Assembly (NCBI RefSeq): GCF_010993745.1 | Contig: NZ_WOTN01000004.1 | Span: forward strand, 1,116,001-1,180,000 | DNA length: 64,000 bases | Reading direction: 5' to 3' | Origin: Fodinicola acaciae | GTDB taxonomy: Bacteria > Actinomycetota > Actinomycetes > Mycobacteriales > HKI-0501 | Part shown: piece by piece, positions 1 to 64,000 of the stretch | Layout: every line of letters begins with the position of its first letter | Numbering within the stretch: the first letter of the stretch is position 1 | The notes under the pieces: generated by a model | Seen by the model: only the letters and a program-made list of their open reading frames with translations | Database searches by the model: none | Told to the model about the DNA's origin: nothing | Made by a program: the position numbers and the translations under genes

Positions 1-981
1 GAACGCGCCTAGGAACGAGCCGCCGAAGCCGAGGCCGGACAGGATCGTGCCGGCGAAGAACAGCCAGGTGGACGTGGTGCTCAGGCCGATCAGCGTGACG
101 GCGAGGCCGACCGGCAGGATCAGGCCCCCGCGCACCATCAGCCGCCGCGGGGCACGTCCGCGCGCCACCATCGAGCCGACCGCGCCGGCTCCCATCACGG
201 CCGCGACGACCAGGCCGCCGACCAGGTGATCGCGTACGCCGAGCACGCTGGCGGCGATCGACGGACCGAGCGACATGAGGAAGCCGACCACCGACCACGA
301 GCCGATCATCGTCGGCATCACGGCGAGGAAACGGCCAGCGGAGCCGGCTGGGACGGCGACGCGTGGCCGCAGCGACGCGACCGCGCCGGGCCGGCCGCCG
401 GAGGTCTCCGGCACCAGCAGCATGGCCACGATGCCGGCCACGAACAGCGCGGTGAGCAGCACGAACACGAGTACGGTCGGGGCCGGCAGATATTCCACCA
501 GCACGCCGGCGAACAGCGCGCCGGCCGCCAGGCCGATCGCCGGCGTCGCGCTGTTGACCGGCGCGGCGGCTCCGGGACGCGGTTGCAGATCGACCAGCGA
601 CGCGCTGATCGCGCCGGTCGCCGCGCCGGTCGCGAGACCCTGCAGGACACGCGCCGCGACCAGCCAGCCGACGTCCTGCGCGCCGATGAAGACCAGCATG
701 GAGACGGTTTCGGCGGCCAGCGCCGCGATCAGTACGGGCCGGCGGCCGATATGGTCGGACAGTGCGCCGGTCACCATCAGCGCGGCCAGCAGGGCGATCG
801 CGTAGACGCCGAAGATCACCGTCAGGACGATCGCGGAGAAGTGCCATTGTGCCTGGTAGACGACGTAAAGTGGAGATGGCGTCGCGGCCGCGGCCATGAA
901 GGCCAGCTGGATCGCCGCGAGGACCCAGAAGGAAGTCGTACGCGGCAGCCGGACGGCTGGCCGCTGAACTGTGGTGGTCAC
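1..981 (-). CDS. MFS drug-type exporter, C-terminus beyond window
   Basis: Reading leftward from GTG 981 gives 327 codons that stay open to base 1, so the C-terminal part lies outside the window. The start is set by an AGGAG about 5 bases upstream. The product is a chain of hydrophobic helices with the major facilitator loop 2-3 signature (ALSDHIGRRPVL, near residue 75). It opens with a short cytoplasmic tail and a first helix around FWVLAAIQLAFMAAAATP. Proton-driven efflux of a small molecule is the family role; the substrate is unknown. It is divergent from a TetR regulator, and one predicted operator lies between its promoter region and its ribosome binding site. Confidence 0.85.
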   Translation of the reverse strand, partial: MTTTVQRPAVRLPRTTSFWVLAAIQLAFMAAAATPSPLYVVYQAQWHFSAIVLTVIFGVYAIALLAALMVTGALSDHIGRRPVLIAALAAETVSMLVFIGAQDVGWLVAARVLQGLATGAATGAISASLVDLQPRPGAAAPVNSATPAIGLAAGALFAGVLVEYLPAPTVLVFVLLTALFVAGIVAMLLVPETSGGRPGAVASLRPRVAVPAGSAGRFLAVMPTMIGSWSVVGFLMSLGPSIAASVLGVRDHLVGGLVVAAVMGAGAVGSMVARGRAPRRLMVRGGLILPVGLAVTLIGLSTTSTWLFFAGTILSGLGFGGSFLGAF

Positions 982-993
982 GGGACTCCTAAA

Positions 994-1007
994 GCAAAAG
1001 TGTTTGC
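994..1007. promoter_or_regulatory. Predicted TetR operator, site A
   Basis: GCAAA-AGTG-TTTGC is a perfect dyad; it extends outward to AAAGCAAA/TTTGCTTT (991-1010). It sits just upstream of the exporter's Shine-Dalgarno. It has the same GCAAA-N4-TTTGC design as site B, 47 bases away. The pairing supports one dimeric regulator binding both; that the TetR encoded alongside is the ligand is inference. Confidence 0.7.
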
Positions 1008-1040
1008 TTTAAGGGAGCGTACGACGCCACCGTTAAAATA

Positions 1041-1054
1041 GCAAAGATCTTTGC
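1041..1054. promoter_or_regulatory. Predicted TetR operator, site B
   Basis: GCAAA-GATC-TTTGC is a perfect 14-bp palindrome ending 19 bases before the regulator's start codon. Together with site A it fits autorepression of the regulator and repression of the exporter from one short intergenic region. Confidence 0.7.
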
Positions 1055-1072
1055 GTTAACATCGGCGTTGTG

Positions 1073-1639
1073 ATGCAGACGAGGCCCGGTGGACGCAGCG
1101 CGCGCGTGCAGGCCGCGGTGCACCAGGCCGTGACCGACTTGGTCTGCGAGCGCGGCGCCGACCAGGTGACCGTGCCGATGGTCGCCAGCCGCGCCGGCGT
1201 CAACCCGACGACCGTCTATCGCCGCTGGGGTTCGGTGCCGGCGCTGCTCGCCGACGTGGCCGTCAAGCAGGAGAGCGACCTGCCGGAGCCGGTCGGCGAC
1301 CTGCGCGTCGACCTGCCGGCGTACGCGCGCTGGGTCTATCGCGACTTGTCGCGGCCGGGCGGCATCGCGTTTTTCCGCGCCGAGGTCGCCGCCAGTGTGG
1401 ACGACCGCAAGGAAGGTATGCGCCGATGCCACCAGCGGTGCGTGGAAATCCTCGACGAGATGCTCCAACCCGCCCGTGACAACGGCGCGACGATCCCCGA
1501 TCTGCAGGTGCTTTTCGACCGGTTGGTCGCGCCGATCTATTCGCGGATCGTCTTCAGCGTCAGCGGCACGGACGAGGCGTACGCGGGACAGCTCGCCGAG
1601 GATCTCCTTGACGAATTAGAGGGTCTGCACGCCCTGTAG
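1073..1639 (+). CDS. TetR/AcrR-family transcriptional regulator
   Basis: A 188-residue protein with an N-terminal TetR helix-turn-helix at about residues 15-60. The recognition part reads VTVPMVASRAGVNPTTVYRRWG, split here only by length limits of the domain. The C-terminal helical half is a ligand pocket of the TetR_C type. ATG 1073 follows an in-frame GTG at 1070; neither has a clear Shine-Dalgarno. It is divergent from the exporter and flanked by two operators, so it very likely represses that exporter and itself until a substrate binds. Its last 24 bases overlap the convergent glycosidase-like gene. Confidence 0.88.
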   Translation: MQTRPGGRSARVQAAVHQAVTDLVCERGADQVTVPMVASRAGVNPTTVYRRWGSVPALLADVAVKQESDLPEPVGDLRVDLPAYARWVYRDLSRPGGIAFFRAEVAASVDDRKEGMRRCHQRCVEILDEMLQPARDNGATIPDLQVLFDRLVAPIYSRIVFSVSGTDEAYAGQLAEDLLDELEGLHAL

Positions 1640-4600
1640 TACTAGCCGGCCGTCGATCACCGTGTAGAGCTCGGAGACCTTGCTGCCGGGATGGAAGATC
1701 AGCACCGGATCGGCCGCCGACTCGCCAACGGGACGCCAGGTGTTTTCGCGCAGCAGATGGAGTTTCCCGTCCGCCGTACGGCCGACGACATCGACGCCGT
1801 CCGGTGTCTCCACCGCGCGCAGGCCGACGAATGCCGGCGATTCCAGCGATCGCCACGATCCGCCGAATTGTCCACAGTGGACGTGGCCGTCGGTGTCGAG
1901 TCCGTAGATCCGCACGGCCCCGTCGTGATGGACCGGCACGGCCGTCGCGAGTGTCGCGCCGGCGAGCAGCCAGCCGCCGTGGTCGCGGTTGATTTTGAAC
2001 GTACGCCTCAGTTGTCCGGCTTCGTCGATGGCATAGATCTCGGTGCGTCCGGTCGTCCGGTTGTACGCGACGGCCGGCGGCGCGCTGAACGTGACCGGCC
2101 GGATCCGTTCCCACGGCGTGTATCCGTGCCGCAGGTCGAGCGCGCTGCGGTGATAGACGTGGCCGTCCACACCGAGCACATAGATCTCCACCTCCGCCGC
2201 CGTCACGTCATAGACGACCGCCGGGTCGCCGACAAACTCCACGTCGCCGAGCGACCGCCACGGTCCGCGCCCGGTCTCCGCGTGGACGTACGCGTGCACC
2301 AGCCGGTTTTCCGTCGACCGCGCATAGATTTCCACCGCGCCGGTGGCTGGATTGTCGACCGCGACCGGGTTTCCGGCGACCAGCTGTTCGTCGAACTGTG
2401 ACCACGGTCCGGCGCCGGCGCGCTGGTCCACGTACGTCTGGCGGACGAGATCGTCGTCGCCGCGCCAAAAGACCTGCACGACATTGAGCAGCCGGCTCGC
2501 GACGACCTGGCTGCCGGCCGCCGCCGGGCCCTCCGGCAGCGCGGTCGGATGCGCGATCGACTCGAACTCGCTGACGACCTTCTCCGGCAGGCCGGGCCGT
2601 TTTTCCACCGCCGGAAAGAACGTGTGGCCGGTCAGCTTGATCATGGCGCCGAGCAGGATGGTCGCGTTGGCCCAGCCGGTCTCCACGCAGTACGGTCCCC
2701 AGCCGATGTCGGCGTTGCTGCCGAAATACTCCCAGTTGGCGAAGTCGAACGACCGCATCCAGGCACCGGACAGTGGCGAGTCGTCATCGATCTGGATTCG
2801 CGACAGATAGTCCAGCACGCCGGTCGCCAGCTCGTCGAAGACCGGCTCGCCGGTGAGCTGGTGCGCGATCGGCAGTGTCCACGCCGCGAAACCGAGCGTG
2901 TAGAGCTGGTCGGTGATCGGGTCGCCGTTCTGCTGCACGATCGACTGCTCGTCCAGGCCGTACGCGAAGTTGCTGGTCGGGTTGCGACCGTCCCATTCGG
3001 CCAGCGCGCCGCTTTCCGGATCGCGGCGCTCCATCAGGAAGTCGGCGATCCTCATGATGACGTCACGGTATTTGCCGGTGTAGTGATAGGCGCCGAGCAA
3101 GGGCAGCAGAAACCTGATGTATTCGGTCGTGCGGCTGGTTTCCAGTCGCATCCGGGGAAACTCGGCCGCCATGTGATCGAGCCCGCGGATCGCGATGTCC
3201 AGATAGCGCTGGTCGCCGGTGGCCGCGTACGCGAACAGGTAGGCGACGTGCGGTGCGCTTTGCCAGTGTGCGCTGACATCCAGGTTGTCGGTCAGCGGCA
3301 GCGTGGGGATCTCGTCCCAGCCGTGACCGATCAGATAGGACGGCGTACGCCACGGGTTGACCTGCAGGCCAAACTCGGCGTCGGCCGTCCGCATCAGCGA
3401 CTCGACGCCGCGCAATCCCTGCGAGACAGCCGAATCGTCGGCGCGCTGGATGCCGTCGGCCAGCACGAACGCGGAGATCCAGCCGTCGTCGTCGGAGAAC
3501 AGGTTGTCCATCTCGACCAGCGTTTTCCAGTATTCGCGGGTCTCCCAGGCGCCGTAGACGGCCGTACGGTCGAGCACCTGCATCCGGTCGCGTACCAGCC
3601 GCAGCAGGTTGTCGCCGATCGTCCGATAGCGCTTGTCGCCGGAAAGCTCGGCGTAGAGCCGAAAAGCGTACGCGTTTTCCACGTAGCAGTCGCCGCGTCG
3701 TACGCTCCGGAACGGATGCTCGCCGTCCGGCTGGACCTCGCTCATGAAGCCCTCGGCGATGCCGGCCGAGCCGTCCGGCCGGTCGAAGAACATGCCGGCG
3801 CGGTCATACCATTCGACGCAGCGGTCGAGCATCCGCCGATAGCGCTGTTCTCTCGGTGACACCTGGATGCGGACGTTTTCCTTACCTACCGCGAAAACAT
3901 GCTCGCCGTCCGGCAGGTTCAGCTCGGCGGACTGCCATTCTCCCGGCGCGACCTCGGTCAGCGGCACGTCCGAGGTCACCGGTTGCGGTGACGATACGAG
4001 GATGCGCACCGGTGTGCCGGACGCGGCCCATTCTCGCGGCGAGGTGCGGACGCGTACGACCGGAGGCGCGTCGATGCCGTGCAGAGACGCCAGCAGGCCA
4101 CGTACGAGCTGCCGCCACCGTGCCGCCAGCCGATAGTGGCCGTGTTGGAAGTTGCTGAGAGCCGTGGTGGCGAAGAGCAACGAGCCGGAGCCGAGCGGAA
4201 TCTCCAGCAATGCGGGCAAAGACTCGTCCGGCGGACCGAAGACCGCGGAGTAGACGCCGGCGACGCGACCGTACGACAGCAGCTCCGTCGCGTTTTCCGG
4301 GGCTGTCACCGGCAGCAGCCACGACTGGTGCTCGTCGAAGAGCGTCAATGCCTCGAAGCCGGCGACTTCCTTGTCGGTCACGAAAATACGCTCGACGCCG
4401 GACGGTCGCGGCTCGCCGGCGGTTGGCAGGCCTGGTCCGGTCGCGTACTCGACGTATGCGCGGCCACCGGCGCGGACGAACTCGGCGACCTGGTGGCCGA
4501 TCGTGGTCGGCGCCGGCGCCGCCTGGCGATAGCCGTCCGCCAGCACGATCACCGCCCGGTGGGCCGACAGGTCCACTGTGGACAGGTCGGTCAGCGGCCG

Positions 4601-4693
4601 CGACTGGTGGTCTATGCCGAGGTCGTCGAGGATCGGCAGGAAGCCGTCGGCGGTCGCTGGCTCGCCGAACACGGCGGTCGTCGTCTGGTCCAT
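1616..4693 (-). CDS. Large glycosidase-like protein with C-terminal beta-propeller
   Basis: A 1025-residue protein from ATG 4693; upstream in-frame starts would run into the divergent gene's leader. Three parts are visible. Residues about 1-270 resemble a class I glutamine-amidotransferase-like/Rossmann fold (VIVLADGYRQ, GGRAYVEYATG). Residues about 330-710 are an alpha/alpha-toroid full of Trp, Asp and Tyr (YGAWETREYWKTL, WDGRNPTSNFAYGLDEQS), as in unsaturated-glucuronyl or related glycosidases. Residues about 720-1025 repeat the pattern VEIYAR..NRLVHAY..GPW, a lectin-like propeller similar to PLL or tachylectin-type folds. No signal peptide is visible, so it appears cytoplasmic. Catalytic residues and substrate cannot be assigned from sequence alone. 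Confidence 0.7.
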   Translation of the reverse strand: MDQTTTAVFGEPATADGFLPILDDLGIDHQSRPLTDLSTVDLSAHRAVIVLADGYRQAAPAPTTIGHQVAEFVRAGGRAYVEYATGPGLPTAGEPRPSGVERIFVTDKEVAGFEALTLFDEHQSWLLPVTAPENATELLSYGRVAGVYSAVFGPPDESLPALLEIPLGSGSLLFATTALSNFQHGHYRLAARWRQLVRGLLASLHGIDAPPVVRVRTSPREWAASGTPVRILVSSPQPVTSDVPLTEVAPGEWQSAELNLPDGEHVFAVGKENVRIQVSPREQRYRRMLDRCVEWYDRAGMFFDRPDGSAGIAEGFMSEVQPDGEHPFRSVRRGDCYVENAYAFRLYAELSGDKRYRTIGDNLLRLVRDRMQVLDRTAVYGAWETREYWKTLVEMDNLFSDDDGWISAFVLADGIQRADDSAVSQGLRGVESLMRTADAEFGLQVNPWRTPSYLIGHGWDEIPTLPLTDNLDVSAHWQSAPHVAYLFAYAATGDQRYLDIAIRGLDHMAAEFPRMRLETSRTTEYIRFLLPLLGAYHYTGKYRDVIMRIADFLMERRDPESGALAEWDGRNPTSNFAYGLDEQSIVQQNGDPITDQLYTLGFAAWTLPIAHQLTGEPVFDELATGVLDYLSRIQIDDDSPLSGAWMRSFDFANWEYFGSNADIGWGPYCVETGWANATILLGAMIKLTGHTFFPAVEKRPGLPEKVVSEFESIAHPTALPEGPAAAGSQVVASRLLNVVQVFWRGDDDLVRQTYVDQRAGAGPWSQFDEQLVAGNPVAVDNPATGAVEIYARSTENRLVHAYVHAETGRGPWRSLGDVEFVGDPAVVYDVTAAEVEIYVLGVDGHVYHRSALDLRHGYTPWERIRPVTFSAPPAVAYNRTTGRTEIYAIDEAGQLRRTFKINRDHGGWLLAGATLATAVPVHHDGAVRIYGLDTDGHVHCGQFGGSWRSLESPAFVGLRAVETPDGVDVVGRTADGKLHLLRENTWRPVGESAADPVLIFHPGSKVSELYTVIDGRLVLQGVQTL

Positions 4694-4802
4694 CCGTCGA
4701 GTCTGCTGATCGCGGCCGGCCGCGCGCAACGAAGCGGATGAGACCAGTGTGATGAGTTTCGGCGGGCCCGTACGTATCAGGTCGTGACGGAAGGAGTCAG
4801 AT

Positions 4803-8130
<3,328 letters not shown>

Positions 8131-8376
8131 CCCTAAACCCAACCACCTCTCCACCGCAACAATCGACGCCCCAACCACCCACCCAACGCAGGAAGCGACG
8201 CCCCCCAACCACCTCCCCGACATAACACCCGACGCCACCTCCCTAACGACGACGCAGCACCCCAACCACCTCCCCACCGCACGATGCGACCCCCAACCAC
8301 CTCCCACCCACCACCTCTCGACCGCAAACACGCCTCGCCCTTCCCAAACCCTGAACCACCTCCCAACCCACTAATT
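8131..8376. repeat. C-rich imperfect minisatellite, copy A
   Basis: A strongly strand-biased tract in which AACCACC-type units recur at 8141, 8173, 8207, 8264, 8295 and 8354, a basic period of about 31-34 bases. Units share AACCACCTCCCCACCGCA followed by a GCGACGC-like tail. The opposite strand is rich in GGTGGTTGGGG runs with G-quadruplex potential. There are no spacers. A similar tract at 27617-27860 lies beside the second HNH gene. The remaining 80 bases before the next gene carry its leader. Confidence 0.8.
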
Positions 8377-8457
8377 GACAGCGCTCTCACCACTCCTCGG
8401 TTCATCTATCTTCAACACAAGACCCGACACCCGCCCCAGACCCTCCGGAGAACCCTC

Positions 8458-9210
8458 ATGGCAGAGCTAACCCACATCGAGATCGGGGTCCGCGACCTCG
8501 ACCGTTCGACCGAGTTCTACTCCGGACTGCTCACCTTTCCGCCAGCCGAAACCTCGACCGACCACGCCGGTCACCGCGTGCAGACCCTCGGCACCGGACC
8601 CGGCGTGATCCGCCTCGTCGAAGTCGGTGACGGCCTGCCGAACAACTGGCAACGCGACGACCTGCAGCTCGGCATCCGGCATTTCGGCATGAAGGTCGCC
8701 GATGTCGACGGCTGGTCGGCGAGGCTCGCCAAGGCCGGTGTGCCGTTCGCGGCGGAGCCGTTCGACGCGTTCGGCGGCGTACGGATTTCGTTTTTCTTCG
8801 ACCCGGACGGCGCATATCTGGAGTTCGTGCAGGGTTACGTCCAGCACAACAACCTGTTTTCGGCCCAGCTCGCACAGGCCGAGATCGACGCTGACCGGGA
8901 CTGGGACGGACATCCGCGTTTCGACCATGTCGCGGTGACCGTGCCGGATCTGGCCGAGGCGTTGGCATATTACGCCGACGGTCTCGGCTTCGACAGGATC
9001 GGCCAGCTCGTACGTCCCGAGGACGAGCGCGGCTTCCTGATCACCAATCTCCGCGCTGGACCTGGTGTTCTGGAGGTTTTCACCTACGGGGAGCCGACAC
9101 ACCATCGGGACGGCGTCGGCGAGCCGGACCGCCTCGGCCTGCGGGCCATCGGTGTTTCCACGGACCGCACCGAAGTCGGCCCCGGCGACGTGCCGGTGAA
9201 GGGCAGCTGA
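8458..9210 (+). CDS. Two-domain VOC (glyoxalase/dioxygenase-fold) protein
   Basis: A 250-residue protein from ATG 8458; CGGAG lies about 10 bases upstream. It contains two vicinal-oxygen-chelate modules, residues about 3-128 and 150-235. Candidate metal ligands in module one are His in LTHIEIG, His in IRHFGMKV and Glu in YLEFVQG, the usual His/His/Glu arrangement. Module two keeps FDHVAVTV and LEVFTYGE. The reaction is not predictable; ring-cleaving dioxygenase, glyoxalase or isomerase are all possible. Its stop overlaps the start of the aldo-keto reductase (TGATG), so the two are translationally coupled. Confidence 0.8.
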   Translation: MAELTHIEIGVRDLDRSTEFYSGLLTFPPAETSTDHAGHRVQTLGTGPGVIRLVEVGDGLPNNWQRDDLQLGIRHFGMKVADVDGWSARLAKAGVPFAAEPFDAFGGVRISFFFDPDGAYLEFVQGYVQHNNLFSAQLAQAEIDADRDWDGHPRFDHVAVTVPDLAEALAYYADGLGFDRIGQLVRPEDERGFLITNLRAGPGVLEVFTYGEPTHHRDGVGEPDRLGLRAIGVSTDRTEVGPGDVPVKGS

Positions 9211-10121
9211 TGTCGCTTCCGTTACGGCAGCTGGGAAAAACCGGACTGCGTGTGACGCCGGTCTGCGTCGGAACCGGTGTCCTCGGCGGCATGGCCGAAA
9301 TTTTCGGCTACGATGTCGACACCGATCGCGCCGTGGCGACCGTACGCGAGGCGTTGCGCGGTCCGATCAACTTCCTCGACACCTCGGCCGGATATGGCGG
9401 CGGCGAAAGCGAACGCCGCGTCGGGCTCGCTCTTGCCGACGGCATTCCGGACGGTTTCGTGGTCGCCACCAAGGTGGATCCGGATCCGGGGACGGGCGGC
9501 TATGCCGGCTCGGACGTACGCAGGTCGGCCGAGCGGAGCCTGAAGCGGCTCGGCCTCGACCGGTTTCCGTTGCTTTACCTGCACGATCCGGAACGGATCG
9601 GATTCGAGGCGGCGATGGCGCGAGGCGGTGCGGTCGAAGAATTGGTGAAACTGCGTGACGAAGGCGTCGCCGAACACCTCGGCGTCGCCGGCGGACCGGT
9701 CGACCTGATGACGCGGTTTGTCCACACTGGACTGTTCGACGTCGCGCTGACCCACAACAGGTTCACGCTGCTCGACCGGTCGGCCGAGCCATTGATCGCG
9801 GCGGCGACAGCCGCCGGTGTGGCGGTCGTCAACGCGGCCGTCTTCAACGGTGGGATGCTGGTGAAGGGGCCGCGGCGACAGCCTCGCTTCGCATATCGGA
9901 CGGCCGATCGCGAGATTGTCCAGCGTGCGCGGGAGATCCAGCGAGCGTGCGCGACGTTCGGCGTGGAGCTCGGAGCTGCCGCGTTGCAGTTTTCCTTACG
10001 TGACAAGCGCATCAGCTCGACGGTGGTCGGCGTGTCCAGGCCGGAGCGGATCGCTCAGACCGTACGCTGGGCCAGCGAGCCGCTGCCGGACGAGCTGTGG
10101 CAGGCCCTCGACGCCCGCTAG
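9210..10121 (+). CDS. Aldo/keto reductase, aldose 1-dehydrogenase-like
   Basis: A 303-residue (beta/alpha)8 NAD(P)-dependent oxidoreductase. The opening LRQLGKTGLRVTPVCVGTG and the tetrad region NFLDTSAGYGGGESERRVG (Asp and Tyr) are typical. The C-terminal VVGVSRPERIAQTV forms the cofactor phosphate region. The sequence resembles the D-threo-aldose/L-fucose 1-dehydrogenase branch. That fits a sugar-oxidation role beside the SDR and the rhamnosidase, but substrate assignment is inference. It is coupled to the upstream VOC gene and its end overlaps the convergent SDR by 4 bases. Confidence 0.85.
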   Translation: MSLPLRQLGKTGLRVTPVCVGTGVLGGMAEIFGYDVDTDRAVATVREALRGPINFLDTSAGYGGGESERRVGLALADGIPDGFVVATKVDPDPGTGGYAGSDVRRSAERSLKRLGLDRFPLLYLHDPERIGFEAAMARGGAVEELVKLRDEGVAEHLGVAGGPVDLMTRFVHTGLFDVALTHNRFTLLDRSAEPLIAAATAAGVAVVNAAVFNGGMLVKGPRRQPRFAYRTADREIVQRAREIQRACATFGVELGAAALQFSLRDKRISSTVVGVSRPERIAQTVRWASEPLPDELWQALDAR

Positions 10122-10843
10122 CCGGCACCGAGCAGCTCCGGAGAACGACCGGGCCGCAGCACCATGACGCGGCCGGAAAGACTGTCGTCGCTGACCAACT
10201 CGATGACAGCGTCCGTGAGCACGTCGAGCGGAATCGGTGGCGGAGCGAGCGAACGCTGTCCGTGGCTCATCGCGGCCAGCTCGGCCTCGGCGCGTTCGGT
10301 CCGGATCCAGTCGGGGACCAGGCAGTTGACGCGTACGCCCGGCAGGTCGGTCAACGTCGAGGTGAAGCGGATCAGGCCGGCCTTCGCGGCCGCGTATTCC
10401 GGCCAGCGGTAAGGCGTGTGGCCGATGCCGGCGGTGGACGCGATGTTGACGACGACACCGCCGGAACGCAATGACGGCAACGCAAGCTGGGTCGCGAGCA
10501 TCGGAGCGCGCAGATTGACCGCCAGCACGTCCGACCACTGCGCCACGGTCGCTTCCGGAAACCGCGCCGCCGGTTGTCCGCCGCCGGCGTTGTTGACCAG
10601 AATGTCGAGACCGCCGAGTTTTTCCTTTGTGGATGCGATCATCCGCTCGACCTCGGCGTCGTCACGCAGGTCGACTCGGATGAGCTCGCCGCGGCCGATC
10701 CGCCGCCTGGTTTCCGCGCAACCGTCCGCGTCGATATCGGCGAGCGCGAGCCGCGCGCCTTCTGCCGCCAACCGCTCGGCAATGGCACGCCCGCTGCCGA
10801 CCGCCGCTCCGGTCACCAATGCCACTTTTCCGGCAATATCCAT
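10118..10843 (-). CDS. Short-chain dehydrogenase/reductase
   Basis: A 241-residue classical SDR. It has the cofactor motif TGAAVGSG near residue 11, NNAG near 87, an active-site Ser in NIAST near 135 and YAAAK near 148. An acidic residue after strand 2 (LADID) suggests preference for NAD. ATG 10843 is favoured because the upstream in-frame extension has no SDR features. It is convergent with the aldo-keto reductase. A sugar or polyol dehydrogenase role is plausible from the neighbouring rhamnosidase. Confidence 0.88.
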   Translation of the reverse strand: MDIAGKVALVTGAAVGSGRAIAERLAAEGARLALADIDADGCAETRRRIGRGELIRVDLRDDAEVERMIASTKEKLGGLDILVNNAGGGQPAARFPEATVAQWSDVLAVNLRAPMLATQLALPSLRSGGVVVNIASTAGIGHTPYRWPEYAAAKAGLIRFTSTLTDLPGVRVNCLVPDWIRTERAEAELAAMSHGQRSLAPPPIPLDVLTDAVIELVSDDSLSGRVMVLRPGRSPELLGAG

Positions 10844-10983
10844 GGACCGCAGTCTGCCATCGCGGTGTGACACTCTCGCGGATGCCGGTCTCGAACGCCC
10901 GAGGAGGGCTTGACAGCGGCCCTTCGTGCGGGGTGTAGTCGAGGTCACAGTCCCAGTTGAAACGTATCAACGGAGCGATCGCG

Positions 10984-13548
10984 ATGACTGCACCGAGCCG
11001 GCTCCAGGTCGAACATCTCGTCGAACCGTTCGGCATCGACGTGGCCTCGCCGCGGCTGTCGTGGTGGTTGCCGGCCGGTACGAGCCGGCAGCTGGCCTAC
11101 CAGATCCGCGCCGGTGCCTGGGATTCGGGCAGGGTCGAGTCGGCGCGGAGTTTGCTGGTGTCATATGGCGGACCGGCTTTGTCGTCTGGGCAACGGGTTT
11201 CCTGGCAGGTCAAGGTGTGGACCGAGCAGGGGGAGAGCGACTGGTCCGCGCCGAGTTGGTGGGAAATGGGCTTGCTGTCCGTGGACGACTGGTCCGCGCA
11301 GTGGATCGAGCCGTACGAGCCGGCCACCGACCAGCGGCCTGGATACGTTCTGCGGCAGGGGTTTTCGCTCGCGAAGCCGGTCGTAAGGGCACGTGCTTAT
11401 GCCACCGCACACGGCATTTACGAGCTGTTCCTCAACGACGAACGCGTCGGCGACCAGGAGCTGTCACCGGGTTTCACGTCATATCGCCACCGGCTGCAGG
11501 TGCAGGCGTACGACCTGACGGATCTGCTTGCCACCGGCGAAAACGCGGTGAGCGCGGTGCTCACCGATGGCTGGTATCGCGGCCGGACCGGCTTCGGCCG
11601 GTGGCCGAACGGATACGGCGACCGGGTGGCTTTCCTGGCGAAGCTGGTCATCGAGCACGACGACGGCACGCGTACGGTCGTCGGCACCGGTCGGGGATGG
11701 CGGTCGCGGACCGAAAGCATCGTGGCGGCCGACCTGATGGACGGCCAAATCGCCGACTTCGACCGGCCACCAGGCGAATGGCACGACGTTGTCGTCGCGA
11801 AATCGCAGGATTTCGCACATCTCACCACCTCGCCGGCTCCGCCGGTGCGTCGCGTCGAAGAGATCCGGCCGAGATCGGTCACCACCCTGGCTGACCGCCA
11901 GATCGTGGATCTCGGCCAGAACATCAACGGCTGGATTCGGCTGGCCAATCCGGGTGGCGACGTGACGCTGACTCACGGCGAGGCCGTGGACGCCAGCGGT
12001 GATGTCACCATGGACCACCTCGCCGGCATGGACTTCGCCACCGGACAAGCACTGTCGTCCGGCCAGGTGGATCGCGTACGCGGAACGGCCGCGGTTTTCG
12101 AGCCGAGGCACACCACCCATGGTTTTCAGTACGTACGTGTGGAAGGCCAGCGGGTCACCGCCGACGACGTGACCGGAGTCGTCGTGCACACCGACCTGCG
12201 CCGGACCGGCTGGTTCGAATGCGACGACGACCGGATCAACCGGCTGCATGAGGCAGCGGTCTGGAGTTTTCGCGGCAACGCCTGCGACATCCCGACCGAC
12301 TGTCCGACCAGAGAGCGCGCCGGCTGGACCGGCGACTGGCAGTTGTACGTGCCAACAGCAGCCTTCCTCTACGACGTCGCCGGCTTTTCGGTGAAATGGC
12401 TGCGAGACCTGGCCGCCGACCAGTACGGCGACGGCGCGGTGCCGCAGTTCGCGCCGTTTCCACCGGACGCGATCGACGCCAGCAATCCGTTGGCGACGCT
12501 GCGCACGTCCGCCGGCTGGGGTGACGCGTCGGTCATCGTGCCGTGGCAACTTTGGCGCGCCTACGGCGATCTGGACATCCTTGAGGAACAGTTTCCGTCA
12601 ATGACGGCCTGGGTCGACTACGCGGCCAGGATGGCCAGAGAAAACCGTCATCCCGACCGTGCGGCGGCGCGGCCGCGGGCACGCGCGTACGAGGAGTTCC
12701 TGTGGGACACCGGATTTCACTGGGGTGAGTGGCTGGAGCCGGGCGAGGAGCCGGCGCTGGACCCGACTCGCGACAACGGTCACATCGCCACCGCCTTCCT
12801 CCACTATTCCGCGCGGCTGCTGGTGAAAATCGGCCGGCTGCTGGGCAAGGACGTCGATGAGTACGAGCGGATCGCCAACGGCGCGCTGGAGGCGTGGCGC
12901 TCGGAATATCTCGGCGCCGACGGCACGGTGACGCCGCCGACGCAGGCAACCTACGTGCGAGCGTTGAAAATGGGGCTGATTCCGGAGGAGTTGCGGGCGT
13001 CGGCCGCCGACCAGCTGGTGAAGCTGGTACGCGCCGCGGACACCCATCTGGGCACCGGTTTCCTTGCCACGCCTGACCTTCTGCCGGTGCTGGCGGACAA
13101 CGGCCACCCGGATGTCGCGTACGACCTGCTGTTCCAGGACAGCGCGCCGGCCTGGCTGCCGATGATAGACAAGGGCGCGACGACGATCTGGGAGGACTGG
13201 GACGGGATTTCGGCGACCGGTGAGCCGAAAGCGTCACTCAATCATTACAGCAAAGGCGCGGTCATCTCGTTTTTGCACACGCGTACGGCCGGCATCCGGC
13301 TGCCGGAGGATCCCGGTGACGCGCCGGCCTACCGGAGGTTCGTGGTCGAGCCGGTGCCCGGCGGCGGCCTGACCAGCGTGTCGGCGCGCCACGACTCCCC
13401 GTACGGCCGGATTTCGGTGGATTGGCGGATCACCGACGGACGCTTCGCCATGGATGTGAAGATCCCACCTGGCACGAGCGCGCAGGTGCGGCTGCCGGAC
13501 GGCAGCACCGCGGAGGCGCCGGCCGGGCGGCACACGTACGCCGTATAG
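10984..13548 (+). CDS. Alpha-L-rhamnosidase, GH78
   Basis: An 854-residue protein matching the multi-domain GH78 plan: an N-terminal beta-domain with the opening PRLSWWLP, a carbohydrate-binding-like domain, an (alpha/alpha)6 catalytic domain and a C-terminal beta-sandwich. The diagnostic stretch DIPTDCPTRERAGWTGD carries the predicted general acid Glu, and GATTIWEDWDG carries the predicted general base Glu. No signal peptide is seen, so it probably acts on imported rhamnosides. GGAG eight bases before ATG 10984 sets the start. By family knowledge it releases L-rhamnose, which the adjacent dehydrogenases could oxidise. Confidence 0.93.
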   Translation: MTAPSRLQVEHLVEPFGIDVASPRLSWWLPAGTSRQLAYQIRAGAWDSGRVESARSLLVSYGGPALSSGQRVSWQVKVWTEQGESDWSAPSWWEMGLLSVDDWSAQWIEPYEPATDQRPGYVLRQGFSLAKPVVRARAYATAHGIYELFLNDERVGDQELSPGFTSYRHRLQVQAYDLTDLLATGENAVSAVLTDGWYRGRTGFGRWPNGYGDRVAFLAKLVIEHDDGTRTVVGTGRGWRSRTESIVAADLMDGQIADFDRPPGEWHDVVVAKSQDFAHLTTSPAPPVRRVEEIRPRSVTTLADRQIVDLGQNINGWIRLANPGGDVTLTHGEAVDASGDVTMDHLAGMDFATGQALSSGQVDRVRGTAAVFEPRHTTHGFQYVRVEGQRVTADDVTGVVVHTDLRRTGWFECDDDRINRLHEAAVWSFRGNACDIPTDCPTRERAGWTGDWQLYVPTAAFLYDVAGFSVKWLRDLAADQYGDGAVPQFAPFPPDAIDASNPLATLRTSAGWGDASVIVPWQLWRAYGDLDILEEQFPSMTAWVDYAARMARENRHPDRAAARPRARAYEEFLWDTGFHWGEWLEPGEEPALDPTRDNGHIATAFLHYSARLLVKIGRLLGKDVDEYERIANGALEAWRSEYLGADGTVTPPTQATYVRALKMGLIPEELRASAADQLVKLVRAADTHLGTGFLATPDLLPVLADNGHPDVAYDLLFQDSAPAWLPMIDKGATTIWEDWDGISATGEPKASLNHYSKGAVISFLHTRTAGIRLPEDPGDAPAYRRFVVEPVPGGGLTSVSARHDSPYGRISVDWRITDGRFAMDVKIPPGTSAQVRLPDGSTAEAPAGRHTYAV

Positions 13549-13636
13549 CGGTATACAACTGGTCTACTCCAGATCGTTGGCCGGATCGCGGGTGATCGCA
13601 ATGATGGACCCCGACCCACAGCCATCTGGAGGTTCC

Positions 13637-16219
13637 ATGCGGCGAAGGTTTGTCGGCGCAACAACAGCACTGGTCCTCGGTTCGACGGTTTTGCTCGGCG
13701 GCGCACAGGAAGCCGCCGCGGCACCGGCGAACGTGTGGACCGAGACCGCGTACGCGAGTGTTTTCAAGGACAGTGGTCCATCGGCGGACGCCGGTCGGGC
13801 GGTGCGGCTGGACACCGGGAAAAACGACTACGAGGCCGGCCAGGTCGTCCTCCGGATGGACCGGGCGTTTTCCATCGAACGGGTGGATTTCTCCGCGCTG
13901 CGGTCCGGCCGCGACAGCATCGCGGCGAGTAACCTGTCCTACAACTTCGTCGGCTATGAGCACCTGAACAACAACTCGGCCTTCGGCACGCAGGACGTCA
14001 ACCCGGTGATCCGTACGGCACCAGGAGATTTTCCGGACCGCCTGCTCAACGACAGGCACCTCGACGTGCCGGCCGGCCAGACGCAGTCGATCTGGGTCCG
14101 CGCGTACGTGCCGGCGACGGCGGCTGCCGGGATTTACTCCGGTGACGTGAAAGTGAAGACCAGCAGCGGCGACGTTCGCGTGCCGATCTCGGTCAACGTA
14201 CGCGATGTGACGATTCCGCCGTCGAAGAGCGGCGACTTCACCAACGTGCTGTGGCAGCTGTTCACCGGCAACATTTCCTACGACGAGGGCCGCGGCGACA
14301 CGGTCGCGCTGTATTACAAGTACAACCGCTACACCGACAAGTGGTGGAACCTGATCGACAACGTCGCCGAGACGATGAAGCGCTATCGGACCAACGAGCT
14401 GTCCGTGCCGGTCGTGCGGCTGCTGATCGACGGCGGAAGCTCGGTCGACGACAACGGAAACTATCACTTCAACTGGAGTCGCTTCGACCAGGTCGTCGAG
14501 CGTTTCATGAGCCATGGTGGCGTGAAACGACTGCAGGGCTTCTGGCAGAGCGGGCGGCACGGCAACGATCCGCCGTGGTACACCGAGGTGATCGGCAAGG
14601 ACAGCAACGGAAACGCGATCCGCTCCTTCCCGGAGACCGACACCGCGACCACCGACAAGTGGCTTTCGCAGTACGTGCCGGCGCTCAGGCAGCACATCCA
14701 GGCCAAGGGCTGGGCGCCGATTTTCCAGACGCAGATCACCGACGAGCCGTCCAGCCAGTACGACGAGGACCACTGGAAGGCGATGGCCACCAAGATCCGC
14801 TCCTACTGGCCGGACATCAAGATCGGCGACGCGATCTTCAGCGAGCCGGTGGCCTCACATCTCGCGCCGCTCAACGACATCATGATCCCGGAGGAGCTCA
14901 ACTACAACACGACTCCGGCGGTCTATGACGCGGAACGCAAGAAGGGCAAGGATCTCTGGCTCTACAACTGCATCATCCCGGTCGGCAACTACCTCAACCG
15001 GCTCATCGACCAGCCGGAATGGAACCAGCGGCTGACCATGTGGTATGCCTACAGCAAGAACATGAACGGCTATCTGCACTGGGCCATGAACAACTGGCAA
15101 TACGACATCGACGCGCAGGCCAGCAAGGGCGACGGTTTCATCGTACGGCCGGACCTGGTCAACAACACCGTCGAGGTGTCGCCGCGTTACGAGTCGCTGC
15201 GCGATGGCATCGAGGACTGGGAAGTCCTCAACATTCTCGGCAAGAAAAACCTCGACCTGGCGCGCGATCTGGCCGCCGCGGTCGTGCAGCGCGCCGACAA
15301 GTACTCACCGGACACGTCCTACATGCAGCGGATCCGCGCGCTGATCCTGGACGCCGCGGCCGGAAAGCCGCTGAGTGACGTGGCGCTCTTCCAGAACGCC
15401 ACGGCATCCAGCCAGGCGGCCGGTTTCGAGGCGGGCAAGGCGGTCGACGGCCGGTCGTCGACCGGCTGGCGGCCTGGCGGCACCGGCGAGCAGTGGCTGC
15501 AGGTGGATCTGCGCCGGCAGGCACAGGTCGACGGCGTACGGCTGCACTGGGGAAGCGCCTTCGCCAAGAGCTATCAGGTGCAGATTTCCTACGACGGCCG
15601 GCAATGGGCCACCGCGTACGCGACGACCAGCGGCAACGGCGGCGACGATTTCGTCGGCATCAATGGCAAAGCGCGATATGTCAGGGTCGTGGCCAACGCC
15701 GACACCGCATACGAGCTGACCGACCTGCAGGTGTCCGGGTTCCGGCTCGGCGAGCAGAATCTGGCCGGCGGGAAGTCCTACACGAAGACCTATCCGGACG
15801 GCACCGTCGCCACCCCGTCGGCGCGTTTTCCGGACTCCGGCAACGAAGCGACCGACGGCCTGCTCGGTGACGCGTGGGACGACGGTCGTGCCTTCGGCTA
15901 CGAGCTGAAGCCGGACCAGAAGATCACCGTGAACGTGACGGTCGATCTTGGCTCGGTGCAACGGATCAGCGAGGTACGCACCCACGCGTACGAGGAATAT
16001 CCCTACTACCGGCCGGATCTGACCACGTTGTCGACCAGCGTCGACGGCGTGCACTTCACCCCGATCGGCCAACTGTCCGCGGTCAACGGTGAGTCGCAGG
16101 TCTGGTATGACTTCAGTTTCGCTCAGACCAAGGCGAAGTTCGTCCGGCTGACCTTCGACAAGACCGGCACGCCGAAAGCGTCCGGCATCTTCATCGACGA
16201 CATCGAGGCGTACAACTAG
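13637..16219 (+). CDS. Secreted GH123-like glycosidase (DUF4091) with discoidin-like modules
   Basis: An 860-residue protein with a signal peptide (RRR, then a hydrophobic stretch ending AAAAP) that starts at ATG 13637, behind GGAGG. An N-terminal beta-domain precedes a DUF4091/GH123-type barrel in which QITDEP (near residue 375) supplies the adjacent Asp-Glu pair expected for substrate-assisted hexosaminidases. The barrel ends with GYLHWAMNNWQYD. Two discoidin/F5-8-type-C-like modules follow (from about 595 and 710). The cleaved linkage is unknown; N-acetylhexosamine glycans are the family precedent. A paralogue with the same plan lies at 27935-31366. Confidence 0.85.
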   Translation: MRRRFVGATTALVLGSTVLLGGAQEAAAAPANVWTETAYASVFKDSGPSADAGRAVRLDTGKNDYEAGQVVLRMDRAFSIERVDFSALRSGRDSIAASNLSYNFVGYEHLNNNSAFGTQDVNPVIRTAPGDFPDRLLNDRHLDVPAGQTQSIWVRAYVPATAAAGIYSGDVKVKTSSGDVRVPISVNVRDVTIPPSKSGDFTNVLWQLFTGNISYDEGRGDTVALYYKYNRYTDKWWNLIDNVAETMKRYRTNELSVPVVRLLIDGGSSVDDNGNYHFNWSRFDQVVERFMSHGGVKRLQGFWQSGRHGNDPPWYTEVIGKDSNGNAIRSFPETDTATTDKWLSQYVPALRQHIQAKGWAPIFQTQITDEPSSQYDEDHWKAMATKIRSYWPDIKIGDAIFSEPVASHLAPLNDIMIPEELNYNTTPAVYDAERKKGKDLWLYNCIIPVGNYLNRLIDQPEWNQRLTMWYAYSKNMNGYLHWAMNNWQYDIDAQASKGDGFIVRPDLVNNTVEVSPRYESLRDGIEDWEVLNILGKKNLDLARDLAAAVVQRADKYSPDTSYMQRIRALILDAAAGKPLSDVALFQNATASSQAAGFEAGKAVDGRSSTGWRPGGTGEQWLQVDLRRQAQVDGVRLHWGSAFAKSYQVQISYDGRQWATAYATTSGNGGDDFVGINGKARYVRVVANADTAYELTDLQVSGFRLGEQNLAGGKSYTKTYPDGTVATPSARFPDSGNEATDGLLGDAWDDGRAFGYELKPDQKITVNVTVDLGSVQRISEVRTHAYEEYPYYRPDLTTLSTSVDGVHFTPIGQLSAVNGESQVWYDFSFAQTKAKFVRLTFDKTGTPKASGIFIDDIEAYN

Positions 16220-16230
16220 AAACGCGGCAG

Positions 16231-16261
16231 ACTGGCCCCGGGGGGTCACGCCGGGGCCAGT
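16231..16261. terminator. Bidirectional terminator
   Basis: A perfect 11-bp GC-rich stem (ACTGGCCCCGG/CCGGGGCCAGT) with a 9-base loop is followed on the + strand by CGCTTTT. It lies between the convergent GH123-like gene (ends 16219) and chitinase gene (ends 16275) and can serve both. Confidence 0.85.
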
Positions 16262-16274
16262 CGCTTTTCCATTG

Positions 16275-17276
16275 TCAGCCGGTGAAACCGGCGGTAATGG
16301 ACGTGAACTGCCAGTTGCTCTGGCTGATGCCGCTGCAGTTGGACACCACACCGCCGCCTGGACACGGCCGGTCTCGGTTGACGGCCCAGTAGGCGAGCCG
16401 GGCGAGGTGGTGGCTGTTGGCCCAGTCGCGGATCCGCGTCCAGGTCTGCGGGCTGGTGAGCTCCTGCTGGTCGGACAGGCCGTTCATGCCGGAAATGCCG
16501 ATGTGGGCGTACGCGGTGGCGTCCGACCAACCGAAGGCCGACTTGAGCCGGTCGCGCAGGCCGTTGGCGGCGTTGACGGTGTTGCCGTACATGTCCGAGC
16601 CGCCGCCGAAGTCGAACGGCATGATCGTGAACACGTCGATGTTGGCCCCCAACGCCTTGGCCTGGTTGATCAACCGGACGCCCGGGCTGGTCGGGCCGGT
16701 GGTGGACGTGCCGAAGGTGACGATCGTCTTGATGCCGGGGTTGTTGGCCTTGACCGTCTTCAGCGCATTGAGAATCCGGTCCTGCACAACGTTGTTCTCG
16801 AACTCGTCGGTGTTCTCGATGTCCATGTCGACGTATTTCAGGCCGTACGCGTTGATCACCTTCTGGATCGCGCCGGCCAGTGCGCTGGCGCTCGAGCAGT
16901 TGGGGCCGAGCTTGTTGCCGCTCCAGCCACCAAATGACACCTCGACATTGCCGCCGGCGTTCTTGATCGCGTTGATCGTCGACTGGTCCGTGCCGCCGGT
17001 CAGTGGCCGGCTGCCATCCCACGCCGGATTGCAGCCACCGCTGGACAACATGAACGCCATCGTGAAGGCGCGGATGCCGGTCGAGGACATCACCGAGGTC
17101 GCGCTCGGCGGATTTCCCCAGCCGAGATAGAGATACGGCGCGGCCATCGCGCTGGCCGCCAGCCGCGGCGCGGCATGGCCGGATGTGGCCGCGGTCGCTG
17201 AGGCGCCCGGTAACAGGGCCAGCGCCGCTGCCGCGACGGCCGCTGAGGTGAGTGCACGGTGAATCCGGGATTTCAT
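16275..17276 (-). CDS. Secreted chitinase, GH18
   Basis: A 333-residue protein with an Ala-rich signal peptide from ATG 17276, behind GGAGA. The GH18 catalytic strand reads KYVDMDIEN, keeping the D-x-D-x-E core with the proton-donor Glu. SFGGWSG on the previous strand and MPFDFGGGSDMYG carry further substrate-site residues. It is a single catalytic domain without a visible chitin-binding module. It should act outside the cell on chitin or chito-oligosaccharides. Divergent transcription from the LPMO gene suggests co-induction. Confidence 0.93.
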   Translation of the reverse strand: MKSRIHRALTSAAVAAAALALLPGASATAATSGHAAPRLAASAMAAPYLYLGWGNPPSATSVMSSTGIRAFTMAFMLSSGGCNPAWDGSRPLTGGTDQSTINAIKNAGGNVEVSFGGWSGNKLGPNCSSASALAGAIQKVINAYGLKYVDMDIENTDEFENNVVQDRILNALKTVKANNPGIKTIVTFGTSTTGPTSPGVRLINQAKALGANIDVFTIMPFDFGGGSDMYGNTVNAANGLRDRLKSAFGWSDATAYAHIGISGMNGLSDQQELTSPQTWTRIRDWANSHHLARLAYWAVNRDRPCPGGGVVSNCSGISQSNWQFTSITAGFTG

Positions 17277-17375
17277 GGGATTCTCCAGACATAGGGGAGG
17301 AAAGTGCGTGCGCTGAACCGGTTGAGCCATCTCCCCGTCGCACTGGCCGGCCTGGACGGGGGATGGTTGCGCAAG

Positions 17376-17404
17376 AGCCTGGATGATCCACGGATACCTG
17401 TCAA
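17376..17404 (-). promoter_or_regulatory. Predicted chitinase promoter
   Basis: On the minus strand TTGACA (17404-17399) and CAGGCT (17381-17376) are separated by 17 bases, about 100 bases upstream of the chitinase start. The -35 is consensus; the -10 resembles actinobacterial TAGGCT. Confidence 0.5.
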
Positions 17405-17459
17405 GACTTCATCGTTTTTGTTGATATGGCCGGATTTACGAACCAGTAAATACGAGCTA

Positions 17460-17488
17460 TTGACCGCGTACGGACAACGGGATTATGT
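17460..17488 (+). promoter_or_regulatory. Predicted LPMO promoter
   Basis: TTGACC (17460-17465) and TTATGT (17483-17488) with 17-base spacing point toward the LPMO gene, implying a leader of roughly 220 bases. The 438-base chitinase/LPMO intergenic region holds both promoters. I see no convincing gene in it and no clear direct-repeat chitin operator. Confidence 0.45.
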
Positions 17489-17714
17489 TCCTGCTCGAAA
17501 GTAGCGGTAAACGAACAGTAACGAGCAGACGAGTCCTGACACCGCTCGCCGCGACCTTTCTCGCCGACCGCCCGGCACACCCGCCGAGGCGGGGTCGGGC
17601 CGCCTCCGACCACATAGATCTTTCGCCGGGAACCACCGATTTTCGACGCCGCTGCGGGACATCAGACGGTCCCGCTTCCTCGTGCTCGCGGCCAGCCGAG
17701 AGAAGGAGCAGCAC

Positions 17715-18227
17715 ATGAAGGTCAGACGCGGAATCATCGGAGCGTTGGCGGGGGCGGCCATGGCGCCGCTCATCGTCCTTGCCTTGCCGCCGACCGCCGC
17801 CAGCGCACACGGCTGGGTCAGCGCGCCACCGAGCCGGCAGGAACAGTGCAGAGCCGGCACTGTCCCGTGCGGAGACATCAAGTACGAGCCGCAAAGTGTC
17901 GAAGGCCCGAAGGGGATGCGCACCTGCAGCGGCGGCTCACGGTTCACCGAGCTGGACAACGACAACAAGGGCTGGCGAGTGACCAATGTCGGCCACACCA
18001 TCACCTTCCACTGGAAGATGACCGCGCGCCACCGTACGGCCAACTACCAGTACTTCGTCGGCACCACGCTGGTGAAGGAAATTCCCGGCAACAACCAGCA
18101 ACCACCGGCCGAGTTCGACCAGACGGTGACCTTCAACCAGAGTGGCCGGCAGAAGATCCTGGTCATCTGGAACATCGGCGACACCGCCAACGCCTTCTAC
18201 AACTGCGTCGACGTCAACATCGGATAG
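17715..18227 (+). CDS. Chitin-active lytic polysaccharide monooxygenase, AA10
   Basis: A 170-residue secreted copper enzyme. The signal peptide ends TAASA, so that His in HGWVSAPPSRQ becomes residue 1 and forms the copper histidine brace with the His of TARHRTANYQYF. The C-terminal VIWNIGDTANAFYNCVDVNI closes the fibronectin-like fold. ATG 17715 follows AGAAGGAG. It is a single-domain AA10 with no binding module. By family knowledge it oxidatively cleaves crystalline chitin and boosts chitinase, matching the divergent GH18 neighbour. Confidence 0.95.
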   Translation: MKVRRGIIGALAGAAMAPLIVLALPPTAASAHGWVSAPPSRQEQCRAGTVPCGDIKYEPQSVEGPKGMRTCSGGSRFTELDNDNKGWRVTNVGHTITFHWKMTARHRTANYQYFVGTTLVKEIPGNNQQPPAEFDQTVTFNQSGRQKILVIWNIGDTANAFYNCVDVNIG

Positions 18228-18240
18228 TCGGCGCGCACAT

Positions 18241-18278
18241 CACGATCACCGGACGCACCCCTCCGTCCGGTGATCGTG
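18241..18278 (+). terminator. Terminator-like hairpin after LPMO
   Basis: A perfect 15-bp stem (CACGATCACCGGACG and its complement) with an 8-base loop begins 14 bases after the LPMO stop. It lacks a T-tract, as many actinobacterial terminators do. Confidence 0.75.
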
Positions 18279-18414
18279 GTGCCTGTTGGGGCACGGTTGG
18301 GACGCCGCCGACGTGCGGATCCGGTGGTGACGGATAATTCGAGTACGGCCCTGCGGCCTTCGGCTGCTGGGCCGGTTCGTCGTTCAGCCGGTGCGTACGA
18401 GAGGCAGCAACAGC

Positions 18415-20217
18415 GTGGACCTGTCCTTCCAGGTCGATCTCCGCGGGGTCGTCGATCTGCTGAGCCACCATCTCTACTCCAGTCCTCGGGTCTATCTGCG
18501 CGAGCTGCTGCAAAACGCGGTCGACGCGACGACCGCGCGGCTGGCCACCGAGCCGGACGCCGACGTACGCATCCGGCTGGAGCCGCTCGGTCACGGCGGC
18601 GAGCAGACCTTGCGCATCCACGACACCGGAATCGGCCTCACCGAAGCGGAAGTGCACACGCTGCTGGCCACCATCGGCCGCAGTTCCAAACGCGACGACC
18701 TCGGGTTCGCCCGGCACGAGTTTCTCGGCCAGTTCGGCATCGGCCTGCTGTCGTGTTTTCTGGTCGCCGACGAGATCCAGGTCGTCACCCGCAGCGCGAC
18801 CGGCGGTCCGACAATGCTCTGGCGCGGCTTCGCCGATGGCCGCTACAGCTTGGAAAAGGCCGCCGAGCAACGCGCCGAGCCCGGCACTTCGGTGGCATTG
18901 CTGCCACGGCCGGGGATGCGACGGTGGCTGGAGGAGGAGACCGTACGCGAGCTCGCCGCGCATTACGGCGGCCTGCTGCCTTTCGACGTACGCGTCGCGA
19001 ATCCGGACGGCACGGCGGATCCGGTGACCGCCGCGCCACCGTGGACGGCGGTGACCGCGGACCGGCAGGAGACGCTGAGCGCTTACTGCGAGCGGCATTT
19101 CGGCTTCCGGCCGTTTGCCATCGTGGACCTTTCGGCGCCGGAGGCCGGCCTGACCGGCTGCGCTTTTGTGCTGCCGTTTCCGGCAAATCCGGCCGAGCGC
19201 GGCGCGCATCGGGTCTATCTGAAGCGGATGCTGCTGACCGACCGTACGCCGGATCTGTTGCCGGAATGGGCCTTTTTCGCGCGCGTGGTGGTCGATGCGA
19301 CCGAGTTGCGTCCGACCGCGAGCCGCGAGGCGTTGTACGAGGACGAGCTGCTGGAGACCACGCGCAACGCGCTCGGCGAACAGCTCCGGCAGTGGCTGGT
19401 GCGGCTGTCGGTCACCGAACCCCAGCGCCTGCAACAGTTTTTCGAGATCCACAGCCTCGGCGTGAAAGCGCTTGCCCTGCACGACGACGAAACGCTCAAG
19501 CTGGTGGAGCGGTGGATGCCGTTCGAGACCACGCTCGGCGCGTTGCCACTGGCCGAGTTCCGGCGTACGCACCCGGTGATCCACTACACCACCACGGTCG
19601 ACAACTTCCGGCAGATCGCGGCCGTCGCGACCGCGCAGGGGATCGGCGTGGTCAACGGCGGATACGTCTATGGCACGGACATCCTGGAAAGACTCGGACA
19701 GACCGACCCTGGCCTGCACGTAGAAGTGCTCGATCCCGGCGCGGTCGCCACGTATTTGGACACGCTGGACACCAAAGTCGAGCTGAGCCTGACGGGTTTC
19801 CTCACCATCGCGCGCGCGGCTCTCGACCGCCTCGGTTGCGATGTCGAGGTGCGTGAGTTCAGCCCGGCCAGCCTGCCAGCGCTCTATCTGTCCGACCCCA
19901 GCGCGCGGCATTTCCAGCGGTTACGCGAAACCCGCGAGACCGCAGACCCGCTGTGGGCCGACGTGCTCGGAGCCCTGGACGAGCAGGGACAGAGCGACCG
20001 GCCGCAGCTGATCCTCAACCACCGCAGTCCGTTGGTACGCCGCGTCGCCGGCCTCACCGACCCGAGCCTGGTCACGCTGGTCGTCGAGTCGTTGTACGGC
20101 CAGGCGTTGCTGTCCGGCCATCATCCGTTGCAGGCCAAGGACACCGCGGTGCTGAACCGGTCGTTCCTGGAAATGATCGACCGCGCCGTGCACGGCGCCG
20201 GAGGGCCGGACCAGTGA
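18415..20217 (+). CDS. Hsp90-family (HtpG-like) chaperone
   Basis: A 600-residue GHKL chaperone from GTG 18415; AGAGG precedes it, and an earlier in-frame GTG at 18391 lacks a Shine-Dalgarno. The ATP site is intact: YLRELLQNAVDA (Glu and Asn), IHDTGIGLT and EFLGQFGIGLLS. The middle domain contains LKRMLLTDRTPDLLPEW and RPTASREALYED, matching HtpG's catalytic-loop region. The C-terminal third is divergent, but HRSPLVRRVAGL and the final helices look like the dimer domain. Its stop overlaps the next gene's start (GTGA), so it is made together with a large helical-repeat protein. Confidence 0.87.
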   Translation: MDLSFQVDLRGVVDLLSHHLYSSPRVYLRELLQNAVDATTARLATEPDADVRIRLEPLGHGGEQTLRIHDTGIGLTEAEVHTLLATIGRSSKRDDLGFARHEFLGQFGIGLLSCFLVADEIQVVTRSATGGPTMLWRGFADGRYSLEKAAEQRAEPGTSVALLPRPGMRRWLEEETVRELAAHYGGLLPFDVRVANPDGTADPVTAAPPWTAVTADRQETLSAYCERHFGFRPFAIVDLSAPEAGLTGCAFVLPFPANPAERGAHRVYLKRMLLTDRTPDLLPEWAFFARVVVDATELRPTASREALYEDELLETTRNALGEQLRQWLVRLSVTEPQRLQQFFEIHSLGVKALALHDDETLKLVERWMPFETTLGALPLAEFRRTHPVIHYTTTVDNFRQIAAVATAQGIGVVNGGYVYGTDILERLGQTDPGLHVEVLDPGAVATYLDTLDTKVELSLTGFLTIARAALDRLGCDVEVREFSPASLPALYLSDPSARHFQRLRETRETADPLWADVLGALDEQGQSDRPQLILNHRSPLVRRVAGLTDPSLVTLVVESLYGQALLSGHHPLQAKDTAVLNRSFLEMIDRAVHGAGGPDQ

Positions 20218-23015
20218 CCGTGTCGGAGGCCGAGCTGCGCAACCGGCTGGAGGAAAGCGAAAACCTGCCATACGGCGACGGCCGGACCGCTGTGGTCGAG
20301 GAAATCCTGGCGCAGGCCGAGGCGATCGGTGGCGGGCCGTCGAAACTCGCCTTCGACGTGCGCATGGAGCTGATCAGCTGTTACGAGAACGGCGCTCAAC
20401 CAGACCGCGCGTTCGTGCCGTTTGCCTGGTGCCTGGCCGCCTTCGACCGCGGCGAACTGGAGTTCACCGACTGGGACGCCGAGCTTCTTCGGTGGTATTA
20501 CAAGTGGATGATCGGCGCGATGCGCCGTTTTCCCACCATCGGCCTCAACCAGGTCAATGCCGCGCTCGACGACATGGAGCGGCGTTATCGCGCCGGCGGA
20601 CACAGCATGCACGCCGTCCACATGCTGCGTTGCCTGATCCACTCGCACCTCGGCGACCGGGACGCCGCCGAGGAGGAGTTTGCCAAGTGGATCGCCAGTC
20701 CTCGCGACGAAAACAGCGACTGCGCCGGCTGTGAGCCGACAAAGCAGCTCTCGCATCACGTGTGGATGGGGCGCGACGAGGAAGGTCTGGCGCTGGCCGA
20801 GCCGGTCGTCGCCGGCCAACTCGGCTGCCGCGAGCAGCCGCAGTCGATGCTGGCCGAGATGATGCTGCCGCTGGTACGCGTCGGCCGGCTCGACGAAGCA
20901 CGAGAGGCGCACCTGAAGGCGTATCGCCGGCACCGCGGCAACCGCGACGCGATGGCCGACATCGCCGACCACATCGAGTTTTGCGCGCTGACCGGCAACG
21001 AGGCGCGCGGACTGGACATCCTGACCAGGCATCTGGACTGGGTCGACCGGCCACGCGAGCCTTACTCGGACATGGCTTTCGCCGCGTCCGGCGCACTTCT
21101 GCTGCGGCGCTTGGAAGAAATCGGCCACGGCGACCTCACAGTCTCGTGGCGGTCGGCGGACGTGCCGGTGCGGCAGCTGCGCACCGAGCTGACCGAGCGC
21201 GTACGCACCATCGCGGCGAAATTCGACGCTCGCAACGGAAACACGTATCAGAGCGAGCGGTTCGAAGGCATCATGGCGGCGCAGCCGCTGGTCGACGAGT
21301 TGCCGCTCGGCGGCTCGTCGCGGCCGGCGGGTCGGACCGTACGCGCCGTGGTGACGCCGCCGGCCGAGCTGCCGGGCGAGCTGACGCCGGAGGAAATCGC
21401 CGACCTCGCGGAGAAAGGCGATCGCACGTCCGACAGTGCGTGGTCGCGGTTGGAGAAGCTGGCCGAGGCCGGCGAGCTGCCGGAGTCGGTCCTGCCGCGC
21501 TGGCACGAAGAGCAGGCCGATCGGGCGATTCGTACGCGGGAGCCGGAAAAAGCCGCGGAGCTGGCGCGGCGGGCGATTGACGAGTACGTGGCGATCGGCG
21601 ATGTCGCCCGTGCGGCCCGAGCGAAATCAGTGCTCGCGATGGCGGTCGAGGCCGACGAAGGACTCGCTTTGCTTGCCGAGGCACGGAAAGTCGAGTCGCC
21701 GTACGCGGTGGAGGTCGCGCTGCGCCAGGTGCAGGCGTTGGCGCGCGCCGAGCGATATCACGAAGCGATGGCGGCGGCGATGGATGCGGTCGAGCTGGCC
21801 GGCGACAACCCGCTGGCTGCCGCGGCCGCCTATCGGATGCAGGCCAGGCTGCACGGCCGTGCGGGCCGTCTGACCGCGGCAGCCGAAGCCGCCGAGAAGG
21901 CCAGGACCTTGGCCCGGCAAAACGACGATCCGATCGCCGCGGCCGGTTGTGCCGTGCTGCTGGCGCAGATCCTCTATGACGACGATCGTGCGCAGGAGGC
22001 TTTCGACGCCACCGCTGAGGTTTTGGCTGTCGAGAGCTGGCCGGCCGCGGAGCTGCCGACGCTCGGACGCGCGTACGAGCTGCGCTGGGTGATCCTGCGC
22101 GATGCCGGTCAGGCTGGTGAGCAGGCCGCGGTGGACGCGGCGCTGGGCGGACTGGACATCTGGCACGAGGTCGGCGACCGGCAGCGTGCCGCCTTTTCCG
22201 GAATGAACCTGGGATTCAGCTATTACCTGCGCGGCCAGTGGCTGGATGCCGCGGAGTTGTTGGAGCAGGCGCTGCACGAGTTGGCGGAGGGCTCCGACGA
22301 CGCGCTGGCGGCGCGGTCGCTGCTTGGCACCTGCCAGGCGCGGCTGGGCGAACACGTTGACGCGGCGGAAAACCTGGCCCGGTCCGCGGCCGGTTTTCTG
22401 GAGGTCGGCGAGTTTCGCCGCGCTGGCAACGATCTCATCGAGTCTGGTACGGCTTTGACGCTGGCCGAACGCACCGACGACGCGCTCGACCGGTTTTCCA
22501 GCGCGGCCGAGCTGATGGCGCAGGCCGACTGGCCGTACGGCGTTGTCGTCGCGCTGCAACACCAAGCGCGCGTGCTGATGAACTCCGAGGAGGTCGAGGA
22601 GGCGTACGAGATCGCGGTCGAAGCGTACGAGCGGGCGCGCGCCCTGCCGGAGTCGGACGCGTACGACGCCGGCTGGGTCCGCGCCGACGCGGCCGACGAC
22701 GTGGCCCGGATTTTGCAGGAACTGGACCGATTCGACGAGGCATTCGGGCCAGCGCGGGAGGCGGCCGCCGGATATCGGGCGGCCGGTGACGAGGCGAGTG
22801 CGGCGGCGACCCACCTGCTCATCGCGATGTTGCGGATCGGCACCGAGGACGCTGCCGGAGCCGAGGCGGATGCACGCCGGATTTTGTTGGAATGCCAGGA
22901 AACCGCGACGCCGGACGTGCTTTATCGAGCGCGTGCCGTGCTGGCGACCGCATTGCACAAGCAAGGCCGCGACGCGGAGTCGGAGGCGATCTGGGCCGAG
23001 CTCACCCCTGACTGA
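20214..23015 (+). CDS. Large TPR-like helical-repeat protein partnered with Hsp90
   Basis: A 933-residue protein that is almost entirely alpha-helical, with Ala-, Glu- and Arg-rich repeats of about 34-40 residues throughout (for example AARSLLGTCQARLGEHVDAAE and IAAAGCAVLLAQILYDDDRAQ, both truncated). No signal or membrane segment is seen. GTG 20214 overlaps the Hsp90-family stop and GGAGGG lies just upstream. TPR proteins are the classic Hsp90 partners in eukaryotes, so strict translational coupling here suggests a bacterial Hsp90 cofactor or client adaptor. Residues about 395-455 interrupt the repeats with a low-complexity linker. Its 3' end overlaps the convergent regulator by 14 bases. 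Confidence 0.8.
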   Translation: MTVSEAELRNRLEESENLPYGDGRTAVVEEILAQAEAIGGGPSKLAFDVRMELISCYENGAQPDRAFVPFAWCLAAFDRGELEFTDWDAELLRWYYKWMIGAMRRFPTIGLNQVNAALDDMERRYRAGGHSMHAVHMLRCLIHSHLGDRDAAEEEFAKWIASPRDENSDCAGCEPTKQLSHHVWMGRDEEGLALAEPVVAGQLGCREQPQSMLAEMMLPLVRVGRLDEAREAHLKAYRRHRGNRDAMADIADHIEFCALTGNEARGLDILTRHLDWVDRPREPYSDMAFAASGALLLRRLEEIGHGDLTVSWRSADVPVRQLRTELTERVRTIAAKFDARNGNTYQSERFEGIMAAQPLVDELPLGGSSRPAGRTVRAVVTPPAELPGELTPEEIADLAEKGDRTSDSAWSRLEKLAEAGELPESVLPRWHEEQADRAIRTREPEKAAELARRAIDEYVAIGDVARAARAKSVLAMAVEADEGLALLAEARKVESPYAVEVALRQVQALARAERYHEAMAAAMDAVELAGDNPLAAAAAYRMQARLHGRAGRLTAAAEAAEKARTLARQNDDPIAAAGCAVLLAQILYDDDRAQEAFDATAEVLAVESWPAAELPTLGRAYELRWVILRDAGQAGEQAAVDAALGGLDIWHEVGDRQRAAFSGMNLGFSYYLRGQWLDAAELLEQALHELAEGSDDALAARSLLGTCQARLGEHVDAAENLARSAAGFLEVGEFRRAGNDLIESGTALTLAERTDDALDRFSSAAELMAQADWPYGVVVALQHQARVLMNSEEVEEAYEIAVEAYERARALPESDAYDAGWVRADAADDVARILQELDRFDEAFGPAREAAAGYRAAGDEASAAATHLLIAMLRIGTEDAAGAEADARRILLECQETATPDVLYRARAVLATALHKQGRDAESEAIWAELTPD

Positions 23016-24039
23016 GCAGCCGCCAGGTGGTGAGCGCGAGCCGCGCGCGGGTCAGGCCGGCCGGCTCGGTGAGGTCGATGCCGAGCGTCCGGCCGAGCTG
23101 TTCGAGCCGCCGCGACACGCTGCTGTGATGCAGGTGCAGCAGGTCGGCGGCGCGGCGCAGCGACCCGGTCGCACAGTAGGTGTCGAGGGTTTCCAGCTCG
23201 TCCGGACGGTCGGCGAGCCGCGCGATCGCGGCCACGTCGGCGTTGTCGCGCGCGGCCTCCTCTGGCACGTACGCGAGCAGCGCCAGCGCACCGAGTCCGT
23301 CGTACGACACGACCGGCTGTCGCACGGTCGCGAAGCGCAACGCCGTGCGTGCCTGCTGCCACGCGACCTCTGGTACGTCGGCGGCGCCGACGCCGGCGCG
23401 TACGCCCGCGGGGAACAGTGCCGGCTCCAGCGCGGCCGCCAGGATGACGCCGACCTCGCCGAGCGGCGCCGCCTTCACCGGCCGTGACGGACAGACCGTG
23501 GCGGCGACCTGGTCGAGCGGCGTCGTCGTACACACCGCCGCGACACGCACCGGCAGATCGCTGGCAAACCCCAGCAGTCGCAACGCGCGCGCTCGTGCGG
23601 CTTCGTCGGTCTCGGCGCTGATGACCAACTCGACGAGCGCGGGGTCCGCCATGGTCGTACGCGCCGGACCGTATCGCTCGACGACCGCGGCCACCGCGAT
23701 GGCGAGCCGGTCGAGCAGCACGTCGTCGAGCGGCCGCGGCTCGTCGGCACGCTCCAGCCACGCCTCCCCGATCTCCTCGTCATCGAGCGTGACCGGCACC
23801 TTGCTGGACGCGGCCGCCGCGGGCGCGGTCGCCTCCTTGCCCTCTGGCGAGAACCGGATCGCGCGGCCGGTGCTGTGCAGCTTGATCGCGGCGACGCACT
23901 CGGCCAGGCCGGCCGACGCGCGCGCGAGCGCAGGGAGGTCGACGCGGCGGCGCATCAGCGTGTCGTAGAACATCACCACGCGCAGCGCGCCTTCGACGTA
24001 CGAGTCTTGCTGCGACAGCCGGACGACCAGTGCCTCCAT
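23002..24039 (-). CDS. PucR/CdaR-type transcriptional regulator
   Basis: A 345-residue protein with a C-terminal helix-turn-helix of the PucR type (TYCATGSLRRAADLLHLHHS, then SVSRRLEQLGRTLGIDL). The N-terminal 270 residues form a sensor region of unclassified type. ATG 24039 is used because MEALVVRLSQQDSYVEGALR begins the conserved part. It is divergent from an esterase gene 95 bases away, which is the obvious candidate target. Such regulators usually activate catabolic genes; the effector is unknown. Confidence 0.8.
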   Translation of the reverse strand: MEALVVRLSQQDSYVEGALRVVMFYDTLMRRRVDLPALARASAGLAECVAAIKLHSTGRAIRFSPEGKEATAPAAAASSKVPVTLDDEEIGEAWLERADEPRPLDDVLLDRLAIAVAAVVERYGPARTTMADPALVELVISAETDEAARARALRLLGFASDLPVRVAAVCTTTPLDQVAATVCPSRPVKAAPLGEVGVILAAALEPALFPAGVRAGVGAADVPEVAWQQARTALRFATVRQPVVSYDGLGALALLAYVPEEAARDNADVAAIARLADRPDELETLDTYCATGSLRRAADLLHLHHSSVSRRLEQLGRTLGIDLTEPAGLTRARLALTTWRLLSQG

Positions 24040-24133
24040 GACACGAGGGTAGGCGACGATCGGTGCGCGACCCAATGGAGAAGACCGACGACTGTCGGAT
24101 GACGCAACGCCGGCGTACGCGCAGGATGATGGC

Positions 24134-25030
24134 ATGGATCCCGAGCTCGAAGCCTTTCTGCCGTTCCTGCCGCCGACCGACCTGGCCGATCCGGTGGCGG
24201 CGCGCGACGACCTGGCGAAGTTCGTCGCCGGTGTGCCGCCCCTGCAGACCGACGGCTTGGAGATCGAGGACCGGGTGGTCCCGGCCGATCCGGACGTGCC
24301 GGTGCGGATCTATCGGCCGCGAGACGCGCAGGGGGCCATCGTCTGGTTTCATGGCGGCGGCTGGATCATGGGGACGCTGGACACCGAGCATCCGTGGGCC
24401 ATCCGGATCGCCGACGGGTCTGGCCAGTTGGTCATTTCCGTCGCGTACCGGTTGGCGCCGGAAAACCGTTATCCCGCCGCGATCAACGACGCGTACGCGG
24501 TGCTCGGCTGGGCTTTCGCGCACGCCGCCGAGCTTGGCATCGACCCGGCGCGGATCGCGGTCGGCGGGCACAGCGCCGGCGGTGGCATCGCGGCCGGTCT
24601 CGCGCTGCGTGCGCGCGACCAGCAGGGGCCGCCGATCCGGTTTCAGCTGCTCCACCAGCCGGCGCTGGACGACCGGCAGCAGAGCTGGTCGGCGCGCAAC
24701 TTCACCGACACGCCGTGGTTCAACCGCGACAAGTACGCGACCGCGTGGCGGCACTATCTCGGCTCGACGGAGGCGACACCGTATGCGGCGCCGGCTCGCG
24801 CCGACGATCTTTCCGGCCTGCCGCCGGCGTACGTTTCCGCTGCCGAGTTTTGTCCCAACCGCGACGAAAACATCGCCTACGCGCTCAGGCTGCTCGACTC
24901 CGGCGTATCGGTCGACCTGCACCAGTGGGCCGGCACTTTCCACGGCTCGCAGGCAATCGTGTCGGCTGACGTGTCGCAGCGGCAGCTTGCCGAGCTCACC
25001 GGAGCTTTGCGGCGCGCATTAGCCGAATAA
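24134..25030 (+). CDS. Hormone-sensitive-lipase-type esterase
   Basis: A 298-residue alpha/beta-hydrolase. It has the oxyanion motif WFHGGGW near residue 73 and the nucleophile motif GGHSAGGG near 146. The catalytic His lies in AGTFHGSQ near 268, with Asp likely in the NRDENIAYALRLL region. The HGGG and G-x-S-A-G pattern defines the HSL (family IV) carboxylesterases. It probably hydrolyses short acyl esters in the cytoplasm. It is divergent from the PucR-type regulator. Confidence 0.88.
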   Translation: MDPELEAFLPFLPPTDLADPVAARDDLAKFVAGVPPLQTDGLEIEDRVVPADPDVPVRIYRPRDAQGAIVWFHGGGWIMGTLDTEHPWAIRIADGSGQLVISVAYRLAPENRYPAAINDAYAVLGWAFAHAAELGIDPARIAVGGHSAGGGIAAGLALRARDQQGPPIRFQLLHQPALDDRQQSWSARNFTDTPWFNRDKYATAWRHYLGSTEATPYAAPARADDLSGLPPAYVSAAEFCPNRDENIAYALRLLDSGVSVDLHQWAGTFHGSQAIVSADVSQRQLAELTGALRRALAE

Positions 25031-25053
25031 ACTGTTTGAGAAAGGTGGGGGCC

Positions 25054-26079
25054 ATGCTGGCTGCCAATTTTATCTCCGCGCTGACCGATATTCATCGCGC
25101 CGGCGTCCCCGGTGTCTACGCCGAGGTGCGTATTGACGGCCAAACCTGGTGCGGCGCGGCCGGTGTCGCCGACCTCGACACCGGCCGGCCGGTGACGCCT
25201 GACATGCAGCAACGCGTCGGCAGCATCACGAAAACCTTCACCTCCGCGGCTGTTCTGCGGCAGGACATCGATCTGGACACGCCGGTGAGCTTCTATCTGC
25301 CGCATTTGTTGTCCGACTCCGCGATCACCGTACGGATGCTGCTCAACCACACGAGCGGTCTCGCCGAGTATCTGCCGTACGCGTATCCGTCTCTGGCGGA
25401 GCTGAAGCCGGACAGCCTCGACGACAACAGGTTCGTACATTTCGACGCGGTGAAGCTGATCGAGATGGGCGTCAACGCGCCGCGCGTCGGCCGGCCGGGT
25501 GTCGCGCCAGGTGTCTATTCCAACACCAACTATCTGCTGCTCGGCCAGCTTTTGGAGCAGGTGAGTGGAATGACCGCCGAGCAATGCATCACGCGTGAGG
25601 TCATCGAGCCGGCCGGCCTGCGGCACACCGAGTTTCCGGCCGGCACTCAGGTCGACGGATCGCATTCGAGAATGTACGAGTCGCTTTTCGGCACGATCGA
25701 TCCACCGCGCGACTACAGCATCTATGACATGTCGTGGGTCGGGCCGGCGGCCTCGCTCATCTCGACCGTCGCCGACGTCAACGACTTCTATGCCGCGCTG
25801 CTCGACGGAAAGATCGTCGACCGCTCGTCGCTGGAGCAGATGCGGCGGACCGTCAAGGTCGTCTCGCAGGAAGGCGAGCTCATCGATTATGGCCTGGGAC
25901 TGCAGAAAGACGGCGCGTACTGGGGCCACGACGGCACGGTGTGGGGTGCGCTGACACTGGCGTGGATCCGAGACGACGGCAAGCGCCAGCTGTCCGCGGC
26001 TCTGAATCTGGTGCGGTGGAAGGAAAAGGATGCCATCGACACCGCGTTGGCGGTGTTTCGCCAGCAGGCGATGGGATGA
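25054..26079 (+). CDS. Beta-lactamase-fold serine hydrolase, shortened after the SxxK helix
   Basis: A 341-residue class C/EstB-type protein; AAAGGTGG precedes ATG 25054. SITK is the nucleophile motif, YSNTNY the second motif and WGHDGTVWG the third. Between SITKTFTSAAVLRQ and DIDLDTPV the chain is about 6-10 residues shorter than relatives, which normally carry a LVEEG-like turn there. This suggests a small in-frame deletion, so activity is uncertain. Its stop overlaps the ATG of the deleted ABC transporter (ATGA), showing they once formed an operon. Confidence 0.82.
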   Translation: MLAANFISALTDIHRAGVPGVYAEVRIDGQTWCGAAGVADLDTGRPVTPDMQQRVGSITKTFTSAAVLRQDIDLDTPVSFYLPHLLSDSAITVRMLLNHTSGLAEYLPYAYPSLAELKPDSLDDNRFVHFDAVKLIEMGVNAPRVGRPGVAPGVYSNTNYLLLGQLLEQVSGMTAEQCITREVIEPAGLRHTEFPAGTQVDGSHSRMYESLFGTIDPPRDYSIYDMSWVGPAASLISTVADVNDFYAALLDGKIVDRSSLEQMRRTVKVVSQEGELIDYGLGLQKDGAYWGHDGTVWGALTLAWIRDDGKRQLSAALNLVRWKEKDAIDTALAVFRQQAMG

Positions 26080-26569
26080 ACGCCGTCGCGTTGCTGCGAC
26101 CGCATGCTGGAAGCTTCGTGGCGGTCGTGATCCTGCAGATCGTCGGCTCTGTCGCTGGTCTCGCGCCGTTGTTGGCGGTGGTCGAGCTGGGGCGCGTGCT
26201 GTTGTCGCCGGGGCCGGTCGACCACGGCCGGGCGTGGATCGTCGTCGCGGCTCGCTGCTGTCCGGTGGCGAACGCCAGCGCGTGTCGATTGCACGCGCGC
26301 TGCTGAAAGACGCGCCGATCGTGCTGCTGGACGAGGTGACCTCTGCGCTGGATCCGGTGAACGAAGCCGCCGTCCACGACGGCATCGAGCGACTGATGAC
26401 CGGCCGTACGGTGGTCATGGTGGCGCACCGGCTGCGTACCGTCCAGCGCGCCGACCGCGTGGTTTTCCTTGCGGGCGGCCAGATCGTGGAGGAAGGCAGC
26501 CACGAGGAGCTGCTGCGTCGCGATGGCCGCTATGCTGACTACTGGCAGATTTCGATGGTCACTGGTTGA
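26076..26569 (+). pseudogene. ABC exporter with large internal deletion
   Basis: The first about 60 codons encode a normal transporter N-terminus with the first membrane helix (MNAVALLRPHAGSFVAVVIL). At about 26255 the frame changes and the sequence jumps to the end of an ATPase domain: LLSGGERQRVSIARALL, VLLDEVTSALDP and the H-loop VMVAHRLRTVQ, ending at 26569. Most membrane helices, Walker A and roughly 400 codons are missing and the two ends are out of frame. No working transporter can be made. Confidence 0.9.
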
Positions 26570-27411
26570 GGTCGACGACGTACGTGCGGCCGAGTGGTGA
26601 GGTCCAGACGTACCTGCCTGGCGTCGCCTGTGTGAGGTCCCAGCCATGGTGGGTTTTGCATTCATGGTGAAACTTGCACAAGGGTTTGAGATTGTCGGCC
26701 GAGGTTGGGCCGTCCGGAAACGGGACGGTGTGGTCCAACTCGCAGCTTCTGGCTGGCCGGTTGCAGTTGGGGAAGTTGCAGGTGGGGGTGTTGGCTCTGA
26801 CGTAGTCGGCGAGCGCGGGGTTGGGCTTGTACTTCAGGCGCCCGTAGTCCAGGAGGGTGTCGGTGGGCCTGGCGGCGCTGCTCGGAAGCTTCCGGGTCAA
26901 GCGTGGCGATGGTGCGCTTGACGGTGTCGCGGAACCACCGGTAGGTCCGGTTCTCCGCCTGCGGGATGACGGTGTTCTCGACCTGGCCGGCGATGTCGGG
27001 GTCGATGATTTCGGTCTGCTCGATCATTGTCCGCGCCTTGGCGATATCAACAACACCGGCACACAATGCGGCCAGCGTGCGGGGGAGTGTGGTGGTCACG
27101 TGTTCGCCCCACTGCAACCGGCTGGCGGTGGCTCTGGTGGTCCATGTCAACGCTGAGGCGACGTCGGCGGCGGCGTACCGTCGTGCCAGCGGATCGTACT
27201 GGGTGATGAACCGCCCCATCGCGGCGAGCTGCATTCCCTGCATCGCCGCGATCAACCGATTGGTCACTTCCATCACGGCGAGACATTCGTACCGATCCGC
27301 GGCACCAAGATCAAGCTCCTGCAGCACCCGAACCGTCTCCGCATCCGGCGCCGCGTCCACAAGATTCAACGCGAACAGCGGATCCCCGATAACCCCCATG
27401 CTACCGTCCAT
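26559..27411 (-). pseudogene. DUF222/13E12-type HNH endonuclease, frameshifted and internally deleted
   Basis: From ATG 27411 the DUF222 N-terminal domain reads well (MDGSMGVIGDPLFALN to ATLDPEASEQRRQAHR). Near 26870 the reading frame is lost. The HNH domain continues in another frame from RPTDTLLDYG through CNFPNC, CELDHTVPF and CKFHHECKTHHGW to the stop at 26559. Relatives have more than 100 residues between the two domains, so an internal deletion probably caused the shift. Its C-terminal 260 bases are nearly identical to 7868-8130. Related repeats (REP13E12) are multicopy in mycobacteria. Confidence 0.88.
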
Positions 27412-27616
27412 GCCACCATTATATCCCACAGTCCGCACATTATGAGCTGCCGCCTCCAAAACGCAACCCCGTACGAAAGCTCGGCGGCCCGTACCGGAAA
27501 TGTGGTTCCCTTCAGGGCGCCGAGGGGGAGAACAAACAAAGCCACCCCGCACCCAACTCGCACCTCGACGGCCCTTCCCACCCTCCCTGAGGCAAAAGGT
27601 CTTAATCCCTAAACGC

Positions 27617-27860
27617 AACCACCTCACATGCCGCACAATTGACCCCCCAACCACCCACCCAACGCACGACGCGGCGCCCTAACCACCTCTCCACCGCAAC
27701 AATTGAACCCCGCCAACCATCCCCTTAACGCACAATGCGACGCCCTCAACCATCCACCCAACGCACAATGCGACGCCCAAACCCTTTGCCACCGCAACAC
27801 CCAGCTCCATCCACCTCCCACCGCGACACGCGGCCCCCATCCCCTCCACCGCAACACGCC
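27617..27860. repeat. C-rich imperfect minisatellite, copy B
   Basis: AACC-anchored units start at 27617, 27649, 27681, 27715 and 27748, a period of 32-34 bases. One unit begins AACCACCCACCCAACGCA and another contains GCACAATGCGACGCCC. Sequence and period match the tract at 8131-8376, and both are introduced by CCCTAAAC(C/G)CAACCACCTC. The 27412-27616 part upstream of the HNH pseudogene shows no gene. Confidence 0.8.
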
Positions 27861-27864
27861 CCAC

Positions 27865-27923
27865 TGTGAAGCATCCCGGATTTACCGCACACCTCAGCTT
27901 GCACCACCCCAGGATGCTTCACA
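27865..27923. repeat. 12-bp inverted repeat downstream of the GH123-like gene
   Basis: TGTGAAGCATCC (27865-27876) and its exact complement (27912-27923) flank 35 bases. The repeat lies 12 bases past the stop of the leftward glycosidase gene. It may be a terminator or an operator-like dyad; there is no T-tract. Confidence 0.6.
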
Positions 27924-27934
27924 CTACCCAGGAC

Positions 27935-30900
27935 CTACTTCCCATAAACCTCAACCTCATCCGCAAATATATACTCCGCAAAATACCCGTACTTCTTCGT
28001 GGCGGTAAACCGCACATACCGCGCCCCAACCCCACCAACCCCCGCCACAAACCACCTCTCCGCCGGCGCCGTCACCGTCGCCCGATCAACAAACGAACTC
28101 CCATCCACACTGGTAGACACCTTCACACTGTCCGGCGCATATCCATGCTCCCCATCGTTATATCTCCAAAACCGCACCAGCTGCACATCCTTCACAGCCC
28201 CAAGATCAACGGTGATATCCACAGTGAGCGTGTCCCCGGGCTGCATGACCCACGCATACGACTTGTGATCGGAATAGTGTCCAGCGATAAACCCATCGGT
28301 CGAGTCACCGGGCGTGGAGTCCGGATAGTTGGGGTCCCCGCCACCAGACTTCGTGTATGTCTTCCCAAGCGCCAGGTTCGTGGTCGCACTGTTGGGATCG
28401 CCGAACAACCCGATCTCGTCCACGAACAGGTAGTCCGCGAAATAGCCATCCTTCTTCGTCAGGTCCAACCGCACATACAACGCGAACGTGTCGTCGAACG
28501 GAAGGTCGAACCAACCACCGCTGCCCCAGGCCGTCTGACCCTTGTACTGGAACGAAGCCCCGTCGACACTCGTGTAAACCTTCACGTTGTCAGGCGCATA
28601 GTTGTGTACGTCGTCGTTGTACTTCGCGACCGTCGCACGGTTGAGCGTCCGCGGTCCCTTCAGTTCCAACGTGATCGACACCGTACGGCTCTTGCCAGGC
28701 GTCATGTAGTACGCGTAACCATTGCCGTCGAAGAAGTTGCCGGCGATCACGCCGTCGGTCGACTCGTGGTTGCCGGTGTCGGGGAAGGTCGGGTCGTCGG
28801 GCTCCGCCGACTTTCTGTACGTGGCGCCCGCGGCGAAGTTGACGTCCTGACCCGGCGGCGGCGCGTACGCCTCGATCTCGTCGATGAACAGCGCGTCCGC
28901 CAGCGAGCCGCACGTCTTGGTGAACGTCACGCGTACGAACCGCGCCGACACGGCCGGGAAGCGATAGTCATACCACAAGCCGTCGTGCGCGTTCGTCTTC
29001 TTCGCAAAGCCTTTCTGGACAAAGGTTTTGCCGTCGTCACTGGTCGACACCGCCACGATGTCCGGCGAATAGCGCGCGTCCCAGTCCTCATAACGATGCA
29101 CGCTGATCCGGCCGACGGTCTTGTTCGCCGCCAGGTCCACGGTCACGTCCACGGTCTTGCTTTGCCCGCTGGACAGGTCATAGCCCCACGACTTCCGATC
29201 CGGATAGTCACCGGCGATCACGCCGTCGGTCGACAGCGCGTTGCCGGTGTCCGGATGCTGGAGGTTGGGATCGGACTTCTCGTACGGCCGGCCGCCGGCC
29301 AGATTTTCCTGCGCCAGATACGATCCACCGACCTGCACACTCGAGACGGCTCCGTCGCCAACGATCCGCGCATAGCGCGCTTTCCCGTTGACGCCGACGA
29401 AGGTGTCACCGCTTTCGGCACTGCTCGTGGTGTAGGCCGGCGACCACTTCTCGCCGTCGTAGGAAAGCTCCACGCTGAACGACTTCGCGGAGCTGACGTT
29501 GATCCGCAGTCCATCGACTTGTGCCTGCTTCTTCAGGTCGACCTGCACCGGCAGCTGGCCGGCGCCCGCGGTGCCGAGCACAGTCGGGAAAATCGAGTCT
29601 CCAGCCGCCGCGGCGACCAGCGCGTTGTGGATGCGCGTGATGAATCCGGTGTCGCGGCTGTAGCGAGTCGCGTTGCTGACCACGCTCGCGGCCAGGCCTT
29701 TCGCGAGCGCCGGCTTGGTCTTCTCCAGCAGCTTCAGCAGCTCGTAGTCCTCGGCGCCGTCACGATACGACTCAAACCGGATCGTGGACTTGAACGTGTT
29801 GTTTTCCTTGTCCGGCAAGACGATGTAACCATCGCCTTTCACGTCCTGCTGGTCCAGTGTGTATTGCCAGTTGTTCAAGGCCCAGTGCAGATAGCCGGTG
29901 ATCCCGTGCTGGTACGCATACCACATCGTCTCCCGCTGGTCATAGGCCGGCTGATCGATGAACCTGTTCAGATACGTCCCGGTCGGGATGTTGGCGGTGT
30001 AGATCCAGACATCCTTGCCGTTCTTGATCTGCTGGTCGTAGAACGCGGGATTCTCGTTGGTCAGGATGATGCTCGGGATGTGGAAGCTCTGCACCGCGGC
30101 GATGCCGGCCTGCGAGCTTTGTACGTTGTTGGCATCGGAAATGCGCACCTGCGGCCACACCGCGCGGATTGCCTTGGCGGTGGCCACATAGCGGTCGACC
30201 TGGTCGGGCGGCAGCTCGTCGTTGACGTGCATCCAGTAGATCTTTTCCCAGCCCTTGGCCTGGATGTGGTCACGCAGCGCCGGCAGGAACTGGCTGGTCC
30301 AGCGCTTCTCCTCGGCACCGCCGGTCGGCACGTACGCACGTCCGGTCTTGCCGTTCTGTGGCGGCGCGATGATCTCGGTCTGCATGATGCCGTCCTTGGC
30401 GCCGAAAGACCACCAGAAGCCTTCCAGCTGCTTGACGGCGCCCCGCTCCATGAAAAACTGGACCAACTGGTCGAAACGCTGCCAGTTGAAGTGGTACGTG
30501 CCGTTCGCGTCCAGATACGAGCCGCCGTCGATCAACGCCGTGACCAGCGGCACCGGCAGGTCGTTGTTGCGATAGGCCTTCATCATGGCGGCGAGATTTC
30601 CCATCAGCTGCCACCATTTCGGAGAATAGCGATCCAGGCCGTAGTAGAGCTTGATGGTGTCGCCGGCGCCTTCGTCCCAGGACAACGGGCCGAAGGTCGT
30701 CATCCACATCGCACGCGTGAAGCCACTGTCGCGGTTGTCGGGGATGGTGACGTTTCTGATGTCGATCGAGATCGGTACGGCCGACTGGCCGGTGTCGGTG
30801 ACGATCGTCGCGGTGCCGGTGTAGACGCCGGGCGCGGCGTCTTTTGGCGCGTATGCGCGGATCCAGATCGGTTGCGTGGTGTTGGCCGGCACGCGTACGG

Positions 30901-31366
30901 ACCGGTCGTTGGACAGGCCGTCCGGATAGTCGCCGGGTCCGGTGCGGATCGGATTGGCGATCGGATAGCGGCCGGCGAAGGCCGAATTGTGGTTGAGGTG
31001 GGAGAACTCGACGAACCGATAGCTCAGGTTGGCGGCCGCCAGTGCGTGGGTTCCGCTGGTGAGCGGACCGAAGCTGACGCCGCGTATGGTGAAGTCGCGG
31101 TCCTTGCGGATCGCCACCTGAGCGGCCTCGTATTCGTTGCGTGCCAAGGTGATGCTGACCGACCGGCTGACGTCCGGCGCGGCGAGGTCGTCCTTGAACA
31201 GGTTGACCGACGAGTTTTCCGTCCAGACGCTGGTGATCGGACCGTCGGCGGGCGGTTTTGCCGCCTTTTCGGCCGATGCCGGCACGCTGCCGGCGACCGA
31301 CAGAGCCACCGCGCAGGCGGCGACGAGGCTCAACGCGGGGACCAGAACGCGCCTGGACCGGAACAT
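27935..31366 (-). CDS. Secreted GH123-like glycosidase (DUF4091) with three or more discoidin-like repeats
   Basis: A 1143-residue paralogue of the 13637-16219 product. ATG 31366 gives a clean signal peptide (FRSRRVL, then a hydrophobic run ending PASA); an in-frame ATG at 31375 is possible. The barrel carries HVNDELPPD with the Asp-Glu catalytic pair and ends GYLHWALNNWQYT. A short beta module is followed by three similar carbohydrate-binding-like modules, each opening with a LA-G-x-x-Y-x-K-S motif and containing STDGVIAG or STDGFIAG. These begin near residues 720, 860 and 1000. Multiple modules suggest anchoring to an insoluble glycan. Confidence 0.86.
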   Translation of the reverse strand: MFRSRRVLVPALSLVAACAVALSVAGSVPASAEKAAKPPADGPITSVWTENSSVNLFKDDLAAPDVSRSVSITLARNEYEAAQVAIRKDRDFTIRGVSFGPLTSGTHALAAANLSYRFVEFSHLNHNSAFAGRYPIANPIRTGPGDYPDGLSNDRSVRVPANTTQPIWIRAYAPKDAAPGVYTGTATIVTDTGQSAVPISIDIRNVTIPDNRDSGFTRAMWMTTFGPLSWDEGAGDTIKLYYGLDRYSPKWWQLMGNLAAMMKAYRNNDLPVPLVTALIDGGSYLDANGTYHFNWQRFDQLVQFFMERGAVKQLEGFWWSFGAKDGIMQTEIIAPPQNGKTGRAYVPTGGAEEKRWTSQFLPALRDHIQAKGWEKIYWMHVNDELPPDQVDRYVATAKAIRAVWPQVRISDANNVQSSQAGIAAVQSFHIPSIILTNENPAFYDQQIKNGKDVWIYTANIPTGTYLNRFIDQPAYDQRETMWYAYQHGITGYLHWALNNWQYTLDQQDVKGDGYIVLPDKENNTFKSTIRFESYRDGAEDYELLKLLEKTKPALAKGLAASVVSNATRYSRDTGFITRIHNALVAAAAGDSIFPTVLGTAGAGQLPVQVDLKKQAQVDGLRINVSSAKSFSVELSYDGEKWSPAYTTSSAESGDTFVGVNGKARYARIVGDGAVSSVQVGGSYLAQENLAGGRPYEKSDPNLQHPDTGNALSTDGVIAGDYPDRKSWGYDLSSGQSKTVDVTVDLAANKTVGRISVHRYEDWDARYSPDIVAVSTSDDGKTFVQKGFAKKTNAHDGLWYDYRFPAVSARFVRVTFTKTCGSLADALFIDEIEAYAPPPGQDVNFAAGATYRKSAEPDDPTFPDTGNHESTDGVIAGNFFDGNGYAYYMTPGKSRTVSITLELKGPRTLNRATVAKYNDDVHNYAPDNVKVYTSVDGASFQYKGQTAWGSGGWFDLPFDDTFALYVRLDLTKKDGYFADYLFVDEIGLFGDPNSATTNLALGKTYTKSGGGDPNYPDSTPGDSTDGFIAGHYSDHKSYAWVMQPGDTLTVDITVDLGAVKDVQLVRFWRYNDGEHGYAPDSVKVSTSVDGSSFVDRATVTAPAERWFVAGVGGVGARYVRFTATKKYGYFAEYIFADEVEVYGK

Positions 31367-31400
31367 GGTCACCATCCCTGGAGGCGGCGGAAGCGTTCTC

Positions 31401-31429
31401 GTTATAGGCAATCGGTCACCGGCTGCCAA
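31401..31429 (-). promoter_or_regulatory. Predicted promoter of the GH123-like gene
   Basis: On the minus strand TTGGCA (31429-31424), a 17-base spacer and TATAAC (31406-31401) lie 35 bases upstream of the start. Both hexamers are close to the housekeeping consensus. Confidence 0.6.
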
Positions 31430-31471
31430 CGCACAGATCGCCTACTGTCTGCTTACGGACACAAATCCGGT

Positions 31472-31519
31472 TAGACCAATCACCTGCATGGCGAGTCCGC
31501 AATGCGGCCGATTGGTCTA
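31472..31519. promoter_or_regulatory. Inverted repeat upstream of the ArsR-type gene
   Basis: TAGACCAATC (31472-31481) and its exact complement GATTGGTCTA (31510-31519) flank 28 bases. The second arm ends 11 bases before the ArsR-type start codon, a good position for autoregulation. Confidence 0.55.
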
Positions 31520-31530
31520 CGCTGAGAGAC

Positions 31531-32094
31531 ATGCCGAAGGACCCGCTGGCGCCAGATCCGGACCGTGACATCACGCTCGACACCGCCACCTTGCGCGTGC
31601 TCGCACATCCGATGCGACTCAACCTGCTCAACCGTCTGCGCCAGTACGGTCCGGCCACCGCGACGCAGCTCGCCGACGTCTTCTCGCTGGACACCGGAGC
31701 CGCCAGCTATCACCTGCGCCGGCTCGCCGCCGGCGGCCTGATCGAGGAGGACGAGAGCCGCGGCAGCGGCCGCGATCGTTGGTGGCGAGCCAAACATCGC
31801 TCCTCGTTCCACGATCCGGCCGGCTCGCCGGACCAGCCGGAAAGCCGCGCGTACGCGCAGGCCGGCGTGCTCGCCTATTCCGACGAGCTGCGCCGGGTGG
31901 CCGGGGTGATCCCGCTGCTGCCCAACGATTGGTACGGTGCCTCGATCTTCAGCGACTACACGCTCCGGCTTACCCCGGATCGGCTCAACGCCTTGAAAAC
32001 AGAGCTGGTCGAGACGATCTCGCGTTACCGGGACGAGGACGACGGCGATCCGGTTTCGCTGCAACTGCAGGCCTTTCCGCTACTGGACCGTTAG
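31531..32094 (+). CDS. ArsR-type winged-helix regulator
   Basis: A 187-residue protein with an N-terminal winged helix (LRVLAHPMRLNLLNRLR, then ATQLADVFSLDTGAASYHLRRL). The C-terminal 90 residues include a Trp-rich wing (GRDRWWRAKH) and a helical effector region. There is no cysteine metal motif, so it is not a classic metal sensor. Three bases separate it from the MFS gene, and an inverted repeat lies directly upstream. It probably controls that exporter. Confidence 0.85.
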   Translation: MPKDPLAPDPDRDITLDTATLRVLAHPMRLNLLNRLRQYGPATATQLADVFSLDTGAASYHLRRLAAGGLIEEDESRGSGRDRWWRAKHRSSFHDPAGSPDQPESRAYAQAGVLAYSDELRRVAGVIPLLPNDWYGASIFSDYTLRLTPDRLNALKTELVETISRYRDEDDGDPVSLQLQAFPLLDR

Positions 32095-32097
32095 CCG

Positions 32098-33279
32098 ATG
32101 TTGCAGCGTACGGCGGCGCATCGCGATGCCAACGTGCTGCGTTGGCTCGGCGCGTACGCGGCGTCCGTCACCGGCGACGTCATCTATTTCGTGACCCTGT
32201 CGGCGACCGCGGAGCGGCTGGCCGGCCCGGCGCAGGCCGGCCTGGTGATCGCCGCTGGTGCGTTGCCACGTGCCGTGCTGATGCTGGCCGGCGGCGTGCT
32301 GGCCGATCGCTGGGGACCGCGCCGGATGGTCATTTCCGGCGACGTCGTCCGTTGCCTGACCATCCTGCTCGTCGCCGGTCTCCTGCTGGCCGCCGGATCG
32401 CCGCTCTGGCTCCTCTACGTCCTGGCTGTCGTTTTCGGCGTCGCCGACGCGCTTTTCATGCCGGCGGTCGGCGCGTTGCCGCCGCGTCTCACCTCGTCCA
32501 GCCAACTCGGCCGGGTGCAGGGGATGCGCATGCTCGGCGTCCGGTTCGCCAACGCGGCCGGCCCGATGGCGGCCGGCGTGATGCTGGCTTTTTCCGGCAC
32601 GCCAGGCACTTTCGCCGTCGCCGGGCTGCTTTTCCTGGTCTCGCTGGCATTGCTGTTGTTCGTACGCGTCGGGGCCGCGGAGCCGGCGCCGGCGGCGAGC
32701 CTCTGGTCGGATTTCCGGGAAGGTTTACGCTATGTACGCGGCCGGTCCGGCCTGCTCGCGCTGGTGATCGTCATTGCCCTGAGCGAGCTGTGTTTCAGCG
32801 GTCCGATCGGCGTCGCTTTCGTGCTGTTGACCGGAGAACGTCACGACGGTCCGGTCGTGCTCGCGGCGATGTTGAGCGCGTTCAGCATCGGTGCGGCGCT
32901 GTCCAGCGTCGGTGTCGCGGTGCTCAACCGCGTGCCGAGCCCGCGACTGTCGATGACGGTTTCCTTGCTGTTGACCGCTTTCGCCGTCGCGTCGATCGGC
33001 GTGCTGCCGGCGACGGCAGGCATCGCCGTCTCCGGCGTGCTCGGCCTGACCAGCGCAGTCGCCGCGGTCGTCGGCTACACGTTGCTGCAACAAACCGCCG
33101 AGCCGCGCTTTCTCGGTCGGGTCACGGCGATGCTGACCCTGCTGACGCTTGGCCTGAGTCCGCTGATCTTTCCGCTCGCCGGCCTGGTCACCGCCGCCTG
33201 GGGTGCCGGCGTTTTCCTTGCCTGCTGTGGCATTGTCAGCCTGGCGGCCGCCGCCGTGGCAGTCGCGAAAGTGCCTTGA
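32098..33279 (+). CDS. MFS transporter, enterobactin-exporter-like
   Basis: A 393-residue protein with about 12 predicted membrane helices. The loop 2-3 signature reads LADRWGPRRMV. A second related loop, GRVQGMRMLG, precedes helix 5. It belongs to the MFS_3 type that exports siderophores or antibiotics. It is the second gene of an ArsR-type operon. The substrate is unknown. Confidence 0.87.
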   Translation: MLQRTAAHRDANVLRWLGAYAASVTGDVIYFVTLSATAERLAGPAQAGLVIAAGALPRAVLMLAGGVLADRWGPRRMVISGDVVRCLTILLVAGLLLAAGSPLWLLYVLAVVFGVADALFMPAVGALPPRLTSSSQLGRVQGMRMLGVRFANAAGPMAAGVMLAFSGTPGTFAVAGLLFLVSLALLLFVRVGAAEPAPAASLWSDFREGLRYVRGRSGLLALVIVIALSELCFSGPIGVAFVLLTGERHDGPVVLAAMLSAFSIGAALSSVGVAVLNRVPSPRLSMTVSLLLTAFAVASIGVLPATAGIAVSGVLGLTSAVAAVVGYTLLQQTAEPRFLGRVTAMLTLLTLGLSPLIFPLAGLVTAAWGAGVFLACCGIVSLAAAAVAVAKVP

Positions 33280-33326
33280 CGCACGGCGGCGCGAAGCAGC
33301 CGCACTGGTCATACGGCTGAGTGCGA

Positions 33327-34766
33327 TTACCTGACCTTGCCGACAACGGCGATGGCTTCTTCGATGTCGGAAGGCGTACGCGCCGCGTATCCGAGCACCA
33401 GTCCTGGCGCGCCAGGCCGTTGCCGATGCCAGGACAACGGATGCACCTTCACGCCGCGACGAGCCGCCGCGGCGGCCAACTCGGTGTCGTCACCGCCGGA
33501 AAACGTGACCATCACATGCAAACCGGCCGCGGCCCCATGGATGTCGGCGTCGGGCAGGTGTTGACGGATCGCGCGCACCATCGCGTCGCGACGACCGCGA
33601 TGGCGCCGGCGCAGCAGCCGCAGATGGCGTTCGAGTTCGCCGTTTTCCATCAGCGCGGCCAGGACGAGCTGCGCGATCACCGGGTTGCCGAGATCCGCAA
33701 CGCGTTTGGCGGCAACGAAATCGTCGAACAGCGCGGGCGGCGGCAGGACCCAGCCGATGCGCAGGGCCGGCGCGATCAGCTTGGACATGCTGCCGGCGTA
33801 AATGACGCGCTCGGCCATCATGTCACGCAACGCCGGCACCGGCGGCCGGTCATAGCGGTGTTCGGCGTCGTAATCGTCCTCGATGACCAGTCCGTCCCAC
33901 CGCATCAGCTCCCGGCGGCGCCGGCCGTCCAGCACGACGCCAGTCGGAAACTGGTGCGCCGGCGTGACCATCACCGCCGGCGAGCGCAGGTCGGTGACGG
34001 TCAGGCCGTACGCGTCGACCGCGACCGGCGGCGTGTCGATCCCCCAGTGCCGCAGGTGCAGCCGTGCGCCGAGCGAGCACGGATCCTCGACCGCGACCTC
34101 GGAAATGCCGTTATGCCGCAAAACCTGACCGATCAGCGCGAGCGCCTGCGTGACGCCGGCGACGATCACGACGTCGGCCGGATCGACGCGTATGCCGCGA
34201 TTCCGTGCCAGCCAATGAGAAACCGCGAGCCGCAGCGCCGGATCGCCGTGCGGATCGCCATAGCCGAAGTCGGCGGCCGACAGGCTGGCGAGGACGGCAC
34301 GCTCGGCGCGCGACCAGGCCGCGCGGGGAAACGCGGCCAGGTCAGGCAGGCCTGGGGAGAGGTCGATCCGCGCCGGAGTCGCACGTATCGCGTCGAAAAT
34401 GTCGAGTCCCGGCGGTTTTCCAAATATGTCGCCGGAAGTCGTCTCCGGCGCGCGCGCCGGCGGTGCGGCCACCGGTGCGGCGACGACGACCGTGCCGGCG
34501 CGGCCGCGGCCGGCCGCGTGGCCGTCCTCGATGAGCCGCTGGTAGGCCTCGGTCACCACGCCGCGGGAGACGCGCAGGTCGGCGGCGAGCGTACGGGTCG
34601 CCGGCAGCCGGCTGCCGACCGCGAGCCGGCCGTCGGACACCGCGCGCCGCAGCTGCTCGGCCAGCCAGTCGGCCATCCGGCCAGCCGGCGCCTGCGCGAT
34701 GTCGAGCTGCAGGAAGTCCGCCGCTCTTATGGACCGGTCATCGTGGGCCTGTTTGGACCTAGCCAT
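33327..34766 (-). CDS. MocR-type GntR/aminotransferase-fold regulator
   Basis: A 479-residue fusion. An N-terminal GntR winged helix (residues about 20-90; LPATRTLAADLRVSRGVV) is joined by an Ala/Pro linker to a fold-type I aminotransferase domain. The PLP lysine lies in YAGSMSKLIAPALRIGW. MARSKQ at 34766 is the likely start. Such regulators sense PLP, vitamin B6 or amines. It is divergent from a methyltransferase gene across only 28 bases, with operator-like TGGACC half sites between them. Confidence 0.92.
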   Translation of the reverse strand: MARSKQAHDDRSIRAADFLQLDIAQAPAGRMADWLAEQLRRAVSDGRLAVGSRLPATRTLAADLRVSRGVVTEAYQRLIEDGHAAGRGRAGTVVVAAPVAAPPARAPETTSGDIFGKPPGLDIFDAIRATPARIDLSPGLPDLAAFPRAAWSRAERAVLASLSAADFGYGDPHGDPALRLAVSHWLARNRGIRVDPADVVIVAGVTQALALIGQVLRHNGISEVAVEDPCSLGARLHLRHWGIDTPPVAVDAYGLTVTDLRSPAVMVTPAHQFPTGVVLDGRRRRELMRWDGLVIEDDYDAEHRYDRPPVPALRDMMAERVIYAGSMSKLIAPALRIGWVLPPPALFDDFVAAKRVADLGNPVIAQLVLAALMENGELERHLRLLRRRHRGRRDAMVRAIRQHLPDADIHGAAAGLHVMVTFSGGDDTELAAAAARRGVKVHPLSWHRQRPGAPGLVLGYAARTPSDIEEAIAVVGKVR

Positions 34767-34773
34767 TGGTCCA
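34754..34773. promoter_or_regulatory. Predicted MocR operator
   Basis: TGGACC-N8-GGTCCA spans the MocR start and the 28-base divergent gap. A further TATGGACC copy lies at 34729-34736 inside the MocR gene. MocR proteins usually bind repeated half sites, so these copies are candidates. Confidence 0.5.
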
Positions 34774-34794
34774 TAGTGCCAGCACGGTGGAGCC

Positions 34795-35565
34795 ATGTAT
34801 GTGCACGGCTATTCGACGTACGAGGCGCGCCGCCTCTCCGACCAGGCGGACACGCTCGCCGACCTGCTGCACGCCGGCACGCGGTTTCCGGCCGGCAGCC
34901 GCGTGCTGGAGGTCGGTTGCGGAGTCGGCGCGCAGACCGTCCACCTGGTGGCCAACAGTCCGGGGACCGACCTGGTGGCGATCGACGTTTCCGCCGATTC
35001 GCTGGAAAAGGCCAGGTCTCGGGTGACCGGTGTGGAGTTCCGCCAGGTCGACCTGTTCGCGCTGGCAGCGGAGAGTTTCGACCATGTTTTCGTGTGTTTC
35101 GTGTTGGAACACCTGCTCGATCCGGTCGCGGCGCTCAAAGCGATACGCGGTGTGTTGCGGCCAGGTGGCACGATCACGGTGATCGAGGGCGACCACGACT
35201 CGGCGTTTTTCCATCCGGACAGCGGATACGCGCGTGCCGCGGTCGACTGCCTGGTGCGGTTGCAGGCGGCCGGTGGCGGCGACGGGTTGATCGGCCGGCG
35301 GCTGTGGCCGCTGCTGACCGACGCCGGGTTCGACGAGGTGCTGGTGCGGCCGCGTACGGTTTACGTCGACCCGAGCCGGCCGGCGCTTGTCGACGGATTC
35401 ACCCGCAACACGTTCACCGCGATGATCGCGGCCGTACGCGATGACGCCATCGCCGCCGGCCTGTCGACTGCCGCCGACTTCGACCGCGGCATCGCCGACC
35501 TGCGCCGTACCGTCGAGGGCACCTTCCACTACACGTTTTTCAAGGGTGTCGCGGTAAATCCCTGA
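34795..35565 (+). CDS. Class I SAM-dependent methyltransferase
   Basis: A 256-residue Rossmann methyltransferase. Motif I is VLEVGCGVGAQT, followed by the acidic VAIDVS and LFALAAESFDHVFVCFVLEH; LRPGGTITVIEGDH is the post-II/III region. Closest in style to the UbiE/Coq5-like group. GGTGGAG precedes ATG 34795. Its target molecule is unknown. It is divergent from MocR and overlaps the convergent kinase gene by 26 bases. Confidence 0.88.
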   Translation: MYVHGYSTYEARRLSDQADTLADLLHAGTRFPAGSRVLEVGCGVGAQTVHLVANSPGTDLVAIDVSADSLEKARSRVTGVEFRQVDLFALAAESFDHVFVCFVLEHLLDPVAALKAIRGVLRPGGTITVIEGDHDSAFFHPDSGYARAAVDCLVRLQAAGGGDGLIGRRLWPLLTDAGFDEVLVRPRTVYVDPSRPALVDGFTRNTFTAMIAAVRDDAIAAGLSTAADFDRGIADLRRTVEGTFHYTFFKGVAVNP

Positions 35566-36142
35566 GGATGCGAGCGCAGATCTCGTCCGGCGTCTCGGCG
35601 CCGATCCGGATCACGTTTGGCGCGGTCCGGTCGATGTGTTCGTTGTAGCGGTGGCATTGTCCGGTGAAAGCCGCGATCACCTTCTCCGGATCCGCCGCAC
35701 CGCGCCAGAACTCGGTGTCGTCGCGAATACGCTTTTCGATGAGCTCGATGTCCACCCGCAGCCAGCAGGTGTACGTTTTCGCGGCGAATTCGGGGAGAAT
35801 GGCCCAGCCCTCGATGACGGCCGGGTCTCCCCAGTCCAGCCGCGGCGCCATGACGGCCTCGACGATCGGCCATAACGCGCGATGTGCGCGGATGAAATGC
35901 TGCCAGAGCTGGTCGGCCGGGGTCCGCAGGTAATAGTCGCGATGGTCGATGCCGGCCATCGGATGCAGATCGGGATCGCTGGCCGGGGTGGTCGCGGCTC
36001 GTGCGGCGGTGCTGAGATCGTCGGTGCCGATGTGGTCATAGCCGAGCCGCGCGGCCACCAACCGCGCGACCGTGCTCTTGCCGGAGCGCGGCGCGCCGCC
36101 GATCGCGATGACTCGCGGAAACTCTGCCGTCACCTTCACCAT
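35540..36142 (-). CDS. P-loop kinase/NTPase (2-phosphoglycerate- or zeta-kinase-like)
   Basis: A 200-residue protein from ATG 36142. It has Walker A IGGAPRSGKSTVAR at residues 11-24 and an acidic IGTDDLS. The Arg-rich lid-like EKRIRDDTEFWRG follows. It belongs to the broad AAA_18/AAA_33 nucleoside or small-molecule kinase group. The substrate is not predictable. It overlaps the methyltransferase gene convergently and is divergent from the ligase gene by 48 bases. Confidence 0.78.
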   Translation of the reverse strand: MVKVTAEFPRVIAIGGAPRSGKSTVARLVAARLGYDHIGTDDLSTAARAATTPASDPDLHPMAGIDHRDYYLRTPADQLWQHFIRAHRALWPIVEAVMAPRLDWGDPAVIEGWAILPEFAAKTYTCWLRVDIELIEKRIRDDTEFWRGAADPEKVIAAFTGQCHRYNEHIDRTAPNVIRIGAETPDEICARILRDLPRHP

Positions 36143-36190
36143 TGTCGGCCCGTCGCTGGCGCTTCGCGGCCGAACAGGCACAATCGGCTC

Positions 36191-37258
36191 ATGCAACTTC
36201 CCGTTATGCCGCCGGTCGCGCCGATGCTGGCCAAGGCCGTCAAGGACATTCCCGAAGGCGATCTGAGCTATGAGCCGAAATGGGACGGATTCCGGTCGAT
36301 CGTCTTCCGGGACGGCGACGAGATCGAGCTCGGCAGCCGCAACGAGAAACCGATGACGCGCTATTTCCCCGAGCTGGTCGAGGCGTTTGCGCGGAATCTG
36401 CCGGAAAAATGCGTCATCGATGGAGAGATCGTGTTGGTCGGCGCGACCGGCGACCGGCTCGACTTCGAGGCGCTGCAACAGCGCATCCATCCGGCCGCGA
36501 GCCGGGTCAAGCTGCTGTCCGAGACGACGCCGGCCCGGTTCGTCGCCTTCGACCTGCTGGCGCTCGGCGACACCGACTACACCGACCGGCCGTTCGCGGA
36601 GCGCCGCCAGGTGCTTGACGAGGCGCTGGCCGACGCGCAGGCGCCGGTGCACGTGACGCCGGCGACCACCGACCGGTCGGTCGCGCGGGTGTGGTTTTCG
36701 CAGTTCGAAGGCGCCGGCCTGGACGGCCTGATCGCCAAGCCGCTGGACGGGGCGTATCTGCCGGACAAGCGCACGATGTTCAAGGTCAAGCACGAGCGTA
36801 CGGCCGACTGCGTGGTCGCCGGCTATCGGCTGCACAAGAGCGGCCCCGACCGGATCGGCTCGCTGTTGCTCGGCCTCTACACCGACAGCGGCGAGCTGGC
36901 GAGCATCGGCGTGATCGGCTCGTTTCCGATGGCGCGCCGTGCCGAGCTGTTCCAGGAGCTGCAGCCGCTGGTGACGACCTTCGACGACCATCCGTGGGCG
37001 TGGGCCAAGCAGGAAGAGGGCAACCGTACGCCGCGTAACGCCGAAGGCAGCCGGTGGGCGGTCGGCAAGGACCTGTCGTTCGTGCCCCTGCGGCCCGAGC
37101 GCGTGGTGGAGATCCGCTACAGCCAGATGGAGGGCGTACGGCTGCGGCACACCGGCCAGTTCGTACGGTGGCGCGAGGACCGCGATCCGCGCTCGTGCAC
37201 GTACGAGCAGCTGGAGGTGCCGGTGAAGTTCGACCTCGAGGACGTGCTCACCTCCTGA
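36191..37258 (+). CDS. ligC: ATP-dependent DNA ligase, LigC-type
   Basis: A 355-residue stand-alone ligase. The adenylated lysine motif is YEPKWDGFRSI (Lys near residue 30). SRNEKPMTRYFPELV, VIDGEIVLVG, FVAFDLLALG, GLDGLIAKPLDG and MFKVKHERTADCVVAG complete motifs III, IIIa, IV and V. The C-terminal OB domain ends EVPVKFDLEDVLTS. Such LigC proteins lack the polymerase and nuclease domains of LigD and act in gap repair or backup end joining in actinobacteria. No Ku gene is visible nearby. Confidence 0.92.
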   Translation: MQLPVMPPVAPMLAKAVKDIPEGDLSYEPKWDGFRSIVFRDGDEIELGSRNEKPMTRYFPELVEAFARNLPEKCVIDGEIVLVGATGDRLDFEALQQRIHPAASRVKLLSETTPARFVAFDLLALGDTDYTDRPFAERRQVLDEALADAQAPVHVTPATTDRSVARVWFSQFEGAGLDGLIAKPLDGAYLPDKRTMFKVKHERTADCVVAGYRLHKSGPDRIGSLLLGLYTDSGELASIGVIGSFPMARRAELFQELQPLVTTFDDHPWAWAKQEEGNRTPRNAEGSRWAVGKDLSFVPLRPERVVEIRYSQMEGVRLRHTGQFVRWREDRDPRSCTYEQLEVPVKFDLEDVLTS

Positions 37259-37301
37259 AATTCTCTCGACGGCGGCGGCTGTGGCTTGTCAGAGTGCTCG
37301 C

Positions 37302-38189
37302 ATGGCAGAGCTTGGTCCGCACGATCTCCGGCTGATGCAGGGGCTGGCGCGGGAGGTGACCGCGCTGCGGCCGGAGCTGGTGACCGCCGACGCGAGTGTC
37401 GGCGAGTTGGCCTGGGTCTGGTCGAAGGGCGTCGACGCGCTCGGCGAGTCGTGGCGGCATCGGCTGTGGTTTGCCGGCGACCGGGTGGTCGCCTGGGGAT
37501 GGGTCAGCCTGTCCGGGTCGCAGCTGACCTGGCAGGTGCATCCGGACCGGCTGGAGCTGCTGCCCGAGATCCTCGACTGGTATGACGAGGTGGCCGGCGA
37601 GACCGAGCGGCGGGTGATCGTGCAGTCGGCGGACGAAAACGCGCTCGCGAGCGTCACCAAGCACGGCTATGCGTTCGATGCGGACGACGAGTCGTGGACG
37701 CAGGCAAACGTACGCGAGCTGACGGACCTGCCGGATCCGGTGCTGCCACCGGGATTCCGCTTCCGTACGGCCGACGAGGTCTCGGTCGCGGACGCGGTCG
37801 AGGCGCATCGCGGAGCCTGGGACCGGAGCCAGCTGACCGAGTCGGATTTCCAGCGCGTACGCCAAACCTGGCCATATCGCGGCGATCTGCACGTACTCGT
37901 CGAGGCGCTGGACGGCACGCTCGTGGCATCGGCGATCGCCTGGCTGGACGAGGAAAACCGGATCGCCGAGTTCGAGCCGGTCGGTACGCACCGCGACTTT
38001 CGCCGCCGGGGACTGGGGACCGCACTGCAGTTGTATGGCATGCGGCAGGCAAAAGCAGCCGGCGCGACGCGCATGATGGTCGCCTGCCTTGGCGCGGCAA
38101 CGCATCCAGCCGCGCGAAGCCTGTATCACGGCGTCGGTTTTCGCCCGTACACAAGGGACATGCTGCACGTCAAAGCCGCTCGGTCATGA
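37302..38189 (+). CDS. GNAT-family acetyltransferase
   Basis: A 295-residue protein with two GNAT-like halves. The C-terminal half is well conserved, with the acetyl-CoA loop FRRRGLGTALQLYG and the following GATRMMVAC. The N-terminal half is degenerate and may form the substrate pocket. ATG 37302 starts the recognisable part. Its stop overlaps the next methyltransferase start (ATGA), so they are co-expressed. The acceptor is unknown. Confidence 0.85.
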   Translation: MAELGPHDLRLMQGLAREVTALRPELVTADASVGELAWVWSKGVDALGESWRHRLWFAGDRVVAWGWVSLSGSQLTWQVHPDRLELLPEILDWYDEVAGETERRVIVQSADENALASVTKHGYAFDADDESWTQANVRELTDLPDPVLPPGFRFRTADEVSVADAVEAHRGAWDRSQLTESDFQRVRQTWPYRGDLHVLVEALDGTLVASAIAWLDEENRIAEFEPVGTHRDFRRRGLGTALQLYGMRQAKAAGATRMMVACLGAATHPAARSLYHGVGFRPYTRDMLHVKAARS

Positions 38190-38818
38190 CCGACGACGTG
38201 ATCGAGGTCTATCGGCGGCACGCGGCCGCGTGGATCGCCGCGCGCGGCACGAAGCTCGGAGAACGCGGCTGGATCGAGCGGTTCGCCGGCCTGCTCGCAC
38301 CTGGCGCGACGGTGCTCGACATCGGCTGTGGCTCAGGCCAACCCGTCGCGCGTTACCTGGCGGATCAAGGACATCCGGTCACCGGCGTGGATAGTTCACC
38401 GGAAATGATCAGTGTTTTCAGGAAAAATCTCCCGGATTCCGACGCCGTGGTCGCCGACATGCGCTCGCTGCGGCTCGGCCGCAGATTCGGCGGCGTCATC
38501 GCGTGGGACAGCTTTTTCCACCTGTCACCTGACCAACAGCGGCTGATGTTCCCGGTTTTCCGCGACCACGCCGAGCTAGCCGCGCCGCTGCTGTTCACCA
38601 GCGGCCCCGCCTTCGGAGAGCGGATCGGCACGCTGGAAGGCGATCCGCTCTATCACGCGAGCCTCGATCCGGACGATTACCGCCGGCTGCTCGGTCAGTG
38701 CGGGTTCGACGTCGTGGCTCATGTCGCGGTCGATCCGGACTGCGGTGGCCACACGGTGTGGCTCGCTAGGGTCTGTTTCGAAACAGGCCCTAGCCGAAAC
38801 GACGAGCCAGGTCCGTGA
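38186..38818 (+). CDS. SAM-dependent methyltransferase
   Basis: A 210-residue class I methyltransferase with motif I VLDIGCGSGQP, the acidic VTGVDSS and VVADMRSL. IAWDSFFHLSPDQQ is the typical motif IV region. It is coupled to the upstream GNAT gene by a 4-base overlap. Its final codons run through a 28-bp palindrome and overlap the convergent sirtuin gene by 29 bases. Confidence 0.87.
   Translation: MTDDVIEVYRRHAAAWIAARGTKLGERGWIERFAGLLAPGATVLDIGCGSGQPVARYLADQGHPVTGVDSSPEMISVFRKNLPDSDAVVADMRSLRLGRRFGGVIAWDSFFHLSPDQQRLMFPVFRDHAELAAPLLFTSGPAFGERIGTLEGDPLYHASLDPDDYRRLLGQCGFDVVAHVAVDPDCGGHTVWLARVCFETGPSRNDEPGP
38766..38793. terminator. 28-bp near-perfect palindrome across two gene ends
   Basis: CTAGGGTCTGTTTC is followed with no loop by GAAACAGGCCCTAG; only one position is not self-complementary. 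It contains the sirtuin stop codon (38790-38792) and the last methyltransferase codons. It could stop transcription from both sides. Confidence 0.55.
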
Positions 38819-39665
38819 GTGCGCGGCCCAGCGGCAGGTCGACGCGTACGGTCGCGTACTGGTCGCCGCGGGTCTCGCCGCGGTTGACGATCAGCACCGG
38901 CTTGCCGTTTTGCGCGGCGTACCGGACAAAACGCAGACCGGACATGACGGTCAACGACGATCCGAGCACCAGCAACGAGTCGGCCTCCTCGACCAGCCGA
39001 TAGCACTCGGCGACTCGCGCCGGAGGTACGTTTTCGCCGAAGAAAACCACGTCCGGCTTGAGCACTCCGGAGCCGCACGAAACGCAGTCGACCAGCCGGA
39101 AATCGCGTACGACGTGCTCGGCCAGCTCCACGTCGCCGTCCGGGTTGACGCGGTCGGCGGCGCCGGCGAAGGCCGGATTCGCGGCGGCGAGCCGCCGGTG
39201 CAGGTCGGCGCGCGGGCTCCTCTCGCGGCAGCCGAGGCAGATCACCCGGTCGAGGCTGCCGTGCAGCTCCACGACCTCGGTCGCGCCGGCGGCCTGGTGC
39301 AGGCCATCGACGTTTTGCGTGATGACGCTGGTCAACCGACCGGCGGCCTGCAGCTGAGCCACCGCGCGGTGGCCGTCGTTGGGCCGAGCGCGCGCGATCG
39401 TCTGCCATCCGACGTGGCTGCGCGCCCAGTAGCGCTGGCGCGCGGCGGCGTCGCCGACGAACTCGCCGTACGTCATCGGGGTGTGTTTGCGCAGGCTGCC
39501 GGCCTCGCCGCGATAGTCCGGAATGCCGGACTCGGTGGAGATCCCGGCGCCGCTCAGCACCAGCACCCGACCGGCGGCGACGGCCTCGGCGACTGCGGTC
39601 AGATCGGTCGTACGCGACGCCGGCTCACCGGTCCGTTGCCAGGTCAGCGTCGGTCGCACTCGCAC
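38790..39665 (-). CDS. Sirtuin, NAD-dependent protein deacetylase
   Basis: A 291-residue Sir2-family enzyme. The NAD motif is LSGAGISTESGIPDYRG near residue 38, followed by TQNVDGLH and the catalytic HG in VELHGSL. Zinc is held by CLGC and CVSC. FFGENVPP and LGSSLTVMSG complete the NAD site. Length and order are normal for class II/III bacterial sirtuins. It should remove acyl groups from lysines using NAD. Confidence 0.95.
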   Translation of the reverse strand: MRVRPTLTWQRTGEPASRTTDLTAVAEAVAAGRVLVLSGAGISTESGIPDYRGEAGSLRKHTPMTYGEFVGDAAARQRYWARSHVGWQTIARARPNDGHRAVAQLQAAGRLTSVITQNVDGLHQAAGATEVVELHGSLDRVICLGCRERSPRADLHRRLAAANPAFAGAADRVNPDGDVELAEHVVRDFRLVDCVSCGSGVLKPDVVFFGENVPPARVAECYRLVEEADSLLVLGSSLTVMSGLRFVRYAAQNGKPVLIVNRGETRGDQYATVRVDLPLGRALTDLARRFG

Positions 39666-39693
39666 GCCAGAAAGCCTACGTCGGGAGAACGCG

Positions 39694-40569
39694 TCACGTC
39701 TTGTCCAGCCCGAGCACGCGGATCGCGTTGTCCTTCAGGATCTTCTGCCGCACCTGCGGCTTGATCTCCAGCGCGGCGAAGTCGCGCAGCCACCGTTGCG
39801 GAGTGATCAGTGGAAAGTCCGAGCCGAAGAGCACCTTGTCCTGCAGCAGCGAGTTGGCGTAACGGACCAGCTGCGGCGGGAAGTACGTGGGCGACCAGCC
39901 GGAGAGGTCGATGAACACGTTCGGTTTGTGCGTGGCGATCGCGAGCGCCTCGTCCTGCCACGGAAACGACGGGTGCGCCAGGATGAGGGTGAGGTCGGGA
40001 AAATCGGCGGCCACGTCGTCGATTTCCATCGGGTTGGAGTATTTCAGCCGGATGCCGCCGCCAGCTGGCAGGCCGGAGCCGATGCCGGTCTGTCCACTGT
40101 GGAACAGCGCCGGCACGCCGGCCTGCTGGATCGCCTCGTACAACGGATAAACCGCTCGGTCGGACGGAAAGAACGCCTGCACGCTCGGATGAAACTTGAA
40201 GCCGCGTACGCCTTCCTCCTCGACCAGCCGGCGCGCCTCGCGTACGGCGGTCGCGCCGCGCGCCGGGTCGAGGCTGGCGAACGGGATGATCACGTCCGGA
40301 TGTTTCGCGGCGGCCGCGGCGATCTCGGAGTTGGCGATCGGCGGATGACCGGTGGCCGCCTCGGCGTCGACGGTGAAGAGCACGCACGCCATCCGCTGTT
40401 CGCGATAGATCCGCGCGATCTCGTCGGTCGACGGCAGCCGCGCCGCGTCGTCGACACCGAAGTATTTTCCGGCCGCCGCGGACAACACCGGCGACAGCGC
40501 GGTGTGCCCGTCGGCCGACACCTCGGCATGCACGTGTATGTCGATAGCGACCAGCGCGTCGAGATCCAT
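39694..40569 (-). CDS. Amidohydrolase-2 family metal-dependent hydrolase
   Basis: A 291-residue TIM-barrel protein from ATG 40569, with AGAGGTGA just before it. The first strand carries IDIHVH, a later strand GFKFHPS, then ALFHSGQT, ILAHPSFPW and FGSDFPL with the catalytic Asp. This is the decarboxylase/hydrolase group that includes ACMSD and gamma-resorcylate decarboxylase. Together with the acyl-CoA synthetase and cyclase nearby it suggests aromatic or carboxylic-acid catabolism. A palindromic operator lies 12 bases upstream. Confidence 0.85.
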   Translation of the reverse strand: MDLDALVAIDIHVHAEVSADGHTALSPVLSAAAGKYFGVDDAARLPSTDEIARIYREQRMACVLFTVDAEAATGHPPIANSEIAAAAAKHPDVIIPFASLDPARGATAVREARRLVEEEGVRGFKFHPSVQAFFPSDRAVYPLYEAIQQAGVPALFHSGQTGIGSGLPAGGGIRLKYSNPMEIDDVAADFPDLTLILAHPSFPWQDEALAIATHKPNVFIDLSGWSPTYFPPQLVRYANSLLQDKVLFGSDFPLITPQRWLRDFAALEIKPQVRQKILKDNAIRVLGLDKT

Positions 40570-40580
40570 CGTCACCTCTT

Positions 40581-40595
40581 ATCAGGGACCCTGAT
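40581..40595. promoter_or_regulatory. Palindromic operator upstream of the amidohydrolase gene
   Basis: ATCAGGG-A-CCCTGAT is a perfect 15-bp palindrome with a central A. It lies in the 55-base gap between the amidohydrolase start and the solute-binding-protein stop. No regulator gene is adjacent. Confidence 0.55.
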
Positions 40596-40624
40596 CTCCA
40601 GGAAAGCGGGTCGAGCGTACGTCG

Positions 40625-41323
40625 TCAAGCTGGTGACGCGTCGGACTGCCCAGCTCGGCGCAGTGACTCGGCGACGAAACCGCTCGCTTTCAGCTCCTCG
40701 ACCAGGTCGCGCAGGAAGCGTACGGTCTCCGGTCGCCGGCTTTTCGTCGTGCCGACCGCCTGCTGGATCTGCATGAAGCGTTCCTCGATGACGCGCAGTT
40801 CCGGGTGTCCGGCGACGAAACGGTTCATCGGCTGGCGGATTCCGGCGCCGGCCTCCAGGCCCTCGGCGAGAAAGACCTCGATGCCTTCGTCGCCGCGTAC
40901 GACGGTCGCGTGCCGCAAAGTCCGGGACAGATGGAGGTCATACGCCGATCCGCGTTTCACTCCAACGCGTACGCCGGCACTGTCCACATCGGACGGTGTG
41001 ACGAAGTCCGCGTCTTTCGGCACGACGTAGACACCTTCGATGACGACGTACGGCGCGGTGAAGCAAACCTCTGCCTCGCGCGCCGGATCGACGGCCAGGA
41101 AACAGATGTCGGCACGGCCGGCCGTCATCGCCTCGTACGACTTGCGCGCGGCGTCGAAGCAGACGAACTCCACCGGCACGTCGAGCCGGGCCGCGATCTC
41201 GCGGGCGAGGTCGACGGTGATGCCGCTCGGCGCGTCCGGCGTGCCCTGCGCCAGCACGGCGTTGCCGAGGTTGATCGACGCGCGCAGGACGCCGGTCGGA
41301 GCGAGATCTTCAGCGATGGTCAC
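40625..41323 (-). CDS. Family-3 solute-binding-type protein without signal peptide
   Basis: A 232-residue SBP_bac_3-fold protein (DLAREIAARLDVPVEFVCFD, then SYEAMTAGRADICFLAVDP). The N-terminus is MTIAEDLAPTGVLRASINLG with no signal peptide or lipobox, so it appears cytoplasmic, unlike normal ABC binding proteins. GTG 41323 is the start. No permease is nearby. It may be a ligand sensor or a cyclohexadienyl-dehydratase-like enzyme. It sits 15 bases after the acyl-CoA synthetase gene in one leftward operon. Confidence 0.78.
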   Translation of the reverse strand: MTIAEDLAPTGVLRASINLGNAVLAQGTPDAPSGITVDLAREIAARLDVPVEFVCFDAARKSYEAMTAGRADICFLAVDPAREAEVCFTAPYVVIEGVYVVPKDADFVTPSDVDSAGVRVGVKRGSAYDLHLSRTLRHATVVRGDEGIEVFLAEGLEAGAGIRQPMNRFVAGHPELRVIEERFMQIQQAVGTTKSRRPETVRFLRDLVEELKASGFVAESLRRAGQSDASPA

Positions 41324-41338
41324 CCGAACGAGCGTATG

Positions 41339-42952
41339 TCAGCCCTGGATGCGCGACTCGTGCCCCTGCCATTCGCGCTCGCGCAGCTGGAACTTCTGGA
41401 TCTTGCCGGTGGAGGTTTTCGGCAGTTCGGCGACGAAGTCCACGCTGTCCGGTGCCTTGAAGCGGGCCAGCCGGCCGCGTACGTGCTCGATGATCTCCTC
41501 GGCGGTCGCGGCGGCACCGGACCGTAACACGACGAACGCCTTCGGCCGCTCACCCCACTTTTCGTGCGGTACGCCCACAACGGCCACTTCCAGCACCGCC
41601 GGATGCGAGTCGATGGACGCCTCGACCTCGATCGTCGAGATGTTCTCGCCACCGGACACGATGATGTCTTTGGCGCGGTCGCGAAGCTCGATGTAACCGT
41701 CCGGGTGCCAGACGCCGAGATCGCCGGAATGAAACCAGCCACCGCGAAAAGCGCGCTCGGTCGCCTCCGGGTCGGCGAAATATCCGGACATCACGTTGTT
41801 GCCGCGCATCACCACCTCACCCATGGTGGCGCCGTCGCGCGGCACGTCGGTCATGTCGTCGGCGACGACGCGTACGCCGTCGGTGACCACCATGCCGACG
41901 CCTTGCCGAGCCAGCTTTTTGTTGCGTGCCTCGGGATCCAGCCGCGTCCAGCCGTCCTGCACCTCGCAGACCGTGTACGGCCCGTAGGTCTCGGTCAGGC
42001 CGTAGACGTGCACCAGCCGGGCGCCGAGCTCGGTCATCCGGCCGATCACCGTCGGACTCGGCGGTGCGCCGGCCGTCGTGACCACGATTTCGCGTTTCAG
42101 CGGACGTGCCTGCTCGGCATTCGCAATGGTCACAAGGACAGTTGGCGCGCCGTTGAGATGCGTAATGCCTTCTTCGTCGAACAGCCGCCAGATTTCCGCC
42201 GGGTCGACGGCGCGCAGGCACACGTGCGTGCCGCCGATCGCCGTGACGGCCCACGTCGTGCACCAGCCGTTGCAGTGAAACATCGGCAATGTCCACAGAT
42301 AGCGCGAGTCCGGCGTGTGTCCACTGTGGACGATCTCGGCGAGCGAGTTCAGATAGGCACCGCGATGGTGATACATCACGCCTTTGGGCATGCCGGTCGT
42401 GCCGGACGTGTAGTTGATCGAGATCGTCGACCGCTCATCGGCCACACTCCAGGGCAGCGGTGTGTCCGCGCCGCGCTCCAGCAGCTGCTCGTACGTGATG
42501 CCACCGACCGCCGGGTCGGCGCTGGCGCCGGACGCGGGGTCGGTGACGGTGACGATCTCCAGGCCGAGGCCGTCGGCGACCGGCGCGATCGTCGGATGCA
42601 GCGCGGCGTCGACGACCAGCATTTTCGCGCCGGAGTGCGCGCAGATGTGGCGCACCTCGGCGCCGGCCAGCCGCGTGTTGATCGCCACCAGCACCGCGCC
42701 GCCGAGCGCGACACCGAAGTGGGCGACCAGCATCTCGGGGATGTTGGGCAGCAGGTACGCGACGCGGTCACCGGACTCGATGCCGCTGGCACGCAGCGCG
42801 TGCGCCAACCGGGTCGCCGCGGCGGCGAACTGTGCATACGTGACGCGCCGATCACCGTACGCGATGGCCGTCTTGTCCGGAAAGACCCGCGCCGACCGGT
42901 CCAGGAAGGCAAGTGGTGTGAGCGGTGTGAACCAGGTGTCCTCTGTGGCCAT
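41339..42952 (-). CDS. AMP-forming fatty acyl-CoA synthetase
   Basis: A 537-residue ANL enzyme. The P-loop is INYTSGTTGMPKGV near residue 180, then VHVYGLTETYGP, WFHSGDLGVW and RDRAKDIIVSGGENIS. The C-terminal catalytic lysine lies in PKTSTGKIQKFQLRE. The size and motifs fit the medium/long-chain (FadD/AlkK) group. It activates a carboxylate to its CoA thioester. ATG 42952 is preferred over the in-frame start at 42961. Confidence 0.92.
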   Translation of the reverse strand: MATEDTWFTPLTPLAFLDRSARVFPDKTAIAYGDRRVTYAQFAAAATRLAHALRASGIESGDRVAYLLPNIPEMLVAHFGVALGGAVLVAINTRLAGAEVRHICAHSGAKMLVVDAALHPTIAPVADGLGLEIVTVTDPASGASADPAVGGITYEQLLERGADTPLPWSVADERSTISINYTSGTTGMPKGVMYHHRGAYLNSLAEIVHSGHTPDSRYLWTLPMFHCNGWCTTWAVTAIGGTHVCLRAVDPAEIWRLFDEEGITHLNGAPTVLVTIANAEQARPLKREIVVTTAGAPPSPTVIGRMTELGARLVHVYGLTETYGPYTVCEVQDGWTRLDPEARNKKLARQGVGMVVTDGVRVVADDMTDVPRDGATMGEVVMRGNNVMSGYFADPEATERAFRGGWFHSGDLGVWHPDGYIELRDRAKDIIVSGGENISTIEVEASIDSHPAVLEVAVVGVPHEKWGERPKAFVVLRSGAAATAEEIIEHVRGRLARFKAPDSVDFVAELPKTSTGKIQKFQLREREWQGHESRIQG

Positions 42953-42978
42953 GGTCACCATCCTGGCGAGGCCGCGAG

Positions 42979-43380
42979 CTACCTACAAGGGTTGTAGTAG
43001 CAGTACCAGCGGCGCATCCAGTCCGGCATGGCCGGCTGTGACGGCTGCGTCGCGGGTCGCCGCGTGGCCGGCTTGCGGCTCGGCGGAGCTGGCGCGTTGT
43101 CGGACTTGGGTGTCGCCTTGCCGCGCCGCGGGGTGGTCGTCTCGTGCGGTGCCGACACCGGTTTCGGCGCGTCGGACTGTGGGCTGGACGGCGCGCTGGC
43201 CGGCTGCTGCGTGGCCGCCGCGGTCGCTGCCGTCTCGGTGTTGGAGCTCGCCGAGATGCCCGCCAGGATGGCGCCGACCGCGACCACCGCGCCGATCGAG
43301 GAAAACCCCACCACCCGGTTGTCCGGCGGCCGGAGGATCGTACGGCGCCACACACTCGGCATCCGGTGCCGGCCGCGCAT
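42979..43380 (-). CDS. Small single-pass membrane protein, Pro/Ala-rich tail
   Basis: A 133-residue protein from ATG 43380, which follows AAGGGGGATCG. One membrane helix spans about residues 26-47 (VVGFSSIGAVVAVGAILAGI). The exported tail is Pro-, Ala- and Ser-rich and ends PDWMRRWYCYYNPCR with two cysteines. There is no recognisable domain. The gene lies 26 bases before the acyl-CoA synthetase start in the same direction and is divergent from the MBL hydrolase. Confidence 0.65.
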   Translation of the reverse strand: MRGRHRMPSVWRRTILRPPDNRVVGFSSIGAVVAVGAILAGISASSNTETAATAAATQQPASAPSSPQSDAPKPVSAPHETTTPRRGKATPKSDNAPAPPSRKPATRRPATQPSQPAMPDWMRRWYCYYNPCR

Positions 43381-43468
43381 CGATCCCCCTTCCGCCGTAG
43401 CAGACACGTACCTTATACCCGAATTCGGGGCGCAGCGGAATGTCCCATGCGCATGAGAGAGTGCCGCT

Positions 43469-44404
43469 ATGAGTTCGAGCGGACACGACCATCCGGAGCT
43501 CGGGCCGGCCGAGCTGCACGAGGTCGGCGACGGGGTTTTCGCGTACGTCCAGCCAGACGGTTCCTGGTATGTCAACAACACCGGTTTCGTCGCCGGCCGG
43601 TCGTCGGTGATCGCCATCGACTCCTGCTCGACGCAGCGCCGCACGCGCGCTTTCCAGGAGCGGATCGCGTCGGTGACGCCGGCGCCGGTGACCGCGCTGG
43701 TCAACACGCATCACCACGGCGATCACACATACGGCAACTCGGAGTTCGGCGCGATTCCGGTCGTGGCGCACGAAAACTGCCGCACCGAGGTGCTGGCCTT
43801 CGGTTTTCCGGGAAACACCGGGATCTGGGATCCGGTCGACTGGGGCGACATCCGGATCGCGCCGCCGACGCTCACCTTCACCGACCGCGTACGGATGTGG
43901 TCCGACGACCACCCGGTCGAGGTGACCTTTGTCGGTCAGCCGGCGCACACCAGCAACGACAGCCTGGTGTGGCTGCCGGACCAGGAAGTGCTGTTCTGCG
44001 GCGATTTGCTGTTCAACGGCGGAACGCCGTTTTTGCTGATGGGGTCGGTGAAAGGCGCGATCGAGGTGTTGCGCGAGGTGGTCGCACCGATTCCGGCGCG
44101 CGTGATCGTGCCCGGTCACGGCGCGCCGTGCGACCGCGGCCTGATCGAAACCGTCACCGGCTATCTGGAGTTTGTGCTCGCCACCGCCGGCGACGGCATG
44201 GCGGCCGGCCTGACTCCGCTGGAAACGGCTCGGCAGACCGAGCTCGGCGGCTATGCCGACTGGCTGGATCGCGAGCGGATCGTCGGCAACCTGCACCGAG
44301 CGTACGCGGATCTCGACCCGTCACGGCCGAAGGTCGACATTCTCGCCGCACTCGCCGACATGATCGCGTACAACGGCGGAAAACCGCTGTCCTGCTATGC
44401 CTGA
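43469..44404 (+). CDS. Metallo-beta-lactamase-fold hydrolase
   Basis: A 311-residue MBL-fold enzyme with the dinuclear metal motif NTHHHGDHTYGN near residue 82. The later ligands are the His of GQPAHTSND, the Asp of LFCGDLLFNGG and the His of VPGHGAPC. It lacks the features of true beta-lactamases and fits the glyoxalase II/lactonase/quinoprotein-relay-like group. It probably acts with the cyclase gene 15 bases downstream in the same operon. Confidence 0.86.
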   Translation: MSSSGHDHPELGPAELHEVGDGVFAYVQPDGSWYVNNTGFVAGRSSVIAIDSCSTQRRTRAFQERIASVTPAPVTALVNTHHHGDHTYGNSEFGAIPVVAHENCRTEVLAFGFPGNTGIWDPVDWGDIRIAPPTLTFTDRVRMWSDDHPVEVTFVGQPAHTSNDSLVWLPDQEVLFCGDLLFNGGTPFLLMGSVKGAIEVLREVVAPIPARVIVPGHGAPCDRGLIETVTGYLEFVLATAGDGMAAGLTPLETARQTELGGYADWLDRERIVGNLHRAYADLDPSRPKVDILAALADMIAYNGGKPLSCYA

Positions 44405-44419
44405 GAGTGCGGAGATGAC

Positions 44420-45337
44420 GTGACTGATTTTCGGGAGATTGGCCGGCGACTGAGCAACTGGGGCCGGTGGGACCGCGACGGTGAGCGCGACGAGCGAGGC
44501 ACGACGAATTTCCTGACTCCTGAGCGGATCGTCGCCGCGGCCGGCAGCGTACGCACCGGCAAGGTCTTCGACCTGGGGATCCCGTTTGGTCCTGGCGGAC
44601 CGCAGCCGGCCGGCATGCGGATGAATCCGGTCCTGCTGATGGCCGAGACCGGCGACGACCAGGATTTCGGCGCGATGCATTTCGCCGACGACTACGTTTT
44701 CATGCCGCTGCAGGCAGCGTCGCAGTGGGACGCGCTCGCGCATGTCTATTACGATGACCAGCTTTACAACGGATTTCCGGCGTCCTCGATCACGCCGCAT
44801 GGTGCCAAACGCTGCTCGATCGACAAGCAGGCCAAGGGGATCGCCGGCCGCGGCGTACTGATTGACATCGCGCGCCATCGCGGCGTGCCGTGGCTGGACG
44901 CCGGGGAGGTCATCACACCCGACGAGCTGGATGCCGCGGTTTCGGCTCAGGGGACGCAAATCCGGCCGGGCGATGTGGTGGCCGTACGGACCGGCTGGCG
45001 CACGAAGTTCGTCCAGGACGGCGACCGGGAGGCGTTCATGTCCGCCGAGCCGGGGCTCGGCCTGGCCTGCTGCGAGTGGCTGCACGACCACGAGATTTCC
45101 GCCGTATGCTCGGACAACTGGGCCATCGAGGTGCTGCCCGGCGAGTCGGACGCGCTGCTGGCCGTGCACATGGTGCTGATCCGCGACCTGGGGATGACGC
45201 TCGGCGAGATGCTCGACCTGGACGAACTGGCCGACGACTGCGCCGCCGACGGCCGCTATGACTATTTTTTCTGCGCACCACCGATCAAGTTTCGCCGCGC
45301 CGTCGGCTCGCCGATCAACCCGCTCGCCATCAAGTAG
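44420..45337 (+). CDS. Cyclase-family (kynurenine formamidase-like) hydrolase
   Basis: A 305-residue PF04199 cyclase-fold protein. QWDALAHVYYDD replaces the usual H-G-T-H-x-D metal strand, and GRGVLIDIARHRG and PGDVVAVRTGW are typical of the fold. GGAGATGAC precedes GTG 44420. Relatives hydrolyse formamides or lactones with Zn or Mn. Its exact substrate is unknown. The MBL hydrolase and following MFS gene are in the same direction with tiny gaps, suggesting a small catabolic operon. Confidence 0.82.
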   Translation: MTDFREIGRRLSNWGRWDRDGERDERGTTNFLTPERIVAAAGSVRTGKVFDLGIPFGPGGPQPAGMRMNPVLLMAETGDDQDFGAMHFADDYVFMPLQAASQWDALAHVYYDDQLYNGFPASSITPHGAKRCSIDKQAKGIAGRGVLIDIARHRGVPWLDAGEVITPDELDAAVSAQGTQIRPGDVVAVRTGWRTKFVQDGDREAFMSAEPGLGLACCEWLHDHEISAVCSDNWAIEVLPGESDALLAVHMVLIRDLGMTLGEMLDLDELADDCAADGRYDYFFCAPPIKFRRAVGSPINPLAIK

Positions 45338-46537
45338 ATGGTCGACGCGGCGACCAGGCCGACTGTCCGGCACGGCTTCGGATTTCTGTGGACCGCTCAG
45401 GCGATCAGCGACATCGGCTCACAGGTCGGCGCGTTGGCGCTCCCGCTGGTCGGCGTTGTCGTCCTGCACACCACGACTTTCCAGACGTCACTCATCACCG
45501 CTTGCGCGGCTCTTGGGACGGCTATCTTCGCGTTGCCGGCTGGAGCATGGGTCGACCGCCGAGCGAAACGGCCGGTGATGATCGCCGCCGACCTCGTCCG
45601 GCTGGTGTTGGTCGCGTCCGTACCCGCCGCCTGGCTCTTCGGCGTGTTGACCGTCGCGCAGCTTTGCGTCGTCACGGCGGTCAACACCTTGCTGGAGGTG
45701 GTGTTCGCGTCGGCGAGCCAGGCGTTTTTGAAGAAGGTGGTGGGAAAGGACGACCTTCTCCAGGCCAACGGCAAGCTGCACGGCACGCTGTGGCTGGCCA
45801 ACCTGCTCGGCCCGGCGATCGGAGGTGTCGTCGTCGGTCTCGTCGGCGCGGCACTGACCGTGCTCGTGGACGCCGCGTCCTTCCTGTGCAGTGCCTTTAT
45901 CCTTTTGCTCGTACGGAAAGTCGACGACTCCGCGCGGCCGGCCCGGTCGAGCGGCGGCGTGAAAGAAGGCGTTGCGTTTCTCGCGCGGCACAGGTCGCTC
46001 CGGCGGTTGTTGGCCAGTTATGCGCTGATGTCGTGGACGATCGTGCTGCTCAGCCCCATCCAGACGCTTTTCCTGATCCGCGAGCTGCGGGTGACCTCGG
46101 CGCAATATGGCCTGGCCGTCGCGATCCCGTGTGTCGGTGGCCTGGTCGGTGCCTTTTTCGCTCGGCGTATCGCGGAAAGACTCGGGATGTTGTCGACCAT
46201 GCGGTGGTCCGGCCTGCTGCGCGGACCGTGGGTGTTGTTGGTGCCGTTGGCCTGGCCCGGCTGGTCGGGGCTCGCGGTGGCGATCGCCGGCTGGTGTGGC
46301 CTGCTGACCGCGGCCTCGATCTACAACGCGACGCAGACGACCTACCGGCAGCTGCACACCCCGGACCGGCTGATGGGTCGGGTGACGGCGAGCTGGTCGA
46401 TGGTCGTACGGTGCGGCCAGCCGGTCGCGGCACTGGCCGGCGGCGGGCTGGCCACGGTCATCGGCCTGCGGCCGACTTTGGTTGTCGGCGCCATCATCCT
46501 CAGCGCTGCCGGACTATTGCTGCCGACGAAGGATTAG
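45338..46537 (+). CDS. MFS transporter
   Basis: A 399-residue MFS_3-type protein with about 12 membrane helices. The loop 2-3 signature is WVDRRAKRPVMI, with HTPDRLMGRVTASW in the second half. It begins immediately after the cyclase stop and ends 4 bases inside the convergent L,D-transpeptidase gene. Exporter by family; the substrate is unknown. Confidence 0.87.
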   Translation: MVDAATRPTVRHGFGFLWTAQAISDIGSQVGALALPLVGVVVLHTTTFQTSLITACAALGTAIFALPAGAWVDRRAKRPVMIAADLVRLVLVASVPAAWLFGVLTVAQLCVVTAVNTLLEVVFASASQAFLKKVVGKDDLLQANGKLHGTLWLANLLGPAIGGVVVGLVGAALTVLVDAASFLCSAFILLLVRKVDDSARPARSSGGVKEGVAFLARHRSLRRLLASYALMSWTIVLLSPIQTLFLIRELRVTSAQYGLAVAIPCVGGLVGAFFARRIAERLGMLSTMRWSGLLRGPWVLLVPLAWPGWSGLAVAIAGWCGLLTAASIYNATQTTYRQLHTPDRLMGRVTASWSMVVRCGQPVAALAGGGLATVIGLRPTLVVGAIILSAAGLLLPTKD

Positions 46538-47355
46538 ACCGGTTTCTTGCCGAAGACGTGGACGTGCGTGCCGGACGTGGTCATCGAGTAGAGCTTGCTC
46601 GCGTCGCCGCGCAGCAGGTTGATGCAGCCGTGCGAGCCGGGGCTGTCACCCTCGTACAGATAAGTGGTCGTCTGGTGGAAACCCATGTCGGCGTGGAACC
46701 GCTGCCAATATGGCAGGCGCACCCTGAAATACGACGAGATGGTCGATTTTTTCTTGTCGGAGATGGAAAAATGCCCAGGCGGTGTGGCCAGGCCGGCACG
46801 TCCGGTGCGGATCGGCGTCGGGCCGAAGGCGATCTTGCCGCCGTTGTTGACCCACATGGTCTGCGAGGTCAGGTCCACGCAGACGGTGAACTTTCCTCTC
46901 GTGTCACAGGCGTTGAGCCTGGCCGCGGCGAGCCGCTTGACGATGTTGCCGGTCACCTTCCCGGCGTAACCTTTGGCCGGCATGATCCGGAAACGCTGCT
47001 GGAACTTCGCGATCGCCACGCAGTCCTGCGGTGACTGCCTGCCGTCGACGACGACCTTGCCGAAGCCGGGATGGCTGTCCAGATAGCGCTCGACCGCGGC
47101 TTGCGCGGGACCGGTTTCGCCGCAGGACAGGCCTCTGGTGTTGGCCGCCGGTGTCGGCGACGGCTTGGTCGGCGGCATCTCCGGCGTCGCCGGCGTGTCG
47201 GCCGGCTCGGTGGCGACCCGCTGGACCTCGACCTGCTTCTGGACGGGCCGCGGCGGGCGGGGGATGACACCGGTCGCGTACGCGACTCCGGCGCCGGTCG
47301 CGGTCAGCACGACCACCGCCGCCACCGCCAAGCCGATCACCGTACGACGTGCCAT
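46534..47355 (-). CDS. L,D-transpeptidase (YkuD) with peptidoglycan-binding domain
   Basis: A 273-residue exported protein. ATG 47355 begins a signal or anchor (ARRTVIGLAVAAVVVLTATG). A Pro/Thr linker follows, then a PGB_1-like domain (residues about 80-145; CVAIAKFQQRFRI). The catalytic YkuD domain has H-x15-SHGCINL (GSHGCINL near 247) with the nucleophile Cys. It makes 3-3 crosslinks or attaches proteins in the cell wall and is intrinsically beta-lactam tolerant. Confidence 0.92.
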   Translation of the reverse strand: MARRTVIGLAVAAVVVLTATGAGVAYATGVIPRPPRPVQKQVEVQRVATEPADTPATPEMPPTKPSPTPAANTRGLSCGETGPAQAAVERYLDSHPGFGKVVVDGRQSPQDCVAIAKFQQRFRIMPAKGYAGKVTGNIVKRLAAARLNACDTRGKFTVCVDLTSQTMWVNNGGKIAFGPTPIRTGRAGLATPPGHFSISDKKKSTISSYFRVRLPYWQRFHADMGFHQTTTYLYEGDSPGSHGCINLLRGDASKLYSMTTSGTHVHVFGKKPV

Positions 47356-47464
47356 GACCCCGCTCCTTCCGCGCCGACGACGCTGTCGGACTCCACGCAT
47401 TAGACGTATCAGAGTCAGGCAAGGTTGCCGAGTTCTTTGGAGTTTCTTGGTGGTCACCCGTTTG

Positions 47465-47938
47465 TCAGGATTGGAGCCATTTCCGCACCTGAGTCAGCAC
47501 GTCCGTGTCGTAATCCTGGCCGACCATCCGGCCCAGGTCGGCGATGGTGACGCCGCGGAGGGCCGCGCGCCAGGCGCGGTCGGCGGCGTGCATCGTACGT
47601 GCGATCGCGCATGGAGCCGTGCAGGCGTCCGGCGGCGCCGCCAGCGGTCCACGCTGGCGGATTTCCGTACAGACAAACGTCGACCCGGGTCCTTCGACCG
47701 CCTCCACCACGTCGAGCACGGTGATCTGCTCGGCGGACCGGGTCAACGTGTAGCCGCCGGATTTTCCTTGCACCGACTGGACAAGAGCGGCGCGGGACAG
47801 CGTCTGCAGCTGTTTTGCCAGATAAGTCGCCGATACGCCGTGCAGCTCGGCCAGCCGTGTCGCCGGCACCGGCTCCGGTGCCGTGGTGAGCACCACGCAG
47901 CAGTGCAGGGCCGACTCGACGCCACCGGACAACTTCAC
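47465..47938 (-). CDS. Rrf2-family regulator with cysteine triad
   Basis: A 157-residue protein from GTG 47938. The winged helix contains AELHGVSATYLAKQLQTLSR and QGKSGGYTLTRSAEQITVLDV. Three cysteines (VCTEI, DACTAPC) match the Fe-S or thiol-sensing positions of IscR/NsrR-type members. It is divergent from an NAD(P)-binding oxidoreductase and two dyads lie between them. A redox- or electrophile-sensing repressor of that enzyme is the likely role. Confidence 0.88.
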   Translation of the reverse strand: MKLSGGVESALHCCVVLTTAPEPVPATRLAELHGVSATYLAKQLQTLSRAALVQSVQGKSGGYTLTRSAEQITVLDVVEAVEGPGSTFVCTEIRQRGPLAAPPDACTAPCAIARTMHAADRAWRAALRGVTIADLGRMVGQDYDTDVLTQVRKWLQS

Positions 47939-47954
47939 GGCCCCAGTGTACTTG

Positions 47955-48003
47955 ACTCGGACAGCAATTGTCCGAGTATTATCTCGGACAGAATCCATCC
48001 GAG
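47955..48003. promoter_or_regulatory. Tandem Rrf2-type operators
   Basis: ACTCGGACA-N5-TGTCCGAGT (47955-47977) is a perfect 9+9 dyad. CTCGGA-N9-TCCGAG (47983-47988/47998-48003) repeats the half site and overlaps the oxidoreductase's leader up to its Shine-Dalgarno. Shared CTCGGA half sites imply one regulator. Confidence 0.72.
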
Positions 48004-48016
48004 TTTGGAGCTGATC

Positions 48017-48748
48017 ATGAAGATCGCGGTTGTCGGCACCGGCCTGATCGGCACGCAGGTCATCCAGAAGCTCAACGCGGCCGGTCATCAGGCCACCGGT
48101 CACTCGCGGCAGACCGGGATCGACCTGCTCACCGGCGCGGGACTCGACCAGGCGCTGACCGGCGCGGACGTGGTCGTCGACGTGTCCAACTCGCCGACCT
48201 TCGACGAGGCGTCGCTCGACTTTTTCCGTACGGCTGTGGGAAATCTGCTGCCGGCCGCGGACAGGGCCGGCGTCGGACACGCGGTGGCGCTGTCGATCGT
48301 CGGCGTCGACCAGGTGCCGGATCTCGCGTACTACCGCGCCAAGACGCTGCAGGAGGACCTGGTCAAGGCCGGGCCGGTGCCGTCGACGATCGTACGTGCC
48401 ACACAGTTCATGGAGTTCGTGCCCGCGGTGCTCGACTGGACCACCGACGGTGACGTCGTGCGCCTGCCGGCCACGCCGATCCAGCCGATCGCCTCCGCCG
48501 AGGTCGCCGACGCCGTCGCGTACGCCGCCGCGGAACGGCCCGGCGGGACGCTCAACACCGGCGGCCCGGACGTGTTCACGCTCGACGAGCTCGGCCGTGT
48601 CTTCCTGGAGGTCACCGGCGACGGCCGTACGGTCGTGGTCGACGACACCGCCGGCATGTTCGCCGCTGTCAAGGGTGACGTGCTGACCACGACCGAAGGT
48701 GCGCGGATCGCGCCGACGCATTACCGCGACTGGCTCCGTACGCGCTGA
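48017..48748 (+). CDS. NAD(P)-binding NmrA/quinone-reductase-like protein
   Basis: A 243-residue extended SDR/NmrA-like protein. The nucleotide loop is IAVVGTGLIGTQV at the N-terminus; it contains VVVDVSNSPTFDEA, YYRAKTLQEDLVK and STIVRATQFMEFV. The pattern matches NAD(P)H quinone or epimerase-like proteins often controlled by Rrf2 or HxlR repressors. GGAG precedes ATG 48017. It may reduce quinones or other electrophiles. Confidence 0.85.
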   Translation: MKIAVVGTGLIGTQVIQKLNAAGHQATGHSRQTGIDLLTGAGLDQALTGADVVVDVSNSPTFDEASLDFFRTAVGNLLPAADRAGVGHAVALSIVGVDQVPDLAYYRAKTLQEDLVKAGPVPSTIVRATQFMEFVPAVLDWTTDGDVVRLPATPIQPIASAEVADAVAYAAAERPGGTLNTGGPDVFTLDELGRVFLEVTGDGRTVVVDDTAGMFAAVKGDVLTTTEGARIAPTHYRDWLRTR

Positions 48749-48770
48749 GGCTCAGTTCCCCAACAGTCTC

Positions 48771-49304
48771 TCAGAAGGCCGGATTGTCGTGGTAGGTCCA
48801 GCTCGCATAGCTGTTGTTGGAGTGATAGGTCACCTTGTTGCCGGAGTTGCCGCCAACGCTGGCGACCACGAGCCTGCCGCCTGACCTGGACACGCCGACG
48901 ACGACCTCCACGTGGTGGCCGGTGGACTGTACGGCCACGTCACCGGCTTTTGGCGTGCTGACCCGCGTCCACTTCCGCCACGACGCGGCCGCCGGATAGC
49001 CGCTCGGCGCCCTGCCGCCGGCCTTGACCATCACCCAGGCGGCAAAGTCACCGCACCACGCCTCGCACCTGGTGGTGTAGGGATTGCAGTTGTTTCCCCA
49101 CTCCTTCATGCCGTTCTGGCTTCTGGCGATGCAGCTGATCTCGGCACCCGTCACGCCGGTTTTCACGCACGGCCTGGCCAGCCGGTTTGCCTTCTGTGCC
49201 GGCGTTTCCTTGGCCACCGTGGTGGCCTGTGCGGTCGTCGTTGCGGCGAAAGCACCTATGACACCGGCGACCAACACCAGTCCGAGCAGTTTGCGATGGA
49301 GCAC
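48771..49304 (-). CDS. Secreted CHAP/NlpC-like cell-wall hydrolase
   Basis: A 177-residue exported protein. GTG 49304 gives a signal peptide (HRKLLGLVLVAGVIGAFAAT, ending AQA) and has AAGGAG 5 bases upstream. The catalytic Cys lies in CEAWCGDFAAW and the His in STGHHVEVVVG, as in CHAP amidases or endopeptidases. PKAGDVAVQ between them is typical. A TTG at 49364 is in frame but would bury the signal peptide. Translation should be controlled by the hairpin that pairs the whole Shine-Dalgarno. The upstream neighbours are a WXG-type secreted pair. Confidence 0.82.
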   Translation of the reverse strand: MLHRKLLGLVLVAGVIGAFAATTTAQATTVAKETPAQKANRLARPCVKTGVTGAEISCIARSQNGMKEWGNNCNPYTTRCEAWCGDFAAWVMVKAGGRAPSGYPAAASWRKWTRVSTPKAGDVAVQSTGHHVEVVVGVSRSGGRLVVASVGGNSGNKVTYHSNNSYASWTYHDNPAF

Positions 49305-49305
49305 G

Positions 49306-49345
49306 TCATCTCCTTCTGTCGGGTGCCGCTGACAGAAGGAGATGA
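49306..49345 (-). promoter_or_regulatory. Perfect 15-bp hairpin sequestering the CHAP gene's Shine-Dalgarno
   Basis: In the leftward mRNA, TCATCTCCTTCTGTC, a 10-base loop, then GACAGAAGGAGATGA form an unbroken stem. The second arm contains AAGGAG (49315-49310) and ends 1 base before the GTG start. The ribosome binding site would therefore be closed unless something opens the stem. The leader between the previous gene's stop and this hairpin is only about 60 bases, too short for a large riboswitch such as ydaO. Confidence 0.75.
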
Positions 49346-49404
49346 TCGCGACGGCCGCTAACAAGTCCCTAATTTCTGGCTATGTCGGCCGCTATCGGTG
49401 CGGC

Positions 49405-51675
49405 TCAGATCTTGACCTGGCTCGCCTTCTGGTAGGCGTCGTAGGCCTTCGCCGCGTACGTGTCGATGTATGGCGAACCGCCGGCCTGGCGTACGGCATT
49501 GACCAGATTCTGCTTGACCGACGGGTCCGCCAGCGCGTCCCGCGACACCAGGTGTCCGTCTGTGACGAACGGTGCCAGCTCCGGGGGAACGTGACCGGAA
49601 CGCACCAGCGAGCTCGCGTAGTCGTACGCCGCCGTGACCTCTTGGCCGCCCTGCTGGTTGAAGGGGTTGTTGAGGTCCAGCTGGTGGCCGGTTGGCGGCG
49701 GGAAGTTGTACTGCACGAGGTGGTCGGTGATCTGACCGACCGTCAGCGAGGCGATGGATCCGACCCCCGGCAGAGTGCCGGCCAGGGTCTGCGCCAGTGA
49801 CTTGCCGGCGCCGATGTAGTAGAGGGTCTCGCGGTAGTCGAGCGCGGCCTTCGCGTCGTTGTGAGCGTTCAGCTGAGCCGGCGCGGCGGCGACCTGACCG
49901 TCCAGGATGCTGATCCGCTCGACCAGCTCCGCCTTTCGGGTGGGGTCGGCTCCGCGGTATTCGTCCAGCAGCTGAGCGTCGTAATTGCCGACCTTGACGG
50001 CGAGGCCAGTCAGCGCGGTCTTGTCCGTGGCGACCAGGCCGAGGAAGCGGGCCCGGTCCTGGGTGGACAGCGCCAGCGAGCCGTCGCCCTCGACCCGGCT
50101 GTCACCGTCCGGCGACTTCTCGGAGAAGTCCGACAGGTAGGACCCGGCGACATCGGCGTACGCGCGGGCCAGGTGCGGGTTGTTCGTCGTGCCGTCGATG
50201 AAGGTCTGGTAGCTCTTGTCGTCGCCAGCCGTGTCGATGACTACCAGTGCCGCGTCGCGGGCGTGCTTCCAGGTGTCGCTGTCGTGCGGCGCCTGAGCGT
50301 CGGTGGCGATCCAGTTGACCAGGCCGCTGGCGGCCGCGCCGTCGTCGTTCCAGTTGTAGTTGGTCAGCCGGGTGATGATCTCGTGACCCTGCTTGCCGGT
50401 GATGATGTCGTAGTTGGCGTCGTGGTTACGCGTCGAGGTGTTGAGGACGTACTGCAGGCCGTCCACCAGCTGTCCGCGGTCGTCGAGCAGGCCGGATGAG
50501 TTGACCGTGACACCGGAGGCCGTGTCGTGGACCCGGTCGTACGTGGCGGCGATCTCGTTGACCCGGTAGGTGAGGTCGGTCGAGAACTGCTTGCCGCCTT
50601 CGATGGTGGAGCCGGCGAACAGAGCGATGAGCCCCTTCCACTCGCCTTCCCGGTTGATGCTGTAGGTGGTGACGTTGGCGTCCGGAGCGACCTGCGAGTC
50701 GGAGCTGGTGATCGCCGAGTCGTGCACCAGGCTGCGGATCTCCGGCGGCAGCTGGTCGAACCCGCCGCCGATTTTCTCGTTGGACAGCGCCAACAGGCTG
50801 TCGCCAAGGTCAGGCAGGAAGCTTTGCGGACCGTTGCGGTCGCCGAGCAGCGTCAGGTCCTTGCCGAGCACACCCCACAACCCGCGCAGGAAGCCGAGCT
50901 CGCCGCCGCTGAGCTTCTGACCCGGATGCGCGAGCGCGTACTTCGCGTGCGCGTTGACCAGGCCGAGGACCCGGCGGGCCCAGTCGCGCTCCGCGAGGGT
51001 GCCACCGTTCTTGATGATCTCCGCCGCGCGCTGTCCGTCGGCCGGCGTGACCGGCGGTGCGATCGACGGGTCGGTCTGCTTGCCGAAGGCCACGTACGCG
51101 CCCCACGACAGCGCACCGGCCTGCGCCAGCTGCTGCAGGTCGGACTCGGTCGGGTCGCGCTGGATCTGGCTCGCGCGGTCGTTGGCCCAACCGCGCAGCT
51201 TCTCCAGCAGCTGGTGCGCCCGGTTGGTGATGTCGGCGGCCTTGGCGTTCTGCGCGCTGGCGACCTGCTGGTTGTAGCTGTTGATGGTCTCCTGCGCCTG
51301 TTCCTGCGTGGCGCCACCGGGCACGTACGGCTGGTGGACGCCGAAGGAGTTGCCGAGCGCCTGTTCCCACTCGGTCACCAGGGCGTTGCGCTCGTTCTTG
51401 AACTGCTGCACGTTCTGCGACCAGTAGGTGGTGACGCTGGCGCCGTACGTGATGCCCTGGAACGCCGACTCCCAGTCGGCCAGGTTCTTGCCGGCCAGGT
51501 CCTTGATCGGCCCGGAGACGATGTCGGAGAAGGACAGCGCGGCGGAGCTGATCGCCGCGTACACGTCGCCGCCGTGGCCCGTGACGGTGGCCGCGACCGA
51601 GTTGAGCTGCACGGCGCCAGCGGTGATCGTACCGGGATCGGCTTGGGTGTCGGGGATGTCAGGTGTCGCGGCCAT
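49405..51675 (-). CDS. Large WXG-associated helical protein
   Basis: A 756-residue protein from ATG 51675, behind GGAGAAAGAAC. The first about 100 residues resemble an ESX/LXG-type helical hairpin (DWESAFQG, then TTYWSQNVQQFKNERNALV). The rest is mostly alpha-helical, with no enzymatic motif I can name, and ends DTYAAKAYDAYQKASQVKI. There is no signal peptide. It is 31 bases downstream of the small WXG-like gene in the same direction. Such pairs are common type VII secretion cargo in actinobacteria, but no ESX machinery genes are in the window. The function is unknown. Confidence 0.7.
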   Translation of the reverse strand: MAATPDIPDTQADPGTITAGAVQLNSVAATVTGHGGDVYAAISSAALSFSDIVSGPIKDLAGKNLADWESAFQGITYGASVTTYWSQNVQQFKNERNALVTEWEQALGNSFGVHQPYVPGGATQEQAQETINSYNQQVASAQNAKAADITNRAHQLLEKLRGWANDRASQIQRDPTESDLQQLAQAGALSWGAYVAFGKQTDPSIAPPVTPADGQRAAEIIKNGGTLAERDWARRVLGLVNAHAKYALAHPGQKLSGGELGFLRGLWGVLGKDLTLLGDRNGPQSFLPDLGDSLLALSNEKIGGGFDQLPPEIRSLVHDSAITSSDSQVAPDANVTTYSINREGEWKGLIALFAGSTIEGGKQFSTDLTYRVNEIAATYDRVHDTASGVTVNSSGLLDDRGQLVDGLQYVLNTSTRNHDANYDIITGKQGHEIITRLTNYNWNDDGAAASGLVNWIATDAQAPHDSDTWKHARDAALVVIDTAGDDKSYQTFIDGTTNNPHLARAYADVAGSYLSDFSEKSPDGDSRVEGDGSLALSTQDRARFLGLVATDKTALTGLAVKVGNYDAQLLDEYRGADPTRKAELVERISILDGQVAAAPAQLNAHNDAKAALDYRETLYYIGAGKSLAQTLAGTLPGVGSIASLTVGQITDHLVQYNFPPPTGHQLDLNNPFNQQGGQEVTAAYDYASSLVRSGHVPPELAPFVTDGHLVSRDALADPSVKQNLVNAVRQAGGSPYIDTYAAKAYDAYQKASQVKI

Positions 51676-51706
51676 GTTCTTTCTCCATCAACAGATTCGG
51701 TCGTCG

Positions 51707-52051
51707 TCAGTAGGCGCGCCGGCCACCGGCGCCACGGTTGATCGGCGGAATCGCCGCCTGGCTCTGCTGGAAACCGCTCGCGGTCTGGTTGTCGGTGTTC
51801 ACCAGGGCGGCCGCGCCGGTCTGGATGTTGATGCCGGCGTTCTCGGCCAGCTGGATGATCTTGACCAGCCGGTTGACGAAATGGGACTCGTAGCCGGTGT
51901 ACGCGCCAGGAAGGCTGGCTTCCTTGGCCGCGCTGGCGCACGCCTGCGCGGCCGCGCTGAACTGCGACTTCACCGCGTTTCCGGCCTCCGCCGCGGTCTG
52001 GGTCTGCTGGCCGGCGGCGTGGGCCTGGTTGGGGTTGCCTGCGACCTCCAC
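51707..52051 (-). CDS. Small ESX/WXG100-like protein
   Basis: A 114-residue helical protein from GTG 52051, behind AGGAGG. It is Ala- and Gln-rich, with no clear W-x-G but a helix-turn-helix-length organisation and the tail ASGFQQSQAAIPPINRG. It is most likely the partner or chaperone of the large protein encoded 31 bases downstream. ESX assignment is by size, composition and context. Confidence 0.6.
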   Translation of the reverse strand: MEVAGNPNQAHAAGQQTQTAAEAGNAVKSQFSAAAQACASAAKEASLPGAYTGYESHFVNRLVKIIQLAENAGINIQTGAAALVNTDNQTASGFQQSQAAIPPINRGAGGRRAY

Positions 52052-52169
52052 GGCCGTCCTCCTGGTTCATGTCCTCGTGACGCATTCCTGTGCTGTTAAC
52101 GAAGGTATGCGGAGGCCGGAGCGGGGACATCACGGATTCGTGCCACTGCTTCGTACCGCTAAAACGCGG

Positions 52170-52967
52170 TCAGGACGTGAGCCCCGGCGCGAGGTTGAAC
52201 GCGAGCGCGACAAGGCCGCCCGCCGTCAGGAGCAGGGTCGTACCAGGGTGCATCCCGATCGACAGCCGCAGATCCTTCTTCCACCAGACGAGCAACGGCC
52301 CCGGCAGGAAGAAGATCACCCTCGAGACGAAACCCCACGGCGACCAGAAGTGGTAGAGCGAGAACAGCACCGTGTTGACCAGCGGCGCCCAGCGGCCCAA
52401 CTGGGGGAGGCGCGGCAACAGGAAGCCGCGGAAGTAGAGCTCCTCGATGAGAGGCAGGGCGAAACCGGTCAGCGGAAGACAGACCGCCAGCGTGGCGATG
52501 ATGGTCGAGCGCGGATAACCGGCCAGATATCCGGTGGCCGAGCCTGCTCCGTCAAACGGCAACCAGGTGAAAAACGCCTGGTAGATCGCGTTGTCCAGGA
52601 CCGTGAGCGCCAACGAAACCACCACGAACCACACGATGAGGGCCGCGACGATCGCGACGAGCTTCCCACGCGAGACCGGTTTGTCCAGGTATTTCAGCAC
52701 TCCTCGGAGCGAGTACCGGCCATTGCGCCGGCGCCCCAGCCACAGCAGACCGACCAGCACCGGCCCGAGGATTACGCACAAGGCGATTGCCCAACTGAGA
52801 AACGACGGACAGCCGGCGGCATGGACGAGCGGATTGACGAGAAAGTACGCCGCGACGACCAGGGCTCCGGGCACGAGATGGAGCGCGATGGACAGCGGGA
52901 GCGAATGCTGGTCGGCCAGGAGTTTGTCCGCCAGCCGGTTCGGTCGACTTGTTTGTGCGGTGGCCAT
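52170..52967 (-). CDS. CPBP/CAAX-type intramembrane metalloprotease
   Basis: A 265-residue protein with about 7 membrane helices. The family motifs are present: PLIEELYFRGF (Glu-Glu-x3-Arg), FSLYHFWSP and SIGMHPGT with metal-ligand histidines. Bacterial CPBP proteases process or tolerate peptides, or act in bacteriocin immunity. No peptide gene is evident beside it. The 192 bases upstream hold its leader and the tRNA promoter region, with no other gene seen. Confidence 0.87.
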   Translation of the reverse strand: MATAQTSRPNRLADKLLADQHSLPLSIALHLVPGALVVAAYFLVNPLVHAAGCPSFLSWAIALCVILGPVLVGLLWLGRRRNGRYSLRGVLKYLDKPVSRGKLVAIVAALIVWFVVVSLALTVLDNAIYQAFFTWLPFDGAGSATGYLAGYPRSTIIATLAVCLPLTGFALPLIEELYFRGFLLPRLPQLGRWAPLVNTVLFSLYHFWSPWGFVSRVIFFLPGPLLVWWKKDLRLSIGMHPGTTLLLTAGGLVALAFNLAPGLTS

Positions 52968-53159
52968 TTCTTCTCCTCAGCGGGATGGTCGGCTCATTGG
53001 ATGTGCGGCCACGTTCGCCGGCCCCGCGGACACCGTGCTGACACGGCGCTGACACTGAGGCGATGGTTGCTCCACCGGAGATGTGGCATCCGGTGTCGGT
53101 CGGGGCGGCGGCCAGACGCTATCCTCTGCAGTGGACGCGGTGGCATGCCGAGTCCAGTG

Positions 53160-53235
53160 GGGCCTCTAGCTCAATCGGCAGAGCAACGGACTTTTAATCC
53201 GTGGGTTCGGGGTTCGATCCCCCGGGGGCCCACCA
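53160..53235 (+). tRNA. tRNA-Lys(TTT), element attachment site
   Basis: Full cloverleaf: acceptor GGGCCTC/GGGGCCC, D-arm AGCTC..GAGCA, anticodon loop CTTTTAA with anticodon TTT, and T-arm CGGGG-TTCGATC-CCCCG. The discriminator A is at 53232 and CCA is encoded (53233-53235). The element's recombinase gene reads into it from the other strand, so its 3' half is the probable att core. Confidence 0.97.
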
Positions 53236-54919
53236 TGAACGGCTTACTCCAACCCTGATCCGCAAGGGTCGGGGCGGGTGAGCCGACCTCACTCTCCATA
53301 CGCTGCGTGGTCGCCTGTTCACGGCGACCAGTCGATGCACCTTGGCTGATGACGTACGTCCGGTATCCCGACGTGATGGCGTCGAACGGTGGCTCCATCT
53401 CGTGATCCACGATCTTGCCGCCATCGACGTACAGCCGGGTGAAGAACGCGCGGTTGAGGATCGAGCGCACCGCTTCGTCACCGCGGGCATAGGCCCGGTG
53501 CGGCTCCCGTAACAGGGTAAGCGCCTGGTCGAAGACTTCGCGGCCCCGGTCAAGGTGCTGGTCTGCCTGGTCAAGCGTTTGCTCGATGCCGGTGCGCTCC
53601 TGGCGGATGGCCGTGATCTTGGCGCGCAGCTTGTCCTTGGGCCAGTCTTGCTCGGCGGCTAGGTCGAGGAAGTAGTTCTCCTTGCGGTCGAGCGCATCGA
53701 GCCGCTTGGCGTACTGCTCACGTAGCGTGTCGCTCAGGCCGTGGTGCTCGGCGGTCGCTTCCGCCACTCCGGCCCGTACTGCCTCAAGCCACTCGTCAGG
53801 CAAGCTCACGGCGTCGGCGTAGTACTTGACGACTGCATCCTCCAGCACCTCGACCGGGATATACGGCAGGTCGCACAGCCCTTGCTGGCGACCCCGGCAG
53901 TAGAAGTAGTAATAGACACCGCCAAGCCGGCCGACTGCTCGTTGGACGATCAGGCGGTACTTGCACCGGCCGCACCACAGCGTGCCCTTGAGGTAGTGGT
54001 TGTGGCTGCGTTGCCGGGTTCCGGCCCCGGAGTGTGAGGCCAGGATCTCCTGCACGCGCGTAAACAGCTCCTCTGTGACCAAGGGCTGGTGGCGGCCCTT
54101 GTACTCAACACCGTCGTAGGTGACGTAGCCGACGTAGTAGCGGTCATGGAGCAGGTTGCGCAGCCGTTCCAGGGAGATTGGTTCACCGCCGCCTTTGCCG
54201 GTTAGCGGCATCCGCAGGCCAGCAGTCGTGAGCTTGCCGCGAAGCGAGGCAACTGTCTCGTTGCCGGTAGCGAACTGTTCGAACGCCATGGTGACGAAGT
54301 GCGACCGCTCAGGGTCAAGCACGATCGTATTGACCTTGCGACCGTCGATGAGTACGCGCTCGTTGCGGTAGCCGACCTTGGCGTGACCGATCGTGCCGCC
54401 GTTGCGTGCCTTATTGGCCATCTTGATCTTGATGTCCTCACCCGACATGCGGACTTGCAGCCAGTTGAACACGTCGGTGACGGCTTCCATAGCCTCGGCC
54501 ATGATGCCGTCGCCAAAGCTTTCCTTGGCAGAAATGAGCTTCACGTCAAGTTGGTTGAGCGCAACTTTGGTGTTGCCGGCGTCAACGTAGTTGCGGAAAG
54601 CGCGTGAGCGCATGTAGATGATGACGCAGTCCACGTCTCGTTGTTCCTTGATGCGCCGCATCATCTCCCTGAAGACTGGCCGCTTGGCGATGGTCTGTCC
54701 GGAGTTGCCGGGCTCGACGTATTCGTCAACGATGACTGCGCCAAGCTGGCGAGCGCGCTCGACGCAGACCTTGCGCTGGGTGTCGATCGAGTTGCCGTCA
54801 GGGTCAATATCGGCGTCAGTATCCATCTGCCGCTTTGAGGAAACCCGTAAATAGAGAACAGCGCGCAGTGCTGGGCCAGCGGCACGGCGTACGCGCTCGA
54901 CCGGCGACCGCTTGGGCAT
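53171..54919 (-). CDS. Large serine recombinase (integrase) of the element
   Basis: A 582-residue large serine recombinase from ATG 54919 (GGAGG 6 bases upstream). The catalytic serine lies in YLRVSSKRQ near residue 27, and resolvase motifs such as DCVIIYMRSRAF follow. The recombinase domain runs from about 180, and a zinc ribbon is formed by LWCGRCKYRL and YCRGRQQGLC. A coiled-coil-like region follows. The last about 20 residues are antisense tRNA-Lys sequence, showing the gene end was formed by integration. It should excise and integrate the element. It forms one operon with ImmA and XRE. Confidence 0.93.
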   Translation of the reverse strand: MPKRSPVERVRRAAGPALRAVLYLRVSSKRQMDTDADIDPDGNSIDTQRKVCVERARQLGAVIVDEYVEPGNSGQTIAKRPVFREMMRRIKEQRDVDCVIIYMRSRAFRNYVDAGNTKVALNQLDVKLISAKESFGDGIMAEAMEAVTDVFNWLQVRMSGEDIKIKMANKARNGGTIGHAKVGYRNERVLIDGRKVNTIVLDPERSHFVTMAFEQFATGNETVASLRGKLTTAGLRMPLTGKGGGEPISLERLRNLLHDRYYVGYVTYDGVEYKGRHQPLVTEELFTRVQEILASHSGAGTRQRSHNHYLKGTLWCGRCKYRLIVQRAVGRLGGVYYYFYCRGRQQGLCDLPYIPVEVLEDAVVKYYADAVSLPDEWLEAVRAGVAEATAEHHGLSDTLREQYAKRLDALDRKENYFLDLAAEQDWPKDKLRAKITAIRQERTGIEQTLDQADQHLDRGREVFDQALTLLREPHRAYARGDEAVRSILNRAFFTRLYVDGGKIVDHEMEPPFDAITSGYRTYVISQGASTGRREQATTQRMESEVGSPAPTLADQGWSKPFMVGPRGIEPRTHGLKVRCSAD

Positions 54920-54942
54920 AGTGCCTCCAAGATGTAAAGGTG

Positions 54943-55620
54943 CTAGCCAGCCAGGTAGGACAAGCCCGCTGGTTGACTCAGGGTCGGTAAGCCACAACGA
55001 CGGAAGTACCCACGCGGCCGTGGCTTGGGGTCGCTGGTGAGGTTGAGTTTCTTTAGGCGGTACGACATGGCCTCAACGGACACACAGAACGTGTTTGCCA
55101 TGAGCTGTACGTCGTGGTTCGTGGTCTTTAACCACAGGCGCTTCACCAAAGCGGTCGGCATGAGGACATGCGCGGCAAAGTCGTTGGCCACGGCCTCGAT
55201 CAGGTTCTTTTGTGTGTCTTCGTTGCCACACCCAAGTTGCTGATGCAACACCGACGCATCTTTGAAATCAAGCACGTGCTTAAACTCGTGCAGGAGAGAG
55301 AACCGCTGCCGCAGCGGGGGTTCATTCTCGTTAATGAAGACTTGCAGCTGGTTGTCGATGTAGTCGGTCGTGAGGCCGCTTTCTTGGTTAAGCCGGTGGC
55401 TCGGCACGAAATGTACCGGCACGGCTTGTTGGTCGACCAGCCAAATGAGGTTGATATCAGCCGTCGTTGCAGCGTTTGCCCAGTCCCGCACTCGAGCGGC
55501 TTGGACACGGGCCAGCTGCAATGACTCGCCGTACGTGAGTGGCCGCTTCGGTGCGATGGCACGAAGTTGATCTATGAGTTCCCACATTGCTTTCTTAGTC
55601 GGCTTTGTCGTCACCGGCAT
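54943..55620 (-). CDS. ImmA/IrrE-type metallopeptidase (antirepressor)
   Basis: A 225-residue protein. ATG 55620 overlaps the XRE gene by 26 bases. The zinc motif HEFKHVLDF (H-E-x2-H) lies near residue 115, with the third ligand expected in EAVANDFAAHVLMP. The C-terminal region resembles a small helical DNA- or partner-binding domain. In ICEBs1 such a protease cleaves the ImmR repressor to induce excision and transfer. Gene order XRE-ImmA-recombinase makes the same role likely here. Confidence 0.88.
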   Translation of the reverse strand: MPVTTKPTKKAMWELIDQLRAIAPKRPLTYGESLQLARVQAARVRDWANAATTADINLIWLVDQQAVPVHFVPSHRLNQESGLTTDYIDNQLQVFINENEPPLRQRFSLLHEFKHVLDFKDASVLHQQLGCGNEDTQKNLIEAVANDFAAHVLMPTALVKRLWLKTTNHDVQLMANTFCVSVEAMSYRLKKLNLTSDPKPRPRGYFRRCGLPTLSQPAGLSYLAG

Positions 55621-55972
55621 CCCCCTTCCGTTTCTGTAGTTGATGTTCGATAAGCTGTGCGAGCGCATCAGCTTCTGTGCTGTTGAGGCCATACTTCCGG
55701 CGAAGGTACAACCGTGGTTCGGGCAGGTCTTGCCGCACGCCAAGAAAGGCAAGCAGCGTACCCGAGTCAATCTGCAAGGCGTCAGCGATGCGTTGCAGTA
55801 TGTCGGCAGCTGGTTTGGCACGCTTGCCAGCCTCGATCAGCGCCAAATACGACGGATCGATACCGGTTTTTGCTGCAAGCTGCGCTTGCGAGACGCCTAG
55901 GCGTTCACGTGTGGTGCGGATAAACGTTCCCAATGCGCTTGCCGCATCGCCCAAACTAGCTTCATCTGGCAT
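55595..55972 (-). CDS. XRE-family repressor (ImmR-like)
   Basis: A 125-residue protein. The Cro/CI helix-turn-helix is at residues about 15-70 (LGVSQAQLAAKTGIDPSYLA, then LIEAGKRAKP). The C-terminal 45 residues would be the oligomerisation part or ImmA cleavage target. GGAGGGACC precedes ATG 55972. It is the first gene of the immA-recombinase operon and its promoter carries the dyad TGACTATGGTCA. Confidence 0.9.
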   Translation of the reverse strand: MPDEASLGDAASALGTFIRTTRERLGVSQAQLAAKTGIDPSYLALIEAGKRAKPAADILQRIADALQIDSGTLLAFLGVRQDLPEPRLYLRRKYGLNSTEADALAQLIEHQLQKRKGDAGDDKAD

Positions 55973-55995
55973 TGGTCCCTCCGCTTACTTCTTAC

Positions 55996-56024
55996 TATTG
56001 TCCGCCGATTCTTGACTATGGTCA
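55996..56024 (-). promoter_or_regulatory. Predicted repressor-operon promoter with operator
   Basis: On the minus strand TTGACC (56024-56019), 17 bases, GACAAT (56001-55996). The 14-bp dyad TTGAC-TATG-GTCAA (56011-56024) covers the -35. Its core TGACTANNGTCA recurs at 59551-59562. Confidence 0.7.
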
Positions 56025-56055
56025 AGGGTTTTATGCACAACAACATCTGAAATGT

Positions 56056-56853
56056 CTACAGTTTTGTTGTCTTACTTAGAAAGTTCGCAGCAGTGTTAAA
56101 GCACTGCACGTGTACCAGCCCGAAAAGGTCACTAAAACCGTCAATCAGGCTGGCTACAGCCTCACGTCGTTCCTTGTCAGGCACAGTCACCAGGACACGT
56201 GGCATGACCCCGCTCGGTGCCAGTTGGCCGCGCCGCGCGAAGTCCACGTAGGCCGCCAACTTTCGCCGAAGCGTTGGCAGATGCTCGGTGGCGCGGTCGA
56301 TCTCCAACCACCAGTCATCATCGTGGGTTTCGGTACTCAGCACGGCATAGGCATCCGGCTTCAGCCAACTACCGAGGCCATCGGCTACCCAACAGCCAGG
56401 CTCAGTCTGAAACGCCGACACCTCAAACCCATCGCTGTGTGCTGCCTCACGCAATTGGACATACAGCTCACTAACATCGAGCGTATGCGCCAAGAACCGC
56501 TCACCGGGCAACCGCGGCCGGCGTTGGCTGGCTTCGTGTGCCGTCAACCGCTGCCCCGCTGTGTCAAGGGCGAAGACGAGCTTGGCCGAACCGTGCAATG
56601 AACCGCCGATACGCCGCTGCAAGGGCACCAGGACGCGCCAATCCACGAGCCGCTTCAACACGCGCCAACGCACAACCGTTCGGCTACGGCCTGCCAGCTC
56701 AGCAAAATGCAGGCGTTCGAGCTGTTCGCCGGTGGCGACGCGGATCTTAGCCAGAGTCGTGAGAATCGCGCGATCACGAGATGACAGCCGGTCGTTGAGC
56801 CAATCGACATATTGTTCACGGACACGCTGCCGCTGGCTGGCCGCCGCCCTCAT
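56056..56853 (-). CDS. Replication-relaxation family protein
   Basis: A 265-residue protein of the actinobacterial replication-relaxation group (PF13814). An N-terminal winged-helix-like segment (RDRAILTTLAKIRVATGEQL) is followed by a nuclease-like fold with DAYAVLSTETHDDDWWLEID. AAGGAG precedes ATG 56853; a longer start at 56880 is possible. It is the last gene of the transfer series and overlaps the 45-residue microgene by 4 bases (ATGA). Family members occur in conjugative elements, but their mechanism is not defined. Confidence 0.82.
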   Translation of the reverse strand: MRAAASQRQRVREQYVDWLNDRLSSRDRAILTTLAKIRVATGEQLERLHFAELAGRSRTVVRWRVLKRLVDWRVLVPLQRRIGGSLHGSAKLVFALDTAGQRLTAHEASQRRPRLPGERFLAHTLDVSELYVQLREAAHSDGFEVSAFQTEPGCWVADGLGSWLKPDAYAVLSTETHDDDWWLEIDRATEHLPTLRRKLAAYVDFARRGQLAPSGVMPRVLVTVPDKERREAVASLIDGFSDLFGLVHVQCFNTAANFLSKTTKL

Positions 56854-56987
56854 AGGGGAACTCCTTGCAGGACGTACCATTGCCCGGTCGCTATGGCGGC
56901 GAATCCGTCATCTACCAGCGGCGTTACGTACTCGTGGTCAGCGGTGAACCCAACACCGACGCCAACAGCGATACCAACACGGTTCAC
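56850..56987 (-). CDS. 45-residue microgene between VirD4-like and replication-relaxation genes
   Basis: Starting at GTG 56987, which overlaps the VirD4-like stop (GTGA), it encodes 45 residues ending ATGQWYVLQGVPL. Its stop TGA overlaps the next gene's ATG (ATGA). Both junctions are 4-base overlaps, so it is very likely translated, although no known domain is visible. The Gly/Val-rich start (GIAVGVGVGF) could be a weak membrane or amyloid-like segment. Confidence 0.7.
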   Translation of the reverse strand: MNRVGIAVGVGVGFTADHEYVTPLVDDGFAAIATGQWYVLQGVPL

Positions 56988-59287
56988 GGCTGACCACCTC
57001 GCATCCGGCGGCCAATAGGGCCAGCCTCTCGGGTGATCTGCGTACGAGCCTGGATGGCCTGTTCCACGTCTTGTCGAGGGATGCCAAAGCGCGTCCGGCT
57101 GGCCGTTGCTCGTGCAGCTGCGTCTTCGTTCGTCACCGGCAGCGCTATCGTCGTGCCGGTGACCGGTCGCAGGGTGACGCCATTGACAGCTGGCCGGAGC
57201 GCGAATTCGTATCTGCTCAGGCCCGTGAGGTCGTCAACGGTCAAGGGAGCGTAGCGACGGGCAAGCAGCTGACCGTCCGCGTAATCCACCTGAAACGCGA
57301 GCTGACTGCGAACTGTGCCAAGTACGGCGTCCTGCACCGCCTCGGGCAACTGTTTCATGAACTGGTGGCTCAGGGTGAACCCGAGCCCGAGACTGCGCGC
57401 TTGAGCCAGGGCATCGGCAAGCTCCAGGCCGCCGCCGAGCCGGACAATATCCTGGAACTCGTCAAAGTAGGCGAAGACCGGCCGACGCTTGGCCGCCGGG
57501 ATGCGGACGCGCGCCAGCGTTTGCTGCCAGATGGCTGATACCAACAGTGATCCCAGCAGGTTGCTGACCTCGCTGCCAAGTTGTCCTTTGGCCAGGGAGA
57601 CCAGCAAGATGCTGCGTCGGGCAAAGGGTGCGTCAAGCTGGACGCCCCTACTCTGGCCCAGCAACAGGCGAACCGGCGTCCGCATTGAGAAGGCACGCAG
57701 CTTGTTGAGTACCGGGCCAATGACTTGGGCACGGGCGTCGTCGCTGAGCGCGTCGAACTGCTGCCAGAACAAACGCAGGTGATCGGGGAGCGTTGGCCGT
57801 GTGGCAACGTAGCGGCGCAAAGCAGGATTGGTGAGGAGATCCACCGCCTCAAGCAGCGTAAACGCTGAACCGTCCGGGGCTTTGGTGTGGGTCAGCGAAA
57901 ACAAGGCGGCACGAAGAACCTCGTCGGTTCGAGGCCCCCAGAAATCCCGGTAGATGGAGTGAAAGATGCCCAGCACGTGATCCGCCACCAGCTCACGGGC
58001 GCCGCTACCGTACGCGGCGACGTTCAGCGGATTGAAGCCAACAACGTGATCGCGCGTGGCCGAAGGATCGAGGACAACTAGGTCGGCCAAGCGGTCATCG
58101 GGTATCCGAGCGATGATCTCGTCCAGACCGCCTTTTGGGTCGATCACGATAACGCCGTACCCATGAGCGATGTCTTGGAGCACCATGTTGGCGATGAGCG
58201 TTGACTTGCCTGCCCCGGTTGGCGCGATGAGATGCAGGTGCCGGAGCCGGTCAATGGTGTGCAGCGCCAGGGGGCGACTAGCCATACCGGGATAGTTGGA
58301 CAGTCCAACGACGGTGCCCTGCGTCGGCATGCCCGGCGTGGGCGGTAGTTGTCGTGCGCGGCCCACGGACAAACCAGGGAGTAGCTTGCCGCCGACTGGC
58401 AAGCCCAGCAGGCCAGCACTCTCGGCACTATTGAGAATGAGCGGCCACTGCGTAACCGGGAACGTCCGGTTGACAACGCGTTTCGCGACCAGACTGCCCG
58501 GCAACAACCGCCGCCGGAGCCGAACACCGGTCGCATTCTCACCGTGAAAGGTATTCCAGACGCGACCTAAAAGTTTGCGAGCCTGAGCCGTGGAGTCAGC
58601 AGCGATGCCGACACGCGCGACCATCCGAAGCAAGGGTGCTTGCATCTTCTTCCGAGCAGCGCGAACGGCTTCGGCATCACGCGGTGGTGTGCTTTCCAAC
58701 AGGTAGCCGCTCCACCAGCGATCCTCAGATTTTGCCGAGGCGGTATGGACTGGCGCCGGCGTACCAGCACTGGTCATGATCCATTGCACGCGGATTTCGG
58801 CGCGACCGCTCAACGGTTGGAGCGAAGCAAGCAGGGCTGCATTCGTGGCTTCTCCGCGGTCGCTCGCCAACGGCCGCCTGGTGGTGGTCACGGTCAGCTC
58901 CGCGCCAAGCCGAAAGGCTGTCCGCCGTTCCAGGTACGCCGGAGCTTCTTCGAGCCGGGCACCAGGCAAGGCCGCGCGGACACTGGCTAACAGCGCAGCC
59001 TCAGCAGCTTCCGGAACCAGAACGTAGTGCGCGATGCCGCCTACGTCGGCAACGGTCTCGACAACGACCGGAGACAAGGGCAACAAGGCAAAGCTTATAG
59101 ACGGATGTGTCCGTGCCGCGATGCCGGATAGCCACTGTTCGACGTCTGCGGCACCGAGGCTTGCTGGTGGGTACAGCCGATATGCGACGAGCGAGCGACG
59201 CCAAACATCCATGTCCCACAAACGAGCGGCTAGCACTAGGCCCAGCACGCTTATACCGGCAATGAATAGCCATATAGCCATTGTCAT
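56984..59287 (-). CDS. VirD4/TraM-like conjugative ATPase
   Basis: A 767-residue protein with one N-terminal membrane helix (AIWLFIAGISVLGLVLAARL). Walker A is LIAPTGAGKSTLIAN near residue 360, followed by VIVIDPKGGLDE. Walker B is VFAYFDEFQDIV near 600, with LSHQFMKQLP beyond it. The N-terminal 300 residues are the divergent part typical of actinobacterial elements. It should couple DNA to the transfer channel. It overlaps the 58-residue gene (ATGA) upstream and the 45-residue gene downstream. Confidence 0.9.
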   Translation of the reverse strand: MTMAIWLFIAGISVLGLVLAARLWDMDVWRRSLVAYRLYPPASLGAADVEQWLSGIAARTHPSISFALLPLSPVVVETVADVGGIAHYVLVPEAAEAALLASVRAALPGARLEEAPAYLERRTAFRLGAELTVTTTRRPLASDRGEATNAALLASLQPLSGRAEIRVQWIMTSAGTPAPVHTASAKSEDRWWSGYLLESTPPRDAEAVRAARKKMQAPLLRMVARVGIAADSTAQARKLLGRVWNTFHGENATGVRLRRRLLPGSLVAKRVVNRTFPVTQWPLILNSAESAGLLGLPVGGKLLPGLSVGRARQLPPTPGMPTQGTVVGLSNYPGMASRPLALHTIDRLRHLHLIAPTGAGKSTLIANMVLQDIAHGYGVIVIDPKGGLDEIIARIPDDRLADLVVLDPSATRDHVVGFNPLNVAAYGSGARELVADHVLGIFHSIYRDFWGPRTDEVLRAALFSLTHTKAPDGSAFTLLEAVDLLTNPALRRYVATRPTLPDHLRLFWQQFDALSDDARAQVIGPVLNKLRAFSMRTPVRLLLGQSRGVQLDAPFARRSILLVSLAKGQLGSEVSNLLGSLLVSAIWQQTLARVRIPAAKRRPVFAYFDEFQDIVRLGGGLELADALAQARSLGLGFTLSHQFMKQLPEAVQDAVLGTVRSQLAFQVDYADGQLLARRYAPLTVDDLTGLSRYEFALRPAVNGVTLRPVTGTTIALPVTNEDAAARATASRTRFGIPRQDVEQAIQARTQITREAGPIGRRMRGGQP

Positions 59288-59460
59288 ACCGCCTGCTCTC
59301 CCTCGTCCTCGTGGGAGGTAGGGCTGTGCGACGCAGTCTCGGCCAACTCGGCGTTAGCTTGTTCCAGTACTTCGCTCAGGGCGATGACGGCCTGGACGAG
59401 GAGGTCAACGTCAACGGACTTGCGTTGTACGCCTGTAATATGCAGTCGCCATTGGCGCAT
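59284..59460 (-). CDS. 58-residue microgene ahead of the VirD4-like gene
   Basis: ATG 59460 is preceded by AAAGGGGAGG and the frame ends TGA at 59284, overlapping the VirD4-like ATG. The product starts MRQWRLHITGVQRKSVDVDL and has an acidic, helical tail (EQANAELAETAS). A promoter with an operator-like dyad lies 80-110 bases upstream, so this is the first gene of the VirD4 unit. No known domain; a small regulator or coupling-protein partner is possible. Confidence 0.72.
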   Translation of the reverse strand: MRQWRLHITGVQRKSVDVDLLVQAVIALSEVLEQANAELAETASHSPTSHEDEGEQAV

Positions 59461-59540
59461 AGACCTCCCCTTTCTGCTTAGCTCCGTTCTCTGATTTGGG
59501 TGCTGTGGAAGCTGATCCGCGCTACAAGCCCCTATGTCTT

Positions 59541-59569
59541 CTTATGCCCATGACTAAAGTCACCGTCAA
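59541..59569 (-). promoter_or_regulatory. Transfer promoter with predicted repressor site
   Basis: On the minus strand TTGACG (59569-59564), a 17-base spacer and CATAAG (59546-59541). Within the spacer is TGACTAAAGTCA (59551-59562), sharing TGACTANNGTCA with the XRE promoter. A repressor bound here would block polymerase. Confidence 0.68.
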
Positions 59570-59604
59570 GTCCGAACATTGCGTTCCGTAGCGCGAATCA
59601 GGGG

Positions 59605-60291
59605 TCAGTCTGTGGACAAGTCCGCAGACTCCGCTGCCTCGTCGTCTGCTTCAGCTGGTTCGCGGATGGCGCTCAGTACGGCCCCGGTCAAAGCATTGGA
59701 GACGCGCAGGTTCGCGCGAAGCACATCTCGGGTGATCGGCTTGCCGGTTTCGGCCTGGTGCGCCTCGTCGAGCTGGCGGGCCGTAGCGACCAGCTCTGGA
59801 GTAGGTAGGGCCGCCTGGTCGTCCCGAACGAGGACGGACGGGGACGGGACCACAGGACGGTCCGGGACGGCACTATGGAGCAGGCCAAGCAGCCGCGGGG
59901 CCGTCTCTGCCCAGCCCAGCAGCAAGGTCGGGGCGATCGCATCGAAGGCTGCCCTGCCGTACGCACCGACCAAGACCGGTTCGGCGGTGTTCAGGGCGAG
60001 CGTGACGATGCCGCAGAAAACAAGCAGCATGCGGGGCCACGCAAGCCCTGACACAACCCCGTGTGCACGCAAGTATTGAAGCGCGGCGAGTAGGGCCAAA
60101 ACGGACAAGTCAACAGCCGGTGCAACAAGCGGGGCGATGACACCACTCACCCCCAGCCGCACCCCCAGCTCGTAGACGTTGAAGAAGCCAAAAGTGAAGG
60201 TTAGGCCGGCGATCACGAAGGCCACCGTGGTGACGGCGCGACGGATAACGACGGCGACTACACCACTGAACACGGGCTCCGGCGTACTCAC
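59605..60291 (-). CDS. DUF2637/SpdB-like membrane protein
   Basis: A 228-residue protein from GTG 60291. Four membrane helices are visible (VVAVVIRRAVTTVAFVIAGL, FGFFNVYELG, PAVDLSVLALLAALQYL, MLLVFCGIVTLALN). A cytoplasmic tail of about 90 residues follows. It resembles the DUF2637 proteins and Streptomyces SpdB spread proteins found in conjugative plasmids and AICEs, where they help plasmid spread. The start overlaps the stop of the 56-residue membrane protein gene (GTGA). Confidence 0.8.
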   Translation of the reverse strand: MSTPEPVFSGVVAVVIRRAVTTVAFVIAGLTFTFGFFNVYELGVRLGVSGVIAPLVAPAVDLSVLALLAALQYLRAHGVVSGLAWPRMLLVFCGIVTLALNTAEPVLVGAYGRAAFDAIAPTLLLGWAETAPRLLGLLHSAVPDRPVVPSPSVLVRDDQAALPTPELVATARQLDEAHQAETGKPITRDVLRANLRVSNALTGAVLSAIREPAEADDEAAESADLSTD

Positions 60292-60458
60292 TTTGACCGC
60301 CGCCCCAAGATCAGGCCAAAGACGACCAGCAGCACAAGCCCCGCAACCAGGACCGGGATAAGCGGCGCGAGCAGCTCCCAAGCCACCCGCGCCACTACGG
60401 CTACCGCCAACAGCCCAATTACGGCTTGGGCAAGCTGCGTTTTCCAGCTTCGCGTCAT
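60288..60458 (-). CDS. 56-residue double-helix membrane protein
   Basis: ATG 60458 overlaps the previous gene's stop and its own TGA overlaps the SpdB-like GTG. The product reads MTRSWKTQLAQAVIGLLAVA, with two membrane helices (AVIGLLAVAVVARVA and LIPVLVAGLVLLVVFGLIL) and a basic end GRRSK. A spread or channel accessory protein is plausible. Confidence 0.75.
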   Translation of the reverse strand: MTRSWKTQLAQAVIGLLAVAVVARVAWELLAPLIPVLVAGLVLLVVFGLILGRRSK

Positions 60459-60661
60459 CGGCGATACGTCTCGAAGCTCACGCGACGCATCTGTTCTTCG
60501 GCCCGCCGCCTCCGAGCTGCGATCTCACGCACAGCGTCGGCTTTGGCATCCTCGATATCGAAGAGCGGGTCGCTCGTGCCTGCGTACCGCCACACAAGCC
60601 ACACCCGGTCGAGAACGACGCCGAGCAGGATCAGGCCAACGACGAGCAGGGCCATCCCCAT
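60455..60661 (-). CDS. 68-residue single-helix membrane protein
   Basis: One N-terminal helix (ALLVVGLILLGVVLDRVWLV) is followed by a charged helical tail (DAKADAVREIAARRRRAEEQ). The start overlaps the upstream stop (TGATG) and the stop overlaps the next ATG. It is a small element-encoded membrane protein of unknown role. Confidence 0.75.
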   Translation of the reverse strand: MGMALLVVGLILLGVVLDRVWLVWRYAGTSDPLFDIEDAKADAVREIAARRRRAEEQMRRVSFETYRR

Positions 60662-60954
60662 CAGCTGATCTCGCTTCCGAAGCGGTGTACCTGCCGTGCG
60701 ATGGACATGGCTGCTGCGTTGGCGATGAGCGCCAGGGCATCCGTTGCGTCCGGGCAGGCCCGCTCCAGCTCGCCCTGGATCCGCTTGAGGTACGTAACCT
60801 CGCTCATGGCGTATTCGGCCACAGCCGACTGCGCGCGGATGGCAGCCTGCTCGACACGAGCACGGGCCACCAGCCCGGCCGTCGCCTCCTGTGCCTCGCG
60901 CTGGACAGGGGTTGTGCGTCTGCGGGGGATCAGTTCACCGGACATATCGGTCAC
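60661..60954 (-). CDS. 97-residue helical protein
   Basis: From GTG 60954. The product is mostly helical and Ala-, Arg- and Glu-rich (GLVARARVEQAAIRAQSAVA, YLKRIQGELERACPDA). No membrane segment or known domain. It overlaps both neighbours by 1 to 4 bases. The helices could form a coiled coil that binds a transfer protein. Confidence 0.72.
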   Translation of the reverse strand: MTDMSGELIPRRRTTPVQREAQEATAGLVARARVEQAAIRAQSAVAEYAMSEVTYLKRIQGELERACPDATDALALIANAAAMSIARQVHRFGSEIS

Positions 60955-61133
60955 TTGCCTTTCCGGTTGCGGTTCGGATGACGCCAGAAATCCAGGATGC
61001 GAAGCTCCAGCTCAACGTCACTCAGTTCTTTGCCCCCTGGGACCAGGTGCTCAAGATCTCTGGCCCACTTGGAACGGCGGCGACGCTTGCGAGGCTGGTC
61101 GTCGTCGGGCTTGTTATTTTTGCTGTCAGACAT
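60951..61133 (-). CDS. 60-residue basic protein at the head of the transfer chain
   Basis: ATG 61133 is preceded by GGAG at 10 bases. The product is strongly basic then acidic (DDDQPRKRRRRSKWARDLEH, then ELSDVELELRILDFW). DNA or RNA binding is possible. Its stop overlaps the next GTG. It is the first gene of the small-gene series 61133-59605. Confidence 0.72.
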   Translation of the reverse strand: MSDSKNNKPDDDQPRKRRRRSKWARDLEHLVPGGKELSDVELELRILDFWRHPNRNRKGK

Positions 61134-61314
61134 GGCAAATCAGCTCCAACCAGGGATGGAAGGAGACCGAGGAGCCTAGGACTCGGTCTGGATTTGCCGC
61201 GGCACTGATGACGCTAGAAGTCGGCGCACGGGATTTCTGGACAGAAACCTGCTCAGTTTTCGGACGTTTCTTGGACGTTTTTAGGACGGGATCAGACGGC
61301 CGATTTGCCGAAAA
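61134..61314. promoter_or_regulatory. Control region with phased GGAC repeats and hairpin
   Basis: This gap ahead of the small-gene series holds AGACCGAG/CTCGGTCT (61164-61171/61182-61189, loop 10). It also holds GGAC boxes at 61239, 61262, 61273 and 61284; the last three are GGACGTTTCTT, GGACGTTTTTA and GGACGGG at an 11-base period. Helically phased boxes suggest a protein-binding array or iteron-like origin. No clear promoter hexamers are evident. Confidence 0.5.
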
Positions 61315-61785
61315 TTAGGAATCGTGACGACGTCGATCCCATTTGCGATGATCCGTGGCCTCAAGGAAGAGCGCCCCCGTACCTCGGTTCGATCGGCGGA
61401 AGGCGACCACCTCGTAGCACTGGCGGTCGAAGGCGTCGTAACTGTGCTTGGTGGGGTCAAGGATGCCCTCAATCGGCCGCGAAATGGGAGCTCGGGCCGC
61501 TTCCCAGGCCGCCTGTTCTTCCGGTGTATCCGGGTATGGTCCTGGTGATGGCGGATGGTAATCGAGAATCGATGGGTCCTTCATGACCGCATCAGCGACG
61601 TGGAGCGCAACCTTGAGAAAGGTTTCATAGTTGCCGCCGGAGTACTCCACGGCTGAACCCGCCTCAAGCCAATCAACCAAGTAGTCTTGAAGCAGGGTGT
61701 AATCGTCCTGCCGACTCCTGGTGTCATAAGGAGCCACAAAATCTTGGAACGCGACAACCGCTTCGTTGTTATAGGAAACGCTCAT
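61315..61785 (-). CDS. Hypothetical 156-residue protein
   Basis: An acidic soluble protein with no recognised motif, beginning MSVSYNNEAVVAFQDFVAPYD and containing PPSPGPYPDTPEEQAAWEAA and FDRQCYEVVAFRR. GC is lower than in the host. AGGCAAG is the only Shine-Dalgarno-like element before ATG 61785. It is divergent from the STAND NTPase across 117 bases that contain paired repeats. It may be a partner, immunity or regulator of that gene. Confidence 0.6.
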   Translation of the reverse strand: MSVSYNNEAVVAFQDFVAPYDTRSRQDDYTLLQDYLVDWLEAGSAVEYSGGNYETFLKVALHVADAVMKDPSILDYHPPSPGPYPDTPEEQAAWEAARAPISRPIEGILDPTKHSYDAFDRQCYEVVAFRRSNRGTGALFLEATDHRKWDRRRHDS

Positions 61786-61902
61786 ATCTTGCCTACATGC
61801 TTAATTGGTACATTCTGCCATAAATAGCCGAGAATGTCCAGGGCGATATGATCAGACGTAGCGTGAGTGTTGCCTAGCGTGACGTAGATCGGAGCCTCTG
61901 TC
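61786..61902. promoter_or_regulatory. Divergent control region of hypothetical and STAND genes
   Basis: ACATTCT/AGAATGT (61810-61816/61831-61837) form a dyad with arm centres two helical turns apart. TAGCGTGA occurs twice in direct repeat (61859-61866, 61875-61882; 16-base period). GGAG at 61890 is the STAND gene's Shine-Dalgarno. The dyad and direct repeats suggest controlled expression. Confidence 0.5.
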
Positions 61903-64000
61903 ATGCCTGAAGAGGAGGACGACCCTCGGCTACTTGAACTGGCCGTCCTGGTGCAGACCAGGAAGCTTGAGTGGTCAAGGCATGGGGCGGACTGCCTGCA
62001 TCTGCTCGCTCCCATTCCTGGCCATGTCAAGAAGCGTGGCGAGGCGCTGAAGATGTTGCTGGGAGAGGTGGTAGAGCGAGCCTACGTTGACGCCAAGGCC
62101 GGTCTTGGCGACGATGCTATATGGGTACTCACCGCTGGTGCATTGGTCGGGCTGATTACTAGCTCACCCGACGATTACTCTCGTGCAACCGCAATGACCG
62201 GCATCAGACGGCAGGAAAATAAGACCAAAAGAAAAGAACTGGCTGGTGAATGGTTTGATATAAGCCGCCGGCGACTTGACGAAAAATTGTGTCTTCGCGC
62301 CTTCGTACGCGCCATCGATGCATTCACCGAAGACGACGAAGCCATGGAAGGATTTAGACGGCGGCTCAGCGTATCTGTCGAGCCACAGCGACCGCGGGAT
62401 TCCGTTGCGCCTGTCGCAGAAGAGTCTCCAAAACCGCAGGCTGACAGGCCGCAATACCAGGCCGTTGCCAAGTTTCCGCCACTACCAGCATTCGATACGG
62501 CGTTTGTTGATCGTCCTGCAATCGAGGAACGCTACAACACACTATTGGATGACGGCACACAGCTCGTGGCATTTGTTGGTGAGCCTGGCAATGGAAAGTC
62601 GCGACTTGCGCAAGAGTTGACCGTCAGGCGTGCGGGTAGGAACGGTTCGCTGCTCTTCCTGAATGGCGGCCAGATTATGAGTCAGATGGCGGGTCTGTTA
62701 GCGCAGAACGGCGTCGTGTCCGGATACGATCTGACTGCCGAGCAGATTACGCTAGCCTTTGCTGCGTACCTCTCGTCGCCCACCGCGCCAGATTTTGTGG
62801 TTCTTGACGACATTGCTAACCGCGGTTTGCTAGAAGCACTCGCGCCTCCGACCGTGAAGCCAACGGTGGTCGTCACCAGTCGCACTAACGTATTGCCGCC
62901 GGGACGGGGCGAGTCCATCGTCGTACGGGAAATGGAAGACGACGAAGCCGTGCAGATGGTGCGCAACCTGGGCGGCCCTGCAAGGCTCTCAGAGGTCAGG
63001 AGAATTGTCGACGCGCTTGGCGCTAGGCCGCTTGCTATCGAACACGCTTGTACCGGACTGTTGGCTGGCGGTTACATGACGGTCAAGCAGTTCTGCGAAG
63101 CACTCCAGCACGACGTCGGAACTACCCTGAAGAAGGCTCAGAGTGCCGAAGATGTCGATAAGACACTGACATGGATCTACGAACAGATCCTCACCCGGCT
63201 CCGCAGTCTTGATGCGGATGCTGCAAAGCTGCTTGAACTAGCAGCATTCGTAGCTCCTACCGCTATTCCTGAACCGCTATTGCAAGCAGCCTTCAGCTCA
63301 TGCCGTGATGCCGAGAACGACGCGGAGATAGCAGTCGCCTTTCAAGCAGCCCAACGTGACTTGCAGTCGTACTATCTGATCAACCGGAGCATCGTGCAAG
63401 ACGGCGTTGATCGGCCTGATAGCGGCCGTCAATCCTGGTTCCGGCCTGTTCACCGAGCAGTCTTCTCTATGCATTCACTGACGCAAGAACTCCTACGTTC
63501 AATCCTGACGAAGGAGGGCCGCAGCACTGAACTCTGCCTTAAGTTGCATGGGTCTCTCGGAGCGCAGCTAGCGTCAAATCCGCGGAAAGAATACTTTGAT
63601 CCTGACAGTATTTCTGACGAGGACATGCACTGGTTGCCTCACGCATACATGCTTGCCAGTGGGCTGCACGGCAGCGCCGACGACGTGTATCAGGAGGTCG
63701 GCTTTGGGGCGACGCTCGCCTTCTTGATCAAGGGAGCGCTTCAAAACGGCGACCCAGAAATGGCGTCGCAGGCGTCTAAACTGTATCCAGGACTAGGTGA
63801 CCAGCAAACGTGGCAGCGAGCGCCATATATGTACGAGGCGTACGTTGAATATTTGAAGATGCAGTACCATATGTCTGCGCTTCAAAGCAGTGAGTTCGCT
63901 CGGGCGATAGCGCACGTCAATGTTATCTGCGGCGCAAAATCTGATGTTCCTGGGAAGCTGAACCCGCCTCGGCCAATACGACTCTTAGAATGGATTGAGG
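61903..64000 (+). CDS. NB-ARC/STAND NTPase, C-terminus beyond window
   Basis: ATG 61903 (GGAG 9 bases upstream) opens a frame that stays open through 64000, about 699 codons, so the C-terminal part is missing. Residues 1-200 are a helical N-terminal region with no enzyme motif I recognise (HVKKRGEALKMLLGEVVERA). The NTPase has Walker A FVGEPGNGKSRLA with Lys 232, Walker B FVVLDDIA with Asp 302/303 and a sensor VVTSRTNVLPP. Winged-helix-like and helical repeats follow (LPHAYMLASGLHGSADDVYQ). Such STAND proteins sense a trigger and oligomerise; in mobile elements many are anti-phage systems. Its codon usage is less GC-rich than the host. Confidence 0.82.
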   Translation, partial: MPEEEDDPRLLELAVLVQTRKLEWSRHGADCLHLLAPIPGHVKKRGEALKMLLGEVVERAYVDAKAGLGDDAIWVLTAGALVGLITSSPDDYSRATAMTGIRRQENKTKRKELAGEWFDISRRRLDEKLCLRAFVRAIDAFTEDDEAMEGFRRRLSVSVEPQRPRDSVAPVAEESPKPQADRPQYQAVAKFPPLPAFDTAFVDRPAIEERYNTLLDDGTQLVAFVGEPGNGKSRLAQELTVRRAGRNGSLLFLNGGQIMSQMAGLLAQNGVVSGYDLTAEQITLAFAAYLSSPTAPDFVVLDDIANRGLLEALAPPTVKPTVVVTSRTNVLPPGRGESIVVREMEDDEAVQMVRNLGGPARLSEVRRIVDALGARPLAIEHACTGLLAGGYMTVKQFCEALQHDVGTTLKKAQSAEDVDKTLTWIYEQILTRLRSLDADAAKLLELAAFVAPTAIPEPLLQAAFSSCRDAENDAEIAVAFQAAQRDLQSYYLINRSIVQDGVDRPDSGRQSWFRPVHRAVFSMHSLTQELLRSILTKEGRSTELCLKLHGSLGAQLASNPRKEYFDPDSISDEDMHWLPHAYMLASGLHGSADDVYQEVGFGATLAFLIKGALQNGDPEMASQASKLYPGLGDQQTWQRAPYMYEAYVEYLKMQYHMSALQSSEFARAIAHVNVICGAKSDVPGKLNPPRPIRLLEWIE

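Follow-up and report, generated by a model that had tools for sequence, protein, structure and literature searches.

In a 64,000-nucleotide stretch of the Fodinicola acaciae genome (contig NZ_WOTN01000004.1; referred to here as the window), the Shine-Dalgarno (SD) sequence of a gene encoding a CHAP-type protein is buried in a perfect 15-bp hairpin that none of the relatives we found possesses. The reading we favor, at a probability of roughly 0.5, is that this hairpin is specific to the lineage, was most likely made by template switching, and would hold translation of the gene permanently low if transcripts start upstream of position 49345. The features on which the analysis draws are collected in Table 1.

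Table 1. Features at the hairpin locus (window positions; all on the minus strand)
Feature	Position	Strand	Basis or remark
5′ arm (anti-SD), TCATCTCCTTCTGTC	49331..49345	-	exact reverse complement of 3′ arm
Loop, 10 nt, AGCGGCACCC	49321..49330	-	leader alignment
3′ arm, GACAGAAGGAGATGA	49306..49320	-	exact reverse complement of 5′ arm
Shine-Dalgarno AAGGAG, inside 3′ arm	49310..49315	-	5 nt before GTG; kept in F. feengrottensis and the paralogue
Candidate template-switch tract, 11 nt, TCATCTCCTTC	49335..49345	-	blastn plus/minus 11/11
Conserved upstream block, candidate promoter or operator, GAAATTAGGGACTTGTTAG	49358..49376	-	zero-mismatch search
Leader homologous to F. feengrottensis leader	49304..49385	-	blastn 91/119 identity, ACATAG into CDS
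CDS, 177-aa CHAP-domain protein, GTG start	48771..49304	-	Pfam PF05257
EspA-like TPR_23 protein gene, co-directional, upstream	49405..51675	-	Pfam PF23275; stop 60 nt before hairpin

The two arms, read on the minus strand, pair at 15 of 15 positions by Watson-Crick rules, and a single base (C 49305) separates the 3′ arm from GTG 49304; the sequence thus confirms an earlier claim of a mismatch-free hairpin containing AAGGAG one base before the start codon. Nowhere in the 8.86-Mb genome is there a second exact copy of the 15-base arm. Folding of positions 49260–49400 as RNA gives −65.5 kcal/mol, where shuffled sequences average −46.3 (z = −5.0; 0 of 200 shuffles did as well), and in this predicted fold the GTG start codon is paired as well, with CGCG just upstream of the 5′ arm. 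Our background sample was 1.264 Mb of this genome, made up of the window and 60 further stretches of 20 kb each. In it, 35 inverted repeats pair perfectly over 15 bp or more around a loop of 3–20 nt. Three Markov copies of the same 1.264 Mb contained no perfect 15-bp arm with loops in that range, the longest being 14. The hairpin is therefore beyond chance, yet perfect hairpins of this size are so abundant in this genome that the base rate alone demands caution.

The product of the gene behind the hairpin matches the Pfam CHAP family marginally but above threshold (27.8 bits against a cut-off of 26) and, judged by eye, has a signal-peptide-like N-terminus, which agrees with the secreted wall hydrolase proposed earlier; among solved structures, the search with this protein returned only Aln2, at a non-significant E of 0.65. 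In F. feengrottensis an ATG stands at the position that corresponds to GTG 49304 and follows the same SD, which supports this start. Comparison with that species gives a dN/dS of 0.14 (0.085 past the first 30 aligned codons), a sign of purifying selection which argues that the CHAP gene was needed during most of the time since the two lineages parted. Such selection implies function for most of that time and gives the hairpin no date.

Homologues of this protein are rare. We found a paralogue in the same genome (C2:176660; 80%), an F. feengrottensis HKI 0501 homologue (L014/L013; 82% or 89%, depending on the tool) and two homologues in Micromonospora. Wider searches gave matches in 2 of 160 genomes of the genus Micromonospora, 3 of 399 at the level of the order and 1 of 395 at the level of the class, all of which proved by contig position to be the loci already in hand (L013–L016) or the window's own genome and none of them new; no homologue was found in the viral contigs searched. 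The hairpin is missing from every one of these relatives, that is, from F. feengrottensis, the paralogue and both Micromonospora homologues. The sequence-only reading had looked to covariation among relatives as a check on the stem; with the hairpin in none of the homologous leaders found, the stem has no covarying pairs to show. In F. feengrottensis the leader is homologous and keeps the SD, but only 8 of its 15 arm positions form Watson-Crick pairs, with one wobble in addition. Beyond the leader, the neighboring genes at the two loci are unrelated (compared through the ORFs of L014), and the gene upstream is divergent in F. feengrottensis and co-directional in the window. The leader of the paralogue (C2:176625-176660, or L012 ~3125-3160) has a short TCTCCT/AGGAGA stem of its own over the SD, with a 3-nt loop.

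The differences between the two Fodinicola leaders suggest how the perfect stem arose. Seven substitutions distinguish their arms, and at all seven places the window has a Watson-Crick pair where F. feengrottensis has a mismatch or a wobble. Five of them fall in the 5′ arm, whose counterpart in F. feengrottensis is CCATCGAGCTCTGTC, and four of these five are consecutive (GAGC to TCCT); the other two fall in the 3′ arm (GCCGG to GACAG) and both create pairs. As template switching requires, the GAGC-to-TCCT cluster sits inside a tract of 11 nucleotides, TCATCTCCTTC, that matches the exact reverse complement of GAAGGAGATGA, the SD region of the F. feengrottensis leader. The loop, AGCGGCACCC, stands where the paralogue and F. 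feengrottensis have a common segment, GAGGC(A)(A/G)TCCCGCCTC (GAGGCAATCCCGCCTC versus GAGGCAGTCCCGCCTC). The expectation for reaching a perfect 15-bp repeat from the F. feengrottensis leader by independent substitutions, indels being ignored, is ~1e-6.

The direction of these changes can be read in part. In the gene tree the paralogue lies outside the pair formed by the window gene and F. feengrottensis (support 98/97), and because it agrees with F. feengrottensis in the loop and at the two 3′-arm bases, those changes are polarized as derived on the branch to the window, with this paralogue as the one outgroup that sets the polarity. The five 5′-arm changes are not polarizable because that part of the leader has no alignment with the paralogue. 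Should the window bases at these five places be the ancestral ones, the outer 11 bp of the stem would be ancient and F. feengrottensis would have lost them, and the pair-creating pattern would be trivial. Micromonospora has an A at both 3′-arm places, as the window does, in a leader alignment that is unreliable. Selection for pairing leaves a similar trace and, with one informative leader pair, may also account for the pattern.

We propose the following sequence of events. The starting point would have been an imperfect inverted repeat in the hydrolase leader, comparable to the 8 of 15 pairs in the sister species, which intrastrand template switching would have homogenized: the SD-side arm would have served as template for the nine outer pairs on the 5′ side, the 5′ arm in turn for the inner portion of the 3′ arm, and the loop would have lost 8 nt. 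A transcript begun upstream of 49345 would from then on carry its SD and start codon in a very stable stem, initiation would be set low, and the paralogue C2:176660 would be left as the better translated copy. A narrower version, in which a single template-switch accident during replication locked the ribosome-binding site of the hydrolase in the perfect hairpin and was then fixed in the lineage, we put forward only tentatively. Template switching is known to make perfect RNA stems (PMC8794818) and to homogenize the arms of short inverted repeats (PMC8604942), and the present stem has in common with those cases an imperfect repeat that became perfect, adjacent substitutions that match a copy of the other arm, and a changed loop. 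In contrast to the published cases used here, which concern RNA genes and yeast coding sequence, this stem falls on the ribosome-binding site of an mRNA, and it is represented by one informative leader pair whose direction is partly resolved. A literature search returned no publication that describes this hairpin. If the proposal is right, a strong cis-acting translational brake can arise without gradual selection, since an imperfect inverted repeat beside an SD would suffice and template switching would then perfect it. The proposal predicts that in other non-conserved perfect stems covering an SD, one arm will show runs of substitutions templated on the other, and it is a warning not to take a perfect SD-covering hairpin for a regulator before relatives have been checked.

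The stem is predicted to occlude the SD and start codon strongly. The cost of opening the SD and start codon, a model energy for isolated RNA and not a translation level, comes to 26.6 kcal/mol for the segment −45 to +10, 22.9 kcal/mol for −60 to +35 and 18.0 kcal/mol for −80 to +60. At −60 to +35 it ranks first among 502 sampled gene starts of this genome (median 10.0, 99th percentile 19.5); the sample was drawn by a heuristic and includes mis-called starts, and the comparison is conservative, since several of those ranked just below seem to be internal codons called in error. This ranking was also the sole means by which other SD-covering perfect stems were looked for. In the relatives opening would cost about 2–11 kcal/mol, with values at −60 to +35 of 9.8 for F. 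feengrottensis, 7.2 for the paralogue (below the genome median despite its own SD stem), and 4.8 and 1.8 for the Micromonospora homologues. When the leader is folded from −30, with most of the 5′ arm absent, the cost is just 9.6 kcal/mol, and the occlusion therefore rests wholly on the position of the transcription start. Provided that the transcript begins upstream of 49345, the SD and start codon are probably strongly occluded; the earlier claim of reduced ribosome access is in line with this predicted barrier of ~23 kcal/mol.

Such a barrier would also be expected of a regulated translational lock, in which selection perfected the pairing and a helicase, an RNase, an antisense RNA or a ribosome on an upstream frame opens the stem. 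We consider this improbable. The SD is exactly and perfectly occluded and the start codon paired too, the product is plausibly a wall hydrolase, the gene is kept under purifying selection, and the SD of the paralogue also lies under a stem, all of which would suit a lock; on the other side, the hairpin is conserved in none of the four relatives (sister orthologue, own-genome paralogue and two Micromonospora homologues) and opening the paralogue's stem is predicted to cost less than the genome median. SD-sequestering mRNA hairpins include translational attenuators, RNA thermometers and the locks on type I toxin mRNAs. This hairpin is like them in bringing an anti-SD arm and an SD arm together in one local stem, but the leader differs from them in having no conserved leader peptide, melting range, alternative fold or conservation. 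A thermometer, suggested earlier, is contradicted by a predicted mean SD pairing of 0.998 at 60 °C and still 0.984 at 80 °C. The suggestion of an overlapping upstream frame holds insofar as the frame of TTG 49364 is open here and reads through the hairpin in frame with the CDS, adding 20 codons; it fails in F. feengrottensis, where the leader is 8 nt longer and its open in-frame stretch contains no ATG, GTG or TTG as a counterpart start. Direct coupling to translation of the EspA-like gene would be unlikely, given the 60 nt between its stop and the hairpin. A search of positions 40000–60000 against Rfam at the gathering score found a tRNA at 53160-53232 and no family at the hairpin, just as the sequence-only reading had expected of known riboswitches, and neither an alternative structure nor a ligand domain was seen in the leader. 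None of the comparative evidence supports regulated locking of a dangerous enzyme, which is a possibility only, and opening of the stem by helicase, RNase or antisense RNA is speculation.

Slightly less probable still is that the hairpin has no effect, because the transcript begins within the 5′ arm or beyond it, the full stem never occurs in mRNA and the change is neutral at the level of DNA. In Actinobacteria, mRNAs commonly have short leaders or none, which would favor this account, as would the retention of the gene, the absence of a recognizable upstream promoter, and the ordinary opening cost of a leader that lacks most of the 5′ arm. The sigma-70 promoter scan found no match nearby on either strand and is consequently no help in placing the start. 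Against a start within the stem, we saw by eye no TAnnnT box placed to direct one. The best candidate for the promoter region is the conserved block listed in Table 1: GAAATTAGnGACTTnTTAG is kept in both Fodinicola species, and in each genome its sole zero-mismatch match is the one upstream of the CHAP gene. This block makes a transcription start upstream of the hairpin the more likely case, and if it holds the −10 element the start would lie near 49351 or further upstream. The consensus for MtrA, a regulator of the OmpR family, consists of two GTnAC-type half-sites ~11 bp apart (PMC5650626, PMC6265350). On the reverse strand the block reads CTAAC-N6-CTAAT, in which the spacing is right but the first base is C and not G, so that we regard it as a weak lead.

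We think it unlikely that the hairpin is a terminator or attenuator of the upstream EspA-like gene that covers the SD incidentally. Most of the perfect repeats in the 1.264-Mb sample, located with gene calls from a crude GC3 heuristic, do have a high G+C content and a stop codon no more than ~30 nt away, and they stand between genes that converge or run in the same direction; the upstream gene is co-directional here and divergent at the F. feengrottensis orthologue. The present stem shares perfection and a similar length with the terminator-like hairpins of this genome, but it lies over an SD, 60 nt past the upstream stop, and is not among the terminator-like scan matches. Its G+C content of 47% is the lowest listed, against 52–93% for the remaining hairpins whose arms reach 14 bp or more, and no T run follows it; moreover, both arms derive from the hydrolase leader and not from the 3′ end of the upstream gene. 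The low G+C, the missing T run and the wrong place speak against an intrinsic terminator. What is unusual about this hairpin is its place over the SD and its low G+C, not its perfection. A repeat of a more terminator-like kind occurs elsewhere in the window, at 18241-18278, where perfect 15-bp arms with an 8-nt loop stand 14 nt past a predicted gene end.

An operator at the DNA level, at which a dimeric regulator binds the inverted repeat, is very improbable: the 15-bp half-sites are symmetric and close to the likely promoter, but the genome holds no other exact copy, the orthologue lacks the inverted repeat, and the conserved element lies elsewhere, at 49358-49376.

Some further features lie apart from the hairpin. 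For the EspA-like TPR_23 gene, this genome has five additional matches and F. feengrottensis has partial ones. The palindrome GCATGGCCACCATGC...GCATGGTGGCCATGC, whose arms reach 25 bp, is dispersed over this genome in 83 copies and occurs in neither F. feengrottensis (an assembly 74% complete) nor G002. Many copies stand directly after stop codons (examples of the palindrome are at L036 17791-17845, L078 5726-5778 and L022 16518-16566), and the family, REP-like or terminator-like in character, looks to have multiplied in this lineage. Another family consists of the perfect palindrome GACGCAATCGG...CCGATTGCGTC around a 3-nt center, of which the 1.264-Mb sample has four copies (L041 16720-16754, L043 17724-17758, L057 18615-18649 and L071 6957-6991). 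Finally, a 608-aa ORF on the minus strand of the window (53171-54997), by eye similar to large serine recombinases, overlaps the tRNA gene at 53160-53232 on the plus strand, so that its C-terminus is encoded on the strand opposite the tRNA; this overlap suggests an element integrated at the tRNA.
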